Source of the DNA: Candidatus Rifleibacterium amylolyticum
Lineage (GTDB): Bacteria; Muiribacteriota; Ozemobacteria; Ozemobacterales; Ozemobacteraceae
Length of the DNA: 57,326 bases
NCBI GenBank assembly: GCA_009917695.1
Contig: JAACJG010000021.1
Span: 1 to 57,326, forward strand
Direction of reading: 5' to 3'
Under the pieces are notes generated by a model. It had not been told where the DNA came from and made no database searches. It was given only the letters and a program-made list of their open reading frames with translations. Position numbers and translations under genes: made by a program. The number at the start of each line of letters is the position of its first letter. Within the stretch, counting starts at the first letter, position 1. This document shows positions 1-57,326 of the stretch, in pieces.

Positions 1-104
1 CTTCTAAATTCAAGTGCAGATCCTCTTCCGCCGCGAAGAGCCTTTTTCAGAAACTTTCGTTGTGAATCAGAAAGCTTGACCACAAACTGCTTTTTTCGGC
101 CCAT
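1..104 (-). CDS. IS630-family-like transposase, N-terminus (cut by window edge)
   Basis: The first 34 codons of a minus-strand gene are visible, and the rest lies outside the window. The start ATG at 104-102 is preceded by a strong ribosome site (GAAGGAGGG). The peptide opens MGRKKQFVVKLSDSQRKFL and continues with a basic, glycine-rich stretch (KKALRGGRGSA). This matches the usual beginning of IS630-type transposases, a short strand followed by a helix-turn-helix of the form 'R/KKY-V-LS--ER--L--L---G-'. Only the DNA-binding start is seen and no DDE residues are in view, so the family call rests on this N-terminal pattern. Whether the rest of the gene is intact cannot be judged. Confidence 0.5.
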   Translation of the reverse strand, partial: MGRKKQFVVKLSDSQRKFLKKALRGGRGSALEFR

Positions 105-239
105 GATGCCCTCCTTCTGGTGCCCTGATTTAAAAACAGGGTTCAAAGAAGATGATCGCTCAGATAGGAAAAAAGTACAAGCTTTTTCTTGTGCTTCAAC
201 TTTGACAGACCACTAGTCCTTTGTCACATATGACTTCAA

Positions 240-540
240 GAATTCAATACCTGGTATACCTCTTATGCCGGGCTCTCGGCAGGATTAGGCAGCTCTTACG
301 GCTTCAGCCGTTAGAGATGCGGATGCAAGGCCCCAACGCTACAACTCTCACCAGACGAGAGAATTAGTGGCTAGCTATGGTTCTGCGTCAACGCTGCCTG
401 GTTCGAAGTTTCCGCTTTTGGGATGCCTGCCTGCACCCTTGTTAATTCTTCTAAACCTGTTAACTATTCAGTTTGAGTTAACTCTGCAATTCAAATGTGA
501 CAGAGGACTGGCGCAAAATCCAATGATTTTACGAGCTTTT
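240..540 (+). ncRNA. orphan structured stretch resembling an OMEGA (HEARO/omega-RNA) element end
   Basis: This non-coding stretch has consecutive hairpins: ACGGC-TTCA-GCCGT at about 286-300 and CTCTC...GAGAG at about 346-361. Between and after them are the conserved-looking strings GATGCAAGGCCCCAACGCT (about 321-339) and GGCTAGCTATGGTTCTGCG. A further GTTAAC...GTTAAC repeat follows at about 459-482. The GATGCAAGGCCCCAAC core resembles what I recall of guide-RNA scaffolds carried by IscB/TnpB transposons. No iscB or tnpB gene flanks it here, so it would be a remnant or a stand-alone copy. The call is pattern memory only and needs a covariance-model search. The rest of the 105-694 gap holds no gene that I can support. 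Confidence 0.25.
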
Positions 541-607
541 AGGCGATATACAAACATTTACGGGCGTAAATACCGCGCCACATCTTAAAATGCTAATATT
601 TATACTT

Positions 608-621
608 ATTTACCGGTAAAT
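608..621. promoter_or_regulatory. 14-bp perfect palindrome, possible operator
   Basis: ATTTACCGGTAAAT is an uninterrupted palindrome in an AT-rich stretch about 75 bases upstream of the next start codon. Its size and position suit a dimeric repressor site. No promoter hexamers close to consensus were found to fix its relation to transcription. Confidence 0.3.
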
Positions 622-694
622 TTTCGGGCTCATTTTGTCGATAAGTATTAAAGATAGGGAAAATTGTGTCACATTAACTGCAAGGAGGCAGAAA

Positions 695-1645
695 ATGAAC
701 ATTCGACTCAACGACCACGGAAGGTCGCTTCTCGAACAGCTCAAAGAGATGCGCGGCGGCAACAGGCCCGAAAATAAGCCTGAAAAAATGCCAAAAGCGC
801 TCAAGCATCTTCAGGATGTCTTTGAAAAGGTTGCTGACAAAGCCGGCAAAAAAGAACTGCCAGCCGCTACTGACAAGAACACACCCCAGACAATACAGGC
901 CGATGGCCTCAATATTTCCTTCCAGTTCGATCTTTTCTACGAACTGACCAGCAAGGTCGAAGCCAAAATGGGCGTCAAAGGTGCCGAACGCTTCGTCGAA
1001 CTGAGTGGTAGCGTTTCCGAAACCTTCATGGGCAGCTTCAATCTGTCGATAGACGCAGTCGGTTCATTCATGAACGGCACCGACAAATCACTCGATATTT
1101 CACCCGAAGTCACCAATGAATTTTTCGACGCCGTCGAAGGCCTTGCCGACCTCAGCCCGGAAGCACTCGAAAACTTTCTTAAAGAATCAGACGAATTTTT
1201 CGCTGAGCTCGAAAATACCTACGGCCCGGCCAATGGTGCATTCGACCAGATCAAAGGCACCATGCAGGAACAGGCCAAAGCTTTTTTCGCCGATGTCGAA
1301 AGCGCCCGCCAGTCTGCTCTAGCCGGCCCCGAGGCAACTGCCCCGGCCTTACCAGAAGCGCTCCCAACCGAAGGTTTACCAGCCGAAACTGTTCCGGCCG
1401 AAGAATTGCCGGTAACTGTCGAAGGCGACAAAGAGCTGATCGAACTGCTGTTTCAGCCGGGCAAAAAAGTCAGCCAGAGCGAATATAAAAATTTCCTTGA
1501 AGAATTCTGGAATTATGCCGAAAAATTCAGACAGCAGATGCTTGAAAGTCTGTTCAACAATCGCAGTTCTGGCTACGCCAGGCAGGGCAAAGCTTCGGAC
1601 GAAGCCGAACCGGTTGTCAGCAGCTCGATAGATACTTCTGCCTGA
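695..1645 (+). CDS. hypothetical acidic protein
   Basis: This 316-residue protein has no signal peptide or membrane segment. The start at 695 is chosen because AAGGAGG lies 8 bases upstream; an earlier in-frame ATG (635) lacks such a site. The N-terminus is charged. The middle (about residues 75-205) is helical and rich in Phe, Glu and Ser, with repeated F-D and ELS-type segments. About residues 225-255 form a Pro/Ala/Glu linker with APALPEALP-like repeats. A further helical segment precedes a low-complexity Ser/Ala tail. I do not recognise the family; a loose likeness to flagellar/DUF5610-type proteins was considered but is not strong enough to name. It stands alone, with the next gene convergent 5 bases away. 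Confidence 0.75.
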   Translation: MNIRLNDHGRSLLEQLKEMRGGNRPENKPEKMPKALKHLQDVFEKVADKAGKKELPAATDKNTPQTIQADGLNISFQFDLFYELTSKVEAKMGVKGAERFVELSGSVSETFMGSFNLSIDAVGSFMNGTDKSLDISPEVTNEFFDAVEGLADLSPEALENFLKESDEFFAELENTYGPANGAFDQIKGTMQEQAKAFFADVESARQSALAGPEATAPALPEALPTEGLPAETVPAEELPVTVEGDKELIELLFQPGKKVSQSEYKNFLEEFWNYAEKFRQQMLESLFNNRSSGYARQGKASDEAEPVVSSSIDTSA

Positions 1646-1650
1646 CGAGA

Positions 1651-2112
1651 TCAGAGGTCTTTCCAGTATTTTATGCCGTTCTCAAGATTGGCATAAAAAC
1701 AGTAGAGGGTTCCGGTCTCGACATAACCGTTCTTTTCGAACATGCGCCGCGAAGGTGTGTTACTCTCACGCACCTCGGCGCATGTTTTTTTCATGCCACA
1801 TTTTCTGAACCAGCGCTCGATTTCGCGAACCAGTGCCGAACCGACACCGCGCCTGGCAAAATCAGGACGCACGCCGATTTTGTAGACACGCCCTGACGGA
1901 ATCAGGAAATGGCGCAATAACCCGATGACAGCCGCGCTGATCTTGCCATTCTCATCGCGAATGATGATGGTGCGGCTGGTCGGCGCGGTGATCAGATGTG
2001 TCAGACTTCGTTTCGAAAAGCGGTCGGGCTCATGTTCGAAACAGATCTTCTCGAACTCCATCAATTCACCAACAATATCTTTTGTCGCAACGATAAATTT
2101 GAATTCTTCCAT
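1651..2112 (-). CDS. GNAT-family N-acetyltransferase
   Basis: This 153-residue protein has the GNAT fold pattern. Strands 2-4 lie at about residues 45-85. The acetyl-CoA pyrophosphate loop of motif A, VRPDFARRGVGSALV, follows at about residues 82-96 and fits the R/Q-x-x-G-x-G/A rule. Motif B follows, with NTPSRRMFEKNGY, where the helix and following Tyr are typical of RimI-like enzymes. It would transfer an acetyl group from acetyl-CoA to an amine, and the substrate cannot be read from sequence. The gene converges on the upstream hypothetical gene, and its 5' side faces a repeat-rich gap. Confidence 0.85.
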   Translation of the reverse strand: MEEFKFIVATKDIVGELMEFEKICFEHEPDRFSKRSLTHLITAPTSRTIIIRDENGKISAAVIGLLRHFLIPSGRVYKIGVRPDFARRGVGSALVREIERWFRKCGMKKTCAEVRESNTPSRRMFEKNGYVETGTLYCFYANLENGIKYWKDL

Positions 2113-2156
2113 AACTTCTGATACCAGTCCTTAACGCTACCAGCCCTTCTGTATTT

Positions 2157-2222
2157 CGTCATTCCCGCGAAAGCGGGAATCTGGTTCTAAACTCCTGGAT
2201 ACCCGCTTTCGCGGGTATGACG
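2157..2222. repeat. REP-like palindromic element
   Basis: Two oppositely oriented arms face each other: CGTCATTCCCGCGAAAGCGG...CTGG and the inverse ending CGCTTTCGCGGGTATGACG. Each arm also holds its own small hairpin (CCCGCGAAAGCGGG). The unit 'GTCATTCCCGCGAAAGCGGGAATC' type is a well-known dispersed intergenic palindrome in many bacteria. It may act as a transcript end or be spread by a REP-associated (RAYT) transposase; none is seen here. Confidence 0.75.
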
Positions 2223-2247
2223 TAAAAAATCAGACGCCGTGACAGGC

Positions 2248-2349
2248 GATTACGATTACGATTACGATTACGATTACGATTACGATTACGATTACGATTA
2301 CGATTACGATTACGATTACGATTACGATTACGATTACGATTACGATTAC
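2248..2349. repeat. 17 perfect tandem copies of the hexamer GATTAC
   Basis: The run is uninterrupted over 102 bases. On the plus strand one frame reads as an Asp-Tyr repeat, but there is no ribosome site or protein-like context, so it is not treated as coding. Degenerate versions of the same hexamer occur near 43,040. The stretch up to the next gene (2350-2499) carries nothing else recognisable. Confidence 0.95.
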
Positions 2350-2499
2350 GAAAATGATACCAGCTTCAGGCTGATAACTGAAAGATTTTTGCCAAAAAAA
2401 TCAGATGGGGGCTTGCGGGTACCCCTGCTCGTCATTAGAATCATAGATATCCGGCCCTAAGCATTCCCGGATAAGTTTATAAGTTCAGGGAGACCGAGA

Positions 2500-3867
2500 A
2501 TGAAGCGAGTAACCAGTATCATCACCCTAACCACCCTGTTTCTGTTCGCCATTTTGCTGCCAGTCGCGGCCCAGACCAAAGACTGGACAGTCGCTGTTTT
2601 CCTCAATGCAGACAATAACCTCGACCCCTTTGGAGTAGAAGATCAGCAGGAAATGGCCCGCGTCGGTTCGAACGCCAATCTCAATATTGTAACTCTGATC
2701 GACCGCGAGCGTGGCCCGGCCCAGATCAACTTCATCGAAAAGAATAATATCAAGAAGATCAAAGACATGGGCGAACTCGACATGGGCGATTATCGCGAAC
2801 TCGTTAAATTTGCCCGCTTCGTCAAAGAAAATTATCCGGCAAAACATTACTGCTTCACCATCTGGAACCACGGTTCAGGCTGGAAAAACAAGAAGGTCAA
2901 CAGCATTTTCCGTGGGATTTCTTATGATGACTCTTCCAACAACCACATCACCAACGCTCAGCTCGGTCAGGCAACTGCCGAAATAGCCAATATCCTTGGC
3001 CAGAAGGTTGACATTCTGAACATGGACGCCTGTCTCATGCAGATGGTCGAAGTCGGTCATGCGGTAAAAGACAACGTCAGATTCATAGTCGCCTCTGAAG
3101 AACTCGAACCCGGCAAGGGTGCCCCCTACGATGACATTCTCAAGGGTGTCAGCAAGGGTATGGCTCCGGCAGCATTCGCCAACAACTGGGTAAACGCTTT
3201 CGCCCGTTCATACACCGGCGGCAGCCAGGGTCATGATGAATCAACCCAGTCAGCCGTAGACATGAGCAAATTCGGCGCCATGCTCGACGCTATCAACGGT
3301 CTCGCCAAGGCTGTGATGAGCGGCAAATATTCAGCTGATGTCAAAGCCGCTCTGGCCACCACCCAGAAGTTCGACTCTCCCGAAAACATCGACATGATTC
3401 ACTTCGTTGAACAGCTCAAGGCTCGCCTCGGCACCAACGAATCGATCAAGACCGCCTGTGACAAACTCCTGGCAGCTGGCAAAGCCGCAGTAATCAATTT
3501 CAAAAACACCGGTTACTCTACCAAGAATGCAAAGGGCATAGCAATTTATCTGCCCGCCAGCTTCAGAATTGAAGCCAAATACCGCACTCTCAGCTTTGCC
3601 AAAGACAGCATGTGGGACGAAATGATCGACACCCTGCTCAAGCGTGACATGGCCGACAATATCGTCAGCAACATCAGAGCCGGCAGCCTCGACGAACTGC
3701 GCCACCTGGTAGCAGCTGCGGCCGACAGCCCCGAGAGCGCCGATCTTTATCGCTACATTGTGCGCGAACTCAATTACGAAATGTATACCGAAAACGCTCT
3801 GCCCAAAGAACTGGCTGATGAATTCAAAGTTCTCTTCACTCAGCTCACCGCAGCAGCAAGACGCTAA
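2500..3867 (+). CDS. secreted C11 (clostripain) family cysteine peptidase
   Basis: This 455-residue protein has a signal peptide (about 1-24, ending VAAQ). The peptidase domain opens with the typical WTVAVFLNADNNLD segment. The catalytic His is H124 in IWNHGSGW and the nucleophile Cys is C178 in NMDACLMQM, both as in the C11 family. These enzymes cut after Arg or Lys and are often self-processed. The C-terminal third (about 380-455) is helical and specific to this pair. It is followed by a strong terminator, and a close paralog lies downstream under its own promoter, so the two are separately transcribed duplicates. AGGGAGA precedes the ATG. Confidence 0.93.
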   Translation: MKRVTSIITLTTLFLFAILLPVAAQTKDWTVAVFLNADNNLDPFGVEDQQEMARVGSNANLNIVTLIDRERGPAQINFIEKNNIKKIKDMGELDMGDYRELVKFARFVKENYPAKHYCFTIWNHGSGWKNKKVNSIFRGISYDDSSNNHITNAQLGQATAEIANILGQKVDILNMDACLMQMVEVGHAVKDNVRFIVASEELEPGKGAPYDDILKGVSKGMAPAAFANNWVNAFARSYTGGSQGHDESTQSAVDMSKFGAMLDAINGLAKAVMSGKYSADVKAALATTQKFDSPENIDMIHFVEQLKARLGTNESIKTACDKLLAAGKAAVINFKNTGYSTKNAKGIAIYLPASFRIEAKYRTLSFAKDSMWDEMIDTLLKRDMADNIVSNIRAGSLDELRHLVAAAADSPESADLYRYIVRELNYEMYTENALPKELADEFKVLFTQLTAAARR

Positions 3868-3885
3868 GATCAACAAAGACCAACA

Positions 3886-3928
3886 TTGGCGGGCAACCGG
3901 CAACAAACCGGTTGCCCGCCAAATTTTT
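3886..3928 (+). terminator. rho-independent terminator after the first C11 peptidase
   Basis: A 15-bp perfect stem (TTGGCGGGCAACCGG with CCGGTTGCCCGCCAA, 7-base loop) is followed by ATTTTT. It lies 18 bases after the stop codon. Confidence 0.92.
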
Positions 3929-3985
3929 GCCGAGGCACCAACAGACGTCTGCACATTTTCCCCAAAAAAAATGTTTTAGAATCCG

Positions 3986-4014
3986 TTGACACTGTACTTT
4001 TCGATGATTATAAT
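3986..4014 (+). promoter_or_regulatory. consensus sigma-70 promoter of the second C11 peptidase
   Basis: TTGACA at 3986-3991 and TATAAT at 4009-4014 match consensus in all 12 positions with the ideal 17-base spacer. The leader to the start codon is about 65 bases and includes TATAAG repeats (GTATAAGCGTATAAGAGTATAAGGAG). Confidence 0.9.
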
Positions 4015-4085
4015 GAAGGAACGTAGTATCCGTATCGAGTATTTTTTAGTTGTATAAGCGTATAAGAGTATAAGGAGTATCGATA

Positions 4086-5438
4086 ATGAAACGTGTAATC
4101 AGTGTATTTGCGATTTTCCTCATCACCTGCTGTCTTTGTACCCCGGCCAGTGCGGCTGCTGCCAAAGAATGGACATTCATGGTTTTTTTGAATGCCGACA
4201 ACAACCTTGATTCATTTGGTGTGGGCGACATGCAGGAAATGGCTGCTGGCGGCGGCTCCAACGATTATCTCAACATCGTCTGCCTGATCGACCGCGAACA
4301 CGGCCCGGCCACTCTCAATTACATCACCAAAGACGGCCCCCAGGTCGTTAAAGAAATGGGCGAACTCGACATGGGCGATTATCGCGAATATGTCAGATTC
4401 GTAACCGACGTTGCCAAAGCTTACCCGGCAAAAAATTACTGCTCAATCATCTGGAACCATGGTTCTGGCTGGAAAAACGCCAACGGCGAAATCATCAAGG
4501 GCATTTCTTATGATGATTCTTCGAGCAACCATATCACCACCAATCAGCTAACCGTTGCCATGAAGGAAATCAATGCAGTCCTCGGCAAGAAAATTGAAGT
4601 ATTCAGCTTCGACGCCTGCCTCATGCAGATGATGGAAGTTGCCTATGCTCTCAAAGATGGCTGTGACTACCTCGTAGCCTCTGAAGAAACTGAACCCGGC
4701 GAAGGTTATCCTTACCGCGAAATCATTCAGAACTTCAAAAAAGGCATGACTCCAGAGCAGGTAGCCACCATGATCGTAAAACAGTATGCGGCTTCCTATA
4801 ACGGTGGCAGTGCCGGCAGTTCTTCAACTACCCAGTCTGCAATCAAATGCAGCGAACTCGACAATCTGACCGATGCCATCAACGGTTTCGCCAAAGCCTC
4901 GATGGCCGGCGACTTCGCAGCTGAATTCAAGTCGGCCCTCAACCGCGTTCAGAAGTTCTACTACAGAACCAACATCGATCTTGGCCACTTCGTAACCCTG
5001 ACCAAAGCCAGCATCAATGACGAAGGCTTCCAGACCGCCGCCAAAAAATTCGAAGCAGCCTATGCCAAAGCCATCGTTTATAACGGACTTAGCGGCTACA
5101 ACACCAAAAATGCTACCGGCCTGGCTATTTATTTCCCGACTTCTTCTTACAGCTTCTCAGCTGAATACAAAGATCTTGCCTTCGCCAAGAACTGCATGTG
5201 GGAAGCCATGGTTAAAGATTACTACAAGAAGGCCGCTGTTAAGACTCTGGTTGCCGATGTCAGCCGCGGCGACATGTCGAGCCTGATGGACTACGTTGCT
5301 ACTGCCAACGAAAAGAACCGCGAAGTCAGCGCCCACGTTATCGCCAAGCTGAACTTCAGCGTGTTTGCCGAAGGCAATCTCGATGAATCAACAAAGACCA
5401 ATGTCAGCAACCTGCTGAGCGAACTCAAAACCAGATAA
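4086..5438 (+). CDS. secreted C11 (clostripain) family cysteine peptidase, paralog
   Basis: This 450-residue protein is colinear with the preceding peptidase over its whole length. A signal peptide ends near ASAAA (about residue 25). His125 (IWNHGSGW) and Cys178 (FDACLMQM) form the expected dyad, and the segments MGELDMGDYRE and GISYDDSS are shared with the paralog. It should be an exported Arg/Lys-specific endopeptidase. Its own consensus promoter and terminator make it a separate unit. Differences are concentrated after residue 380, suggesting that the C-terminal helical part has diverged in partner or substrate. Confidence 0.93.
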   Translation: MKRVISVFAIFLITCCLCTPASAAAAKEWTFMVFLNADNNLDSFGVGDMQEMAAGGGSNDYLNIVCLIDREHGPATLNYITKDGPQVVKEMGELDMGDYREYVRFVTDVAKAYPAKNYCSIIWNHGSGWKNANGEIIKGISYDDSSSNHITTNQLTVAMKEINAVLGKKIEVFSFDACLMQMMEVAYALKDGCDYLVASEETEPGEGYPYREIIQNFKKGMTPEQVATMIVKQYAASYNGGSAGSSSTTQSAIKCSELDNLTDAINGFAKASMAGDFAAEFKSALNRVQKFYYRTNIDLGHFVTLTKASINDEGFQTAAKKFEAAYAKAIVYNGLSGYNTKNATGLAIYFPTSSYSFSAEYKDLAFAKNCMWEAMVKDYYKKAAVKTLVADVSRGDMSSLMDYVATANEKNREVSAHVIAKLNFSVFAEGNLDESTKTNVSNLLSELKTR

Positions 5439-5447
5439 GAATCATTA

Positions 5448-5484
5448 AAAAGCCGCGGAGATTTCGGTCTCTGCGGTTTTTCTT
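5448..5484 (+). terminator. rho-independent terminator
   Basis: The stem CCGCGGAGA / TCTCTGCGG with loop TTTCGG is flanked by AAAAA on the left and TTTTTC on the right. It lies just after the stop of the second C11 peptidase gene. Confidence 0.88.
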
Positions 5485-5524
5485 CTTTTAGAGAGAAAAG
5501 CTTTTAAAAAGAGGTATGAGTTCC

Positions 5525-5743
5525 ATGCAATTGATCAAACAGCTGGTTATCTGGATTGTTGTAATGACTGTCATCAGCATTGTCGGAGTGGTGGCCTTCC
5601 ATATCGTTCAGGATAAAATGATAAAAGAAATGCCAATGATTATGGCTGCCATAAACGGATTAGTAATGGGCTTCGCGATCGGGCTGGTAAGATATCTCAA
5701 ACAGCGCCGCGCCGAAGCGGCAAAGAGCGAACAGGCGGCGTAA
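5525..5743 (+). CDS. small two-helix membrane protein
   Basis: This 72-residue protein has two hydrophobic helices (about residues 6-27 and 39-58), separated by a short KMIKEMP segment, and a charged tail (RYLKQRRAEAAKSEQ). The start at 5525 is favoured because GAGG lies 10 bases upstream; an ATG at 5516 abuts that site. The family is not recognised. It follows the terminator of the peptidase gene and converges on the chemosensory operon. Confidence 0.65.
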   Translation: MQLIKQLVIWIVVMTVISIVGVVAFHIVQDKMIKEMPMIMAAINGLVMGFAIGLVRYLKQRRAEAAKSEQAA

Positions 5744-5768
5744 AACCAACTGTGGTTCGCGAATGCTA

Positions 5769-6599
5769 TTACTTTTTCTGCAGGAAAACGGCGCGGGGTT
5801 CGAGGTGAATTTCGCTGAAAAGATTGCCGAGATCACCAGCGGTTTCAGTCGAGCCGATAAGGAGATAGCCGTGCGGTTGCAGATGCCGGGAAACCCGGTT
5901 AAACAATTCAGTCCGCGGTTCCGATGCGAAATAGATAGCCACGTTGCGGCAGACGATGAGATCGAAAGAGTCAGGCAGCATAAATGGCCGATGTAACGGC
6001 ATCTGTACGAAAGAAAGTGACTCTTTCAAACTGTCTTTAACCTTCCAGTTCCTGGAATTGGTTTCAAAAAAGCGCTCAAGCAGGGCGGGCGGAACTCCCC
6101 GTTCGACTTCGAACCGGTTATAAGAACCCTGTCTGGCAGATTCTATAGCCATCCGTGAAATGTCTGTGCCCATGATCTGGTATTCTTTCGGCGATACCCC
6201 CATTTCCTGGAGAACCATCGCCAGGCTGTAAGCCTCCTGGCCGGTAGAGCAGGCAGCGCTCCAGATTTTCAACCGGCGCTTTTCAGCGCTGCGCCGACAT
6301 TGTTCAAGCAGGCGCGGAAAAACGGTTTTGCGCAAAGCCTCAAATGGCGCCAAATCACGAAAGAACGAGGTTTCCTTTGTCGTTATGTGATCGATGAGTT
6401 CTTCTCTGAGATCGTTTCGTTCCGGCTCGCGCGCCATAAAATAGAGATGGCTGTAATTCGAACACTTGAATTTTTTGAGAAGCCCGTGAAATCTTTCAAT
6501 AATCAGATATTCTTTGTCTTCAGTCAAACTGATGCCGGTCAGTTCTGACAAAAACTGACTCCACAGAGCAAATTCGTTGCTGTCCAGTTTATCTTTCAA
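5769..6599 (-). CDS. cheR: chemoreceptor methyltransferase CheR
   Basis: The protein transfers methyl groups from S-adenosylmethionine to glutamates of chemoreceptors. An N-terminal helical CheR domain (LTEDKEYLIIERFHGLL) is followed by the Rossmann methyltransferase domain. That domain carries TTKETSFFRD, the SAM loop WSAACSTGQEAYSLAM, the acidic GTDIS segment and FDLIVCRNVAIYF, all CheR signatures. No ATG is available. TTG at 6599 lies 4 bases after the cheB stop with AAAAGGG upstream and is preferred over a TTG at 6644 inside cheB. It is the last gene of the operon. Length (276 residues) is normal. Confidence 0.92.
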   Translation of the reverse strand: MKDKLDSNEFALWSQFLSELTGISLTEDKEYLIIERFHGLLKKFKCSNYSHLYFMAREPERNDLREELIDHITTKETSFFRDLAPFEALRKTVFPRLLEQCRRSAEKRRLKIWSAACSTGQEAYSLAMVLQEMGVSPKEYQIMGTDISRMAIESARQGSYNRFEVERGVPPALLERFFETNSRNWKVKDSLKESLSFVQMPLHRPFMLPDSFDLIVCRNVAIYFASEPRTELFNRVSRHLQPHGYLLIGSTETAGDLGNLFSEIHLEPRAVFLQKK

Positions 6600-6603
6600 A
6601 TTT

Positions 6604-7719
6604 TCACACGACCCTTTTGGGCAGACGTTGAATTGCTGAGGCAATTCCGCTCAAAGACAGCACTTCATCGGCCAGCCCGGCTTCAACTACCGCGCGAGGC
6701 ATACCATATACCACGCAGGACTGAGCATCCTGCGCCACGATATAACCGCCAGCAGAGCGAACCAGACGAGCGCCGGCAAGACCGTCGGTGCCCATTCCTG
6801 TCATCATGAACAGCCCGACACGCCCTGAGAAATTGGCTACAACCGATCTTAGAAGGTAATCAACCGATGGTCGGCAGTTATTCTCCGGCGGGTCATCAGT
6901 CAGGCGCAACACAAAACTGCCGGGGTTACTTCCTCTGATCAGCTTCAGATGTTCACCTCCCGGCGCCAGATAGATATGCCCCGGCTCCAGCGGCATCCAG
7001 TCTTTAGCCTCTTCTACCCACAAACCGGAGCGCTCTCTGATACTGGCTGCCAATGCTTCAGAAAAAAACCTGGGAATGTGCTGAACAATTATAACGGGCA
7101 CGGACAAAGGCTCTTTGATCACCGAAAACACTTCGGCAAGAGCCGGCGGGCCACCAGTGGAAATGCCGATGACTATCAGCTCGATGCTTCTGCCAGAAGG
7201 ACTCTTTACGGTCGCGCCAACCGTGATATTATGAGCAGCAGACTTTGCCGCGGAGGCCGAAGAATCAGCAGCACCACCAATATTCATACTGCTGCGAATA
7301 CGCAGGCTTTCGATAAGAGCCTGAACAGCCAGTTTAAAGTCTGATTCCAGTCGCTGTCTGGTTTCTTCTATCGTTTCAGCCTCAGGCTTGAGGACAAACT
7401 CAAAGGCGCCGGCGCTGAGGGCTTTCATAGTCAACAGACTCATATTGGGAGAAGCTGCGCTGACAACGATAACCCGGCAGGCGAGTTTAAGTTCGCGCAA
7501 CTGTCTGAGAACTTCGAGACCGCTCATATCCTGCAGTTTCATGTCGAGAATCATCAGATCGGGCCCAAGAGCCTGAGCTTTCTGAATGGCGATCTTACCG
7601 TTAGGAGCCTGGCCAACAAGTTCAACTCCTTCGATTTCGAGCAACAGATCACCGATTATCTTGCGAAAAACCAGCGAACTATCGACAACCATGGTGCGCA
7701 AAACCTTATGAGCTTTCAT
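6604..7719 (-). CDS. cheB: chemotaxis protein-glutamate methylesterase CheB
   Basis: This 371-residue, two-domain protein starts with a receiver domain (about 5-125; VVDSS with D13, phospho-acceptor D59 in LMILDMKLQDMSG, and KPE near 113). A linker of Ser/Ala residues leads to the CheB catalytic domain (about 180-365). The domain shows the nucleophile motif GISTGGPPAL, the His motif IVQHIPRFF and the Asp motif TGMGTDGLAGA, so the Ser-His-Asp triad is intact. It removes methyl groups from, or deamidates, the receptor encoded two genes upstream. Its ATG overlaps the stop of the cheW-like gene by one base (TAATG), so translation is probably coupled. Confidence 0.95.
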   Translation of the reverse strand: MKAHKVLRTMVVDSSLVFRKIIGDLLLEIEGVELVGQAPNGKIAIQKAQALGPDLMILDMKLQDMSGLEVLRQLRELKLACRVIVVSAASPNMSLLTMKALSAGAFEFVLKPEAETIEETRQRLESDFKLAVQALIESLRIRSSMNIGGAADSSASAAKSAAHNITVGATVKSPSGRSIELIVIGISTGGPPALAEVFSVIKEPLSVPVIIVQHIPRFFSEALAASIRERSGLWVEEAKDWMPLEPGHIYLAPGGEHLKLIRGSNPGSFVLRLTDDPPENNCRPSVDYLLRSVVANFSGRVGLFMMTGMGTDGLAGARLVRSAGGYIVAQDAQSCVVYGMPRAVVEAGLADEVLSLSGIASAIQRLPKRVV

Positions 7720-8204
7720 TACAGGTCTCCAGCCACATCACGCGAACCCAGCAATTCATCGAGTTTCAGCAAGCCGGTCATTTTGCCATCAAGAAAGAAA
7801 AAACCGGTTACTACCCTCGAAAAAGCTTTTGGCAGATTTTCGGGACTGGCAGTCATCTGGTCTGGCGAAAACGGAAAAATGCCGATCAGGTTGTCAACCA
7901 GCATTCCCACAAGCTCTGTACCTGATTGAACAACAAGAATACGAGTATCGGCATCGAGTATCTGAGCGTTCAGCCCAAGTTTAACCGCGGGATCGATAAC
8001 TGCGATAACCCGGCCACGCAGGTTGAACACGCCTCTGACATAATCGGGAGCATGATGAACCGGTCTTATTTCTGGTGGGGCCAGAACTTCCTGAATCGGG
8101 CCGGCGGGAATGCCGAGCATGTTTCCGCCTATACTGCAGATGACGACGAGCTGGCCCTCGTCCTCGAGAAGGCTTCCTGACGCCAGTTTCATGAAGGAAG
8201 TCAT
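7719..8204 (-). CDS. cheW: CheW-like coupling protein
   Basis: This 161-residue, single-domain protein has the CheW pattern. The first subdomain contains FGIPAGPIQEVL-like spacing (LGIPAGPIQEVL). The conserved VRGVFNLRGRVIAVIDPAVKLGL segment begins near residue 57, followed by DTRILVVQ and LVGMLVDNLIGI. It should link the receptor to CheA. The start overlaps the receptor stop by one base (TGATG). The N-terminal ten residues are extra compared with minimal CheW. Confidence 0.88.
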   Translation of the reverse strand: MTSFMKLASGSLLEDEGQLVVICSIGGNMLGIPAGPIQEVLAPPEIRPVHHAPDYVRGVFNLRGRVIAVIDPAVKLGLNAQILDADTRILVVQSGTELVGMLVDNLIGIFPFSPDQMTASPENLPKAFSRVVTGFFFLDGKMTGLLKLDELLGSRDVAGDL

Positions 8205-11008
8205 CAGATTTTGAACTTTCCTACCATCGAGCGCAGCTGTTCAGCCAGTTTTGACAGTTCGCGGGCACTGGCGAAGACCTGCTGGCTCGAATTGGTAACC
8301 TCGTTAGAAGCAGAATTGACACGGGCAACGTCTTTGGCCACTTCCTGCGTACCAAGGGCTATTTCGGCCATGCGCACGTTCACGCCCCGGATTCCACTGG
8401 AAGCATCTGAAATACTGCTCGAAATACTGCGAGTCACGCTTGCCTGCTGTTCGATACTGCTGGCAATGGCTGCAATGATGTCGCTGACTTCTTTGATAAT
8501 CTTGCCGATATTCTCGATATCGCCAATGGCGTTTACCGTTACATCCTGAATTCCCGCAATTTTTTTGCGAATGTCAATAGTAGCGGTAGCGGTCTGTTGA
8601 GCCAGTTCTTTAACTTCGTTGGCGACAACCGCAAAGCCTTTGCCGGCTGTGCCGGCACGGGCAGCCTCGATGGTGGCGTTGAGCGCCAGCAGATTAGTCT
8701 GCGATGAAATGCTGGTAATGGTTTCGGTCACCTGACCGATTTCCTGTGCTGACTTTTCCATGGCTTTGATTATCTCAGAGACCCCACTCGCCTGATTACT
8801 GGCGTTCTGCGCGATGCGCCGCGCTTTTTCAGAGTTGGCGGCAATATCGCTGATAGTAACGCTCATCTCTTCGGTAGCAGTGGCGACGGTAGTAAGATTC
8901 ATGGTTGTCTGCTCCATGCTCGATGCCACCGAGACCGTGTTCGAGCTCATCTGCTCGACTGCTGACGCTACCAGCGCTGAGCGATCAGAAGAATCGCGCG
9001 AACTTGAGGCAAGCTGCTCAGAAATTGTCGACAGCTCGGTCGATGAAGATGCCAGAGTATGAACACCGTCGTTCAGCTGCCTGAACATCTGTATAAGCTG
9101 ATTCACCATCATTGCAATTGCCTGCATCTGCTGATCCTGGGCCGAACGCTCGCGCACTTCGACGAGCAGATCGCCCGCAGCTATTCTCTGGGCAACCGCA
9201 GTGACTCCACACAGCGACTCGATCAGGTTGTTGATGCTGTCTTTGAGCACATTGAACTGACCGTGAAAGTCTTCGCTGACTTTTGCTGGAATCTCGCCAC
9301 GACTTAGTCTTTCGATATTGCTCGAAACCATTACTACCGGGCGTGATATCGCTTCGAGAATGTTGTTCATCTCCTGCACCAGCCGGGCAAATTCGCCACG
9401 GTTTCGGCTGATATCGCAGCGCACCGTCAGATTGCCTTCGAGCGCGGCCCGGGTGAGGGTGCGACTATCTTTGATCAGGCTCTCGATCGAATGTTTGACC
9501 TCATCCAGATTCTTGAATATTTTCTGAAAGAGCTCATAAACGGGGCGGGCAGCCTGATCCGGTTCGGCTATATCCCAGTTCCAGTCGATATTGCCTTCGG
9601 CCAGAGTCTGCAGGCAACCGGCAAGTTTGCCGAGTTCCTGGTTCTGATACTGGAACACCCGGTTCGAATCGTGAGTAAGCGCTTCGATTTCGCCGCGCGC
9701 CTGCTCAGCTTTTTTCAGCAAATAATGATGACAGTTCTCAACCCGGTTCAGGTTGTTATAAATAGCTGTAGCCATCATTTCGCATTTGCCATAGCCGCAT
9801 GAATTGCAGTTAAACAAGTCTTTTTCGTCGTGTTTTTCCATCTGACGATAGATATTCTGCAGCTCTGACTCGCTCGGAGTGCGAATAATGTTGGTCTTAG
9901 TGCGATTTTCATAGTTGCGCGCATAGAGTCCCGGCTTCCAGAAACGGTTCACCAGCTTTTCAATGCCTTTGCGGGTTCGATAGCTGGACATCGGACCACG
10001 ACGACGGTGTTTCTGCTGCATTCTCTGGCTGCGTTCTTCAACGAGACGTTCGATCTGGTCAGGCGAGCTGTTTTTGGCATCAGTGCCAGTACCGCCATTG
10101 CAGCCCAGTTCGCAGTTAAGACAATCAACCAGCAGTGGTGCTTTCTTTTCGAGCCGCAGACGATCAAGGTTGCCAAGATAATCGTAGATCAGATGCGGGC
10201 CCTCAATTTTACGGGTAATTTTGTTGACATCAGGGTTCCAGCGTTCGGCCGTTCTAAGCAGCCCACCCGGCGTTGAAAAGAGAACAGCACGCTCAGCTGG
10301 CGGATTGTCATAATCGACTTCGGGGAAAGTGGCGAGGCGAATATTCTCATTCTCAAGCCATTCGCGCAAGTTTGCCATGGTAATGTTGTAATCGCCAAGA
10401 CCGGTCTGTGCGAACTCACGCTTCTTGGCGATACAGGGCGAAAGCACTGCTATCTTATGACCGGCAAACTGCGGCCAGTATTCACGAATAAGTTTTATCG
10501 TATGCAGCATCGGGCTGTCAGCCGGAGCCAGCGAAGGGATCAGTTCGGGATGATAAATTTCGGCATAATTGACAAGCGCCGGACAAGGCTGGGCGATGAC
10601 CAGATCCGGCTTGTTCTTTTCGATGTGGTCGAGATACGACTTTATAGTAAGCTCAGCACCAAAACTGACGTCGAATATAGCTGCAACACCGCGTGCCTTA
10701 AGCCAGCCATTAAGCCGCAGATATTCATTCGGAAAAGATACAGCGACTGCTGGAGCGACAATCGCGATCATCGGTTCGCGCCGGGACAGAGCTTCGACAA
10801 AACTGACAGTATCATCAACCGGCCGACGCGCATCATGAGAACAGGCTTTCAGGCACTGCCCACAGCCGATACACATCTCACTGTTGATCTCCACTGTATC
10901 GCCGGAAGCGTCGTTACAGAACTTTACCGGGCAAGCAGCAATGCAGGCATGGCAATTGACACATTTATCCTTGATGACTTCAACAACTTTCGGCAATGGG
11001 CGCAACAT
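8204..11008 (-). CDS. soluble chemoreceptor: ferredoxin + [FeFe]-hydrogenase H-domain + FeS + HAMP + MCP
   Basis: This 934-residue fusion begins with two [4Fe-4S] motifs (C16[12 protein letters not shown]46[10 protein letters not shown]). A large-subunit [FeFe]-hydrogenase domain follows (about 80-310). Its H-cluster motifs are altered: L1 is AQPCPALV (C142 kept, the preceding proton-relay Cys replaced by Pro), L2 is SPCIAKKRE (C192) and L3 is NCELGCNGG (C299, C303). A CxxCGxGxC cluster domain lies at 401-426. HAMP-like helices follow (about 490-630) and then a methyl-accepting signalling hairpin whose tip contains [19 protein letters not shown]. There is no membrane segment. Substituted L1 is typical of sensory HydS-type proteins, so it probably senses H2 or redox state rather than turning over H2. 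The gene is coupled to cheA and cheW. Confidence 0.93.
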
Positions 11009-14000
11009 CAGATTTTCTCCCGGTAGTTAGATTCTCTTATCGGCTCGAGGCCGGTTGGCAGTGCTGAATTCAGCCATTCAGCCAGATTCTGGTTTTCAAG
11101 TTTCTGAAACACTTCGACTATTCCCTCTGTGGTCAGATCGTTATCGCAGTCTTTAAAGCTGTTACGTAGGGCAACCACCCTGGTGCCATTGAGCTTTTTC
11201 TCTGCCCGCAACCGACGGATGTTGGCAAAATTATCGCGCTGCAAAACTCTGGCGTCGGCCATCAGAGCTTTGTAACCAACCTCAGCTGCCAGACAATCAT
11301 CTATTTCTCGCCACGATCGCACCAGCTTCACGGCATAGCCATGATTTTCCAACTGTAAACGCAGCTGGTTACTGAAATAATCAGAGGGCTCCAGTACCAG
11401 TAATTCAGGTGCTCTTTCATTTGTATAAGCTGACTCGTGACTGAAATCGAGCAGCTCAGGCCGTTGTCTGGCCAGAATTTCCCATATATCGACAAACAAT
11501 ACCGATTTACTGCCCCATGCCATCGAACCACCAATGCCGGGCTGACGTAAAACCGTATTATCGACAGCCGGGTTGAGTTCTATCACCTGTATGGGCAGAG
11601 CGGCAATCAGACCGATTTCGCGATCGCGCACGCGAATTACAATGACACCGCATTCCTGATCGTTACGCAGCGGTTCAATATCAGTGATATCGCTGACCAT
11701 GAAAACCGGCAGAATCTTATCGCCATGCTGAATTGCCTTCCAGCCGCCACATGCAACAATTTCCCGCAACTGCACTTTTTCGAGACGGTCAACCAGAAAC
11801 AGAGGCAAGACCAGAGTTTGCGGGCCACCATAACGGAACGCCAGAAAAGGCACAGTATCTGCATCCAGACGACTGTCGACAGTTGTTTCGACCATGGCAG
11901 TACTTATGGTATGCTGCTGCCCCATTATATTGGCCCGGGTTGCCAGTCCAAATACATCAATAATAAGAGCGATGCGGCCGTCGCCCATAATAGTGGCGCC
12001 AGAATATTCAGCCAGCCCCTTTAGATCGCTGCCAAGCTGTTTTACGACAATTTCTTCGGTAAACAGAGGCTTATCGACAACAATACCGTATGAAAAGCTG
12101 CCGGTAGTTACGATAACCACGTTAATATCACTTGCAGCGTGGTAACGCCGACCGTTTTCGCGTTGAGGCAGATCGCTGACATCCGGCTTGCTTATCACTC
12201 CATTCGACTGGTAATGTGGCGACCGACGGTCGGCCAGTCGCCGTCTTCGATCGCGCTTTTCCTTACCACTCTCACTGTCTGAAAAATTACGTTCGCCACC
12301 CAGAAAACTGTTGAGCGAAATCAATGGCAACAACTTGCCTCGAAGAACCAGCACCTCCTGATCACCGATTACTTCGATTTTACGTTTTACCATCTCAGCC
12401 GGTATCATCAGCATTTCAACCACGTTAAGCTGCGGGATCGCGAAGATTTCGCCACTCGTAGAAAGGATGAGCGAGGGAATAATGGCCAGAGTAAGCGGCA
12501 GTTTTATGCGAAAAGAAGAACCTCGCCCAAGCTCAGATATGATTTCGACCTTGCCGCCAAGACTGTCGATATTGGCCTTGACGACATCCATACCAACGCC
12601 ACGACCGGAAAGTTCTGATACTTTTTCAGCTGTCGAAAGTCCGGGCATAAATACAAGATTCTGTTTTTCTTTACTAGAAAGGCTGCGAGCCTTCTCGAGC
12701 GCAAGCAGGCCACGTTCGACCGCCTTGGCGCAAACCTTGTCACCATCGATACCACGACCGTCATCGCTGACTTCGATAATTACGCGACTTGCCTCATAAA
12801 ATGCCTGAATCTTGATGCGCGCCGGGTTGCTCTTTCCAATAGCCTGCCTTTCCTGTGGCGCCTCGACACCATGATCGACAGCATTGCGAACCATGTGAGT
12901 AAGGGGATCTCCGAGACCTTCAATCAAAGCCTTGTCGAGTTCGACTTCGCGACCTTCCATGGTCAGGCTAATTTCCTTACCAAGCTGGCGCGAGAGATCA
13001 CGAATCATGCGCGGAAATTTGGAAAAGACGCGATCGAGTGGTTGCAGGCGCGTCATCATAATGGTTTCCTGCAGTTCGGTGGTAACCTGACCCATGCGCT
13101 GGCCGCTGATGCGTATCGCCCGCATATCGTTGCGATTCAAGCCTTCGCGCAGTTGATTGCGGCTCAAAACCAGTTCTCCGGCCAGATTCATGAGGTCTTC
13201 AAGCAGACTGACCTTAACCCGCAGAGTCGGCTCTGACTTTTCTTCGACCTGAACCGGTAAAATACCGTTTGATGCAGGCAAAGCAAGCGACTGTGCCATT
13301 GCGGCAGAGTCAATATCCTCGTTTTGATTGTCAGAAACAGATTTCTCTGCCTGGCTTTCCAGCTTATAAAAAACTCTGGCCGGCACTTCCAGCATGTCAG
13401 CCAGCTCTTCCGCTTCCATCTCTGAGTAATAGACGAACTCAAACGGCAACCGGTAAGCATTAGCGCTTGCCGATTCTTCAAAAGCTGCAAAATCAAACTC
13501 GCAAAGCACAAGTGTGCCAAACGAATCGAGATATTTAAAAAAATCGCAGAGAGATTTGTCCTGCTCATCGATGTCTTTGACCAGATCGATTCGGCCGAAA
13601 AAAACTTTCCAGCCGCTGCTTTGCGCATCAGCGATCTCCTGCCATGGCAGAGAAAATAGAGTCGGCTGTGCCCGACCGGCAACAGCTGAAGATTCGGCCT
13701 TTGGCGTTTTAACCGTTTCGAGGATCTCATCGAGCTGATTACAGACAGCCGAAATGTCGATCTCGTTGCTGTTTGCCGAATGATCAATGAGATAACGCAG
13801 TCGGTCAAAACTGCTCAGCAGCAGATCGATCAGATCGGCTGAAATGCTGATCTGACAAGATCTTATCGAGTCAAGCAACCACTCGATTCGGTGTGACAAT
13901 TCATGAATTCGAGTGAAGCCGAACATGCCACTCGATCCTTTGATCGAATGTGCAGCACGAAACACCTGGTTGATAATGCCGGCTTTTTCGTCAGTTGACG

Positions 14001-14124
14001 CCGTTTCGAGCTGGAGAAGAAGAGGTTCGATACCTTCGAGGTGTTCGATAGATTCTGCCAGATAGCACTGCAGCAGTTCACTGCCATCGCCCTTGATATA
14101 AGGATTATCGTTCACGTTGCTCAA
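11008..14124 (-). CDS. cheA: CheA-type histidine kinase with two CheW domains and a C-terminal receiver-like domain
   Basis: This 1038-residue kinase carries an HPt domain (phospho-His H59 in [15 protein letters not shown]). A P2-like region lies at about 165-260 and a dimerisation helix pair at about 300-365. The ATPase has an N-box MVRNAVDHG at 411, DDGRGID at 454 and GRGVGMD at 507. The first CheW domain (about 550-720) is interrupted by a very basic, charged insert ([15 protein letters not shown]). A second CheW-like domain lies at about 745-880. The tail (about 905-1030) looks like a receiver with an aligned Asp (LMADARVL) but a changed acidic pocket (LVLEPSD). The start is TTG, overlapping the cheY stop by 4 bases; GTG at 14115 is an alternative. 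Confidence 0.93.
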
Positions 14125-14480
14125 TCGAGGTATTTTTTTACGGTCGTCAAAACGCGTTCTGGATGTAACGGCTTAACTATAAACGTTTTGGCACCAGCTT
14201 CAACAGCGGCCTTCACTTTGTTACTCTGCCCAAGCGCAGAACACATAATGATCTTGGCCTTGGCATCGAGCTTGAGTATTTCTTTTACTGCTGTTATGCC
14301 ATCCATGTCGGGCATGGTGATGTCCATGGTCACGAGATCGGGCTTGAAGGTCTGGTATTTCTGAACCGCCTCTTCACCTGTTTCTGCTTCAAGAACAGTA
14401 TAGTGGTAGCTTTCGAAAAGCTGCTTCAAAGTCATACGCACAACCGAAGCATCATCGACCACCAGAATTTTTTTACCCAT
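14121..14480 (-). CDS. cheY: single-domain response regulator CheY
   Basis: This 119-residue receiver domain has the full active site: D9/D10 in LVVDDASVVR, phospho-acceptor D53 in VTMDITMPDMDG, the switch Ser/Thr in IMCSALGQ and Lys103 in FIVKPLHPER. It has no output domain, so it should be the diffusible phosphorylated product of the adjacent CheA. It is translationally coupled to cheA (TTGA overlap). Confidence 0.92.
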   Translation of the reverse strand: MGKKILVVDDASVVRMTLKQLFESYHYTVLEAETGEEAVQKYQTFKPDLVTMDITMPDMDGITAVKEILKLDAKAKIIMCSALGQSNKVKAAVEAGAKTFIVKPLHPERVLTTVKKYLD

Positions 14481-14561
14481 GATCCTGCCTCATTTCCATC
14501 TGAATCTATCTGCCAACTTGAATTATACGAGACTATTATATCAGAAAAATAAAGCCATTGC

Positions 14562-15032
14562 CTATTTGATCTGTGCTCGACTGTCGAATTTAACTACCAG
14601 CTTGAGTTCGCCCCAATCGAATTCGAATTTGCCGACAAAACAGGCGCTGGCCGTAGAATATTCTTTGCCACGAGTGACTGCAGGCACAGTAATTTCGCAA
14701 TCGAGGCCCATTTCCAAAAGACGCTTGCTGGCTTCACCTGCGATCATATTGGAAAGTTCGCCGATGGCACTTTCGACCAGGCGGTCGTAAGCGGTTATCG
14801 ACTTGCCTCCCAGAGTTACCGATGCGGCCTTGAAAGCCACCGCTTCATCCATCAGGATAAAGAACTGGCCCTTGAAGCCACCCGCAACACCAAGACCGAC
14901 GCTGACAGGAGCAGGCAAGCTGCACCCATCTGGGAAGTAGGTCAAGTCCGTCTTGAGCATACTGACATTGTTGACCTGTCCAAAAACGCTTGAAGTCGCG
15001 CGAACGAACTGATTAACTATCTGAGAGTCCAT
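14562..15032 (-). CDS. cheX: CheX-like CheY-P phosphatase
   Basis: This 156-residue protein fits the CheC/CheX/FliY family. The signature ESAIGELSNMIAGEA (about residues 87-101) supplies the catalytic Glu and Asn that act on phospho-CheY. An N-terminal region VNQFVRATSSVFGQV and the central sheet segment GGFKGQFFILM also fit CheX. It is the first gene of the chemosensory operon and would end the signal by removing phosphate from the next gene's product. A clear sigma-70 promoter was not found in the 155 bases upstream. Confidence 0.85.
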   Translation of the reverse strand: MDSQIVNQFVRATSSVFGQVNNVSMLKTDLTYFPDGCSLPAPVSVGLGVAGGFKGQFFILMDEAVAFKAASVTLGGKSITAYDRLVESAIGELSNMIAGEASKRLLEMGLDCEITVPAVTRGKEYSTASACFVGKFEFDWGELKLVVKFDSRAQIK

Positions 15033-15113
15033 TTTTTACCGCCAGATCACTCTGAAGATGCTTATTGCTCGACCTGACAAAAGTAACAAATAATCTCAGC
15101 ATAAGCAACAAAA

Positions 15114-15156
15114 GAAGAACCGCCGGGACAGATGGGTCTCGGCGGTTCTTCCTTTG
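15114..15156 (-). terminator. strong hairpin terminator before cheX
   Basis: AAGAACCGCCG and CGGCGGTTCTT form an 11-bp stem around a 14-base loop. On the minus strand it ends the coiled-coil gene that starts at 15538, isolating the chemosensory operon from it. A-rich and T-rich flanks on the two sides would also allow plus-strand ending. Confidence 0.8.
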
Positions 15157-15187
15157 TCTGCCTTGCAGCGGCAGACGGCTGCATTCC

Positions 15188-15538
15188 TCAGCGACCGGCG
15201 CGGGCTGGCTGTCTGTTGGCCAGAATTCCGCTGCCGTTCCTGCGCAGTTTCGGCCCACCGTTCTTCATGCTTTCGAGACTCTTTTTGAGAACGTTGAGTT
15301 CCGCCTGCATTTCCCTGATCTCGGCCATCAAAACCTGTGCCTGCTCCTGCGACTGTTCGCCGCCTTCTTCGTTGAGCACACGTAACTCAGCGTATGCTTC
15401 GTCGATACGCTGCTGAAGTTCTTTAATTTTCTGGCTGACTTCATAGATGTCATGTTTGGTAACTGCCTGCAGCAGCCCGCTACAAAGAGAAAAAACCACA
15501 ACCAGAACCAACATTGCAAAACTCTTGTAAGATTTCAT
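15188..15538 (-). CDS. exported coiled-coil protein
   Basis: This 116-residue protein begins with a signal peptide or anchor (about 1-25, LVLVVVFSLCSGLLQA). A heptad-rich coiled coil follows from about 32 to 92 (IYEVSQKIKELQQRIDEAY and on), and the tail is basic and glycine-rich. GGAGGCAGGT precedes the ATG. The cysteine in FSLCSG does not make a standard lipobox. The function is unknown. It is divergent from the next gene and ends at a strong terminator. Confidence 0.7.
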   Translation of the reverse strand: MKSYKSFAMLVLVVVFSLCSGLLQAVTKHDIYEVSQKIKELQQRIDEAYAELRVLNEEGGEQSQEQAQVLMAEIREMQAELNVLKKSLESMKNGGPKLRRNGSGILANRQPARAGR

Positions 15539-15638
15539 ACCTGCCTCCGGGTTTATTTATTTCTATCGATATATCGACATAAACCCAACAAACTTTAACG
15601 ATTTTATACAAAATTGAAATGTGGTATTTTAATCACCG

Positions 15639-16523
15639 ATGTATTATTGCTCAAAATGCCAGAAAGAAATCAGCATCTGCCCCGCCTGCAAACAAAGGGT
15701 CAGTGACGCAACAGCGCTGCTCTTCTATCAGATAGCTGCCGTCTGCTTTGCCGTAGCGGCCGTGTTTTTTCTGCTCGAGCTCGAGCTCAACGAGAAAACA
15801 GCTAAAGCGATGCAGCCCTTCAAAGATTCCGCTGAAATAGCTGAAAAGAAAGCTAAAGTCGAAGCTGTCGATCTTCCCAAACCACCTAAGAAAGTTGCTC
15901 CGGCCAGCAAAGCACAGGCCCCGAAAAAGAGCCCGATACGCGGCCAGACAGCCGATTTCAGAACCGCCCTCTGGGGAACTTCGCGCAGCCGTATCAATGA
16001 AGAAGAAAAGTCGCAGCTGCTCAACGACGAGAGCGCCTATAACCTTGATTATCTTGATACCATCAACAATCTCGATACCGTTGTAAGATATACATTTTCT
16101 TCGAACCGCCTGGATTCAGGTCATTACATCTTTTTCGGTGAGCGCTGCGCCAATCTGGAACAGCTCGACCAGACCTCTCTCAAAAAAATCGGCGACAGCA
16201 CACCCAAGAGCATACAGAGTCTGTTCGCAATTTTTCCAAAACTGCGCAACAAGACGCCTGCTGATCTAAAATCTGTCGAACTCTTCTATCATGAAATGCT
16301 GACCTCGCTGGTTGGTCAGCTTGGCGAACCTGTAGAACGAACTCTTGGCGAAGATGAAAGCCTCTTGACCATCGACCAGAAGGTCGCATCGGTTATGGTT
16401 TTCGACCGCACGCTCAGCTACAGCTGGGACACACCGAAATCGATCGTAGACCTGGTGTTTGCCGCCCATGAAAACACCATGTATCTGTGCATTTCATTTC
16501 ATAACCGAAAGACGGCAAAGTAA
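15639..16523 (+). CDS. zinc-ribbon, membrane-anchored protein of unknown function
   Basis: This 294-residue protein opens with a zinc ribbon, CSKCQKEISICPACK (two CxxC pairs, residues 4-18). One membrane helix follows (about 28-46), then a Lys/Pro/Ala-rich linker (about 60-105). The C-terminal globular domain (about 108-294) begins with DFRTALWGTSRSRI; such 'FR-A-WG-S---I---E' openings are seen in secreted domains of unknown function that resemble DUF4124/lipoprotein-like folds. No catalytic motif is evident. The next gene encodes a second zinc-ribbon membrane protein one base downstream. Confidence 0.7.
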   Translation: MYYCSKCQKEISICPACKQRVSDATALLFYQIAAVCFAVAAVFFLLELELNEKTAKAMQPFKDSAEIAEKKAKVEAVDLPKPPKKVAPASKAQAPKKSPIRGQTADFRTALWGTSRSRINEEEKSQLLNDESAYNLDYLDTINNLDTVVRYTFSSNRLDSGHYIFFGERCANLEQLDQTSLKKIGDSTPKSIQSLFAIFPKLRNKTPADLKSVELFYHEMLTSLVGQLGEPVERTLGEDESLLTIDQKVASVMVFDRTLSYSWDTPKSIVDLVFAAHENTMYLCISFHNRKTAK

Positions 16524-16524
16524 T

Positions 16525-16761
16525 ATGACCACCCTGCACTGCCACCATTGCAAACAGAAAACCGATGAATGCCCTGAATGCAAAGAACCGATCGAGCAAA
16601 AGCTGACTCTGCCGACAGTGCTGATTATCATCTCGTTGTTGCTGACCTGCCACACCGGTTATCGCTGGTATTTAGCCATGGAGGAGCACGAAAAAGCCCA
16701 GGTATTACGCCAGGCCTATCTGAAAAAGCACCCTCCGGCAGCCCTTAAAAAGACGCGCTGA
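16525..16761 (+). CDS. small zinc-ribbon membrane protein
   Basis: This 78-residue protein has an N-terminal ribbon CHHCKQKTDECPECK, the same two-CxxC layout as the previous gene. One membrane helix (about 29-46) and a basic tail (KKHPPAALKKTR) follow. The ATG is one base beyond the upstream stop, so the pair is almost certainly cotranscribed and coupled. The shared ribbon-plus-helix plan suggests duplication or partnership. The function is unknown. Confidence 0.65.
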   Translation: MTTLHCHHCKQKTDECPECKEPIEQKLTLPTVLIIISLLLTCHTGYRWYLAMEEHEKAQVLRQAYLKKHPPAALKKTR

Positions 16762-16763
16762 CC

Positions 16764-17675
16764 TCAATGCAGAATCTGGCGGCGCGAAAAAATAAATGTA
16801 GCCAGAAGATAAAACGCAGCTGTCCAGAGCGAAATCGAGACCAGCGACGAAAAAATTTCTCCTGCAAAAATACTGGCTTTGCCTTCGAGTATTTTTTCGA
16901 TGCTCTTTATCGCGAACAGATCATCGAGGTGACGTGAAAAGCACCACTTTGCCAGAGTTCCATACCAGGGGTCCATCTTACTGAGCAGGTTGCTGGCAAT
17001 AAGATAAAAGGTATGAATAGCCATCAGCACGCTCAGACTGGTAAAAGACATCAGTATCGCCGATTCAAAAAACAGTGAAAACACGATAAAAAAACCGATC
17101 AGCATGAGATTGCCGAAAAAGGTCATGGCCAGCAGCTGTAACGCCGAACTGGTGCTAACAAGATTCAAGGGTTTATCGGCACTGAGCTGCTCAGGCAGTT
17201 CTTTCATCATCGAGTCCGGAATCATGCCTGAATTCTGTGTCAAAGCGCGGGCAATCAACAGATCTGCCTGCAGAAACATGCCACCGATGCAGACTGCCAG
17301 CAGCAGAAAAATCATTATTGCCACCGTCTTGGCGGTAATTACCTGCCAGCGATTAATTGGCGTCAGCAGCAGCATTTTCATGTAACCGCGGCTGAACTCG
17401 GTCGAAAAACTGTCGCCAACCACCAGAGCCAGAAAGAAAGGCGCAATGAACGAAAACAGCTTGACGTGTCCGGTAAACAAACCCTGCACAATCTCATAGA
17501 GAACCGAGAACTGCACTTCGCCAAAACCAAAGCTCTTGAATTTAACATAGGCAACCAGCAGCGCAAGACTGGCCACCAGAGGAATTACATTGAGCGCAAC
17601 CAGGAACAGCAAAGCCTTTTTACGGTTGAGAATTTTTTTCAGCTCGAAAAGAACCAGAAACAGCATGCGTTTCAT
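16764..17675 (-). CDS. ABC-2 type transporter permease
   Basis: This 303-residue protein has six predicted membrane helices and the ABC-2/NatB/CcmB-like plan. Helix 1 lies at about 22-45 and helix 2 at about 75-95. The segment GDSFSTEFSRGYMKMLLLTPINRWQ between helices 2 and 3 is a hallmark of this permease class. It overlaps the ATPase gene by 4 bases (ATGA), so it forms one exporter with it. The substrate cannot be inferred. Confidence 0.88.
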   Translation of the reverse strand: MKRMLFLVLFELKKILNRKKALLFLVALNVIPLVASLALLVAYVKFKSFGFGEVQFSVLYEIVQGLFTGHVKLFSFIAPFFLALVVGDSFSTEFSRGYMKMLLLTPINRWQVITAKTVAIMIFLLLAVCIGGMFLQADLLIARALTQNSGMIPDSMMKELPEQLSADKPLNLVSTSSALQLLAMTFFGNLMLIGFFIVFSLFFESAILMSFTSLSVLMAIHTFYLIASNLLSKMDPWYGTLAKWCFSRHLDDLFAIKSIEKILEGKASIFAGEIFSSLVSISLWTAAFYLLATFIFSRRQILH

Positions 17676-18607
17676 GCGTTCCCCCCTTTGTCACCGGAAT
17701 CGGAGGTAAGCCTGATAAAGGTCTCTTCAAGCGATGCCTCATGCGGAATCAGAGCATTGACCTTTATTCCGGCTTTTACCAGTTCCTGGTTCACCTGGGC
17801 AGACAGCCCGGCGCTCATAGTAAGCACGAGTCCGCGCGGAGCACTTTCAATATTGATCGACAACCCCAGACCACTGACCAGGCCACGCGCCCGTTCGAAT
17901 TCTTCGTCGGGCATTCTTATCTCCCACTTTTCCTGATGGGTGGCAAGCAGATCGGCGACGTAACCTTCGCTGACGGTAAGGCCTTTGTCGATAATGACGA
18001 CATAGTTACATAGGCGCTGCACCTCGTCGAGCAGATGGCTCGACAGAAAGATCGAGGTCTTCTCTTCGCGGTGAATGCGCTTGAGAATCTCGCGCATATG
18101 CACGCGACCGGCCGGGTCCATTCCGCTCGTCGGTTCGTCGAGAATGAGAAGGCGCGGCTTGTGAAGAATACCAAACGCCACGCCCAGGCGTTGTTTCATA
18201 CCAGTGGAAAAAGTACCGAAACGCTGATTGGTAGCTTCTTTCAAACCTACCATTTCGATAACTTCGTGAATTCTCACGTCAGTCAGCTGCTTGTAGAGCG
18301 AACCGAACCAGTAAAGATTTTCGTAGGCACTCATGGTTTCAATAAAGGTCGGGTTTTCGACAACAGCACCAATCTGTTCGAGCGCAGCCACACGCTGCGA
18401 AGGAATTTGACAGCCAAGCATCTCAAGATTGCCTTTATATGAGGGAATCAGGCCCATGAGAATACGCAGTGTCGTGGTTTTGCCAGCGCCGTTGGGGCCA
18501 AGAAAACCGGCAATGGTATCGGGCGGAATAGTGAAATGCAGTGCGCGCAAAACCTGTTTGTGCCCGAAATACTTGTTGAGATCGTTTACTTTTATAGCGG
18601 CTGTCAT
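17672..18607 (-). CDS. ABC transporter ATP-binding protein
   Basis: This 311-residue ATPase has Walker A FLGPNGAGKTTTLRIL (about 34-49), the signature STGMKQRLG (about 134-142), Walker B LLILDEPTSGMDP (about 153-165) and the switch His in LSSHLLDEV. The extra C-terminal domain (about 220-311) is typical of the NatA/BcrA/CcmA-type exporter subfamily. It pairs with the overlapping permease gene and is preceded, 2 bases away, by an AI-2E-family gene on the same strand. Confidence 0.93.
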   Translation of the reverse strand: MTAAIKVNDLNKYFGHKQVLRALHFTIPPDTIAGFLGPNGAGKTTTLRILMGLIPSYKGNLEMLGCQIPSQRVAALEQIGAVVENPTFIETMSAYENLYWFGSLYKQLTDVRIHEVIEMVGLKEATNQRFGTFSTGMKQRLGVAFGILHKPRLLILDEPTSGMDPAGRVHMREILKRIHREEKTSIFLSSHLLDEVQRLCNYVVIIDKGLTVSEGYVADLLATHQEKWEIRMPDEEFERARGLVSGLGLSINIESAPRGLVLTMSAGLSAQVNQELVKAGIKVNALIPHEASLEETFIRLTSDSGDKGGNA

Positions 18608-18609
18608 GT

Positions 18610-19713
18610 TTACACCGGGTCGTAGAGTTCGTGATAAAGCTCGCGGCCAAGAACCTTGAGAATTACGGTAAGTGGCACCGCCACCAGCATACCGGGAATA
18701 CCAGCGATATTGGCGGCAATTGCAAGAGCCAGCATCACTACAAGCGGGTGCAGGCCTGCGTTTTCGCCAACAACATTAGGCTGCAGATACCAGCCGTCGA
18801 TGGTCTGAATGATAGCGATAGCAATGGCAGCCTTGATCATTGCCGCTACCAGTGCGGCCGAAAAGCCGAATTGCGCAATTGCGATCAATACTGCGAAAAT
18901 TATGGTAAACAGGCCACCGAGATAGGGTATGAAATTGGCGATACCTGCCAGCAGGCCGAGAAACAAGGAAAAATTCAAACCAGAAAGCCAGATGCCAATA
19001 ACCATAAGCAGCGCAAAGATTGAATTGGCAAGAAGTTGCCCGCGCAGCAAAGAACTGAGTTGAACATCGATCTTGCCGATTATCGCCAGCACACGGTCAC
19101 GATAGTCAGGCGGCAACAGCATTTTAAAGCTGGCAAAAATCTCGTCGATATCGAGCAATATGTAAAAGACCAGTATCGGAATAAGAATAATGTTCAAGAT
19201 TCCGGTAAAGGCGCCACCAAAAAAGCTCAATGCATTTTTGAACAGAGCGACAGCGGCATCGCGCGCCATGATTACGCCCTGTGCAGCAAATTCGCGCAGA
19301 CGGTCGCTTTGCACGAATTCATCGACGTAGGATTTGAGATATGGAATGCCTTCGAGTTTATGGTAAAGGTCGAGACCAAGGCCTTTATAATTGTCGGCCA
19401 GTTTTTTGACATCGAGATTTGCCAGTTTGGCAACGAGATCGCCAGCTTCAGAAAGCATCGAAACGCCGAACGGAACAACAAAAATAGTGAATATCAGCAG
19501 ACAGATCAGAAAAACAGTGAGAACTGCCCAGGGTCTGGGTATTTTGCGGGCCACCAGAGCCCTGACCGCGGGGTTGATGACGTAGGCGACAACCAGCGAA
19601 ATCAGAAAAGGCGCGATGACGCTCGAAAGATAATATGCGCACACCGCTGCGACTATAAAGCAAAATGCGATAAGAAAATTTTTAGCTGCCGGAGATAGAC
19701 TTTTGATAGACAT
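18610..19713 (-). CDS. AI-2E family (PerM/YhhT-like) membrane transporter
   Basis: This 367-residue protein has about eight membrane helices in the AI-2E/UPF0118 arrangement. A first block has two helices with VVAYVINPAVRALVARKIPRP. A long amphipathic middle region follows (about 95-150). The conserved late block contains LAGIANFIPYLGGL and ends in VVGENAGLHPLVVMLALA, both family signatures. Members move small solutes or ions, and the name from autoinducer-2 export does not hold generally. It lies between the ABC genes and the HTH gene in one tightly packed operon. Confidence 0.9.
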   Translation of the reverse strand: MSIKSLSPAAKNFLIAFCFIVAAVCAYYLSSVIAPFLISLVVAYVINPAVRALVARKIPRPWAVLTVFLICLLIFTIFVVPFGVSMLSEAGDLVAKLANLDVKKLADNYKGLGLDLYHKLEGIPYLKSYVDEFVQSDRLREFAAQGVIMARDAAVALFKNALSFFGGAFTGILNIILIPILVFYILLDIDEIFASFKMLLPPDYRDRVLAIIGKIDVQLSSLLRGQLLANSIFALLMVIGIWLSGLNFSLFLGLLAGIANFIPYLGGLFTIIFAVLIAIAQFGFSAALVAAMIKAAIAIAIIQTIDGWYLQPNVVGENAGLHPLVVMLALAIAANIAGIPGMLVAVPLTVILKVLGRELYHELYDPV

Positions 19714-20645
19714 CAGACAATTTTCCTCATGTTAATGCCTTCGCCATAAAGCTTAAGAATAAGTTCAATTTCAGATTTACTCATGTTGAGCGTTCGTGCA
19801 ATCTGAGGCAGAGTGACTCCATTCTCATACAGAGCCAGCACCTCGTTTACCTGGAAACCAGCAGCAGACCTTGCGGGAACTTTTTCGACCGCAAGATCTG
19901 TCTTTTTTGGCATAGCCGGAAGTCGCGCACCATCGTCTATTGGTGCACTTCTGAGTTCTTTGACGTTTTTCGGCAAAGCAACCTGCGCAATTTCGCCAAC
20001 TCTTGCGCCATCGACAAAATTTTCGCGCACCGGCGGCCGCATCGGCACCACGCGGTCACGCTCGGCAAAAGCTGCCGTTGTCTGAGTTTCTACTCTGGCC
20101 GTTTCCTTCTTCGCCGGCAGGGTTTCTTGTCCAAGTAAGCGCAACTGCCTGGCCACTTCTAACCGCACCAGATCGACCAGTTCGCCACGTTCAAAGACTG
20201 TCTGGTTATCTTCGAGCTCACCAATACGTCCAGAGAGATCGGTAATTCTTGCCAGCAGGCTGTCGAGAGAACTCTGCATTTCCTTTTGCGCTTTTCGCTC
20301 AGCGCCGGCTTCGATGTTGGTGACCGCCGAAGCTCCGTTAATATTACGCATGCGCAACGAGGCTGAGGTTTCATCCATTTCTTTGAGGAGATCGTTGACA
20401 TAGATGCATTTTCGGTCGGCAATGGTCATCAGCTCTTTGATTTCTTCGGTTCTGGTTTCAAGAACCTTCATGTTATGTGCCGACACCATCTCCATGTCTT
20501 CCATCAGGTTTTTGAATGACAATTCAAGCGCGCGCATCTCTTCCTGCATCTGATAGAAGCGACGCTGCCCCAGTTTCCGGCCGATCAGGAACGCAACCAG
20601 AATAAGAAAAACCAGACATACACCTATCTGAACTATTGTCCACAT
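19713..20645 (-). CDS. membrane-anchored coiled-coil protein with C-terminal HTH (DUF2802/SwrB-like)
   Basis: This 310-residue protein has an N-terminal membrane helix (about 4-24), a coiled coil (about 32-165) and a disordered Pro/Val/Arg middle. A C-terminal helix-turn-helix runs through VLALYENGVTLPQIARTLNM and the following SKSEIELIL, which resembles the tail of DUF2802/SwrB-type proteins near motility operons. ATG at 20645 is chosen over GTG at 20666 because GGGGTGA lies just upstream. It overlaps the AI-2E gene by one base. The role is unknown, and the tail may bind a protein rather than DNA. Confidence 0.75.
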   Translation of the reverse strand: MWTIVQIGVCLVFLILVAFLIGRKLGQRRFYQMQEEMRALELSFKNLMEDMEMVSAHNMKVLETRTEEIKELMTIADRKCIYVNDLLKEMDETSASLRMRNINGASAVTNIEAGAERKAQKEMQSSLDSLLARITDLSGRIGELEDNQTVFERGELVDLVRLEVARQLRLLGQETLPAKKETARVETQTTAAFAERDRVVPMRPPVRENFVDGARVGEIAQVALPKNVKELRSAPIDDGARLPAMPKKTDLAVEKVPARSAAGFQVNEVLALYENGVTLPQIARTLNMSKSEIELILKLYGEGINMRKIV

Positions 20646-20736
20646 CAGTGGTTCACCCCGGGTCACCTAATCAGTATTTCAAGGTCTGTAAGCCCGTTGG
20701 ATACGAACTGTTAAGTCTATCCGAACAAACTTGTGA

Positions 20737-21774
20737 ATGAAACGAACACATGGTACCATGCCTGCTATGCTAAAATCCAAGAAATTCTGGGGAATAATTC
20801 TAAGTTTTTTCTTTCTCTGGCTTGCCCTGCAGAAAGTCGACTGGAAGCACGTTCCCGCGATACTGAGCAGTCTTAAACTTGAATATATCTTTGTCATATT
20901 GATCAGCTATACGTTAGAGCATCTAATCCGAGCTGTCAGATGGCAGCAGATTTTGTTCGAGCGAAAGTTTCCGTTCAAAACCGCTTATTTCGGCGTAGTT
21001 ATTGGTTACTTCTTCAACAACGTTCTGCCAGCAAGGGCTGGCGAATTTTTTCGCGCCTATTACCTCAAGAAGAACAAAGTCAGTGGTGGCAGCGAAGCCT
21101 TTGGTTCAGTAGTGTTTGAGCGCTTTCTCGATGGTGTGGTCATCGTAACTCTGTTGGTGTTCTCGCTGCAGAACTTCAAAACGACACCATTGATAGAAAA
21201 TGCAAGTGTCAGCGCAATTGTTTTTTACTGCCTGGTGCTGGCGGGCATAATGCTTCTCCAGTTTAAACGGACTCTGTTCGTAAAGATTTCGTCTGCTGTT
21301 TTCAACCTGCTGCCAGAAAAATTCGCCACCAGACTTAACTCTTCGCGTGACTCATTTATCGACGGGCTCAGACTGATTGGACAACCGGTCGTTTTTATCA
21401 AAGCCCTGGGAACTTCTTTTATCGCCTGGGGAATCTCTATCTTCACCCTGTGGCTTTCGCTGAAGATGTTCTCTATCGATTTCGGATTCACGCAGACAGC
21501 ACTGCTCATTTCGGTGCTGGCTATCGGTTCGATGATTCCTTCGAGTCCCGGTATGATCGGCATTTATCAATTCTGTTGCGTCATCACACTCAACGGGATT
21601 TTCGGTCTGTCAAACGAAATAGCCGCAACTTTTGGTCTGGTGTGTCATTTTATTTCTTACGTGTATGTGCTGATACTCGGCTTTATCATGCTTACGCATG
21701 AGGGCATGCGTGTCGAAGAAGTCAGCGCCGCTGAAAATAAGGATATCGAAAACATTCAATCTGCAATTTCCTAA
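20737..21774 (+). CDS. flippase-like / lysylphosphatidylglycerol synthase-type membrane protein (UPF0104)
   Basis: This 345-residue protein has eight or more membrane helices. It shows the family hallmarks VVIGYFFNNVLPARAGEFFRAYYL (about residues 83-106) and SVVFERFLDGVVIV. Near the C-terminus, MIPSSPGMIGIYQFCC is the equivalent of the 'P-P-G-G-G--E' loop. Relatives are the transmembrane half of MprF and AglD-like proteins that move or modify lipids. There is no soluble synthetase domain. Start codons at 20737, 20758 and 20767 are all possible, and none has a clear ribosome site. Confidence 0.88.
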   Translation: MKRTHGTMPAMLKSKKFWGIILSFFFLWLALQKVDWKHVPAILSSLKLEYIFVILISYTLEHLIRAVRWQQILFERKFPFKTAYFGVVIGYFFNNVLPARAGEFFRAYYLKKNKVSGGSEAFGSVVFERFLDGVVIVTLLVFSLQNFKTTPLIENASVSAIVFYCLVLAGIMLLQFKRTLFVKISSAVFNLLPEKFATRLNSSRDSFIDGLRLIGQPVVFIKALGTSFIAWGISIFTLWLSLKMFSIDFGFTQTALLISVLAIGSMIPSSPGMIGIYQFCCVITLNGIFGLSNEIAATFGLVCHFISYVYVLILGFIMLTHEGMRVEEVSAAENKDIENIQSAIS

Positions 21775-21825
21775 ACCTTGCTGTAAATACTGCCGATAAT
21801 TTATCAAGCAGTACAGGAGGTTGGC

Positions 21826-22368
21826 ATGAAATCTCAGATAAATAAAAGCAAGTCCAAAGCCCAGTTCGGTCTATTCCTGTTCTTTCTGGCTGGTCTTTTT
21901 GCGCTCCAGATCGCCTTTGCCTTTACCATTCACGGTGATATCGGACCGCATACCAGTATTGTGCCGGGCATAGAAAAACCGGCTTCACCAGTTCTGGTGG
22001 GCAGAATCGACAGTCTGATCAGCAACGCCCGGCTGACCACGCCCGTTAAAGTTGCTCCAGAAGGAGCTTTTGCTCCAGCTACCCGCGACTTTACCGACAG
22101 CAGCTTTGAGCTGGCACGCATTGACACAGAAGATTCAAGCGCAGATCGCAGCTCAACCGTTCACACGACTGATTCTGAACGCTTTGTTGAATACCAGGTG
22201 CAGTCTGGCGACACTCTTGAAAAAATTGCCCGCAAGCTTTTTGGCAATTCTCAGATGGTGCAGTCACTGGTCAGAATCAACCGCATCACTGACGAGCGCG
22301 GTCTGCAGACCGGCAGCTCAATCAAAGTTCCCCGCAGCGGTCTGTTGCAGACTGTAAAAGTCAACTGA
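21826..22368 (+). CDS. LysM-domain envelope protein
   Basis: This 180-residue protein has an N-terminal membrane anchor or uncleaved signal (about 13-34), a variable Ser/Thr/Asp-rich middle, and one LysM domain at about 122-172 (VEYQVQSGDTLEKIARKLFG ... GSSIKVP). LysM binds peptidoglycan. The ribosome site CAGGAGG precedes the ATG by 8 bases. A penicillin-binding protein gene begins 16 bases downstream, which supports a shared role at the cell wall. Confidence 0.9.
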   Translation: MKSQINKSKSKAQFGLFLFFLAGLFALQIAFAFTIHGDIGPHTSIVPGIEKPASPVLVGRIDSLISNARLTTPVKVAPEGAFAPATRDFTDSSFELARIDTEDSSADRSSTVHTTDSERFVEYQVQSGDTLEKIARKLFGNSQMVQSLVRINRITDERGLQTGSSIKVPRSGLLQTVKVN

Positions 22369-22384
22369 TAACAGGTTTCTTTTC

Positions 22385-23959
22385 ATGGTTTCAAGCTATT
22401 TCAAGCCACTCAACATTATCTGCGTAGTCTGTTACATCGCCTTCATGGGACTGGCGCTGGACTCACGCATGGTTGACGCACTTGTACTATACGTTGCAGA
22501 AGAACACGGCAAACCTGTATATATTACCGGCAAAATCGAGACTGCCGCGTTACCTGGCACATCAGAACAGAAAAAACCCCTGGTAGCGATTCAATACCGC
22601 ACCAGAAGCGTTAAGACAGCAGACACCAATGCTGCAGACAGCAAAGAAGTACTGCCAGCCTCGACAAAGGAAATGGCGCCGGCAAAGGCTCAACCGACTG
22701 AAGGACAGGCACCAGCAGCAGATGTCATAGCGATGACACCGGCGGCGGCAACGATTCCAGCTCTGGCTGGCAAAAAGACAACAAGCAGATCAGAAACTGC
22801 GAACGAAGCAACAGCCAGTCGTCCAGAAGCAGATTATCAACCGCCTGATTCAAACGAAAACTCCCCCTCTGCTCTCGCATATATCGAAGCAATCAGCAAA
22901 AACAAATGGGAATACGCATCACTGCTTGACCGTTACATTGTCAAATATGATGACCAGACCTATATCGTTCTGACGATCAGACCTTCGCTGCAAAAGATGC
23001 TCGAAGACGTGTTCAAAAAGTATTCAACCCGCATTGGCGCAGGCATCATTCAGGATCCTTCTACCGGCGAAATTCTCGCCATGACCTCAAGCCATCGCAG
23101 TCAGACTCTCAACATTCTCTCCAAAGAATACAAGACCGAAAACTGGGCACTGCGCCCGACTTTTCCGGTTGCCTCCATTTTCAAGATCATCACGGCCTCA
23201 GCCGGCATCGATAGTGGCAAAACCACAGCCAAGAGCAGTTTTCTGGCCTGGGGCAGAACCTATATGACTGTCTGGAAAGCTTTTGCTAACTCTCATAACG
23301 GCGTTTACGGCCGCATCGCCCGCAAGGCCGGACGCAGTGTTGTCGAAAAATATGCCGAAGCTTTCGGTTTCAACAAGCCATTCTTTTTTGATCTGCCGGT
23401 AGATAAATCGCTTGCCAGTCTGCCATCCAATCCGACCAAGTTCGGGCAGGCAGCAGCCGGACTCAATCGCGACTTTCTTGTCAGCCCGATTCATGTTGCC
23501 CAGATCATTTCTACAGTTCTCAACCGTGGTCGCACCATGAAACCCTATCTCGTTGATTATGTCGTGCGTAAAAACGAGATAATCTTCAGAAGAAAACCTT
23601 TTCAGCTGGCACAGCCAATCAAGGTCGATACAGCCAAAGACCTCTATAAGATGATGTATGCAACAACTGCTGTAGGAACCGGCAAACGAGGCTTCGGCGG
23701 CTACAGCCGATGTCCCAACCTGTCAAAAATATGCGGCGGCAAGACCGGGACTCTCACCGGCGCTTCTCCCAACTATCTTTACACCTGGTTTGGCGGCTTC
23801 ACCAAAGCCACCGGGCGCGATCTCTGCATAGTGACACTCGTCGGTCAGAAAAACCATTCAGGCACTAAAGCCTCATCAATCGCCGGTCAGATTGCCTATG
23901 AACTCTATATGAAGCGACACGAAAAGAAAGCGCCGGCACAGGTCGCCAAAAAGAACTGA
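22385..23959 (+). CDS. penicillin-binding protein, transpeptidase domain
   Basis: This 524-residue protein has an N-terminal membrane helix (about 8-26), a long low-complexity Ala/Thr/Pro linker (about 55-165) and a transpeptidase domain. The active-site motifs are S264-x-x-K267 (PVASIFKI), S303-H-N305 and K453-T-G (GGKTGTLTG). There is no transglycosylase domain and no recognisable class B dimerisation domain, so it is a short, divergent class B-like enzyme that cross-links peptidoglycan. It probably forms an operon with the LysM gene. A palindromic terminator follows. Confidence 0.9.
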   Translation: MVSSYFKPLNIICVVCYIAFMGLALDSRMVDALVLYVAEEHGKPVYITGKIETAALPGTSEQKKPLVAIQYRTRSVKTADTNAADSKEVLPASTKEMAPAKAQPTEGQAPAADVIAMTPAAATIPALAGKKTTSRSETANEATASRPEADYQPPDSNENSPSALAYIEAISKNKWEYASLLDRYIVKYDDQTYIVLTIRPSLQKMLEDVFKKYSTRIGAGIIQDPSTGEILAMTSSHRSQTLNILSKEYKTENWALRPTFPVASIFKIITASAGIDSGKTTAKSSFLAWGRTYMTVWKAFANSHNGVYGRIARKAGRSVVEKYAEAFGFNKPFFFDLPVDKSLASLPSNPTKFGQAAAGLNRDFLVSPIHVAQIISTVLNRGRTMKPYLVDYVVRKNEIIFRRKPFQLAQPIKVDTAKDLYKMMYATTAVGTGKRGFGGYSRCPNLSKICGGKTGTLTGASPNYLYTWFGGFTKATGRDLCIVTLVGQKNHSGTKASSIAGQIAYELYMKRHEKKAPAQVAKKN

Positions 23960-23974
23960 ACCAAATTATTTCAG

Positions 23975-24006
23975 CATAAAAAAAACCGGCCATGGCCGGT
24001 TTTTTT
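23975..24006. terminator. bidirectional terminator between convergent genes
   Basis: ACCGGCCATGGCCGGT is a perfect 16-base palindrome with an A-run before it and a T-run after it. It serves the PBP gene (plus) and the Clp-like gene (minus). Confidence 0.9.
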
Positions 24007-24023
24007 ATTAGCGATAAATCGCT

Positions 24024-25466
24024 TTATTCTTCTTCTTCCTGAATCGGCGGGTCGTCGAATTTGGGCAGAATCGGTGGTTCTTTGGAGGGTTCGGGTTCTT
24101 TAACCTCGAACTTGCCAATCACCTTGAATACCGCGCAATCTTCGCCATCATCGTCTTTGCCGCATTCAGCCGAAATATCATCACCTTTGCTGAAAGAGCC
24201 GGTGAGAATCGATTCAGCCAGCGGATTTTCGATGTAGCGATGAATGGTGCGGCGCAACGGGCGGGCTCCGTATTTGAGATCGGTTCCTTTGTCAACCAGA
24301 AAGGTTTCCATCTCTTCGGTGAAACCCAGGCGCATATTCAAGCCAGAAACGCGGTCGGTTACTTCCTGGAGCAGAATCTTCAGAATCTGGCGGTTGTCGT
24401 TCTTGTCGAGCGCTCTGAAGACGATGATATCATCGATACGGTTGAGAAATTCGGGTGGGAACTTCTTTTCGAGGCTCTTGCGCGTAATTTTGGATTTCTT
24501 CTCATGCGAAAGATCATCGAGTTTTTCAGTCGTCTTGTTGGCCGAATCTTCGACTCTGAAGCCAGGTCGGCTTTCTTCGCTGGTGATATCAGAGACACCG
24601 ATATTGGTTGTCAGAATTATGACACATTCACGAAAGCTGACAGTTTCGCCCTTGCTGTCGGTGAGAATGCCTTCGTCGAGAAGCTGCAGGAGCAAATTGT
24701 GCACCTTTTCGTGCGCCTTTTCGATTTCGTCAAACACAACAACGCCATTCGGCTTGTTCTTAACTGATTCGGTCAGATAACCGCCTTCATTATGGCCGAT
24801 GTATCCTGGAGGCGCACCAATAAGCTTGGCATATTCATGGCTCATGGCAAATTCTGAGCAGTCGATGCGCACGAGATCGTTTTCGCTGCCAGTCATGAAT
24901 TCGCACAAAGCTTTGGCGAGCTCGGTTTTACCAACACCGGTCTGCCCGACAAAAACAAAGCTGCCAACCGGGCGTTTCGGGTTCTTGAGACCGACGCGCG
25001 CTTTTCTTATGGCCTGAGCAACTGCGGTTACCGCTTCATCCTGACCGATAATACGTTTGCGCAGGTGCTTCTCGATTTCCATATAGCGCTGCTGCGCCGA
25101 TTTGGCTTCGTCAGATTCGGCACCAAGCATGGTGATAGCACCGCTTTTGGCAGTCTGCTCATCGACCTGGATGGTTACTTCCTTGATATCGAGAGACGGA
25201 TTAACCTTGATACAAAGGTTAAAAAGCTCCTGCTCGATGATTTCACCGAGGAGCGGGTATTCATTGTTTCCGAAAACCAGGGGAGCGATCTCATCGAGAT
25301 AATTTACCACTGAAGCGTTTATAATAAGCCGCTTGTATGACTTTTTGTCGGTTATCTTGATGTTTTTGAAAAGCTGCTGCTTCTGCTCCGGAGTGAATGA
25401 TCTAATTGCAACAAAGCGGTCTAAAGATTCACAGAACTTCATCTTGATTCCGGGCGTGGAATCCAT
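24024..25466 (-). CDS. single-AAA+ ClpB/ClpC-like ATPase
   Basis: This 480-residue protein resembles only the second half of ClpA/B/C proteins. A distinct N-terminal region (about 1-145) is followed by one AAA+ module. That module has Walker A GQTGVGKTE (about 178-186), the pore-type segment APPGYIGHNEGG, Walker B VVVFDEIEKAH and sensor TTNIG. It also has the ClpB-type C-terminal subdomain (LKYGARPLRRTIHRYIENPL). The first AAA module and the Clp_N repeats are absent, and about 35 charged residues are inserted before the arginine finger region. The tail is Pro/Glu-rich. The start at 25466 is set by AGGAGGG. It likely remodels proteins; partnership with ClpP is uncertain. Confidence 0.88.
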   Translation of the reverse strand: MDSTPGIKMKFCESLDRFVAIRSFTPEQKQQLFKNIKITDKKSYKRLIINASVVNYLDEIAPLVFGNNEYPLLGEIIEQELFNLCIKVNPSLDIKEVTIQVDEQTAKSGAITMLGAESDEAKSAQQRYMEIEKHLRKRIIGQDEAVTAVAQAIRKARVGLKNPKRPVGSFVFVGQTGVGKTELAKALCEFMTGSENDLVRIDCSEFAMSHEYAKLIGAPPGYIGHNEGGYLTESVKNKPNGVVVFDEIEKAHEKVHNLLLQLLDEGILTDSKGETVSFRECVIILTTNIGVSDITSEESRPGFRVEDSANKTTEKLDDLSHEKKSKITRKSLEKKFPPEFLNRIDDIIVFRALDKNDNRQILKILLQEVTDRVSGLNMRLGFTEEMETFLVDKGTDLKYGARPLRRTIHRYIENPLAESILTGSFSKGDDISAECGKDDDGEDCAVFKVIGKFEVKEPEPSKEPPILPKFDDPPIQEEEE

Positions 25467-25470
25467 GAGA

Positions 25471-25484
25471 ACCCTCCTGAGGGT
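25471..25484 (-). promoter_or_regulatory. hairpin that overlaps the ribosome site of the Clp-like gene
   Basis: On the minus strand ACCCTCAGGAGGGT can fold so that ACCCT pairs with AGGGT and the AGGAGGG ribosome site is buried. A hairpin of this kind next to a chaperone-type ATPase could act as a simple RNA thermometer. The stem is only five pairs long, so chance is not excluded. Confidence 0.3.
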
Positions 25485-25495
25485 ACGTTTTGCCA

Positions 25496-25525
25496 TTGAC
25501 AAGCAAGTGCACAATGGGGTATAGG
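25496..25525 (+). promoter_or_regulatory. possible promoter of the TPR gene
   Basis: A perfect TTGACA and a TATAGG are separated by 18 bases. The expected start of transcription is about 35 bases before the TPR start codon. Confidence 0.5.
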
Positions 25526-25527
25526 GT

Positions 25528-25556
25528 ATTGTATCACCAACCCTTGCGTAAGGCAA
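25528..25556 (-). promoter_or_regulatory. possible promoter of the Clp-like gene
   Basis: On the minus strand TTGCCT and TACAAT are 17 bases apart, and the -10 matches 5 of 6. The leader to the ATG would be about 55 bases and contains the hairpin over the ribosome site. Confidence 0.4.
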
Positions 25557-25566
25557 TACCCGTAAA

Positions 25567-26985
25567 ATGATAATAAAATCGAAACAGGCTGAAGAACACT
25601 TTGACAGAGGAATAAATTATTTCAGAGGCGAGTTTTATTCGTCTGCGCTGAGTGAATTTAACCAGGTCAAAAAAATTGAGCCGGACTATCCGAACATAGA
25701 CTTCATTATTGAAGCGGCAATCAAGCGCAACCGCGAAGTCGCCGGCCAGCTCACCACCTTTATCGAAGAAAATTTTGACACCGAGATACAGGAACTTTCA
25801 GACGAACTGACTGTCGAGAATTCTTCTATGCTCGGCCCCGAAGTCAAAGCTCTGCTGAAACGTGGCAACTACAGCGAAGCGCTGCGCAAGCTCAAGCAGG
25901 CAGAATCAGTGATCCCAGATTCCCGCCCGCTTCTCATGCTGCTTGGCAATACGCAACGCCGACTCGGATTACTAAAAGAAGCCGAAAGAACTCTACAGCA
26001 CGCAGCACATGTCTGTCCTGAAGATCCTGAAGTGCTCAACAACCTCGGGAATGTGCTGCTTGACATGAGTCTTTACAAAGATGCTGAAGATGTTTTCAGA
26101 ACCGCACTGCGACTGGCTCCCGAAAACCCTCGACTGCTCAACAATCTGGGAGCTATGCGCATGCAGACCAACAATCTCGACGATGCCGAGCGGCTTTTTC
26201 GCAAAGTTCTCAAGTTGCAGCCGCAGTGGGAGACAGTACAAAAAAACCTGCAGAACCTCAGACGACGCATCGATGCCCTTGATGCCGACATAGAAAAATT
26301 CAGAGCTGAATTCTTCAAACATCCAGACTACCTCGATATTGGTCTGGCGCTTGGCAAGGCGCTGTTTTTTCGAGGTTACTTTTCAGAAGCGAAGACAACA
26401 CTTAAGGGTGTTCTCAAAAAAAACCCGGGGCTGGTTGCCGCCTGTTTCTACATGGCGACCATACACGAGTTCTGTGACGAAGCTGACAAGGCCATAGAAT
26501 ATTATCATCAGATGGTTCTCAGGACAGGCAAGGACAATACACCTGAGTTCCTGAACTATGAATCTCTGATGAAGCAGGAGTTTTATGAAGAAGCTCTTAA
26601 CGAGCTCAAAAAAATTGCCATTCTTGAGCTCGACATGGCCGCAAGCCGCATAAATCTTGGCATAAGATACTTCGAAGACTGCCAATGGGATGACGCCCTG
26701 CGCCATTTTGAAGCAGCCATCGAGATAAACGACACCTACCCTGACGCTTTTTACTGGGCGGCTCTGGCCTTCATTCAGCTCGAAAATACGGCAAAGGCGA
26801 AAGAGATGCTGGAAAAAGCGCTTGAACTCAACCCGGACTATGCCGACGCGCACTTTCAGCTTGGCATGCTTTTGCGATCGAAAGCCAAAAAGAAAGCTCG
26901 TACACATTTTACTAAAGCGTTATCGTTGAATCTGCGGCCATCTTTTGCTAGAATAGCGCAACAGCTTGTTGACGAACAAAAATAA
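25567..26985 (+). CDS. tetratricopeptide (TPR) repeat protein
   Basis: This 472-residue protein is made almost wholly of TPR helices. Clear repeats begin near residue 15 (FDRGINYFRGEFYSSALSEF), 95, 130-230 (three in tandem with NNLG, LLNNLG and LFRKVLKLQP) and 275-455 (with ALELNPDYADAHFQLGMLL). It has no signal peptide. TPR proteins act as scaffolds; as it sits 16 bases before the PilB-kinase gene, it may be an assembly partner, like PilF-type TPR proteins, though it lacks a lipoprotein signal. A promoter is proposed just upstream. Confidence 0.9.
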   Translation: MIIKSKQAEEHFDRGINYFRGEFYSSALSEFNQVKKIEPDYPNIDFIIEAAIKRNREVAGQLTTFIEENFDTEIQELSDELTVENSSMLGPEVKALLKRGNYSEALRKLKQAESVIPDSRPLLMLLGNTQRRLGLLKEAERTLQHAAHVCPEDPEVLNNLGNVLLDMSLYKDAEDVFRTALRLAPENPRLLNNLGAMRMQTNNLDDAERLFRKVLKLQPQWETVQKNLQNLRRRIDALDADIEKFRAEFFKHPDYLDIGLALGKALFFRGYFSEAKTTLKGVLKKNPGLVAACFYMATIHEFCDEADKAIEYYHQMVLRTGKDNTPEFLNYESLMKQEFYEEALNELKKIAILELDMAASRINLGIRYFEDCQWDDALRHFEAAIEINDTYPDAFYWAALAFIQLENTAKAKEMLEKALELNPDYADAHFQLGMLLRSKAKKKARTHFTKALSLNLRPSFARIAQQLVDEQK

Positions 26986-27001
26986 CTACCAGGACAAATA
27001 G

Positions 27002-30000
27002 ATGGACCAGGCGGCGTTTAAAAAGAGTTTTCCTGCTTTTCCGACCAGCGAAGAAGCGATCGAAAAGCTATGCCGCATGCTCATCAACGAAAACATCGTC
27101 AATCATGCAATCTGGGAAGAACTGACAACCGCGAATCCAGACCCGGCCGACTTTATTGCGGCGCTGGCTTCTCTGGATGCAATAACCGAAGAGATTCTCG
27201 CGACCAAAGAGGCCGAGATCCTCAACGTACCTTATATAAAGATTGACGAGATCGACATTCCGCAAGATGCTTTCAAACTCATCGATATCAAGTTCATCAA
27301 AGAGCGCCGCATCATTCCCGTTAAAATAAACGGCGCCGAGCTTATTGTCGGCACTGTCGAGCCCGGCAACAGCACAATACTTGTCGGCACCAATGCCACT
27401 CTGGCACTTCGTCCCGCCAAAGTTCTCGGTGAAGCTCTCGACAACAAAATAGCTCAAAAAAGCGGCGAAAAGCAGACAAAAACGAACAAGGGGCCACGCA
27501 AAAGGCTTGGCGACATTCTCGTCGAATCAAAATACTGCACAAATGAGCAGCTCAACGACGCAATTCAGGGCGCAAAGAATGACAAGATCCGCCTCGGCGC
27601 CTACCTGGTAAAACACGGAATCCTTACCAACAAACAGCTTTCAATTGCCCTTTCCAAGCAATTCAACATTCCTTTTGTCGATCTCGACGAAAGCCTTGTC
27701 GATCCGGTGCTCGCGACTCTGCTGCCGAAGAAACTCTGTCACGAACAGATCATGTGCCCGGTCAAGCGCGAGAACAACAAACTGGTTCTGGCAATGACCG
27801 ACCCCACTGACATTATCACCATAGACCATGTTGAAATGATGACAGGGATGCGTGTTTCTCCAGTTGTCAGCTCTGAGCTTTCCATTCTCTCAGCCCTGGG
27901 AAACCTCTACGGCGAGAACATCGACGCTCTGGCCGACAACATAGGCAGCGAAAGTGGTGGCGGCGACGACGATGGATTAGACATGGGCGAGAATGACGCT
28001 CCGATCATCAAGCTGGTCAACCTGATTCTGACCCAGGCAGTCAACATGAACGTATCAGATATTCATGTCGAAATTTACGAACATGAACTGCGCATCAGAT
28101 TCAGACTCGACGGCATAATGAAACTTTTCATGACACCAGCTCGAGCCGCACACGCAGGTGTGGTCAGCCGCATCAAGGTCATGGCCAACCTCGACATCGC
28201 AGAGACCCGCCGCCCGCAAGATGGGCGCATCAAACTCAACATGCAGAACCGCAAGATTGACTTGCGCGTTTCCTGTATTCCCTGCATCTGGGGTGAAAAA
28301 ATCGTCATGCGTATCTGCGACCAGGGCAATCTCAGAGTTGACCTTGGCGACCTCGGCTTTGAGCCTTTCGTTCTCGAAAAATTCATGGAAGGCGTAAAAT
28401 GCTCGAACGGTATCGTTCTGGTTACCGGACCTACCGGCTCAGGCAAGACGACAACCCTCTATTCATCCCTATTCCTATTGAACAATCCATCGATCAATAT
28501 CATGACCGCAGAAGACCCGGTTGAATACAACCTCATGGGCATCAACCAGGTGCAATGCCACCCTGACATTGGCCTCGACTTTTCGGCAGCCCTGCGCTCG
28601 TTCCTACGCCAGGACCCTGATGTAATAATGCTTGGTGAAATTCGTGACTTCGAGACTGCTTCGATCGCTATCAAGGCGGCAATGACCGGCCACCTCGTAA
28701 TTTCGACTCTGCATACCAATGATGCCCCGGCAACTGTTGCGCGTTTGCTCAACATGGGCATAGAACCATTCAGTCTCTCGACCTCTCTGCGCATCGTTCA
28801 GGCACAGCGACTGGTCAAGAAGGTCTGTAAGACCTGCGCCCAGGAATACAAGGCCGACAAAGACCTGCTGCTGTCTCTTGGCATAGATGCCCGCCTGCTC
28901 AAAAAGCTGCACCTCGACGAAAAGTATAAGATAGACAACCTGATGTTCCGCAAAGGAACCGGATGCCCTGACTGTGACAATGTCGGCCTCAAAGGGCGCC
29001 AGGGTATTTATGAAGTTCTCACCATGACACAGAAATTCCGCGAACTGATCGAAAACAAGGCCAACACTGAAGAAATGCGGCGCCAGGCGCTTGCTGACGG
29101 CATGCTGTCACTGCGCGAATCGGCTCTTTACAAACTGATCACAGGCGTCACTTCGGTTCAGGAAGTTTTTAATACAACTGTTGATGCCGGTGGCGACGAT
29201 AAGACCGAAGAAGAAAAGAAGCCAAAAATGGCCGAAGAATCTTCGACCAAGATTTTCATGCCAATCACTGCCCCCCCCATGGCAACAAGCGGCGTTGCTG
29301 TTGCTGATGGCGGCTCGATCAGCAATCTGTCACGCGAGCTGCATGAATTCACCAGTATGCTGGCGAAGGTTTCCGGCGTCAGTGAATCTCCGGCAGCAGC
29401 TACAGCCGCAATCAACAAAGAAATTCTCAAACACAACATAGTGGCGCCGCTTGAACAGATTCGTGCGCAGGCAGGAAAATCTGATCAGGCCGATAAAGTT
29501 CTGCCGCTGATTCAGGCGCAGGGCCAGAAAATGGACTATAACGTGCGAAATCTGATTTCGCACCTCGCCGACATCAAGCCAAAACTGGCGAAAATGCAGC
29601 TCAACCAGCTCGTTGAAAAAGAAATTTTTGCCGGACTCAAAAATCATGTTGTCACTGCCCGGCTTATTTCGGGCATCAAAGACATAGGTAAAAATCTGAA
29701 GGTTTCAAAAAGCCTGCCCACAGACCTGCCGCCGGTAGAGATTGACCCTGAGTCATTTGCCACAATTGCCAGCAACCTGTTTATCAATGCCCTGATCGGC
29801 CTTGGCAGCAAAGGCGGCGAAATCAAGGTTGTTACCCGGCTCAAGCCCAAAACTACCGATCGTGTCGAATTCATAATTTTCGACAGCGGCAAAGGCATTC
29901 CGGTCGAGCAACAGGCCAGCCTTTTCACGCCTTTCTCGTCTTCCGACAAGTCATCGCTTGGTCTTGGACTTGCCGTGAGCAAAAAGCTGGTATCTCTGTG

Positions 30001-30076
30001 TCATGGCGATATCAGCATAAAAAGTACACCTGACACCAGCACCCTGGTTACCGTCGAACTGCCGGCGGCAACCTGA
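27002..30076 (+). CDS. PilB/GspE-like secretion ATPase fused to a histidine-kinase-like module
   Basis: This 1024-residue fusion has two MshEN-type N-terminal domains (about 60-150; 165-300, with RLGDILVESKYCTNEQL). The GspE/PilB ATPase follows at about 335-715. It has the Asp box DIHVEIYEHELRIRFRLDG, Walker A GPTGSGKTT (about 479), Walker B VIMLGEIRD (about 538), the His box STLHTND and a zinc site CKTC/CPDC. After a linker (about 715-790) comes an H-box-like LKHNIVAPLEQI (H811) and a HATPase domain (N-box SNLFINAL about 921, FDSGKGIP about 960, SLGLGLAVSKKL about 982). The ATPase powers pilus or type II secretion assembly. The C-terminal module suggests regulation by phosphorylation or nucleotide binding. 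Confidence 0.92.
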   Translation: MDQAAFKKSFPAFPTSEEAIEKLCRMLINENIVNHAIWEELTTANPDPADFIAALASLDAITEEILATKEAEILNVPYIKIDEIDIPQDAFKLIDIKFIKERRIIPVKINGAELIVGTVEPGNSTILVGTNATLALRPAKVLGEALDNKIAQKSGEKQTKTNKGPRKRLGDILVESKYCTNEQLNDAIQGAKNDKIRLGAYLVKHGILTNKQLSIALSKQFNIPFVDLDESLVDPVLATLLPKKLCHEQIMCPVKRENNKLVLAMTDPTDIITIDHVEMMTGMRVSPVVSSELSILSALGNLYGENIDALADNIGSESGGGDDDGLDMGENDAPIIKLVNLILTQAVNMNVSDIHVEIYEHELRIRFRLDGIMKLFMTPARAAHAGVVSRIKVMANLDIAETRRPQDGRIKLNMQNRKIDLRVSCIPCIWGEKIVMRICDQGNLRVDLGDLGFEPFVLEKFMEGVKCSNGIVLVTGPTGSGKTTTLYSSLFLLNNPSINIMTAEDPVEYNLMGINQVQCHPDIGLDFSAALRSFLRQDPDVIMLGEIRDFETASIAIKAAMTGHLVISTLHTNDAPATVARLLNMGIEPFSLSTSLRIVQAQRLVKKVCKTCAQEYKADKDLLLSLGIDARLLKKLHLDEKYKIDNLMFRKGTGCPDCDNVGLKGRQGIYEVLTMTQKFRELIENKANTEEMRRQALADGMLSLRESALYKLITGVTSVQEVFNTTVDAGGDDKTEEEKKPKMAEESSTKIFMPITAPPMATSGVAVADGGSISNLSRELHEFTSMLAKVSGVSESPAAATAAINKEILKHNIVAPLEQIRAQAGKSDQADKVLPLIQAQGQKMDYNVRNLISHLADIKPKLAKMQLNQLVEKEIFAGLKNHVVTARLISGIKDIGKNLKVSKSLPTDLPPVEIDPESFATIASNLFINALIGLGSKGGEIKVVTRLKPKTTDRVEFIIFDSGKGIPVEQQASLFTPFSSSDKSSLGLGLAVSKKLVSLCHGDISIKSTPDTSTLVTVELPAAT

Positions 30077-30126
30077 CCCTGTAACCAGTCAGTAATGGCT
30101 GGATCTGACAAAACCGGGGGCAACCT

Positions 30127-30702
30127 GTGAAAAAATCCGCATATATTCTTGTAACCGTCCTGCTGCTGACAATGCCATTCATCGCCAATGCCAACGAGAT
30201 CATACTGGCAAATCTGTCAGATAAGTTCGGCCAGATCAGCCATCGCGATCTCGAAACTCATCAGGAATTCGTATTTTCAGGTGAATTCACTGATATCGAA
30301 CACGCCCTCAATCTTGCCAATTCCAACGATATGTATGTGCAGTATGCCTCGGTCAGCGCCAGAGAAGACGGCAAAGCCGCCATTATCATAAGAGTCAGCC
30401 CGACGCGTAACGATGCCAGCCGCCATTTTGCCACTTTCAGCAATATTCTCAGGCCTGGCATGTTTACCTGGAAATCAGGAAAAGTGCCCGAAAACATGGC
30501 AGTTTTAACTACCGTCGAAACCAGTTTTGATAATTCTGTATCATTACAGGGACTCACCCTCAAAAGCAGTCTGATCTTTTCGCATCTGTTTCCGCTGATC
30601 GAGCGCACCGGTGAACTGAGAGACCCGTTTTTCTCAAGGGGTTCTTATTCAGATACCAAAGCCGGCCGGGTCATGGATTTCACTGTTCTCTGCCAGTGGT
30701 AA
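30127..30702 (+). CDS. exported protein of unknown function
   Basis: This 191-residue protein has a signal peptide (about 1-22, ending ANA). The start is GTG with GGGGG upstream. The mature part is mixed alpha/beta with no cysteine pair before the last residues (TVLCQW) and no known motif. It lies 50 bases after the PilB-kinase gene and 17 bases before the pseudouridine synthase gene, so it may belong to the same transcript. I do not recognise it. Confidence 0.65.
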   Translation: MKKSAYILVTVLLLTMPFIANANEIILANLSDKFGQISHRDLETHQEFVFSGEFTDIEHALNLANSNDMYVQYASVSAREDGKAAIIIRVSPTRNDASRHFATFSNILRPGMFTWKSGKVPENMAVLTTVETSFDNSVSLQGLTLKSSLIFSHLFPLIERTGELRDPFFSRGSYSDTKAGRVMDFTVLCQW

Positions 30703-30719
30703 AACCGCTTATATGAGCC

Positions 30720-31451
30720 ATGGGTGAGCTTGTTCGCATTCAAAAACTGCTATCAGGATGGGGCATCGCTTCACGCCGCGGCATCGAAAGGCTCATCGAA
30801 AGTGGGCGCGTCGAAATCGACGGCAACCGCCTGACAACTCAGGGTTTTTCGGTAGATTCCGACAATTTGCCCGAAATCAGAGTTGATGGCAAAGTTATCC
30901 GACCGCCAGCAGAACAGCGCCCGGCAGTCTACATCTTTCACAAACCACTTGGCGTCGTAACCACACTTAAAGACGAGCGTGGCCGCGAAACCATTCGCGA
31001 TTATCTGCCACAAGACCGGCGCCTTTATCCAGTCGGTCGCCTCGACCGGGATTCTACCGGACTGCTGTTGATAACCGATCACGGCGAGCTGACCAATCGG
31101 CTGCTTCACCCATCTTATAAGGTCGAAAAAGAGTATATAGTCAAAATCGATGGCGAGCCACTCAGCACTTCTGAACAGGAGCAGTTCAGGAAAGGTGTGG
31201 CAATAGAAGAAGGAATTACTGCGCCATGCTGCTTGCGCCAGCTCACCGACCCACAAAGTTATTCGGTAATCATCAGCGAAGGCAAAAAGCGCCAGGTCCG
31301 GCGCATGTTCGCGAGCTTCAGACGACAGGTTGTCAGCCTGCAACGAATTCGCTTCGGGCCACTCCGTCTCGGAAATCTGCGCCCGGGCGAAATAAGACTG
31401 CTGACCGCTGAAGAAGAATCAGCCCTGCTGAAAGCAGCAGGGCTGATTTAA
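30720..31451 (+). CDS. ribosomal large/small subunit pseudouridine synthase (RsuA/RluB family)
   Basis: This 243-residue enzyme turns a uridine of rRNA into pseudouridine. The N-terminal S4 RNA-binding domain (about 4-60) begins VRIQKLLSGWGIASRRGIE. The catalytic domain carries the family signature GRLDRDSTGLLLITDHGELT (about 104-123) with the nucleophilic Asp of RLDRDSTG, then the RQVRRMF motif. Length and motifs fit RluB (23S U2605) somewhat better than RsuA, but the target is not certain. Confidence 0.92.
   Translation: MGELVRIQKLLSGWGIASRRGIERLIESGRVEIDGNRLTTQGFSVDSDNLPEIRVDGKVIRPPAEQRPAVYIFHKPLGVVTTLKDERGRETIRDYLPQDRRLYPVGRLDRDSTGLLLITDHGELTNRLLHPSYKVEKEYIVKIDGEPLSTSEQEQFRKGVAIEEGITAPCCLRQLTDPQSYSVIISEGKKRQVRRMFASFRRQVVSLQRIRFGPLRLGNLRPGEIRLLTAEEESALLKAAGLI
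31421..31450 (+). terminator. hairpin over the end of the pseudouridine synthase gene
   Basis: AGCCCTGCTG and CAGCAGGGCT form a perfect 10-bp stem with loop AAAG, overlapping the last codons and followed by a weak GATTTA tail. It separates this gene from the convergent gene 12 bases away. Confidence 0.4.
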
Positions 31452-31463
31452 CCAGCAATTCTA

Positions 31464-32558
31464 TCAATTCTGTGGCTGTAGCAGTTTTTCTCTAATACGC
31501 TTAAGATGCGGCGCGACTTTTTTCTCCGACATGCCTTCAGCCTGCAATTTCAGCCATATCGACGCAGCCTGTGCCAGCAAACCGCTCTTTTCGAGGCGCC
31601 AGGCATAAGCTACTGAAGGCGCGGCGTTTTCAACATGCAGAGTAATTGGCAATACGCCGCTTTTGCCACGGATCTTCAGGTTAAAATCACAATCAACCAT
31701 GTTTGTCTGGAAATTAAAGTTGATCCAGCCACCAAAGTCCGCAACCACATCGATTTCGTAATCTTTAACATCGAGACTCGCATCGGCCGGATATACCTGG
31801 TCAAGAATTTCGCGTGGCAGCGCGAAACATGCTTCAACCATAGCTATTGTCTGTGGGCTCTCCCGTTTTTTACCATATTCAGACTTAGCTTTTTCCTCTA
31901 AATCGACTTTACTTTCATTGTCGGTTGCAAGATCTAACTGTTCAGACGGGCTTGGCGTCGCCGGCAATCTGAAGTCTACAGTCTTTGGAGCAGGTGCAGG
32001 CAAAGGTTGCATCTCAATTGAAAGCTCTGGACCTTTGTCTCTCATTTCCCGGCTGAGCTCGCTAAAAGAGACGCTCTTGTTGCCACCAGAATCATATGAA
32101 TCGTTTATCTTTGAGATCTGCTGCCCTTCAACATGGTCAGAAATCACAGCCCCGACCTGATTCTGCATTGAAGAACCCAGCCCGAGATTTGCTGAAACCA
32201 GATTTACCGGCATAGAAGCAATATCGAGGCCTTCTACCCGATCTTCGGTAATTCTGGCCTGGGCGAATGCTCCAAGATTATACTCAACGTTGCCGGCAAG
32301 ATGAATCAGCGTGAGTTCAGAGTCGGCACCAGTTGTGATTTCGGCGCCAACTGGCAGCATCTCAGCAATTTCAATGCTCCATTCGTGGCTGCGCCTGTTT
32401 TCATCTGTGGTCGGACTGCCGTCGGCCTCGGGTTCCACCCAGGATGCCGTAGCTACACCGGTAAGGGCAGTAATCAGCGCCACGTCTTCGTTGGCAGCAT
32501 AGACTCCAGCGCTTAATGTCAGACATATCACAAGCAGTTTCAAGATCTTAGCAGTCAT
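31464..32558 (-). CDS. FecR-like exported protein
   Basis: This 364-residue protein has a signal peptide (about 1-21). The region at about 25-130 has the FecR pattern (ITALTGVATASW ... LPVGAEITTGADSELTLIHLAGNVEYNLG), where 'G--I-TG--S---L-' is diagnostic. A Ser/Pro/Glu-rich linker (about 150-235) leads to a C-terminal globular part with an Ig-like feel (about 240-364). FecR-domain proteins are frequent neighbours of CHASE2 cyclases. The gene lies 3 bases after the cyclase gene, so the two probably work together as an envelope sensor pair. CAGGAGTG precedes the ATG. Confidence 0.8.
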   Translation of the reverse strand: MTAKILKLLVICLTLSAGVYAANEDVALITALTGVATASWVEPEADGSPTTDENRRSHEWSIEIAEMLPVGAEITTGADSELTLIHLAGNVEYNLGAFAQARITEDRVEGLDIASMPVNLVSANLGLGSSMQNQVGAVISDHVEGQQISKINDSYDSGGNKSVSFSELSREMRDKGPELSIEMQPLPAPAPKTVDFRLPATPSPSEQLDLATDNESKVDLEEKAKSEYGKKRESPQTIAMVEACFALPREILDQVYPADASLDVKDYEIDVVADFGGWINFNFQTNMVDCDFNLKIRGKSGVLPITLHVENAAPSVAYAWRLEKSGLLAQAASIWLKLQAEGMSEKKVAPHLKRIREKLLQPQN

Positions 32559-32561
32559 TTT

Positions 32562-34358
32562 TCACTCCTGATCGGAAATCGTATAAAGCTCGATTTCGGC
32601 GGTTTTACCGCGAATGCTTCGCTTACCAATAAATCGCCACGACACTGGCTGGCGAACCAGCGCCGTCAGCTTGCCGCTGACTATTATAGAGGTTTCGAAC
32701 TCCTTGTTCAATGATTCCATGCGCGAACAGGTGTTAACGGTGTCACCGATAACAGTGAATTCGGTCTTGCGCGTTGAACCTATGTTGCCAAAAACAGAAT
32801 CACCAACATGCAGCGCTATTCCAACCTTCAGCACATCACCAGAACTTATCGCCCTGAATTCAGGCGAATCAGAATAGGCTCTAATTTCAAGAGCAGCTTT
32901 CAGGGCTTTATCAGCAAAATCCGGGTCTTCGACCGGAGCATTGAAAAATGCCAGCAGTCCATCACCGAGAAATTTGTCGACAACGCCGCCGTGTCGCATG
33001 ATGATTTCGGTAACCATACTGAAGTATGCGTTAAGAAATTTAACCACCTCATGCGCATCACGTTTTTCACTGAACGTGGTAAATCCCCTGATGTCAGCAA
33101 TCATGATGCAGAGCTGACGGCGCTTGCCCTGCATGAATTCACGATCGTCAGAAGCCAGAACCTGGTGCAGAACGCTGTCACTGACATAGCGGCTGAATAT
33201 CTGGCGAACACGGCGGCGATCGACATATACTGAGCGGTAAACCAGCAATCCGGTGACTGCGATAAATGCTGTCAGCAGCAACAAGGGCTTTACCACCGGC
33301 AGGTAGAATCCATCAAATCCACTGACAGATACGACAAGCCAGGCCAGAGCCACTATAATCCCGGCAATGACTGACTGCACGCAATAGCGCAGCGAGCACA
33401 ACAGCAATAACAGAATAATCAGACTTATAGCCAGCAGTTCGCGCGCAAGTTCAACTCTTTTAAGAAAACGGTGATTCAGCAGATTGTCGATAATGTTGGC
33501 ATGCAGCTCGACCCCTGGCATAAAACCGTAGGGAGTCGATTTAAAATCGGTAATACCGGTAAATCCGACAAGAACTATTTTACCGGCCAGCTGTTCGCCC
33601 AGATTCTTTCCGGCACGATGGTTTTCGAGCAGCTGCTTCAACTGAAGCACGCCAAAGCTGTTACGTGGCCCCCGAAAATTGATCTGCTGCAACGGCTGCT
33701 CAGGCAGGATTGCAGACAAAGAAGCCAGGCGGCCGGCCGCCACAGCTGAAACCGCCAGAACCCGTTCATCAGCGTCATCACTGTATAGCTCGATACTGCG
33801 GGCAACACCATCGCGTGAAGTAGCAATATTGTAATAACCGGTATTTTCGCGACGCGCTATGTGTAAAAGAGATGGATCTGAAAACACCGGCTGATTGTGT
33901 TCCCAGGCAAATCCAAGAACCAGCTGAGTTCCAGACTTTATCATCTCGATCAGAGCAGCTCGAAATGGTTTGTCAAAACCTATTGCACGTAACAGACGCG
34001 GCGAAACATCTTCGTTGAGCTCGTCAGCAACCTTGCGAATGTGTTCGCGCAAAACGCTCTCAGAAGTTGGCGAAAAAATCAGATCGAAGAGCAGAACCGA
34101 AGCCGAGGCTTGTCCGACGGCCTGAGCGAGTTCAGCATATATCGGACCCCAGGCGAACATTGGCCGGGCTCCCCAGCTGAGCGTGTCCTGATCTATTCCA
34201 ATGATAACAATGCGCGAATCTGTCGTCACCGCGCCGCGATGCCGGAAAAGCAGGTCAAGCCAACGATTTTCGCCATCTTCGACCAGCGCCGGGCTGCCCA
34301 GATAAAGCAGAAACCCCAGCAACAGGCACACAACCCAGTTCAACCAGCCAAAACGCAT
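32562..34358 (-). CDS. CHASE2-domain adenylate/guanylate cyclase
   Basis: This 598-residue protein has an N-terminal membrane helix and an extracytoplasmic CHASE2 domain (about 30-290, beginning DSRIVIIGIDQDTLSWG). Three membrane helices follow (about 295-370), then a class III nucleotide cyclase domain (about 405-595). The two metal Asp residues are in IADIRGFTTFS and FLGDGLLAFF. VFGNIGSTRKTEFTVIGDTVN supplies the other catalytic strands and the transition-state Asn/Arg region. It should make cAMP (or less likely cGMP) in response to an outside signal. The start has a GGGGGG ribosome site. Confidence 0.94.
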   Translation of the reverse strand: MRFGWLNWVVCLLLGFLLYLGSPALVEDGENRWLDLLFRHRGAVTTDSRIVIIGIDQDTLSWGARPMFAWGPIYAELAQAVGQASASVLLFDLIFSPTSESVLREHIRKVADELNEDVSPRLLRAIGFDKPFRAALIEMIKSGTQLVLGFAWEHNQPVFSDPSLLHIARRENTGYYNIATSRDGVARSIELYSDDADERVLAVSAVAAGRLASLSAILPEQPLQQINFRGPRNSFGVLQLKQLLENHRAGKNLGEQLAGKIVLVGFTGITDFKSTPYGFMPGVELHANIIDNLLNHRFLKRVELARELLAISLIILLLLLCSLRYCVQSVIAGIIVALAWLVVSVSGFDGFYLPVVKPLLLLTAFIAVTGLLVYRSVYVDRRRVRQIFSRYVSDSVLHQVLASDDREFMQGKRRQLCIMIADIRGFTTFSEKRDAHEVVKFLNAYFSMVTEIIMRHGGVVDKFLGDGLLAFFNAPVEDPDFADKALKAALEIRAYSDSPEFRAISSGDVLKVGIALHVGDSVFGNIGSTRKTEFTVIGDTVNTCSRMESLNKEFETSIIVSGKLTALVRQPVSWRFIGKRSIRGKTAEIELYTISDQE

Positions 34359-34420
34359 TTCGCCCCCCTGATTTTCTGCAGTCTACCCCAAACCCCTAAT
34401 GTAAACAACCATCCTCTCTT

Positions 34421-34650
34421 ATCGCATCACTATTGGTATCGCTATCGCCCTCCTCTCGTTCTCGCCTGTCGCTGCGAAGCCGGTCATCGTCATCGCCCTC
34501 GGCCGGCCTGTTCTAAAAAATCCGCGTAATCTGCGTCATCTGCGGATTTTCTTGTATTTCTCCTGCTTTCCTTCCTTCTTCTTCTTTTTGTCTCAGCGCC
34601 TTTGTGCGAGCCTTATCCTTCTTCTTTGCGTCTCAGTGCCTTCGTGCGAG
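34421..34650. repeat. composite intergenic repeat locus A
   Basis: Three short-repeat families follow in order within the 34359-34787 gap. First is a degenerate hexamer tract with TCG spacing (about 34421-34500, TATCGCTATCGCC...). Next are three 9-mers, TCCGCGTAA, TCTGCGTCA and TCTGCGGAT (34521-34547), within an AAAATCCGC/GCGGATTTT hairpin. Last are two copies of a 27-base unit of the type TTTTTGTCTCAGCGCCTTTG-TGCGAG (34585-34610 and 34624-34650). The same families in the same order are found at 43.0-43.23 kb. No gene is supported in this gap. Confidence 0.75.
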
Positions 34651-34787
34651 TATTTCCTTCAGGTTTGCAGATTTTAAAAAATTCGGCTGACAATTATCTC
34701 AGCGAAATGTAAAATTACTGCTATAAGAAACCAGGCGAATGATACAGACAATGCTTTTAGTCGAATGCAAGGGCAAGGAGGAATGGT

Positions 34788-35105
34788 ATGACTTCCCTAC
34801 GTATCGAAAAACACCCTGTTTTGAACTTTCCTGAGCGTAAGACCGTCAAATTTTACTTTGAAGGAAAAAAATACCAGGGGTTCGAAGGCGAGCCGATAGC
34901 AGCGGCACTGCACGCAGCCGGCATAAAGACGCTGCGCCACAGTCCGCAGAAGAACCGCGCCCGCGGCTTTTTCTGCGCGATAGGTCGCTGTTCGAGTTGC
35001 ATCATGGAAGTGGACGGTCAGATCAATACCATGACCTGTATCACTCCTCTTAAAGAAGGCATGCAGGTCAAGATGCAGAAAGGGCACGGGCACATCAAAC
35101 CATGA
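34788..35105 (+). CDS. [2Fe-2S] subunit of a split amine/amino-acid dehydrogenase (HcnA/SoxA-N type)
   Basis: This 105-residue protein has the plant-ferredoxin-like cluster Cys set C-x4-C-x2-C ... C (FFCAIGRCSSC, then MTC) as in the N-terminal part of sarcosine oxidase alpha and HcnA. The family start VKFYFEGKKYQGFEGEPIAAAL is also typical. It would pass electrons within the complex made by the next four genes. An AAGGAGG ribosome site precedes the ATG. The stop overlaps the next start by 4 bases (ATGA). Confidence 0.88.
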   Translation: MTSLRIEKHPVLNFPERKTVKFYFEGKKYQGFEGEPIAAALHAAGIKTLRHSPQKNRARGFFCAIGRCSSCIMEVDGQINTMTCITPLKEGMQVKMQKGHGHIKP

Positions 35106-36199
35106 GCAGAAATACTGAAGTATTCGTTATCGGCGGCGGCCCGGCCGGCCTGTCGGCAGCCCACGTAGCGGCAAAACTGGGTGCAAAGACACTACTGGTC
35201 GATGACAGTGCCCGCGTTGGAGGGCAACTGATCAAGCAGACCCACAGATTTTTCGGCAGCAGCAATCGCGACGCCGGCATTCGCGGCATAACTATCGCAG
35301 ACAAGCTGCAACAGGACATAAGTGAAGTAGCCGATCGTCTGACTGTGCTCGAAAACACAGCTGCTGTTGGCTTTTATCACAACAAGGAAGCCGGAATACT
35401 CTCGCAGAATGCTTACGAGCGCGTGACCTACCAGGCTGCAATAGTCTGCACCGGCGCGACCGAAAACAGCCTGACCTTTGAGAACAACGATCTGCCCGGC
35501 ATCTACGGCGCCGGGGGCGTTCAGACTCTGATGAACGTGCATGGAATCAAACCTGGTCAAAAGATTCTGATGGTCGGAAGCGGCAATATCGGCCTGATCG
35601 TCAGCTATCAGCTCATTCAGGCCGGTGTCGAGGTCGTCGGCCTTGTCGAAGGCATGCCAACTATCGGCGGCTATCTTGTCCACGCCAGCAAAATAAGACG
35701 CCTCGGCGTGCCGATTCACACTTCACACACGATTCTCAAAGCACTCGGAACAGAGGGCGTTGAGGGTGCCGTGCTCTGCCGCGTTGATGAAAAGTTTCAG
35801 CCGGTTCCCAATACTGAATTCGAAATAAAATGCGACTGCATCTGTCTCGCCGTCGGCCTGACACCACTGATCGATCTGTTTCAACAGGCGCAGTGCCGCA
35901 TGGTTCATGTCGGCGAACTGGGCGGCCTCGTACCGCTGCATGATTCATCAATGCGCACCACCAACCCTGACATTTTCGTGGCGGGTGATGCATCGGGCAT
36001 CGAAGAAGCGACTACCGCCATACTTGCCGGTAGAATCGCCGGCGCGCGCGCCTATGAAACCATTCATGGCAAATCGGCCGACGCCGATGCCATAGTTGCC
36101 GAAGCTCGCGAAGAACTGCGGACTTTGCGCTCAGGTTCGACCGGCGAGCGCATTCGCTGGGGTCGCGAACGCGTACTCAAGGAGGCTGGAGAATGCTGA
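35102..36199 (+). CDS. FAD/NAD(P)-dependent oxidoreductase subunit (HcnB / sarcosine oxidase alpha-like)
   Basis: This 365-residue protein has an N-terminal FAD Rossmann motif VFVIGGGPAGLSAAHVA (about 7-23) and a second nucleotide-binding fold with ILMVGSGNIGLIVSYQL (about 157-173). It closes with NPDIFVAGDASGIEEATTAI, the C-terminal FAD-contact motif of the pyridine nucleotide-disulfide reductase class. VGGQLIKQTHRFFGS is characteristic of the HcnB/proline dehydrogenase alpha group. Its start overlaps the [2Fe-2S] gene, and its end overlaps the ferredoxin gene by 7 bases. Confidence 0.9.
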   Translation: MSRNTEVFVIGGGPAGLSAAHVAAKLGAKTLLVDDSARVGGQLIKQTHRFFGSSNRDAGIRGITIADKLQQDISEVADRLTVLENTAAVGFYHNKEAGILSQNAYERVTYQAAIVCTGATENSLTFENNDLPGIYGAGGVQTLMNVHGIKPGQKILMVGSGNIGLIVSYQLIQAGVEVVGLVEGMPTIGGYLVHASKIRRLGVPIHTSHTILKALGTEGVEGAVLCRVDEKFQPVPNTEFEIKCDCICLAVGLTPLIDLFQQAQCRMVHVGELGGLVPLHDSSMRTTNPDIFVAGDASGIEEATTAILAGRIAGARAYETIHGKSADADAIVAEAREELRTLRSGSTGERIRWGRERVLKEAGEC

Positions 36200-36675
36200 A
36201 AAACGACGGAATCATAACCCCCGAAGAACTCACCCCCGTCTTACCGCCACTGGCGAGACTCGAAAAGGGGCCAGTAGCCATAATCGAATGCTTGCAGGAT
36301 ATTCCTTGCGATCCCTGCGTTTCTGCCTGCCCTACTAAAGCGATCAAGATGAAGGAAGGCATCACCGACAAACCCTTGCTTGATTTCGCCGCCTGTACCG
36401 GCTGTGGCCTTTGTATCCCAAAATGCCCCGGTCTTGCCATCTTCGTGATCAACATGAAGCATACTGCCGGCATGGCAACAGTTTCCATGAGCCATGAGCT
36501 GCTTCCGGTGCCGGAAAAGGGCCAGGAAGTCACCGCACTCGACAGAGCCGGCAAAGTTGTCGGCAAGGTCAAAGTCGTTCGCGTCATCAATCCACCGGCA
36601 TATGACCGCACTGCCGTTGTAACTGTCGAAGTTCCGGCCGATCAGGTCAACAACATTCGCGCCATCAGGGTATAA
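36193..36675 (+). CDS. 4Fe-4S ferredoxin-like subunit
   Basis: This 160-residue protein has two cluster motifs: CDPCVSACPTKAI (about 39-51) and CTGCGLCIPKCPG (about 67-79). The first keeps CxxCxxxCP with an additional upstream Cys (IIECLQDIPC). The C-terminal half (about 85-160) is a small beta-rich domain with no cluster. It presumably carries electrons out of the flavin subunits. It is overlapped with the previous gene and followed 12 bases later by the BFD-like gene. Confidence 0.88.
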   Translation: MLKNDGIITPEELTPVLPPLARLEKGPVAIIECLQDIPCDPCVSACPTKAIKMKEGITDKPLLDFAACTGCGLCIPKCPGLAIFVINMKHTAGMATVSMSHELLPVPEKGQEVTALDRAGKVVGKVKVVRVINPPAYDRTAVVTVEVPADQVNNIRAIRV

Positions 36676-36687
36676 GGGAGTCACCTC

Positions 36688-36978
36688 ATGAAAATCATCT
36701 GTAGATGTCAGGATGTTACCGAAGACGAAATCATTGCCGCCATCAGACAGGGCGCAACTACTATAGACGAGATCAGACGCCTGGTCAGGGCCGGCATGGG
36801 TCAGTGCCAGGGTCGCACCTGCCGCCGTCTCGTTGCACAGATCATCAGCCGCGAACTTAAAACACCGCCGGCTGAGATATATCCGCCGACCTTTCGACCA
36901 CCCAACCGACCGGTTTCGTTCGAGCTGATCATGGCTGAACTTGAGCGCCAGGAAGCGGAAAACGGAGAAAAGAAATGA
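36688..36978 (+). CDS. BFD-like [2Fe-2S] protein
   Basis: This 96-residue protein starts with CRCQDVTEDEIIAAIRQG, and a second cysteine pair, GQCQGRTC, follows 32 residues later. This is the bacterioferritin-associated-ferredoxin (BFD) cluster layout. The same domain is fused into HcnB/SoxA-like subunits elsewhere, while here it is a separate gene. The C-terminal 40 residues are Pro-rich and then helical. It overlaps the next gene by 4 bases. Confidence 0.87.
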   Translation: MKIICRCQDVTEDEIIAAIRQGATTIDEIRRLVRAGMGQCQGRTCRRLVAQIISRELKTPPAEIYPPTFRPPNRPVSFELIMAELERQEAENGEKK

Positions 36979-38120
36979 ACAGAGCATTCGACGCAGTAAT
37001 TATCGGCGGCGGCATTCTCGGCGTAGCAACTGCCTATGAGCTTGCCCGCGCCGGCATGAAAAATGTATGTGTTCTCGAGCGCCATTATCTGGCGAGTGGT
37101 TCGACCGGGCGCTGTGGTGGTGGCTTTCGCCAGCAGTGGAGCACTGAAGCCAACACCCTGCTCGCCATGGATTCGGTAAAAAGACTCGAAGGCCTTGAAG
37201 AAGAGCTTGGCTATCATACTGAATTCTTTCAGGGTGGCTATCTTATTCTTGCCCACACTCCAGAAGAAGAACAACAGTTCGCGAAAAACGTCGAGATGCA
37301 GCGCCGCCTCGGTCTCGAAGTCAACATCGTCGACCCCGATGAGGCAGTAAGAATCGTGCCTTATCTCAACAAAGAAACCATCAGAAAAGCGACATGGTGT
37401 CCCAAAGACGGCCATATCAACCCGTTTCTGCTGACTCAGGGTTATGCCAATGCCGCCCGACGACTCGGTGTACAGATTCATCTGTGGACTAACGTTGTCG
37501 GCATAATGAAAAAGAGTGACACCTTCTTTGTTATGACCGAATCAGGCAACACATACCAGACGCCGCTGCTTTTCAACTGTGCCGGCGGCTTCTCGCGCAG
37601 TATAGGCGCCATGCTCAACGTCGAGATTCCGGTAGATCCATATCGCCACGAAATTCTCGTAACAGAGCCGGTCGAACGCCTTTGGAACCCGATGGTCATC
37701 AGTTTCAGCGTCGGCCTTTATGCCCGCCAGGAGATGAGCGGCGGCGTGGTTATGGGCATGGGTGATCCCAACGAGCCGGTCGGCACTTTCGTTGGCAGCT
37801 CGATGCACTTCATGTATGAAATGGCACAGCGCTTCACCAGGCTATTCCCGAAACTCGACAAACTGCGCATAGTAAGACAGTGGGCCGGTCTCTACGAAAT
37901 GACCGCCGACGCCCAGCCAATTCTTGGCCCGGTCGAAGAAGTCGATAACTTCTATCAGGCTTCCGGCTTCTCTGGTCATGGCTTGATGCTTGCTCCGGCC
38001 GTCAGCCAGATACTCGCCGACATGGTCGTCAACAAAACGAAGAGCGAAGTCGTTGACAGCCTCAATGTTAAACGGCTCTACAACCTCAAAGACGTAGTGA
38101 AAGAGAAATCAGTAGTTTAA
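36975..38120 (+). CDS. FAD-dependent amine/amino-acid dehydrogenase catalytic subunit (DAO family; HcnC/SoxB-like)
   Basis: This 381-residue protein has an N-terminal dinucleotide motif VIIGGGILGVATAYELA (about 8-24), then STGRCGGGFRQQWS near the flavin. At the C-terminus, WAGLYEMTADAQPILGP and GFSGHGLMLAPAVSQ are both typical of sarcosine oxidase beta, HcnC and dye-linked L-proline dehydrogenase beta. It would oxidise an amine or imino/amino acid such as sarcosine, glycine or proline; sequence alone does not say which. With the four upstream genes it makes a complete split complex. Confidence 0.9.
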   Translation: MNRAFDAVIIGGGILGVATAYELARAGMKNVCVLERHYLASGSTGRCGGGFRQQWSTEANTLLAMDSVKRLEGLEEELGYHTEFFQGGYLILAHTPEEEQQFAKNVEMQRRLGLEVNIVDPDEAVRIVPYLNKETIRKATWCPKDGHINPFLLTQGYANAARRLGVQIHLWTNVVGIMKKSDTFFVMTESGNTYQTPLLFNCAGGFSRSIGAMLNVEIPVDPYRHEILVTEPVERLWNPMVISFSVGLYARQEMSGGVVMGMGDPNEPVGTFVGSSMHFMYEMAQRFTRLFPKLDKLRIVRQWAGLYEMTADAQPILGPVEEVDNFYQASGFSGHGLMLAPAVSQILADMVVNKTKSEVVDSLNVKRLYNLKDVVKEKSVV

Positions 38121-38148
38121 ACTGTCCCGGCGCGGAGTCGCACTACAC

Positions 38149-38197
38149 GGTCATTCTGCGCGGAGCGAAGCGAAGTCGTAGAATCTATGGGATGACT
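38149..38197. repeat. dispersed repeat of the GTCATTCTG-AGCGAAG-GAATCT type
   Basis: GGTCATTCTGCGCGGAGCGAAGCGAAG and TCGTAGAATCTATGGGATGAC together match the widely scattered intergenic unit 'GTCATTCTGAGCG-AGCGAAGAATCT-GGATGAC'. The ends GTCAT/ATGAC are inverted. It lies between the dehydrogenase cluster and the promoter of the next gene. Confidence 0.65.
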
Positions 38198-38238
38198 TTT
38201 TATGCCTCATTTGAATGAGATTCAGCGCCGGTGGTACA

Positions 38239-38267
38239 TTGACGTAAGTTGCTAAAATCATTAAAAT
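38239..38267 (+). promoter_or_regulatory. sigma-70-like promoter of the HExxH protein gene
   Basis: TTGACG (5 of 6) and TAAAAT (5 of 6) lie 17 bases apart, about 34 bases before the GTG start. Confidence 0.65.
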
Positions 38268-38300
38268 TAAAAAATAATCTTGAACAGGAGGCTCAATAAC

Positions 38301-40082
38301 GTGATAAGTTTTCACAAGCGAGCGCTTTCTCTGGCTCTGGTAGCCGGCATGCTGTTTTCGGGCAGTGCTTTTGCCAGACCGCCAGTCACCACTATTTCTA
38401 ACGACCCCAACCCTCTCGGTGATAAGCCTATCGCCGTTATGGAGCCGGTAACCGCCGGCAAAGGCAATATCATCGGCGGCTTTCTCGGCAAAGCTCTCAA
38501 CCTGCCAAAGACTGTCAAACTCGACGATGCCGGCTTTCTGCTTTTTGGCCTGTCAGCAGATGCGATGCAGGTCACTCCGGCTGATCCCAAGTCAGACACC
38601 GTCAAAAAAGTTCTGCCTTACCTCCTCGACAGCAAGGAAATGAAAGACGTTCTCAAACTGCGCCGCACGGCACGCCAGATCCGTTTTCAAGCGCTGAAAG
38701 ATACGGTGAACAAAGCCAAGGAAATCAGTGCCGAACAGAAAACTGGTATCAATAATTTCATGTCGCAGTCGGTTGGTGCACCTGTTATCGTCATGGGCAA
38801 ATCGCCACTGCCAAGATTCATGCCGGCGCCAGGCCCCTGCATGATTCCGATGGGTGCCGAAATGGTTGAAAACAAGAGTGGCAAGCGCATCGGTATTGAA
38901 ACCTCGATGATCTGCATCATGGACATAGGTGAAGGCGGCGAGGTTATTTTCTCGGTCGATAACGCCATGCGCAATGACACTCTCGACCTTGTCATCGCCC
39001 ACGAAACCGCTCATGCCATTCAGTTTGACATGTATAGCAAACTGTTTCAGGCAATACAGCGCACCAGCTCAAACGGACATGACGCTCCGATCATCACCGA
39101 CGTTGGCCTCGCCTATGTTGAAGGCTGGGCAGAAGCATTTGAAGCTGTTTATGGTCCTGCCAACCTCAAGCTTGCCGAAAAAGACCGCAAGAAATACAAC
39201 ATCTCTGAATTTCTCTATGGCCGCCAGGATCCGATCCGCCGCGACCGCTACGTCTGGGCCAGCCACACCGGCAAAAAGACCGGCGTTCTCAAGAACGGCC
39301 TGCAGCTGATGTCGACCGAAGGCGTCATCGCCGGTCATATCCATGACATTCTTACCAGCCGGGCGATCAATGCTCCATTCGAAAAGATCATTCAGACCAT
39401 GCTGACTTCACCGATGAACTTCATGGAATTCATAGACAATTACGTCAAGCTGTTCCCTGAAGACAAAAAGGTGATCTATCGCATCATTCTCGAAAATTCA
39501 CACTACGTGACCATGGATGCCCAGGCCGCTCAGGGATACAAAAATTACTACGAAAACAAAGTAGCTTACACTCAGAAGAAAATCAGCAAAGCAGATTTCG
39601 ACAAGGTGAAGAGCCAGTATAAAGCTTATACAGAAGCCCTGTTTGCCAAAGCCATGAAGAGCGGCAACATCTTCGCCAACGTTGGTCCGCAGATGTGGTT
39701 TGCCGGCAAGATAAACCTCAGTGCGCTCAAGCGTGAACCTTCTGAAGCCAAAAAATTTATTGCCAGAGCTTTTGGCAAAAAGGACAAATTCTACGAATTC
39801 AGACTCGACCTCAACACCGCCACTGTAGATATGTTCAGAATGATTGGTTTCGCCGAAGCTGATGCATCAAAACTGGTCGAAGCTCGCGACAAAGAAGGTT
39901 TCTTCAAGGGCGGCAACCCGGTTACCACTATCAAAAAGATAGTTGGCGACGAAAGATTCAGCAAATACAATTCAGTTCTGAATCTGGCTCCTTATGACCA
40001 TACCAAAGCCGACGTCATCGCTCAGTACAAAGAGCAGTCACTCGCTCTCTGGCCCGAAGACATCGCCAAACTGGCCAACTGA
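38301..40082 (+). CDS. exported putative metallopeptidase with HETAH motif and C-terminal helix-hairpin-helix
   Basis: This 593-residue protein starts with GTG at 38301, because ACAGGAGG lies at 38283-38290; a TTG upstream would place that site inside the gene. A signal peptide ends near residue 25 (SAFA). VIAHETAHAIQFD at about 232-243 gives a zinc-binding H234-E-x-x-H238, and AYVEGWAEAF at about 271-280 can offer the third ligand (E274 or E278), as in gluzincins. The region at about 500-580 holds a helix-hairpin-helix-like segment (LDLNTATVDMFRMIGFAEAD), as in ComEA-type proteins. I know no named family with this combination. Single gene with its own promoter and terminator. Confidence 0.75.
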   Translation: MISFHKRALSLALVAGMLFSGSAFARPPVTTISNDPNPLGDKPIAVMEPVTAGKGNIIGGFLGKALNLPKTVKLDDAGFLLFGLSADAMQVTPADPKSDTVKKVLPYLLDSKEMKDVLKLRRTARQIRFQALKDTVNKAKEISAEQKTGINNFMSQSVGAPVIVMGKSPLPRFMPAPGPCMIPMGAEMVENKSGKRIGIETSMICIMDIGEGGEVIFSVDNAMRNDTLDLVIAHETAHAIQFDMYSKLFQAIQRTSSNGHDAPIITDVGLAYVEGWAEAFEAVYGPANLKLAEKDRKKYNISEFLYGRQDPIRRDRYVWASHTGKKTGVLKNGLQLMSTEGVIAGHIHDILTSRAINAPFEKIIQTMLTSPMNFMEFIDNYVKLFPEDKKVIYRIILENSHYVTMDAQAAQGYKNYYENKVAYTQKKISKADFDKVKSQYKAYTEALFAKAMKSGNIFANVGPQMWFAGKINLSALKREPSEAKKFIARAFGKKDKFYEFRLDLNTATVDMFRMIGFAEADASKLVEARDKEGFFKGGNPVTTIKKIVGDERFSKYNSVLNLAPYDHTKADVIAQYKEQSLALWPEDIAKLAN

Positions 40083-40092
40083 TTCCGCAGCG

Positions 40093-40126
40093 AAAAAGCC
40101 GCCCGAACGGGCGGCTTTTTATTTTG
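40093..40126 (+). terminator. rho-independent terminator
   Basis: GCCGCCC-GAAC-GGGCGGC is flanked by AAAAA and TTTTTATTTT, 13 bases after the stop codon of the HExxH protein gene. It can work in both directions. Confidence 0.92.
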
Positions 40127-40149
40127 CCTGATTTGCGCTGGTCAATTTT

Positions 40150-40338
40150 TCAGCGGCGGTTCTGCCAGCCATTCTCCCACCATGTGCGTGAATTGGCGCG
40201 GCAGAGAATAATGGGTTTACTCTGAGGTCTTACTGATACGGCGAGAGCGCCGACAATTCTTGGAACCAGAGTCTCCGGCTGAGCCTTGGCGTGACGGCGA
40301 CTGAGATAGAATTCAGAAAACAAAGAGTGTTTAAGCAT
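40150..40338 (-). CDS. small basic hypothetical protein
   Basis: This 62-residue protein is rich in Arg and Ser and has no membrane helix. The ATG at 40338 has GAGGAGC upstream and overlaps the stop of the preceding gene (TGATG), so it looks translated by coupling. The family is unknown. Its end is 24 bases from the terminator of the convergent gene. The coupling signal is the main reason to accept it. Confidence 0.5.
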   Translation of the reverse strand: MLKHSLFSEFYLSRRHAKAQPETLVPRIVGALAVSVRPQSKPIILCRANSRTWWENGWQNRR

Positions 40339-40610
40339 CAGTTGCTCCTCATACCCGGCCGCGGCCCCCGCCGGGCGCGGCAGAGGTTCTCAAGTTCGAT
40401 TTCGAGTTCGCGCAGCTTGCGATCGATCGCGTTGAGGCGGTCGATTTCTTCGCGGCACTTTTCCGAAATCTCTTCTTCGACGACCTTTTCTTCGCGTTTA
40501 AGCGCTTCGATTGAATTCTGTATCAGTTTCATGCGCAGCTTCTCTTCGTTGTTCAGCTGCAGCTCAGGTTCAGGATCACGTGTCTTGAACAAAGGGATGA
40601 GCACACCCAT
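40338..40610 (-). CDS. small coiled-coil hypothetical protein
   Basis: This 90-residue protein starts at the ATG at 40610, set by GGAGGG six bases upstream; the open frame runs back to 40766 but without such a site. Residues about 25-78 form a charged coiled coil (IEALKREEKVVEEEI, IDRLNAIDRKLRELEIELE). The tail is RGPRPG-rich. It has no export signal. It is the first of a two-gene unit that is divergent from the alkaline phosphatase gene across a 158-base gap. Confidence 0.6.
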   Translation of the reverse strand: MGVLIPLFKTRDPEPELQLNNEEKLRMKLIQNSIEALKREEKVVEEEISEKCREEIDRLNAIDRKLRELEIELENLCRARRGPRPGMRSN

Positions 40611-40768
40611 CTTGGCCCTCCGTCTTAAAGTTTGTCGACTGTCTTCTACAGCGACTTCTATTCTATCGGCAAACCCCGGCGAATTCCTTAGCGACTCAAT
40701 TACAGCTTGCGCAGTTGGACTGATTGGGTTAAATTCTTTGACATACAGAGATGCGAAAGGAAGCAATC

Positions 40769-41875
40769 ATGTCATTCAGGTCAAAGCATTTCCGCTTTTT
40801 TATCGTTCTTTTTCTTGCGATTATCGTGTCGGCGCAATCAGATGCGAAGCCGAAAAATATAATTTTCATGATCGGTGATGGGATGGGCATTGCTCATGTC
40901 ACAGCCGCCAAGATAGTCAAGGGCAGCATCGACATGGAACGCTGCAAAGTCATGGGCATGCACATGACCGCATCTGCCGACAACCCGGTTACCGACTCTG
41001 CCGCGGCGGGCACTGCGCTTTCTACCGGCTTTCGAACCAATAACGATGTAGTTGGTCTCTGCCCTGAAGGCAAGCCACTGAAGAATCTCATGGAATACGC
41101 CCACGAGACCGGCAGAGCAACTGGTGTTGCCGTGACGGTTATACTTACTCATGCAACTCCGGCCGCTTTTTATGCTCACCATAAAGCCCGCTACCATTAC
41201 GACATCATTGCCGACCAGATGATAGAATCGGGCCTCGATGTCATGATCGGGGGCGGCTGGAACAACTTCTACCCGAAAACCTTCACCGGCAGCCGACGCA
41301 AGGATGACCGCAACCTAATTCTCGAGCTGCGCAAAAAAATGCCGGTGGTGACGTCTTATGAATCGCTGATGCAGGCCGACGGCATTCGCCAGATCACTGC
41401 CATGCTGGACGGCGGGCACCTGCCGCATGCTTCAAAGCGTGATTATACGTTGGGGAATCTTACCGACAAGGCAATCAGTCTTCTTAATCAGAATCAGAAG
41501 GGCTTCGTTCTCATGGTCGAAGGCTCACAGATAGATCTTGCCGCCCATGACAATGACATGCAGCGTGTAATCGATGAAACCCTGGATTTTGATACTGCCG
41601 TTAAAAGCGCTCTCGACTTTGCCGTAGCAGATGGCAACACTCTCGTAGTGATAACCGCCGACCACGAAACCGGTGGTCTGAGCTTTCCCTACAAGTCTAT
41701 CGAAGGCAACAAAATAGTCGCAGGCAAATTTTCATCTGACAATCATACCGCTGCCATGGTTCCGGTATTTGCCTTTGGCCCCGATGCCGAGAAATTTGGT
41801 GGCATTTATGACAATACACATATCGGAAAGACTCTGATCGAGCTGGTAAAATGCGATGCCGAACCCTGCAACTGA
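40769..41875 (+). CDS. secreted alkaline phosphatase (PhoA family)
   Basis: This 368-residue protein has a signal peptide (about 1-26) and the alkaline phosphatase fold. Metal Asp D37 is in MIGDGMG, the nucleophile is S77 in PVTDSAAAGTAL, and the metal His residues are in THATPAAF, HDNDM and ITADHETGG. It removes phosphate from monoesters outside the cytoplasm. The start at 40769 is chosen for AAAGGAAG five bases upstream. It is shorter than E. coli PhoA (about 450), like Bacillus or Vibrio short forms. A mini-gene overlaps its 3' end by 20 bases. Confidence 0.93.
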   Translation: MSFRSKHFRFFIVLFLAIIVSAQSDAKPKNIIFMIGDGMGIAHVTAAKIVKGSIDMERCKVMGMHMTASADNPVTDSAAAGTALSTGFRTNNDVVGLCPEGKPLKNLMEYAHETGRATGVAVTVILTHATPAAFYAHHKARYHYDIIADQMIESGLDVMIGGGWNNFYPKTFTGSRRKDDRNLILELRKKMPVVTSYESLMQADGIRQITAMLDGGHLPHASKRDYTLGNLTDKAISLLNQNQKGFVLMVEGSQIDLAAHDNDMQRVIDETLDFDTAVKSALDFAVADGNTLVVITADHETGGLSFPYKSIEGNKIVAGKFSSDNHTAAMVPVFAFGPDAEKFGGIYDNTHIGKTLIELVKCDAEPCN

Positions 41876-42017
41876 TAAAAAACCGGTTAAACTGTCGACC
41901 CTGCTGATTATTATTGTCGCGTTGTTACTTATGTTTGCCGGGTTCAGAAACGGCGAACACGCAAGTTACTTTCAGAAAGCCATCATGGTGTGTACACAAT
42001 GCATAGGACTTGGTTGA
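41856..42017 (+). CDS. CD1871A-family CXXC mini-protein
   Basis: This 53-residue protein has one membrane helix (about 14-30). The end is QKAIMVCTQCIGLG, matching the CD1871A family ending 'KA--IC-ECIGIG'. It overlaps the phosphatase gene end (20 bases, another frame) and the start of the NapH-like gene (19 bases), so all three are packed together. Family members usually sit beside a NapH-like ferredoxin, as here. They may act in electron transfer to periplasmic flavoproteins; the CXXC may be redox-active, which is inference. Confidence 0.8.
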   Translation: MPNPATDKKPVKLSTLLIIIVALLLMFAGFRNGEHASYFQKAIMVCTQCIGLG

Positions 42018-42943
42018 ACTTCAGATTCTGGGTGCAGGCTGTCGCCACTCTGCTCACCAATGCTTATCTAAAAGGTTTCAAGGCAGGCACGCTTTATACC
42101 GGCCCGCTCAAGCATGTGTGTGTGCCGACGCTGAACTGCTACAGCTGCCCGGCAGCCATGTATTCGTGCCCGATCGGCGCGATTCAGGTCACGGTTGCCG
42201 GCGCGGGCGGACTCGACATTACAGCGACCCAGGGCCTGTGGGCGCGGTTGGTAGCAATTTCGACTTCGCTGCCGATGTTGACCATCGGCTTTCTTATGTT
42301 GGTCGGTGGTGTTGTCGGTCGCGCCGCCTGTGGCTGGATCTGCCCGTTCGGCTGGTTTCAGGAACTGCTCAACAAGATTCCGTCGCCTAAATTCAACGGC
42401 CCGCAGTTTTTAAAATATCTCAAGTATATCGTTCTGATCGTTTTCGTCTTTTTGCTGCCGGCTTTCTGGCTGGACGAATTCGACGGCGGTGAGCCCTCAT
42501 TCTGCAAGTACATCTGCCCGGCCGGCACGCTCGAAGGCGGTCTGCCGATCGCCTGGCTGCAGCCGCAGATACGAAGCCAGCTTGGCTGGCTGTTCACCTG
42601 GAAAGCCTCGTTACTGGCACTGATTATCGTGCTTTCGGTGTTTTTCCGACGACCGTTCTGTCGCTGGTTATGCCCGCTCGGCGCCTTTTATGGACCGCTT
42701 AACAAGGTGAGTCTCTACAAGCTCGAAATTGACAAAGACGCCTGCATTGAATGTGGCGCCTGCACGAAAAAATGCCCGGTCAGCCTCGATGTGCCGCGTC
42801 AGCTCGATAATGCCGAATGCCTGCGCTGCCTGGAATGCAAAAGCATCTGCCCGGTAAAGGTCATCAACCTCAGTGGGCCCGGGATCAAAACCGAGCTTCT
42901 GACACCGGCACAAACCGCCGAAATCAAAGAACAGACCGACTGA
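41999..42943 (+). CDS. NapH/MauN-type membrane 4Fe-4S protein
   Basis: This 314-residue protein has four to five membrane helices and the typical cytoplasmic-side Cys-Pro motifs: CYSCPAAMYSCPIGA, CGWICPFGWFQE, CKYICPAGTLEGG and CRWLCPLGAFYG. Near the C-terminus are two [4Fe-4S] ferredoxin motifs, CIECGACTKKCPV and CLRCLECKSICPV. Such proteins pass electrons across the membrane in nitrate, nitrite, flavin or thiol systems. The start at 41999 (MHRTWLNFRFWVQ) is preferred over GTG at 41990. The gene overlaps the CXXC mini-gene. Confidence 0.92.
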   Translation: MHRTWLNFRFWVQAVATLLTNAYLKGFKAGTLYTGPLKHVCVPTLNCYSCPAAMYSCPIGAIQVTVAGAGGLDITATQGLWARLVAISTSLPMLTIGFLMLVGGVVGRAACGWICPFGWFQELLNKIPSPKFNGPQFLKYLKYIVLIVFVFLLPAFWLDEFDGGEPSFCKYICPAGTLEGGLPIAWLQPQIRSQLGWLFTWKASLLALIIVLSVFFRRPFCRWLCPLGAFYGPLNKVSLYKLEIDKDACIECGACTKKCPVSLDVPRQLDNAECLRCLECKSICPVKVINLSGPGIKTELLTPAQTAEIKEQTD

Positions 42944-42999
42944 GCAACTGTAAGACCAGACAATATAGCTGTTCACGCTGAATCATACCCGGGCGATTA

Positions 43000-43083
43000 T
43001 TCGTGCTCGTGCTCAGCGAAGCGGTTCTCGTAATCGAAAAGATCGATTACGATTACGAGAACGAGCACGAGTACGAATACGAG
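43000..43083. repeat. composite repeat locus B: hexamer tract forming a large hairpin
   Basis: The right arm (43044-43083) reads CGATTA, CGATTA, CGAGAA, CGAGCA, CGAGTA, CGAATA and CGAG in hexamer phase. The left arm (43000-43036) carries the inverse TCGTGCTCGTGCTC and TTCTCGTAATCG. The arms can pair around an AAAAGAT loop. The hexamer is the same family as the GATTAC tract at 2.25 kb. An open frame through it is not convincing as a gene. Confidence 0.8.
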
Positions 43084-43159
43084 TTAACCGATGATGAAGC
43101 CAGTCTTCTGGCCTGCCCGCTGGTCGCGCACTTGCGCGACCAGACAACAATTGGTAAAA

Positions 43160-43232
43160 TCTGCGCAATCTGCGGATACTGTCTTCTTTTCTTCAAGCAT
43201 CCGCTCTTCGTGTCTCTGTGACTTTGCGCGAG
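43160..43232. repeat. composite repeat locus B: 9-mer pair and 27-base unit
   Basis: TCTGCGCAA and TCTGCGGAT (43160-43177) are followed by CTTCGTGTCTCTGTGACTTT-GCGCGAG (43206-43232). Both families are also present in the same order at 34.52-34.65 kb. Confidence 0.75.
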
Positions 43233-43242
43233 CTCTTCTTTC

Positions 43243-45042
43243 TCAGCGCATGATGAAGGTATCGAGCCAGAGACTGGCATCGGCTGGCATGCTGGTGGCA
43301 ACCCTTATCTGCAGATTCTTTGCTGAGGCAACTTCGGCGCCCTGCGGCTCGAATTTAAAAGCAAACGAGTTGGCCGTCCAGTTTCCGGCAACAGCTTCAA
43401 AAGATATTTCAGCGAGGCGGCGAGCGAGAACGCTGCCTTTCTCATCGAGCATTTCGACTACTACCGTGCCTTTCAGCTGCCGGTCGCTCTGAAAGAAGAA
43501 CGAACAGGTGAATTCATGGCCATATTTGAGACCCGCAAGCGAAACCGGCTTAAAGGAGAACCCTGACTCGCCAGAAGCAGCCCCCCTGACCAGCAACGAT
43601 GAATAACCACTGTTGGCCTTTGACAAATCGATGCCGATCTGGCCACCACGCACTGTCAATGCCTCGGGATACCCTTCGGCGGTGCGCCGCTCAAAGTCGC
43701 CATTATACAGCAGATTAACCGGATCAACCGACTCGGTAGGACGCAGACGCAGATCATCAAACCAGACACGGCCCTGCGAAATTGGTCCGGTCTGTAGAAC
43801 CAGGCGCATGAATGCGTTGCCCGGTGCAAAAAGTCGTTTTTCCGGAGTATTGAACATGCGCGCCGTGATACTTATCCAGCTGGCTGAAAGCGCCGAAGAT
43901 TCCCGGATCGGCCAGGCGCGGTCACGCAAACGTTTATTGGCGTCATACAGCTCGATACCGATAGCAGCGTTCTGCTGACCATTTTCTGAACGGGCCCAGC
44001 CGGTGAAAGTCAGATCAGATGCTTCATTTATTGCGATAAAGTCAGACAGCACTCTGACCGGCGTCAAACGCTGCTCAGCGAGCAACTCAAGTGATCGACG
44101 ACCGGTAATCGATTGCTGTTCGTTCAACAAGGCTTTGCCGCTGCCAATTTCCCAGCCGGCAAGATTGCCGCTGCCAGCAGAAGCGGACTCAAAACTGGCA
44201 TTGGTAATCAGGTTGATCTGATCGGCCGAGAGAATCAGTCTGGTATTATTGAACACCGACTGCTCAGTAACGTTCATCTTTTTCAGGTTGTTGCGGGCAT
44301 TTTCGACACGCTTGCTGGACGGCGGATGCGTGCTCAGATACTGCGCGAGCCCCTTGGTGTCACCGTGTTTTTTAAGGAATTTTTCCCAGAGCGTGACCTG
44401 AGCGGCCGGGTTAAACCCGGCTGTAGCCATGCGAAACTGGCCGATATCATCAGCTTCGTCTTCCTGCTGACGCGAAAACTGCATCAATGTCAGATAGCCA
44501 AGCAGATTGCCCCAGGTCGCGCGGTCTTTCTTGTTTTTGACCGCCGCATTGAGAACCGCCACGGCAGCCGTAGATGCGCGAAAGTTTTTGAGCGAATGAC
44601 GTCGCTCGGCATGCGCCAGTTCGTGCGAAATAACCGCCGCCAGTTCGTCATCGGAACCAACCATATCGAGAAGGCCGGTAAACACATAAACGTGGCCGCC
44701 CGGAATGACAAAGGCATTAGCAGTAGAATCGCGAATCACGCGCAGATCAAAATTCATGCCGCGATTATTGAAGTGTGGCTTCAGCCGTTCAAATATGCCT
44801 TTAACATAAGCATTGATTTTCGGGTCTTTCTCCTGTTTGTACATCAGACCCATCCACATCTGCAGTTCTTTGCCGAAGCGCTTTTCAGCGCCAACATCGC
44901 CGACCAGCCAGAGAGTCATGTTTATCTCCTGGTATTTCTGGTAGGCTTTGAAGATATCCTTCAAAATGTTTTTTGCATCGGCGCGCGGGCCACTTATCAA
45001 GACAATAAGCAGCGCCAGAAGCATAAATGTATATTTTTTCAT
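43243..45042 (-). CDS. exported M48-family metallopeptidase with two jelly-roll-like C-terminal domains
   Basis: This 599-residue protein has a signal peptide (about 1-23). The M48 protease domain (about 55-270) has H140-E-x-x-H144 in VISHELAHAERRHS and the third zinc ligand Glu in the RQQEDEADDIG motif near 196. AQYLSTHPPSSKRVENA is the usual end of BepA/YfgC-like proteins. Two domains follow, each beginning 'NL--N--FE' (ITNASFESAS near 320; LLYNGDFERR near 480), with the pattern of CBM4/9-type jelly rolls. The start at 45042 is set by GGGAGA. Relatives clear misfolded envelope proteins. The sugar-binding-like tails are unusual. Confidence 0.88.
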   Translation of the reverse strand: MKKYTFMLLALLIVLISGPRADAKNILKDIFKAYQKYQEINMTLWLVGDVGAEKRFGKELQMWMGLMYKQEKDPKINAYVKGIFERLKPHFNNRGMNFDLRVIRDSTANAFVIPGGHVYVFTGLLDMVGSDDELAAVISHELAHAERRHSLKNFRASTAAVAVLNAAVKNKKDRATWGNLLGYLTLMQFSRQQEDEADDIGQFRMATAGFNPAAQVTLWEKFLKKHGDTKGLAQYLSTHPPSSKRVENARNNLKKMNVTEQSVFNNTRLILSADQINLITNASFESASAGSGNLAGWEIGSGKALLNEQQSITGRRSLELLAEQRLTPVRVLSDFIAINEASDLTFTGWARSENGQQNAAIGIELYDANKRLRDRAWPIRESSALSASWISITARMFNTPEKRLFAPGNAFMRLVLQTGPISQGRVWFDDLRLRPTESVDPVNLLYNGDFERRTAEGYPEALTVRGGQIGIDLSKANSGYSSLLVRGAASGESGFSFKPVSLAGLKYGHEFTCSFFFQSDRQLKGTVVVEMLDEKGSVLARRLAEISFEAVAGNWTANSFAFKFEPQGAEVASAKNLQIRVATSMPADASLWLDTFIMR

Positions 45043-45078
45043 TACAGTGTCTCCCGTAATTTGATTGCGATATACCCT

Positions 45079-45108
45079 ATTATCACCCATGCACGCAAAC
45101 AAAGTCAA
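45079..45108 (-). promoter_or_regulatory. sigma-70-like promoter of the M48 peptidase gene
   Basis: On the minus strand TTGACT and GATAAT (each 5 of 6) lie 18 bases apart, about 30 bases before the expected leader of the ATG at 45042. Confidence 0.55.
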
Positions 45109-45149
45109 AGCACACTGCATTTATAAAAAGAGCGTTGTATTTTGTTTAA

Positions 45150-45233
45150 TCAGAAGCTTCGGCCATAAGACTGAATGCGATACCCGTCAGGATCAGGATG
45201 GATCAGGATAGATGCTGCCGGGCGCTCCAGCGG
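45150..45233 (-). pseudogene. possible remnant of a VOC/glyoxalase C-terminus
   Basis: After the TAG stop of the SLH-protein gene the same frame stays open for 27 codons and ends HPDPDGYRIQSYGRSF-stop. 'DPDGYRIQ-Y' is the standard end of glyoxalase/bleomycin-resistance proteins. No start or fold precedes it, and the short GATCAGGAT repeats inside suggest decay. It may be chance. Confidence 0.2.
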
Positions 45234-46220
45234 CTATAGTAGATCGCTCTCAGATACTTTTGTAAGACTTCTGGTCTCTTCCAGTTTACGCATCAGATAA
45301 GGGAACCGGCTGGCGGAGCTAACTGCAGGCGCCAACCTGGTTTTGTCTGCTTTCTTTTCAGATTTGCTTATGGCAACAGCATGGCCTGGCGGCAAACTCG
45401 TCACTTTTATTTCTTTCCTGATGGCTTCGCTTCCAGCACTAACCGTCGATTCATGCTGAGAGAGAATCTCTCTGATTCGTTTCTGCTTTTTTCTGATTTT
45501 AGCAGCGAATTCCTGAACGTCTACTTCGCGATTTGGATCAAACTTGTGACTACTCATCAGGCGACGATAAGAAACGCTATTTCGGTAATCTGTTTCGTCA
45601 GACTTCAGTCCTCTGCGCTCAGATCTAATCCTGTGCTGTTGCATATCGACTTGCAGCGCCTGGTAAAAACGCACAATAAAGGCAACGCATTCACGATTAG
45701 TCAGCAACTTGTCTGAATGCAGCCGGCCATCAGCGTAACCCTTGACCACACCACGCCGGGTCAGATATTGCAAAGCCCGCATATATCCGGCATGAACTTT
45801 GAAATCAGCAAAATCAGAAACACCAGTCGAAGAGGCCGGCAACCTGATGTAGCCTGAGGCTTCCAGAAGATCAAGCGCATGCAGCATCCTGCGAACCGCT
45901 TCAGAGCGAGTTAACCGAAGATTTGCTGCAGATCGCAATGCGATTTTGCCTTTTTTCTCACTCGGCACACCAGAAAGATGCATAATTTTTTCAAGTGCCT
46001 GGTCAAAGTGCCTTCTATCTACTGCCATATTCCTGTTTCGTCTTTTAAATACAGCAGGCGGCAACAGACCGAGATCGTAACCAGTCTGTAATTCTGATTT
46101 TGTGGTAGAAGATGACACTTTCGAGTAATCAGCATCGAGACGTGCAACATCGAAAAGTGTAACAATACAGATTATGCCGGCAAAAGCACCGGCAACGAAC
46201 AGGCCATTCCCCTTCTTCAT
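45234..46220 (-). CDS. SLH-domain envelope protein
   Basis: This 328-residue protein has an N-terminal membrane anchor or signal (about 6-24). A helical region follows (about 70-130), with one clear S-layer homology domain at about 140-200 (VSDFADFKVHAGYMRALQYL ... VVKGYADGRLHSDKLLTNRE). The segment before it, LRLTRSEAVRRMLHALDLL, looks like a second, weaker SLH half. The C-terminal 120 residues are basic and low in structure. SLH domains bind pyruvylated wall polymers. GGAGA precedes the ATG. It follows a terminator, so it is its own unit. Confidence 0.8.
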   Translation of the reverse strand: MKKGNGLFVAGAFAGIICIVTLFDVARLDADYSKVSSSTTKSELQTGYDLGLLPPAVFKRRNRNMAVDRRHFDQALEKIMHLSGVPSEKKGKIALRSAANLRLTRSEAVRRMLHALDLLEASGYIRLPASSTGVSDFADFKVHAGYMRALQYLTRRGVVKGYADGRLHSDKLLTNRECVAFIVRFYQALQVDMQQHRIRSERRGLKSDETDYRNSVSYRRLMSSHKFDPNREVDVQEFAAKIRKKQKRIREILSQHESTVSAGSEAIRKEIKVTSLPPGHAVAISKSEKKADKTRLAPAVSSASRFPYLMRKLEETRSLTKVSESDLL

Positions 46221-46397
46221 ATCTTCTCCAGAACAGCTTGTGTGCTGATAAAACGATTTTTTATCAGATCGGCAATATGCCAGAATACCTTTACGATTAT
46301 CTTGCAGGTTATGAGCCAGTCTCTAATTGTGGCGCAAGGCAGGAAGGCTTACCGGCTTTCCTGTCAGCCTGTTACTGAAGCCGTCGAAAAAGTTGAT

Positions 46398-46436
46398 AAA
46401 AAAACAGAGTCGCAGTGGATTAGACCGCGACCCTGC
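46398..46436 (-). terminator. terminator of the prepilin-VWA gene
   Basis: On the minus strand, CAGGGTCGC and GCGACTCTG pair (one mismatch) around a 13-base loop and are followed by TTTTTTT. The rest of the 46221-46458 gap shows no gene or riboswitch that I recognise. Confidence 0.8.
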
Positions 46437-46458
46437 TGGATTCATCTGACTTTTCAGA

Positions 46459-48108
46459 TTACATGTTGGCCATTCCTCGCTCGTATTCTTCGCGAAACTG
46501 CGCGATATAGCCTGAATTGCCGAGAATTCTGTCGATCAAAGTAATTTCGCGATTCAAAGTCTGATCGTTAATCTGCTGTATCTCTGAGATCATGTGTTTT
46601 TTGAAATTTTGCAGAAGCGCGCGGTTCTCGTTTGAAGCGACAAGCTTTACCGACTCGTTTTCCCAGACTTCGCGATGGCGTGAATACATTTCGCCGCCGG
46701 CATAGCGCTCGCTTCTGATCCAGTTCTGCATCAACTCTGCGTAACGGGCGAGCAGAACACCCTTTCTGATGCCGGTGTTTTCGTAGTATTCGGTTTCTGC
46801 GCCTTCGAACGCCACTTTTGTCTCGGCCTTACAGGGGTAGCCATCGTTCATCTCGTAATTAACGACGAGCTTGAGATCGCCGGTATGCCCGGTTTTTTTG
46901 AGGCGCAGCAGAATCAGACCGCCGCGGGTTTCGCCTTCTTCGTTGGTCGGCGACGGGAACAGGCAGCTGACCTTCATAAGCTCGCCGGTTGCCGCGTCAG
47001 ACATTGGCGAACCATAGACCTTCTCGATCTGATAACCGGTCGACTCAAGCTTGAGGCTGAGATTATAGACCAGCGGACAAACCATGTAATTGAAGTTTTC
47101 GTCGAGACGCTCTCTGAATTCTTCGGCTGACTGAACGGAAAAGTAGTTGGCGCCGCTGATCGTAGCGATGCGATTGATCAGGTCACTGTTAAAAGCAAGC
47201 CCGATACCGATGAAAGTAGTGTGAATACGATTTTTCGCGGCACCGGCGGCAAGGCTCATCAGATCATCGCTTCTGGTAGATCCCTGATTCGGCATGGCAT
47301 CGGTAAGAAAAATGATGCGGTTCTCGTAATCGCCCTTGATTTCGTTTTTGAAATCAACGTATTGCCTGATACCTTCTTTGAAACCCCATTCCATGTTCGT
47401 GCCACCGCGCGTTTTGAGACCCTGAATATAGCTGCGCAGCTCAGTTTTATAGTTGTCATCGATTTTTTTCAGCCGAAAAGGAGTTTGTACACCATCATCG
47501 AACAGAACGAGAGCGAAATTGTCGTCCTGATTGAGATGCGCCAGCATATTGATAATGTTTTCGCCGGCAAGATCGAGCATGCTACGTTTAGAATCGATGT
47601 TTCCCTGCTCGCCGGCCCTGGGTGACTGACCGCCGTAGTAGTATTTGTTGAATGGCGAACTCATGGAGCCCGAAATGTCGAGAACCACGACAAGATTGAG
47701 CTTACGCCGCTTGAATTCAGTAACTTCCAGATTAGAATTGAGCCCGACTGAAATATAGTTTTCGAGCTCACCGGTGATGGGATTACGCGACACCGCAGCA
47801 GTATAGGTAGGATAAAAAAGCTGGTTGGCCTCTTCCCCTTCTTTCATGCCGGTATCGAAATAGTATTCATTATAAATGCCCTCGGTCGTTATAGCGCTGG
47901 GAAGTGGCAGATAGCCCTGCTCGATGTTTTCGCGAAAGTTGAGTGCGTCCATGGCGCCCCCGACTGCGAACCCGAGAGTTGGTCTACGAGCTGACATTCG
48001 CGCTTTTCTGAAGTTAGGAATCGATATTGCCGCGAGAACACCGACTATCATCACCACAATTATGAATTCCAGAAGAGTAAACCCGTCTCTACGCCTGATG
48101 TTAATCAT
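46459..48108 (-). CDS. type IV prepilin-like protein fused to a von Willebrand A (VWA) domain
   Basis: This 549-residue protein starts with a class III signal: MINIRRRDG, then FTLLEFIIVVMIVGVLAA, with Gly9 before the cut, Phe10 at +1 and Glu14 at +5. The VWA domain (about 137-320) has a complete MIDAS: DISGS (144-148), Thr in RGGTNMEWG and Asp in FLTDAMPNQG. The C-terminal 230 residues contain a beta-rich region and a helical tail. The start at 48108 is fixed by GGGGGC and by the prepilin motif; the frame stays open further upstream. It should be built into a pilus-like fibre or its tip and bind ligands through a metal ion, like PilY1-type adhesins. Confidence 0.9.
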   Translation of the reverse strand: MINIRRRDGFTLLEFIIVVMIVGVLAAISIPNFRKARMSARRPTLGFAVGGAMDALNFRENIEQGYLPLPSAITTEGIYNEYYFDTGMKEGEEANQLFYPTYTAAVSRNPITGELENYISVGLNSNLEVTEFKRRKLNLVVVLDISGSMSSPFNKYYYGGQSPRAGEQGNIDSKRSMLDLAGENIINMLAHLNQDDNFALVLFDDGVQTPFRLKKIDDNYKTELRSYIQGLKTRGGTNMEWGFKEGIRQYVDFKNEIKGDYENRIIFLTDAMPNQGSTRSDDLMSLAAGAAKNRIHTTFIGIGLAFNSDLINRIATISGANYFSVQSAEEFRERLDENFNYMVCPLVYNLSLKLESTGYQIEKVYGSPMSDAATGELMKVSCLFPSPTNEEGETRGGLILLRLKKTGHTGDLKLVVNYEMNDGYPCKAETKVAFEGAETEYYENTGIRKGVLLARYAELMQNWIRSERYAGGEMYSRHREVWENESVKLVASNENRALLQNFKKHMISEIQQINDQTLNREITLIDRILGNSGYIAQFREEYERGMANM

Positions 48109-48170
48109 ATACAGCCCCCAATAATTAAATAATAAATAATGAAAAATAATGGTGACGATGTAATGAGCAA

Positions 48171-48330
48171 TTGTCATGCCAGTCTGGCATCGGGCGCAAC
48201 ATCGCATGATCGCCGAAAACCTGGCGAAATCATGCGACAATAACGGCACACTCAGGCGACAGAAATGCCTCTTCTCCAGCGCTTCGCTTCGCGCACAAGC
48301 TGACGAACAGTGTGCCGAAATATTCGGGCA
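48171..48330. repeat. hairpin-rich intergenic element
   Basis: Several inverted pairs are packed together in the gap between the prepilin-VWA and CorC-like genes. ATGCCAG/CTGGCAT lies at 48176-48190. CGCATGATCGCC/GGCG-AA-ATCATGCG lies at 48203-48236. GCGC/GCGC flanks CTTCGCTT at about 48279-48294. An outer pair CGGCACACT/AGTGTGCCG spans 48244-48318. No ORF is convincing. It may be a mobile palindromic repeat or a structured RNA. Confidence 0.6.
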
Positions 48331-48343
48331 AAGCCCTGTCAAA

Positions 48344-49633
48344 TTATCTGGCCGCGCTCTTTTCTGCTGTTTTTTTGCGAATCAGCACACGTGAAGGAAC
48401 ATGGCCATCCATGGATCTGATGATAAAAGTATGACCGCCATGCTCGATTACGTCCTTTTCACGCAGAAAATCACCCTTGATATACGTGAGCAACCCGTTA
48501 AGCGTGTTTGCCTGTCGCCGATCATCTTCTGAAAACTCGATTGTCATAGAATTACTGAGTTCCTGCAAAGAAATATTGCCAAAAACCTCGTATTCGCCAT
48601 TCTCATGACTGCGCAGAAAGGTCTGCGACTCGACATCGTATTCATCGCTGATCAAGCCAAAAACGCGTTCGACAATGTCTTCAAAAGTCACAATGCCTGA
48701 GGTCGAGCCGAATTCATCGACCACTACCGCCATGTGCTTTCTAGTCTGCTTCATTCTTTCAAGCAGTTCACCGATCGCCACGTTTTCCGGCACAAACAGT
48801 GGCTGCATCATGAGTTGGAGGAGATTAAAACCTGTTGGGTCGTTTTTATCAAGCTTGAGAAGTTCCTTGAAGTTCAGCACTCCGACAATTGTATCTGCAC
48901 TATTATCGTAGACAGGCATGCGTGTATACATGTCTTCTTTAAAAGCGGCAAGAACTTCTTCTAATCCAGCGTCAATAGAGATTCCTCTGACCTTGCTGCG
49001 TGGCACCATTACCTCGCAAACCTGCAGATCATTGAATTTGCTTGATTTTGACATAAGACCACGCTCGATCGAATCAATATGACCGGCTCTTTCGCTGTGT
49101 TTGGCAAGAACGAGCAGCTCCTGAATTGATGGGGCATCATCGTGCGCTCCAGCAGGTCGGATTAGCGCCAGAAGACCGCGACTGAGCACATTCATGGCAG
49201 CGGTCACCGGCCTGACGATAACAACAATAAGCTTGAGAGGGTATGCTACGGCCATTGTCCATGGTCGTGCAAAGATAACACCAACCTGTTTGGGTATCAC
49301 CTCGCCGAATATCAGCAGAAAAATAATGGTAACGATCGAAGCCAGCACCGGAGCCAGGTTTTCTGACAGAATACCACTGTCGACAAATACCTGGTCAAAA
49401 ACAGCGCCGGCATAGACGGCGAGAACTGTGTTGACAATGTTGTTGCCAACCAGAATAGCGGCGATTACCGATCCTTTATTCTTCAGCATGTCGACGACAA
49501 TCTGCTGCCTGCGGCCCTTTCTGCCGTAATGCGACATACTGACTTCGTTAACCGAGGTAAATGCAGTTTCAGTGCCTGAGAACACCGCAGAGACGAATAA
49601 AAGCACCGCGAAAAACACGATGGTATATAGCAT
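48344..49633 (-). CDS. CNNM/CorC (HlyC)-family membrane protein with CBS pair
   Basis: This 429-residue protein begins with the DUF21/CNNM membrane domain (about 1-190, VFSGTETAFTSVNEVSM near the start). A CBS pair follows (about 205-330; VMVPRSKVRGISIDAGLEEV, and AVVDEFGSTSGIVTFEDIVE as the second-CBS hallmark). It ends in the CorC/HlyC transporter-associated domain (about 345-425, NTLNGLLTYIKGDF). Members are linked to magnesium, cobalt or sodium movement, and the name hemolysin is historical. It stands alone. Confidence 0.93.
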   Translation of the reverse strand: MLYTIVFFAVLLFVSAVFSGTETAFTSVNEVSMSHYGRKGRRQQIVVDMLKNKGSVIAAILVGNNIVNTVLAVYAGAVFDQVFVDSGILSENLAPVLASIVTIIFLLIFGEVIPKQVGVIFARPWTMAVAYPLKLIVVIVRPVTAAMNVLSRGLLALIRPAGAHDDAPSIQELLVLAKHSERAGHIDSIERGLMSKSSKFNDLQVCEVMVPRSKVRGISIDAGLEEVLAAFKEDMYTRMPVYDNSADTIVGVLNFKELLKLDKNDPTGFNLLQLMMQPLFVPENVAIGELLERMKQTRKHMAVVVDEFGSTSGIVTFEDIVERVFGLISDEYDVESQTFLRSHENGEYEVFGNISLQELSNSMTIEFSEDDRRQANTLNGLLTYIKGDFLREKDVIEHGGHTFIIRSMDGHVPSRVLIRKKTAEKSAAR

Positions 49634-49930
49634 TTCAACTCCTTGCCCGCTAATCGATCAGCCCACAGTCCCGGGCAGATCAATGCTAGCATCATTTGCA
49701 ACAATATTCCAAGCCCGAAAACTCATTGTTTATTTCTCCTGCCAAAGCTTCGCTCTTAAGTCAGGGTGCCGATTCTCATGAATTGGTTCAAGATAGCCTT
49801 CGCTTAGTATATAAACGAAAGACACGCCAATCAAGTTGCAGTGCTATTTCGCAAATATTTTACTGATCGCGACCGGTGAATTTTTTGCTTTATTTTTCAG
49901 ACTGTACTGGCATATTGGTCGGGGTGTCAG

Positions 49931-49936
49931 TATAAT
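49931..49936 (+). promoter_or_regulatory. perfect -10 box upstream of the molybdenum hydroxylase operon
   Basis: TATAAT lies 54 bases before the first start codon. No -35 close to consensus is found at 16-18 bases (TGGCAT is present), so an activator may be needed. The rest of the 49634-49989 gap shows no gene. Confidence 0.4.
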
Positions 49937-49989
49937 TCTAAGCTGAGTTGAATAATTACACCCGCAACACAAGGAAAAGGAGGGCGAGA

Positions 49990-50850
49990 ATGCTTAAAAA
50001 GCTCACCCGGTTTTATCACCCGAAAACCATTGAGGAAGCCTGTCTTCACCTTGGCAACAAGGAACACAGGACAGCCCTGATCGCCGGCGGAACCTCAGAA
50101 GTTCTGCGCAGCGACAACAATATCGAGGCTCTGGTCGATCTGTCGAAGGTCAAAGAACTCTGTTACATCAAGCAGGATTCAGCCTACATTCACATCGGCG
50201 CCGCCACCCCGGTTCAAGATATTTATAAATGTAACGATTTAAAAGGCCCGTCTGGTGAGCTGCTCAAAACCGCCGCCGGGAAAATCGGTTCGACACTTTT
50301 GCGCAATTCGATAACAGCGGCCGGCAATCTGGCCGGGCTTTTCCCCTGGTCTGACCTGCCTCCGGTCTATATGGCTCTTGATGCCGAAGTTGTCTGCCGC
50401 AAGGGCAAGCCCAAACGCACTGTTCCGGTTCAGCGCCTGATCGACAACCGCGCCGACAAGTTTCTCTCTGAAGCTGAAATTATATCTGAAATCATGGTGC
50501 CGATATACGGCAAAGGCACCGGCGTTCATTTTGCTAAATTCGCCAAGACTTCAAATGACTACGCTATGATCAGTCTGGCCATCAGATTGACACAGAAAGC
50601 CGGAGTCATTGAATCGGCACGCGTGGCAGTTAATGCTATTACCGCCACCCCCACCCGCTGCCACGAAGTCGAAAACGCCCTGCTGGGCAAGAAGGGCAGC
50701 GCCGAGCTCTTTGCCGAAGCGGCAAAGAAAGCCACTGCCGGCCTGACTATCCGCCGCGATTATCGTGCCAGCAGTGACTACCGCAAAGAAGTTCTCGGAG
50801 TCATGGTTCGCCGCGGTCTGCAGGAAGCCTTCGACAAGGCTAAAAAGTAA
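49990..50850 (+). CDS. FAD-binding subunit of a molybdenum hydroxylase (xanthine dehydrogenase family)
   Basis: This 286-residue protein has the CoxM/XdhB fold. TALIAGGTSEVLRSD (about 31-45) gives the first FAD contact, and LRNSITAAGNLAG (about 103-115) gives the 'T-GGN'-like second contact, here with TAAGN. The C-terminal CODH-FAD domain (about 175-280) is complete. It passes electrons from the [2Fe-2S] subunit to an acceptor. The start at 49990 follows AAAAGGAGGGCGAGA. It is the first of three overlapping or adjacent genes. Confidence 0.92.
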   Translation: MLKKLTRFYHPKTIEEACLHLGNKEHRTALIAGGTSEVLRSDNNIEALVDLSKVKELCYIKQDSAYIHIGAATPVQDIYKCNDLKGPSGELLKTAAGKIGSTLLRNSITAAGNLAGLFPWSDLPPVYMALDAEVVCRKGKPKRTVPVQRLIDNRADKFLSEAEIISEIMVPIYGKGTGVHFAKFAKTSNDYAMISLAIRLTQKAGVIESARVAVNAITATPTRCHEVENALLGKKGSAELFAEAAKKATAGLTIRRDYRASSDYRKEVLGVMVRRGLQEAFDKAKK

Positions 50851-50861
50851 GGAGACAGCCA

Positions 50862-51362
50862 GTGAAAATCAACACCACAATCAATGGCAAGGCAGTCAGC
50901 CTTGAGGTTAATCCGAATACCATGCTGGCCGAAGCGCTGCGCAAAGCCGGTTACAAAGGCGTTAAAATCGGCTGCTGTGAAGGAAGCTGCGGCGCCTGCG
51001 CGGTCATGATCGATGGCCGACCCCGCAATTCATGTATCCTTCCCGCTGGAATGGTTGAAGGCAGTGAGATTCTCACCGTCGAAGGTATGGGCAACCCGGA
51101 AAATCCGCATATTCTGCAGCAGGCTTTTGTCGACTCAGGTTCGACCCAGTGTGGTTACTGCAATCCCGGCGCGCTGATTGCCGCCAAGGCTCTGCTCGAC
51201 CACAATCCGAATCCGACTGCTGACGATGTCAAAGATGCACTTGATGGCAATCTCTGCCGCTGCACCGGCTATATCAAACGCATAGACGCCGTCCTCGAAG
51301 CGGCAAAAGCCGGCAAGAAAGCAGACAAAAAGCCCGCCAAGCGCGCAGGAGGCAAAAAGTAA
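50862..51362 (+). CDS. [2Fe-2S] subunit of the molybdenum hydroxylase
   Basis: This 166-residue protein has a GTG start with GGAGA upstream. A plant-type ferredoxin domain (CCEGSCGACAVM at about 38-49, with the fourth Cys in RNSCILPAGM) is followed by the helical [2Fe-2S] domain (TQCGYCNPG at about 98-106, DALDGNLCRCTGYIK at about 126-140). Both clusters are complete. The tail (about 150-166) is KKADKKPAKRAGGKK-like, an unusual Lys/Ala extension also found on the large subunit. It overlaps the next gene by one base. Confidence 0.93.
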   Translation: MKINTTINGKAVSLEVNPNTMLAEALRKAGYKGVKIGCCEGSCGACAVMIDGRPRNSCILPAGMVEGSEILTVEGMGNPENPHILQQAFVDSGSTQCGYCNPGALIAAKALLDHNPNPTADDVKDALDGNLCRCTGYIKRIDAVLEAAKAGKKADKKPAKRAGGKK

Positions 51363-54004
51363 TGGCTAAGACCACAAAAAAAGAAACCGTTAAAAAAGCA
51401 AAGCCTGCCGTAAAACCGGCAGTTGTCGAAGCTTCTCCGATTCCTGAATCACCGCTGTTTTTTGAGCGCCCTGACAAATTCAACCAGGTCAACCACAGCC
51501 TCACCAAGATCGATGCCATGGGCCTGGTCTGCGGCATGCAGAAGTATGTCGACGACATAGATCTACCCGGCATGCTTTACGTAAAGGTTCTCGGCAGCAT
51601 TTACGCCCACGCCGAAATCAAGAGTATCGACACTTCGGTCGCCATGAAAGTGCCTGGAGTAGTTGCAATCTACACCTGGAAAGACGTGCCGCGCGTACCC
51701 AGAACTACTGCCGGTCAGGGTTATCCGGAACCTTCTCCCTATGACACTTATCTGCTCGACAGCAAAGTGCGCTTTGTTGGTGATCGCGTCGCTATCGTCG
51801 CCGCCGAAACGGCCGAAGCAGCAGAAGAGGCCTGCAAGAAAATCAAAGTCGACTACAAGGTGCTGAAACCGGTTTTCGACTGCGAAAAAGCCATGGACAA
51901 AGACGCTCCGGTCATTCATGACGAAAAAGACTGCCGCGTGCCGATCCCCATATTCTACGATCCCAAACATAATCACTGCTCACACGTACAAACTGCCGTC
52001 GGCGACGTCAACAAGGGTTACGAAAATGCTGACTACGTGCTTGAACGCAAGTATTATCCGCATTACGCCCAGCACACTCCGATTGAGCCGCACATCTGCA
52101 TCGCCTATCTCGACGAGAACGATCGTCTCGTGCTGCGCACCTCAACGCAGGTTCCCTTCCATTCACGCCGTATCACCGCCCAGACTCTCGACATTCCGGT
52201 CAAAAAGATCAGAGTCATCAAACCCAGAATCGGCGGCGGTTTCGGCACCAAACAGGAAGTTCTGCTCGAAGACGTCTGCGGTCTGGTTACCCTGCGCACC
52301 CGCCGTCCATGTGTCTGGGCGCTGACCCGCGCCGAAGAATTCATGGCAGCACGCACACGCCATCCGATGGTTGTCACCATCAAAAGCGGCGTTAAAAAGG
52401 ATGGCACCATCACCGCCATTTCGATGCGCGTTCTCAGCAACACCGGCGCTTATGGTTCACACGCTCTGACAGTTCTGAGCAACTGCGGTTCAAAGGTTCT
52501 TCCGCTGTATCGAGCCGACAACATCGAATTCATCGGCGACACGGTTTATACCAACCTGCCGGTCGGCGGCGCTTACCGTGGCTACGGCGCCACTCAGGCG
52601 GCCTATGCCATGGAATGCCAGATGGACGAAATGGCAGAAGTTATCGGTATGGACCCGATCAAGTTCCGCCAGAAAAATCATATCAAAGAAGGCGAATCTT
52701 CGCCGATTTTCAAGGCACTCGGTGAAGGCCGCGAAGGCGTTGACATGAGCATTGGTTCATGCGGCCTCGACAAGTGCATCACCGAAGGCATGAAACGCAT
52801 CGACTGGGCTAAAAAATATGGCAAACAGGGCACCGGCACCAAACGCCGCGGCCTTGGCATGTGCTGCCTGATGCAGGGCAGTTCCATTCCCGAAATCGAC
52901 ATGGGCGCGGTTTTCATCAAGATGAATGATGACGGCTCATTCAACATGCTGCTCGGCGCTACTGATCTCGGCACAGGCTCTGACACGGTTCTCGCTCAGA
53001 TCGCCGCCGAAACCATTGGCTGCCAGCTCTCCGACATGCTGGTTTACAGTTCAGACACCGACATGACTCCGTTTGACGTCGGCGCCTACGCCAGTTCGAC
53101 CACCTACCTGACCGGTGGAGCGGTCATCAACTGCGCCAAAAAAGTGCGTGAACAGATCGAAGCGGTTGCCGCCAGCATGATGGGCGAAAAGATGTCAGAT
53201 ATCACCATTGAAAACGGTGTCTGCTATGGTAAAGGCCGCAAAAACAAGGTCAACTTCGGACAGGTCTGCCGCTACGCGCTTTATGAGCACAAGCAGTTCC
53301 AGATCGGCGCACTCGGCAGCCACATCAGTCATGCTTCGCCGCCGCCGTTCTCGGCTCACTTCGCCGAAGTCGAAGTCGATACCGAAACCGGTGAAGTCAA
53401 GCTGCTCAAATATGTCGCCGGCGTCGACTGCGGCACCGCGATCAACCCAACTCTGGCCGATGGTCAGACTCAGGGCGCGGTAATGAACTCGATCAGCTTC
53501 GCGCTTACCGAAGAATACATCTTTGACGAAAATGGCCGCATGCTCAACCCGAATTTCGGCAACTACAAGATCTGGGGCACCCGCGACCTGCCCGAACTCG
53601 AAACCTTTCTCGTGCCGACCTACGAAAAAACCGGCCCCTACGGCGCCAAGAGCGTCAGCGAAATCAGCATCAACGGCGCGTTGCCGGCCATAGGCAACGC
53701 CATCAAGAACGCCGTCGGCGTTCGCCTGACTCACCCGCCATTCACCGCTGAAAAGGTTCTCAAAGCCCTCAAAGAGCTGAAAGCCGGCAAGAAAGACACT
53801 ACCGTCAAAGCCGTGACCAAGTCGGCAAAAGCGGCAAAACCAGCCGCCAGAGCCGCCAAACCCGCGACAAAGACAGCGACGGCCAAACCGGCAGCTAAGA
53901 AGACCGTGAAAACAGCTAAAACTGTCGCAGCTCCTAAAAAAGCCGCCAGACCAGCGAAAGTTGCCAAACCGGCTCCTGCCAGAAAAGCCACGAAAAGAAA
54001 ATAG
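51362..54004 (+). CDS. molybdopterin-binding catalytic subunit of the molybdenum hydroxylase
   Basis: This 880-residue protein belongs to the XDH/AOR large-subunit family. It has an N-terminal 'hammerhead' domain (about 45-160) and molybdopterin contacts RIGGGFGTKQE (about 287), GAYRGYGATQAAYAME (about 400) and GPYGAKSVSEIS (about 757), with the active-site Glu in the last. The site lacks the AYRCSFR loop of CO dehydrogenases, so an organic N-heterocycle, purine or aldehyde is more likely. About 30 N-terminal and 75 C-terminal residues form Lys/Ala/Pro repeats (AKPAARAAKPATK-like), as in histone H1-like proteins. These are not part of the enzyme fold. A terminator follows. Confidence 0.92.
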   Translation: MAKTTKKETVKKAKPAVKPAVVEASPIPESPLFFERPDKFNQVNHSLTKIDAMGLVCGMQKYVDDIDLPGMLYVKVLGSIYAHAEIKSIDTSVAMKVPGVVAIYTWKDVPRVPRTTAGQGYPEPSPYDTYLLDSKVRFVGDRVAIVAAETAEAAEEACKKIKVDYKVLKPVFDCEKAMDKDAPVIHDEKDCRVPIPIFYDPKHNHCSHVQTAVGDVNKGYENADYVLERKYYPHYAQHTPIEPHICIAYLDENDRLVLRTSTQVPFHSRRITAQTLDIPVKKIRVIKPRIGGGFGTKQEVLLEDVCGLVTLRTRRPCVWALTRAEEFMAARTRHPMVVTIKSGVKKDGTITAISMRVLSNTGAYGSHALTVLSNCGSKVLPLYRADNIEFIGDTVYTNLPVGGAYRGYGATQAAYAMECQMDEMAEVIGMDPIKFRQKNHIKEGESSPIFKALGEGREGVDMSIGSCGLDKCITEGMKRIDWAKKYGKQGTGTKRRGLGMCCLMQGSSIPEIDMGAVFIKMNDDGSFNMLLGATDLGTGSDTVLAQIAAETIGCQLSDMLVYSSDTDMTPFDVGAYASSTTYLTGGAVINCAKKVREQIEAVAASMMGEKMSDITIENGVCYGKGRKNKVNFGQVCRYALYEHKQFQIGALGSHISHASPPPFSAHFAEVEVDTETGEVKLLKYVAGVDCGTAINPTLADGQTQGAVMNSISFALTEEYIFDENGRMLNPNFGNYKIWGTRDLPELETFLVPTYEKTGPYGAKSVSEISINGALPAIGNAIKNAVGVRLTHPPFTAEKVLKALKELKAGKKDTTVKAVTKSAKAAKPAARAAKPATKTATAKPAAKKTVKTAKTVAAPKKAARPAKVAKPAPARKATKRK

Positions 54005-54023
54005 CCCGCGCGCTTAACTGATC

Positions 54024-54057
54024 AACCCCGGCCTGGATACTCCCGGCCGGGGTTTTT
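54024..54057 (+). terminator. terminator after the molybdenum hydroxylase operon
   Basis: AACCCCGGCC and GGCCGGGGTT form a 10-bp stem around GGATACTCCC-like loop bases, ending in TTTTTC. It reaches the stop of the convergent gene. Confidence 0.9.
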
Positions 54058-54746
54058 CATGCAACGACAGGTTCGGCCTTTGATGCGGTGACGAACGTGA
54101 AGATCAACACCCAGAAACAGAGAATCAGCGAAGCTACTGGCAATTGCAGGGCAGTTGGCATTGAATAAACAAGCATTACCCCCGGGATCCAGATGCACCA
54201 GCCGGCGACAACGACAGGCAAAACTTTGGTGAAGACAAATCGCGGCGACACGATTTTCTTCAATACTTCACGCCTGATTCCCTTTTCGCGCAGAAAAAAG
54301 ATCGAAACCAGCAGGAAATTCGCTACCGGGCTATAAAGCGCCTGATCGACGAAAGCTTTTAGCAGCAGCGTACGCAGATTGCTTTCTTCGCCGAACCAGC
54401 GGGCCTGATAAAGATAAAAAACATCGGTAACTATTCCAATACAGCCAAACAGCAGCCCAACGAAAATCAAGTTGCGAAGATTCTGCGCGGTTGGCCGCCA
54501 CTTCTGAAAAAACATGATCTTGAACATCTCGGGCATTACTGCTGCGAAAAGCACATACACGCCAAAAGAAAAAGGGTAGCCAACAGAAATTTTCAGTGCC
54601 GACACCTTGCCAAGACCGCTGCTGAAGGTTGTGCTGGTTGCGTAAGCGGCAAAAAATATCAGCATAAGGGCCCAGAGAATTGCGCCAGGCTTGATATTGG
54701 CTTTAAAAGCCTGTCTGATCTGCGGCATGACTTCGCTAAGAAGCAT
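54057..54746 (-). CDS. membrane protein, Mpv17/PMP22-like
   Basis: This 229-residue protein has five to six membrane helices. The second half (about 130-225) has the Mpv17 pattern: KAFVDQALYSPVANFLL, a basic loop, then WCIWIPGVMLVYSMPTALQL, close to 'W--WP-----Y--VP---R'. Mpv17-type proteins are mainly eukaryotic, and bacterial members are rarer and of unknown job. The N-terminal half is different. The likeness rests on spacing of a few residues, so the call is tentative. Being a membrane protein is certain. Confidence 0.6.
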   Translation of the reverse strand: MLLSEVMPQIRQAFKANIKPGAILWALMLIFFAAYATSTTFSSGLGKVSALKISVGYPFSFGVYVLFAAVMPEMFKIMFFQKWRPTAQNLRNLIFVGLLFGCIGIVTDVFYLYQARWFGEESNLRTLLLKAFVDQALYSPVANFLLVSIFFLREKGIRREVLKKIVSPRFVFTKVLPVVVAGWCIWIPGVMLVYSMPTALQLPVASLILCFWVLIFTFVTASKAEPVVA

Positions 54747-54868
54747 AAATACGATGACTCCTGAAAATGTACGATAATTGCTGCCTTATATCTGAATTTT
54801 ATCACAATCCGTCTCACGAAGCACAGCGAACTTGCGCAGACAGTTGCCTGACATCAATCACATCTAAA

Positions 54869-54897
54869 TTGTAAAATGCGCTGACATGACTTACAAT
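54869..54897 (+). promoter_or_regulatory. possible promoter of the exported protein gene
   Basis: TTGTAA (4 of 6) and TACAAT (5 of 6) lie 17 bases apart, with the start codon 40 bases downstream. Confidence 0.4.
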
Positions 54898-54937
54898 GTG
54901 GTTACAACGATTGACACGACTTAATGAGAGAAGCCTG

Positions 54938-55564
54938 ATGAACAATAAAGCTCTATATCTGATCATTGCCCTGATGCTGGTGGCAAATTCGCTGTTGGCT
55001 GGTTCCTGTGTGGTCAGGGTTTTGTCTACGGAAACCGACAGTCTGAGAACAACTTTTCAGGTTGAAAATCTTTCGGCTTCTGACTGCATGCCGGCCCGTT
55101 TCGCGGTAAATATGCCGTTTGCCAGTTTCGACAGAGAAGCCATAAATGCCATTCGTACAGGTGAGATACTCAAAATAACTGCCGAACCGTCAGAGTTTGC
55201 CTTCAACTGCCTGTATTTTGAGCCTGTTCCGGCCACCAGAGACATTTCCGAAGGTCACATTCATGAGATCATTCTCGCCGGAGAAGGTGCTGAGCCTGAT
55301 GTTCAGGGCATGATGACAGTGCTGCAGAACGATGGAAGCCGGCGCCAGTTCATCGTACATAAATACACGCTGATTCTGGTAAAGAGCCTCAGCGACCATC
55401 TATACGCCGGCAGGCTCGATCAGCTGCGAACCGGCTGGAAATGCTCGGTTGGTTTTGACATACCAGATGACGATGACAATTACGACTTTGCCGGCAGAGA
55501 CGCAGAGCATCTGCCCAAAATCGCCGACAACATGATAGTCGATTACGCGCCGCCGACTGAATGA
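54938..55564 (+). CDS. exported hypothetical protein
   Basis: This 208-residue protein has a signal peptide (about 1-20, ending LLAG, followed by SCVVRV). The lipobox is imperfect, so lipid attachment is uncertain. The mature protein is beta-rich with three cysteines (near 21, 49 and 88) and a long acidic, Asp-rich C-terminal part (DIPDDDDNYDFAG). The start at 54938 is preferred over earlier in-frame codons because the signal peptide begins here. The family is unknown. Confidence 0.6.
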   Translation: MNNKALYLIIALMLVANSLLAGSCVVRVLSTETDSLRTTFQVENLSASDCMPARFAVNMPFASFDREAINAIRTGEILKITAEPSEFAFNCLYFEPVPATRDISEGHIHEIILAGEGAEPDVQGMMTVLQNDGSRRQFIVHKYTLILVKSLSDHLYAGRLDQLRTGWKCSVGFDIPDDDDNYDFAGRDAEHLPKIADNMIVDYAPPTE

Positions 55565-55574
55565 TATAGAGCGT

Positions 55575-55967
55575 TCAGTCCTGTAAACCTGTGGGGGCGG
55601 CGAAGCAAAGCACATGGCCATCGGGGTCGAGACTGTAAGCAACCTCATCCCCCCAGTTACGCAGAGCAAGAGGGCTCAGTTCTCGGGCGCCGTTAGCCAG
55701 TGCGCGGGCATGCCAGACACCAGGATCGTCAACGGTAAGATAGACTTCAGCCCGCGGAACACCATTTGCCTGACCAGGATCGGGCAGACGCTCACCCAGC
55801 AGACGTTTTATTCCTGCCTCAGGCATCAAACCAAGTACGCATGTCTCAGACAGTCTGAACTCGGTCATTCCGGGAACATTCAGATCCGGCTGTCTTGCTA
55901 AAACGGCCTGATAAAAACCAGTGCTGACCTGCTGATCAGCAACGTAGAGAATAATATTTATCTTCAA
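55575..55967 (-). CDS. VOC-superfamily (glyoxalase-like) protein
   Basis: This 130-residue protein has two beta-alpha-beta-beta-beta halves. INIILYVADQQVSTGFYQAV starts the first half; the second half begins with AEVYLTVDD and ends YSLDPDGHVLCFA, typical of the vicinal oxygen chelate superfamily. The metal site is partial: the usual His or Gln of the first strand is replaced. This could mean binding without catalysis. The start is taken as TTG at 55967 behind AGGAG; the longer frame upstream (to 56027) lacks a ribosome site. Confidence 0.8.
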   Translation of the reverse strand: MKINIILYVADQQVSTGFYQAVLARQPDLNVPGMTEFRLSETCVLGLMPEAGIKRLLGERLPDPGQANGVPRAEVYLTVDDPGVWHARALANGARELSPLALRNWGDEVAYSLDPDGHVLCFAAPTGLQD

Positions 55968-56183
55968 TTCATGCTCCTGTCGATGCAATTCATTCATGAT
56001 GATAAACAAAGTAACAGCTTCTGACAATTGCTTGTCAACCCCCCCCGTTAAATTAATGGCAAAACCGCTGATAAGGCAGTCAGCCGCAGGATCTGGTTAA
56101 ATGGCGTAGAGAGCAGCAACAGTTATCCTGCGCAAGAACAGAATGGGTTTGTCATTGCTTCCGAAAATTGCTAAGCTTGAGCC

Positions 56184-57261
56184 ATGCAGTTGATAAACAC
56201 CAGACAGGCGGCCGATCTGCTCGAGGTTTCTGAAGCCACAGTCAGAAACTGGGTCAGGCATGGCTACATCTCGCCCGCGGCCGGGAATGCCAAACGATTT
56301 TTGGTGGCTGATCTGGAGAACCTCAAACAAAAAATCAGCATTGGAGAACTTGATCGGCTGCGGCGGCGCGCTAACAAAAAAAAAGGCCGGCTGTTCGTTC
56401 ATTCCGACCGAATATCTTGATATACAAACATTCCGCGATGAAATCGCTATCATACAGAAGATTTTTCTTGAAGAAAATGTAGATATAAACCTTGCCATGT
56501 ATGCATTGGCGCTTAAAAAACTGGCTTTGCGCGGGAAACTGGTCAGCGCCAGTGCCCGATCATTCACAACCGCCTGCCGCTGCGCGAGTCGGCACAAACC
56601 TCTGGCAGACGAGCTTACCGCCTGGCGTCGCGAACTTTCGTCATTTACGCCTGCTACGCAAAAAGCCTGTTCAAGGCTGTTCGATGCACTCACCGATGCA
56701 TCGCATGACGACACTCTCGGGATCATCTACCAGTCGCTCATGCAGGCCGGCAACAAGGCAAACAAGGGTTCGTTTTACACACCATCTGCTCTGATCGATG
56801 ACATTCTCTCTGATTATGCCGACGCGACCGGTTCTTTTTTAGATCCCTGCTGCGGTACCGGCCAGTTCCTGCTGCGCGCCGCGCAACATGGTTACGATCC
56901 AAACCGGCTTTATGGCATCGACTCTGACCTTCTCGCTGTCAGAATAGCGCGCATCAACCTGCTGCTGGCGTTTCCAGGCCACGACTTCTCGCCGCAGATC
57001 ATTCATGCCGACGCTTTGCAGCATGATATAAGCGAAGAGTTTACGCTGATCGCGAGCAATCCGCCGTGGGGAGCCAGTATTTCCGGCGACGAGCTGCAAC
57101 GGCTGCACCAGCGCTTCCCGGCGATCAGATCGCGCGAATCTTTCTCGTTTTTTCTGGCGAGAAGCTTTGAACTGGCCGCACCCGGCGCGGCCATCTCATT
57201 CATTATATATTCACCTTGTGGTGAATATATGTGCTGCATGTCCATGAACATTGATTTGTAA
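56184..57261 (+). pseudogene. HTH-N6 adenine DNA methylase, frameshifted at A9 and truncated
   Basis: The 5' part (56184-56420) encodes a MerR/excisionase-like DNA-binding domain (INTRQAADLLEVSEATVRNW) and ends in a stop. The 3' part (from about 56376 to 57261, one frame ahead) continues with KAGCSFIPTEYLDIQTF. It encodes a methylase with GSFYTPSALIDDI, the SAM motif FLDPCCGTGQFLLRA and the catalytic NPPW (IASNPPWGAS). Removing one A from the A9 run at 56376-56384 joins the two into one protein. The 3' end is then lost: after AAISFII the frame enters an unrelated hairpin and stops at 57261, short of a normal C-terminus. It is either a dead gene, or phase-variable before truncation. Confidence 0.8.
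56376..56384 (+). repeat. A9 homopolymer at the methylase frameshift
   Basis: Nine adenines sit exactly where the reading frame breaks between the DNA-binding and methylase parts. With eight, the frame continues (K-K-K-A-G-C). Runs of this kind cause slipped-strand switching or transcriptional slippage. Confidence 0.85.
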
Positions 57262-57326
57262 GGAGCTTTCTACCGATAAGCTTCAGGTAGAAAGAAGGAA
57301 GGTGAATAAGCTAATCTCGGTCATTG
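57205..57326 (+). mobile_element. probable left end of an insertion element within the methylase
   Basis: The methylase sequence stops at a perfect 11-bp hairpin, ATATATTCACC-TTGT-GGTGAATATAT (57205-57230). A second perfect hairpin, CTTTCTACC/GGTAGAAAG (57266-57294), follows. Subterminal hairpins at an element end and a structured leader before the gene are traits of IS200/IS605-type elements. A possible start, GTG at 57302 behind AAGAAGGAAG, opens just before the window ends (V-N-K-L-I-S-V-I). The family is not proven. Confidence 0.4.

Follow-up and report, generated by a model that had tools for sequence, protein, structure and literature searches.

Organization of the che Operon

The window analyzed here, a stretch of 57,326 nucleotides from Candidatus Rifleibacterium amylolyticum, contains a chemotaxis operon whose genes lie on one strand in the order cheX-cheY-cheA-receptor-cheW-cheB-cheR (Table 1). 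CheX, CheY, CheA, CheW, CheB and CheR each match their own Pfam family, and the receptor gene is the sole MCP gene within the operon. The preliminary description of this DNA gave the receptor gene without its strand. The open reading frame is real and lies on the minus strand; the plus-strand reading of the same interval is closed by stops. The cheA stop and the receptor start overlap by 1 nt (TGATG), as do the receptor stop with the cheW start and CheW with CheB. With the listed starts, the overlap is 4 bases between CheY and CheA and 41 bases between CheB and CheR. The operon genes are likely co-translated. The G+C content of the operon (50.5%) versus that of the rest of the window (50.1%) gives no compositional signal of horizontal arrival.

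Table 1. Genes of the che operon in the window, listed in the direction of transcription.
Feature	Coordinates	Strand	Length (aa)	Description	Basis
cheX	14562..15032	(-)	156	CheX/CheC-type phosphatase family	Pfam
cheY	14121..14480	(-)	119	single receiver domain	Pfam
cheA	11008..14124	(-)	1038	Hpt, H-kinase_dim, HATPase_c, three CheW-type stretches; listed TTG start	Pfam
receptor	8204..11008	(-)	934	[FeFe]-hydrogenase-like soluble chemoreceptor	ORF, Pfam, motifs, model
cheW	7719..8204	(-)	161		Pfam
cheB	6604..7719	(-)	371	receiver and methylesterase	Pfam
cheR	5769..6644	(-)	291	methyltransferase; listed TTG start	Pfam

Domain Architecture of the Receptor

The N-terminal part of the receptor contains a Fer4/Fer4_7 match at residues 15–61, corresponding to two [4Fe-4S] motifs, followed by the H-domain (Fe_hyd_lg_C, residues 79–306, E 4.7e-31, 108.7 bits against a cut-off of 22.1). 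All four H-cluster cysteines (Cys142, Cys192, Cys299, and Cys303) are present. The proton-relay position is occupied by Pro141, so that Ser-Pro-Cys stands in place of the MPC motif of catalytic group A. The C-terminal half contains a HAMP_2 match (residues 537–598, E 1.8e-18) within a region of HAMP-like motifs recognized by eye (about 466–640), and an MCPsignal domain (residues 726–871, E 9.9e-32, 110.6 bits against a cut-off of 34.6), with the conserved tip of the signalling hairpin at residue 772. The protein encodes no membrane segment, the maximum 19-residue hydropathy being 1.28; the corresponding maxima of the five other MCP-type ORFs in the genome are 2.2–2.85 in four and 1.48 in the fifth, an ORF of 228 residues. 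The preliminary description had read these parts, the loss of the relay cysteine to proline, the cytoplasmic location and a direct MCP output joined to its own CheA and adaptation enzymes from the letters of the DNA, and all of them are borne out by the Pfam matches of the receptor and its operon, the residues and the hydropathy profile. As for the further FeS domain it proposed, Cys401, 404, 409, and 426 form the CX2CX4CX16C pattern of a C-terminal Fe-S module, a spacing reported for M2e and M2f proteins (PMC8163306), but in the receptor itself the PF04060 match (residues 400–426) is weak (E 0.0072, 16.5 bits) and falls below the cut-off of 23. Two sets of 40 proteins, both made up of relatives plus the window receptor, have PF04060 matches at E ≤ 0.001 in 36 and 34 members, respectively.

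A PAS domain was sought in the receptor with Pfam and gave no match at E ≤ 0.01. Using a motif that we take to define methylation-type sites, one strict match (residue 660) and two more relaxed ones (682 and 850) were found. None of the best 25 of 54 NCBIfam models scores above its cut-off; the best are those for hydrogenase group B1 (125.1 bits versus 450) and group A (110.6 versus 405.95). The HAMP and MCP part of our receptor aligns with the model for Aer2-type receptors (NF041847, E 5.8e-30, best stretch 592–911); Aer2 itself combines a haem-PAS sensor with several HAMP units in a soluble protein. Our receptor's 104.2 bits fall short of the cut-off of 1200, however, so that it is no member of that family, and its sensor is an H-domain.

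Predicted Structure and H-Cluster Pocket

Residues 1–440 were modelled with AlphaFold2 from 55 rows (protein chain only) at a mean pLDDT of 95.3 and a pTM of 0.92. All 50 matches listed by Foldseek, and all 50 by VIA-align, are [FeFe]-hydrogenases or complexes containing one. The top VIA-align match is CbA5H (8zqd), with a Z-score of 35.5 over 345 residues, 2.7 Å and 25% identity; these matches barely test the fold of residues 373–440. The H-domain recognized in the sequence is thus kept in the predicted structure. In the full-length model (pLDDT 75.5) residue 427 is followed by long helices, and confidence is low at about 440–680, the HAMP/linker part; the number of HAMP units was therefore read by eye.

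The pocket was compared in an alignment of the window receptor and the best 80 of 129 confirmed relatives (81 rows), a selection that biases it toward similarity. At each position 80 of the 81 rows have a residue, and in these rows Cys142, Cys192, Cys299, Cys303, Lys195, Pro141, Ser190, and Leu297 are invariant, as are the cysteines of the ferredoxin part (eight) and of the C-terminal module (four). The relatives had been retrieved with patterns from the ferredoxin part, so that there was no direct selection for the H-domain residues. Cys296, in the L3 motif, is found in 75 of the 80 rows and is absent from two aligned sensory paralogues of the same genome. On the basis of the motifs, we take Pro141, Ser190, Lys195, and Leu297 to correspond to C299, M353, K358, and M497 of CpI. 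Proline at CpI 299 is reported for about 10% of the sensory sequences in HydDB and serine at 353 for about 32% of sensory sequences, so that the latter is not specific to M2e (PMC10055695, accessible part).

The ferredoxin and C-terminal cysteines are conserved as strictly as the H-cluster ligands, which would also be expected of a receptor for redox or energy state that does not have H2 as its ligand. Its Fe-S clusters, whether or not a [2Fe] site is present, would then be in balance with ferredoxin or with carriers linked to NAD(P)H and report intracellular electron pressure, like energy-taxis receptors, and the three HydA-type enzymes of the genome would make the redox state of ferredoxin a meaningful signal. 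We think this reading unlikely, as the [2Fe]-facing residues Pro141, Ser190, Lys195, and Leu297 are invariant and plain Fe-S clusters should not need them.

Phylogenetic Placement of the H-Domain

The receptor was placed in a carefully built 50-row tree, whose group labels derive from motifs and architecture and not from named reference sequences. The receptor and its relatives form one clade (support 100/100), separate from the group A rows (100/99), the B-like rows (100/98) and the M2e-like rows (100/100). The clade is placed beside sensory rows bearing a kinase or PAS domain with a support of 88/74 (not starred). Joining it instead to the four M2e-like rows, which were assigned by architecture and form a clade of their own, costs 3.99 lnL and is not rejected (p-AU 0.086). 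A quick tree of 80 rows gave no support on the branch that decides between groups C and D. The receptor is outside the catalytic rows, and its nearest relatives, with modest support, are kinase- or PAS-bearing sensory H-domains. The preliminary expectation of a sensory position therefore holds as far as the separation from catalytic group A and the B-like rows is concerned, while the choice between groups C and D rests at the values above, on the C-like side at 88/74 and with the D-like placement at p-AU 0.086.

These results bear on whether the protein could be a catalytic hydrogenase whose MCP part merely localizes it to a receptor array, as its fold, which matches catalytic enzymes, might be taken to mean. 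We find this scarcely credible: proline replaces the proton-relay cysteine in every row with a residue, the receptor lies outside group A in the tree, and Pfam finds no redox partner or hydrogenase subunit among the six other operon genes.

Within the clade, the earliest branches are four PAS-bearing members with kinase or SpoIIE outputs, and a single kinase member falls among the MCP members. This branching pattern suggests that the MCP output may be a derived state and that outputs have been exchanged.

Orthologues and Wider Family

We surveyed 95 genomes, including the source genome, and found receptor matches of at least 57% identity in five of them (source genome included). Within the genus, two of five genomes encode an orthologue (82% in one; 83–90%, in two pieces, in the other), and in other genera of the family one of 18 genomes does (77%). 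The fifth genome belongs to another phylum (57%), and there the gene is cut off by the contig end, in an MCP-type tip. The gene is patchy within the phylum sample, occurring in four of 39 genomes including the source. Both orthologue-bearing genomes of the genus, and the one of the family, share the arrangement cheA-receptor-cheW-cheB-cheR with the window, which argues against chance or an assembly artefact; cheX and cheY are present in two of these three. When compared with 22.5 kb of the window, the flanks are unmatched in two of the three genomes and one flank is common in the third.

A scan of genome contigs with four orthologues as queries confirmed 129 relatives, of which the best 80 were kept. 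Among these 80, 55 belong to Spirochaetota and all but two of the others are spread across at least 13 further phyla; three are Candidatus Riflebacteria and two are Desulfoluna proteins with a shorter form of the fusion. The fusion whose recurrence the preliminary description wished to see surveyed does recur: 71 of the 80 kept relatives contain the MCP hairpin (phmmer). With Pfam, MCPsignal is found in 37 and 34 rows of the two 40-row sets, or 70 of 79 distinct rows. The nine kept relatives lacking the hairpin comprise one cut by a contig end, one of 550 residues, in which Pfam found no output domain, and seven of 879–1364 aa. Five of these seven were scanned singly: four contain PAS, HisKA, HATPase_c, and receiver domains and one contains PAS and SpoIIE. 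Five clade members without an MCP part thus have a PAS domain, versus no PAS match in the window receptor. As outputs vary within the clade (MCP, histidine kinase, SpoIIE), labels that rest on output may not match its boundaries.

HAMP_2 is found in three of the 40 rows of the first set, namely the window receptor and two other complete Riflebacteria proteins. In the second set of 40 rows it is absent among the 25 families listed, and at most one row, the window receptor, can carry it. The HAMP-bearing Riflebacteria proteins are at least 934 aa long, versus a median of 695 for MCP-bearing relatives. Judged from these domain matches, the HAMP insert looks special to Riflebacteria in the sample of kept relatives.

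A CheA gene is present in 10 of the 80 loci; when only loci with 5 kb or more of DNA on both sides of the receptor-type gene are counted, the figure is six of 33. All seven CheA-bearing loci outside Riflebacteria also contain an additional MCP gene; ten of the neighbouring MCPs in those loci were scanned, with Cache domains in five and a four-helix-bundle sensor in one. Within the extent of DNA available per locus, the single-receptor che operon is a Riflebacteria feature in the sampled loci.

A Second CheA System and Hydrogenases in the Genome

The genome contains matches to two CheA, two CheB, four CheR, and six MCP genes. The second CheA (C1, ~140.5 kb) has its own CheW domain and an adjoining CheW-type gene, with flhA about 5 kb away; the presence of FlhA makes flagella likely. 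Compared with the four other full-length MCPs of the genome in a MAFFT alignment, the receptor hairpin is about 14 residues shorter in its first helix and 7 in its second, and its tip differs from NLLALNAAIEAARAG, the tip of those four proteins. These differences in length and tip point to a separate signalling array.

Seven proteins with an H-domain are encoded in the genome. Three of them are of the HydA type with Fe_hyd_SSU domains. Of the remainder, one fuses a sensory H-domain to a histidine kinase, and another has a PAS domain and adjoins a SpoIIE-type phosphatase; these architectures resemble HydDB groups C1 and C3, so that all three sensory styles of HydDB appear to be represented in the genome. 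HydF has one match above the cut-off. Genes of H2 metabolism are abundant in this genome.

Relation to Known Systems

Ballor, Paulsen and Leadbetter (2012), in a study of hydrogen sensors of termite-gut treponemes, reportedly discuss methylation-type or chemotaxis-type sensors. HydDB defined [FeFe] group C2 in 2016 as ‘Chemotactic (putative)’, acting via methyl-accepting chemotaxis proteins (PMC5037454); judging from the available excerpts, the concept is repeated in PMC9431212 and the group serves as a category in PMC11406978 and PMC10811737. The proposal of an undescribed sensory system was therefore rejected, as HydDB already names the concept. Our receptor, likened to C2 by description, shares with that group the idea of an H-domain protein proposed to sense H2 through MCPs, and its architecture is what the label predicts. 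It differs in its dedicated one-receptor che operon and its HAMP insert, neither of which is mentioned in the accessible text of PMC5037454. These two features appear to be new, and among the sampled relatives the HAMP insert was found in three Riflebacteria members only. Among the literature matches listed, no title or abstract opening presents an H-domain/MCP protein encoded together with a che operon of its own, which is weak evidence of absence given that subscription papers were mostly outside the search.

Close counterparts are TamHydS of Thermoanaerobacter mathranii (group D, M2e) and TmHydS of Thermotoga maritima (group C, M2f). TamHydS shares with the receptor the two N-terminal [4Fe-4S] motifs, the H-domain and the CX2CX4CX16C pattern (PMC8163306, PMC13104023). 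Both have Met353 replaced by Ser and Met497 by Leu, the pair reported for TamHydS (PMC8163306), and both lack PAS and Cys299. No fused output domain is described for TamHydS in the accessible parts of these papers, whereas the receptor continues with HAMP and MCP parts after the Fe-S module. TamHydS is stated to interconvert H+ and H2 even though it lacks Cys299 (PMC8163306). TmHydS shares the N-terminal part and the C-terminal Fe-S module, and the proton-relay cysteine is replaced in both proteins, by Ala in TmHydS and by Pro in the receptor (PMC10055695, accessible part). It differs in having PAS instead of HAMP/MCP, and Gly/Ser at CpI 353/497 versus Ser/Leu in the receptor.

TamHydS also bears on whether the receptor senses an inhibitory gas (CO or O2) via its H-cluster. 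CO binds to H-clusters and O2 reacts with them; a rapid O2 reaction is reported for TamHydS in the same excerpt that describes its CO tolerance as high (PMC8163306). In view of this tolerance and of the plentiful H2-metabolism genes in the genome, gas sensing of this kind is very unlikely.

Among more distant systems, the regulatory [NiFe]-hydrogenase HoxBC/HoxJ likewise couples a hydrogenase-type H2 sensor to a histidine kinase, but with a [NiFe] site, separate proteins and a transcriptional output (PMC6978683, as far as the accessible text describes it). Group C1 proteins of Hydrogenedentota are reported to have H-cluster motifs that are hardly findable, and the authors doubted H2 sensing (PMC11406978, accessible part). 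As that case illustrates, being labelled sensory is no proof by itself; the receptor described here does have the motifs.

Proposed Function

We consider the protein to be, rather probably, a cytoplasmic H-cluster receptor that responds to H2, or to a redox signal linked with it, and governs its own CheA, a representative of the putative ‘chemotactic’ type of sensory [FeFe]-hydrogenase. Hydrogenase maturases would build the H-cluster in the receptor, and H2, or an electron supply balanced with it, would set its redox state. Slow turnover, with no Cys299 relay, may keep the reduced state long enough for signalling. The change would then be passed from the C-terminal Fe-S module to the HAMP region and on to the hairpin, tuning CheA. 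Adaptation of the receptor would be carried out by CheR and CheB, and dephosphorylation of CheY by CheX. The C-terminal cluster of TamHydS keeps its redox state when H2 is supplied, according to the accessible part of PMC13104023, which argues against a simple electron-relay signal. The pathway output is probably a motility bias; a non-flagellar response is less likely.

More specifically, the operon may form a private, adapting H2 pathway in which the H-cluster receptor is the sole input to a second CheA array, apart from the CheA near the flagellar gene, and in which HAMP repeats convert the state of the cluster into a state of the hairpin, resulting in H2 taxis or another behaviour set by H2. 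We advance this tentatively and would give it slightly less than an even chance. If it is true, anaerobes could steer by a gas that is central to their economy.

Sensory [FeFe]-hydrogenases have, in the literature excerpts at hand, mainly been studied as isolated enzymes, with H2 sensing and signal transfer as the questions at issue, and the authors of the TamHydS study ask how transduction is achieved (PMC8163306). An MCP-fused receptor with its own CheA and CheW, and with no competing receptor in the operon, would offer a direct readout, namely kinase activity versus H2. The shorter Desulfoluna fusion would make H2 taxis testable in living cells, provided that the strains are genetically tractable.

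Receptor and related loci

Residue 296 of the hydrogenase receptor (the soluble [FeFe]-hydrogenase-like chemoreceptor, window 8204-11008) is an extra cysteine, located just ahead of the L3 cysteine pair. In the family alignment it is kept in 75 of the 80 rows having a residue at this position, and it is missing from both own-genome sensory paralogues aligned. Clostripain-family (C11) peptidases, two in tandem, adjoin the che operon.

In three related loci, an MCP directly precedes the receptor. These upstream MCPs contain several hydrophobic stretches each, and no known sensor domain was found in them. Locus L110 (9986-12625) encodes a member of the same H-domain clade in which the MCP is replaced by a PAS and SpoIIE phosphatase output. 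Taken together, the two own-genome hydrogenase clusters encode a SpoIIE-type phosphatase adjoining a PAS-bearing H-domain protein, and also one H-domain/histidine-kinase fusion.

Other proteins in the window

The secretion-type ATPase comprises T2SSE and two MshEN stretches, followed at its C-terminus by HATPase_c (915-1023; whole-protein E-value 2.9e-18). This T2SSE/HATPase_c fusion looks like an unusual architecture.

Table. Features in the window, the own genome and related loci
Feature	Location	Strand
Clostripain-family (C11) peptidases, two in tandem	window 2500-5438	+
Type II/IV secretion-type ATPase with C-terminal histidine-kinase-type ATPase domain	window 27002-30076	+
CHASE2 and adenylate/guanylate cyclase catalytic domain protein	window 32562-34358	-
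Type IV pilin-type N-methylation motif, then von Willebrand factor A domain	window 46459-48342	-
Own-genome hydrogenase cluster	L032 6492-13687	
Own-genome hydrogenase cluster	L033 7565-17235	
MCP directly upstream of receptor	L056 8141-9991	
MCP directly upstream of receptor	L066 7347-9989	
MCP directly upstream of receptor	L068 4310-6106

Follow-up and report, generated by a model that had tools for sequence, protein, structure and literature searches.

A PilB-type motor ATPase joined to a histidine-kinase-derived C-terminus in Candidatus Rifleibacterium amylolyticum and related bacteria

The DNA analysed here, a stretch of 57,326 nucleotides of contig JAACJG010000021.1 of Candidatus Rifleibacterium amylolyticum (hereafter the window), encodes a protein in which a PilB-type motor ATPase continues, within one open reading frame of 1,024 codons with zero internal stops, into a C-terminus resembling a histidine kinase (Table 1). 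We consider this protein to be, more likely than not, a second PilB-type extension motor, the C-terminus of which is an NtrB/ZraS-type transmitter (DHp + CA) that has turned into a regulatory pseudo-kinase. The original prediction, that a PilB continues into a kinase-like C-terminus, is borne out by the succession of a PilB, a predicted DHp hairpin and a HATPase_c domain, and the N, G1, F and G2 boxes and His811 all lie where it had placed them; its proposal of phosphorylation from within the motor fared less well, as described below.

Table 1. Features of the fusion gene and of its two conserved neighbours, in window coordinates.
Feature	Residues	Position	Strand	Remarks
ClpB-D2-like AAA protein		24024..25556	-	divergent neighbour, conserved with the fusion
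TPR-repeat protein	472 aa	25567..26985	+	16 bases upstream of the fusion
PilB-pseudo-histidine-kinase fusion gene (putative)	1,024 aa	27002..30076	+	single ORF
Extra N-terminal region	1-160	27002..27481	+	family mean pairwise identity 0.44
MshEN-type c-di-GMP motif pair	168-220	27503..27661	+	motif from PMC5013675
MshEN domain	221-305	27662..27916	+	Pfam
T2SSE/PilB motor ATPase domain	330-727	27989..29182	+	profile and structure matches
Walker A GPTGSGKTT	476-484	28427..28453	+	
Walker-B region RQDPDVIMLGEIRDFETA	536-553	28607..28660	+	GEIRD
Zinc tetracysteine	Cys609, Cys612, Cys655, Cys658	28826..28975	+	
Linker	728-770	29183..29311	+	variable, low-confidence
Helix SRELHEF...	771-792	29312..29377	+	precedes hairpin
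DHp-like helical hairpin (predicted)	806-855	29417..29566	+	profile comparison, structure prediction
His811	811	29432..29434	+	codon CAC; aligns with ZraS phosphoacceptor His
CA domain (HATPase_c, GHKL)	899-1023	29696..30070	+	Pfam match 915-1023
N-box Asn929	929	29786..29788	+	
G1 box DSGKGIP	961-967	29882..29902	+	
F box LFTPF	974-978	29921..29935	+	
G2 box GLGLAV	987-992	29960..29977	+	

That the motor ATPase is complete, with intact Walker and zinc motifs, was also part of the original prediction and is confirmed by a TIGR02538 score of 678.5 bits (equivalog cut-off 675.65 bits), by a T2SSE match in Pfam over residues 330-723 (1.7e-131), and by a Walker A motif, Asp box, Walker B motif, His box and four cysteines that vary little or not at all among the fused proteins. 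The motor core has ~52% identity to the solved PilB of Geobacter (5tsh/5zfr), and the protein shares with PilB (TIGR02538) the MshEN and T2SSE core and all motor motifs, whilst differing in its additional N-terminal region, its kinase-derived C-terminus of ~300 residues and the loss of a Gln from c-di-GMP motif I. Two MshEN stretches are matched in Pfam, one of them presumably within residues 1-160. MshEN domains that bind c-di-GMP contain two RLGxx...LxxxLxxQ motifs (PMC5013675); the fusion has the same kind of N-terminal control domain as is regulated by c-di-GMP in MshE and PilB, but with one half of the motif pair altered in every fused protein in which it is covered, motif II being intact and the Gln of motif I replaced by Ala or Ser (Gly in one protein). 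Motif I also lacks its Gly in families f1 and f7. The fusion protein nonetheless scores 49.9 with the NF053729 profile (cut-off 38), and the motif I Gln is retained in the canonical PilBs of loci L002, L029 and L032. To judge from these residues, c-di-GMP input through the MshEN part of the fusion appears weakened.

A canonical pilB-pilT pair is also present in the genome, with the fusion encoded apart from it: on contig C6 the canonical pilB is accompanied by a pilT-like gene and by a gene identified by eye as prepilin-peptidase-like. The genome has several PilC-like genes in other places, some of them away from any listed motor gene, and no PilC platform or other pilus gene adjoins the fusion in the neighbourhoods compared. 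Separately, PilB-like proteins of ~1,175 aa with a C-terminal extension of ~600 residues, for which there were zero Pfam matches, are encoded at L058:9689-13207 (on the same contig C6) and L055:3730-7269, and frames of similar length occur in several genomes of the family.

A survey of genomes, proposed with the original prediction, located the fusion in 20 of the 23 other genomes of the window's family, at 57-87% identity; two of these copies are fragments at contig edges that still span the junction between the PilB and kinase-like parts, and the three genomes without it are 64-70% complete. Absence of the fusion from relatives, one of the two observations named beforehand as telling against it, is contradicted by this distribution. 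Nothing was found in favour of a sequencing or assembly error or a chance joining, and recurrence of the uninterrupted frame in 20 further genomes rules these out. Two further families of the same phylum, Riflebacteria, encode PilB proteins of ~980-1,070 aa with a weaker version of the C-terminus, namely f3 (4/4 genomes) and f7 (3/3, although one copy runs off its contig with its C-terminus unseen). No fusion was present among the matches listed for families f2, f4, f5, f6 and f8, or among those listed in a limited survey of sampled genomes from other phyla, where in one search four candidates were scored per genome and the best were listed; of seven loci fetched from other phyla, the motor-motif frame was recovered in five, all without a C-terminal extension.

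In a tree of the motor region a single branch (94/81) separates all fused proteins from the others, with the canonical PilB of the phylum next to them. Taken with the replacement of the motif I Gln that the fused proteins share, which also points to one origin, this topology favours a single fusion event, although it does not prove one since long branches, of which the program warned, connect the two groups of fused proteins. The fusion is old within part of the phylum. We found no description of a PilB-kinase fusion in the open-access literature, most subscription journals lying outside this coverage.

The closest profiles to the C-terminus are those of HisKA-type kinases (AtoS, ZraS, NtrB) and not those of Ser kinases. 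HATPase_c is matched in Pfam (2.9e-18 at residues 915-1023 of the fusion) in all 21 family members, so that one of the two domains originally suggested for residues 790-1024 was recovered; the other, HisKA, was matched in 0/21, the DHp-like region being detected via profile comparison with kinase structures and structure prediction only. AlphaFold2, run on the alignment of the 21 C-termini (pLDDT 83.5), returned a helix, a hairpin of two helices (806-824/827-855) and a CA fold, and in a Foldseek comparison this model matched whole DHp + CA kinase cores, that of HK853 first (TMq 0.70) and also that of DivL. The C-terminus is thus predicted to form a DHp hairpin followed by a CA fold; the full-length model was poor (pLDDT 68.8, pTM 0.32), and the arrangement of the domains cannot be placed from it. 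Relative to NtrB/ZraS/AtoS-type HisKA kinases (ZraS 9jfj, HK853 5uht), the fusion has the same predicted DHp + CA fold and the same N, G1, F and G2 boxes, but it lacks a conserved acceptor His, the H-box Glu/Asp and a sensor domain, and is joined to a motor ATPase.

The ATP site is closely conserved. Asn929, Asp961, Gly987 and Gly989 do not vary among the 27 fused proteins whose C-terminus is complete. Within the window's family (21 proteins) both G1 glycines and Phe978 are invariant, the four boxes as a whole are invariant or nearly so, and Glu779 and Phe783 of the helix preceding the hairpin show no variation either. Family f3 has lost the G1 glycines and the F box, family f7 has an altered F box, and because parts of these boxes are missing, ATP binding may be dispensable in the two families. 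Pairwise dN/dS values, which are rough because dS approaches saturation in many of the comparisons, are mostly 0.04-0.17 for the hairpin and CA domain, reach 0.29 in one adjoining segment, and are 0.14-0.59 for the linker, the highest among the C-terminal segments in most pairs. These substitution patterns indicate that the hairpin and the CA domain are under purifying selection, which argues against a decayed, non-functional tail; with the same frame in 20 other genomes, decay or an assembly or sequencing error becomes an explanation with next to no probability.

The question of phosphorylation turns on His811. In the family profile its column aligns with the phosphoacceptor His of ZraS, and the register is that of an H-box, with a Pro at +5; ordinary kinases of the same genome have HEIRNPL or HEINNPL at this position. 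The H-box-like segment put forward in the original prediction is therefore present as an alignable position, but its His is not a family character: the column reads H4 S4 Q4 A3 K3 N2 M1 over the 21 members, which rules out His811 as a conserved phosphosite. The second residue of a typical H-box is Glu or Asp; here it is Asn in 18 of the 21 members, and Asn, Ser or His overall. No His is invariant anywhere in the C-terminal part of the 21 proteins, H882 being kept in 16/21 and H854 in 15/21, which leaves no other invariant His as acceptor. The four sequences with His811, from four species, form one clade within the genus (support 100/99), and the simplest history to be read from the tree is a recent gain in this clade, for example from Asn AAC to His CAC by one base; retention with many losses could also account for the distribution.

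These observations bear directly on the possibility that the motor contains an active histidine kinase, which would autophosphorylate His811 and either pass the phosphate to a response regulator or change the motor by it. The register of His811, the intact ATP boxes and the presence of this His in four species of the genus all fit such an enzyme, and autophosphorylation is possible in the window's own species because His811 is present there. Against it stand the 17 of 21 members without the His, the confinement of the His to one recent clade, the failure of every member to match HisKA, the unsuitable residue at H+1 and the lack of a response regulator conserved nearby, and for these reasons we regard an active kinase as an unlikely account of the fusion. 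Phosphorylation from within the motor is accordingly not supported for the family; what stands of the original idea is control from within the motor, in that the fusion is conserved, under selection and of kinase-transmitter origin.

The loss of the acceptor leaves other roles for the C-terminus to be weighed. GHKL kinases of the SpoIIAB and PDK types phosphorylate another residue or another protein, and the GHKL domain of the fusion could similarly act in trans, with the motor itself, the TPR protein or some pilus protein as its substrate and no acceptor His of its own. Invariant ATP-site residues, which a purely structural role would not demand, speak for this reading; however, there is no substrate candidate, the nearest profiles are HisKA-type, and the G1 and F boxes are degraded in f3 and f7, so that it too seems improbable to us. 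The same degradation, and the retention of the hairpin without the catalytic residue, would fit a C-terminus that is mainly a structural clamp, in which DHp-like hairpins hold subunits, or several motors, to one another and the fold is stabilised by bound ATP, but the conservation of all four boxes across the window's family (21 members) would then be left unexplained, and we give this clamp little credence.

The gene order ClpB-like/TPR/fusion is fixed in the genomes of the family wherever the contig reaches, the TPR gene keeping its order and strand relative to the fusion wherever the contig allows, and two f3 genomes (L049, L050) likewise have a ClpB-like gene beside the fusion. The evident candidate for a partner of the fusion is the TPR protein. 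A check for linked response regulators, of the kind suggested with the original prediction, drew a blank: none is conserved adjacent to the fusion in the family neighbourhoods compared. The chemosensory cluster at 5.7-15 kb was considered as a functional associate of the fusion and rejected, since it was not found in the corresponding place in the relatives examined; one of these has a different che cluster in the region. Within this cheR-cheB-cheW-MCP-cheA-cheX cluster (5772-15032) lies a receptor gene (8207-11026, - strand) whose product joins ferredoxin and iron-only-hydrogenase large-subunit domains to HAMP and MCP domains, possibly a hydrogenase-type sensor feeding chemotaxis. Downstream of the fusion, a conserved gene (30127-30702) has a signal-peptide-like start and zero Pfam matches, its weak matches in several relatives lying within much larger frames at the equivalent position. 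In f3, a gene encoding a protein-kinase domain joined to an FGE-sulfatase domain (L049:3574-5382) adjoins the fusion gene.

The closest precedent for the pseudo-kinase reading that we prefer is DivL of Caulobacter (4q20), whose DHp + CA core lacks the acceptor His and receives a phosphorylated regulator, with no kinase or phosphatase activity (PMC4211667). The predicted structure of the fusion's C-terminus matches that of DivL, and the acceptor His is likewise replaced in 17 of 21 family members, the window's own clade being the exception. The two proteins differ in their attached parts, PAS sensors in DivL, which binds DivK~P, and a pilus motor in the fusion, and in that DivL binds ATP weakly, whereas the ATP site of the fusion looks intact. 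Because the fold and the ATP site are conserved while the acceptor His is not, and by analogy with DivL, we infer that the C-terminus serves as an allosteric control module of the motor, without conserved autophosphorylation. The hairpins would bring adjacent subunits of the hexameric motor together in pairs, and motor activity or localisation would be set allosterically through binding of ATP or ADP to the CA domain, through a partner that docks on the hairpin, be it the TPR protein or a response regulator, or through both; the kinase-derived part would, as in DivL, receive signals and send no phosphate. Several points temper this pseudo-kinase model: the window's own protein has His811, albeit as a member of a single clade, and could be a working kinase here; the intact-looking ATP site, unlike the poor ATP binding of DivL, could mean that some catalytic act is still performed; the box losses in f3 and f7 suggest that ATP may be dispensable in those families; and the full-length model is poor.

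Known control of PilB involves separate proteins and c-di-GMP (PilZ, FimX, MshEN; PMC11656802, PMC5013675), whereas a covalently attached two-component module would tie the reception of a signal to the motor itself. More speculatively, and with a chance that we put as low, a phosphorylated response regulator might dock on the hairpin of the pseudo-kinase within the hexameric motor, thereby switching extension directly, in which case the usual flow from kinase to regulator would be reversed inside a mechanical enzyme. Since it combines a preserved ATP pocket with the lack of an acceptor His, the fusion is a clear test case for the function of pseudo-histidine kinases, and its recurrent TPR partner offers a concrete starting point.
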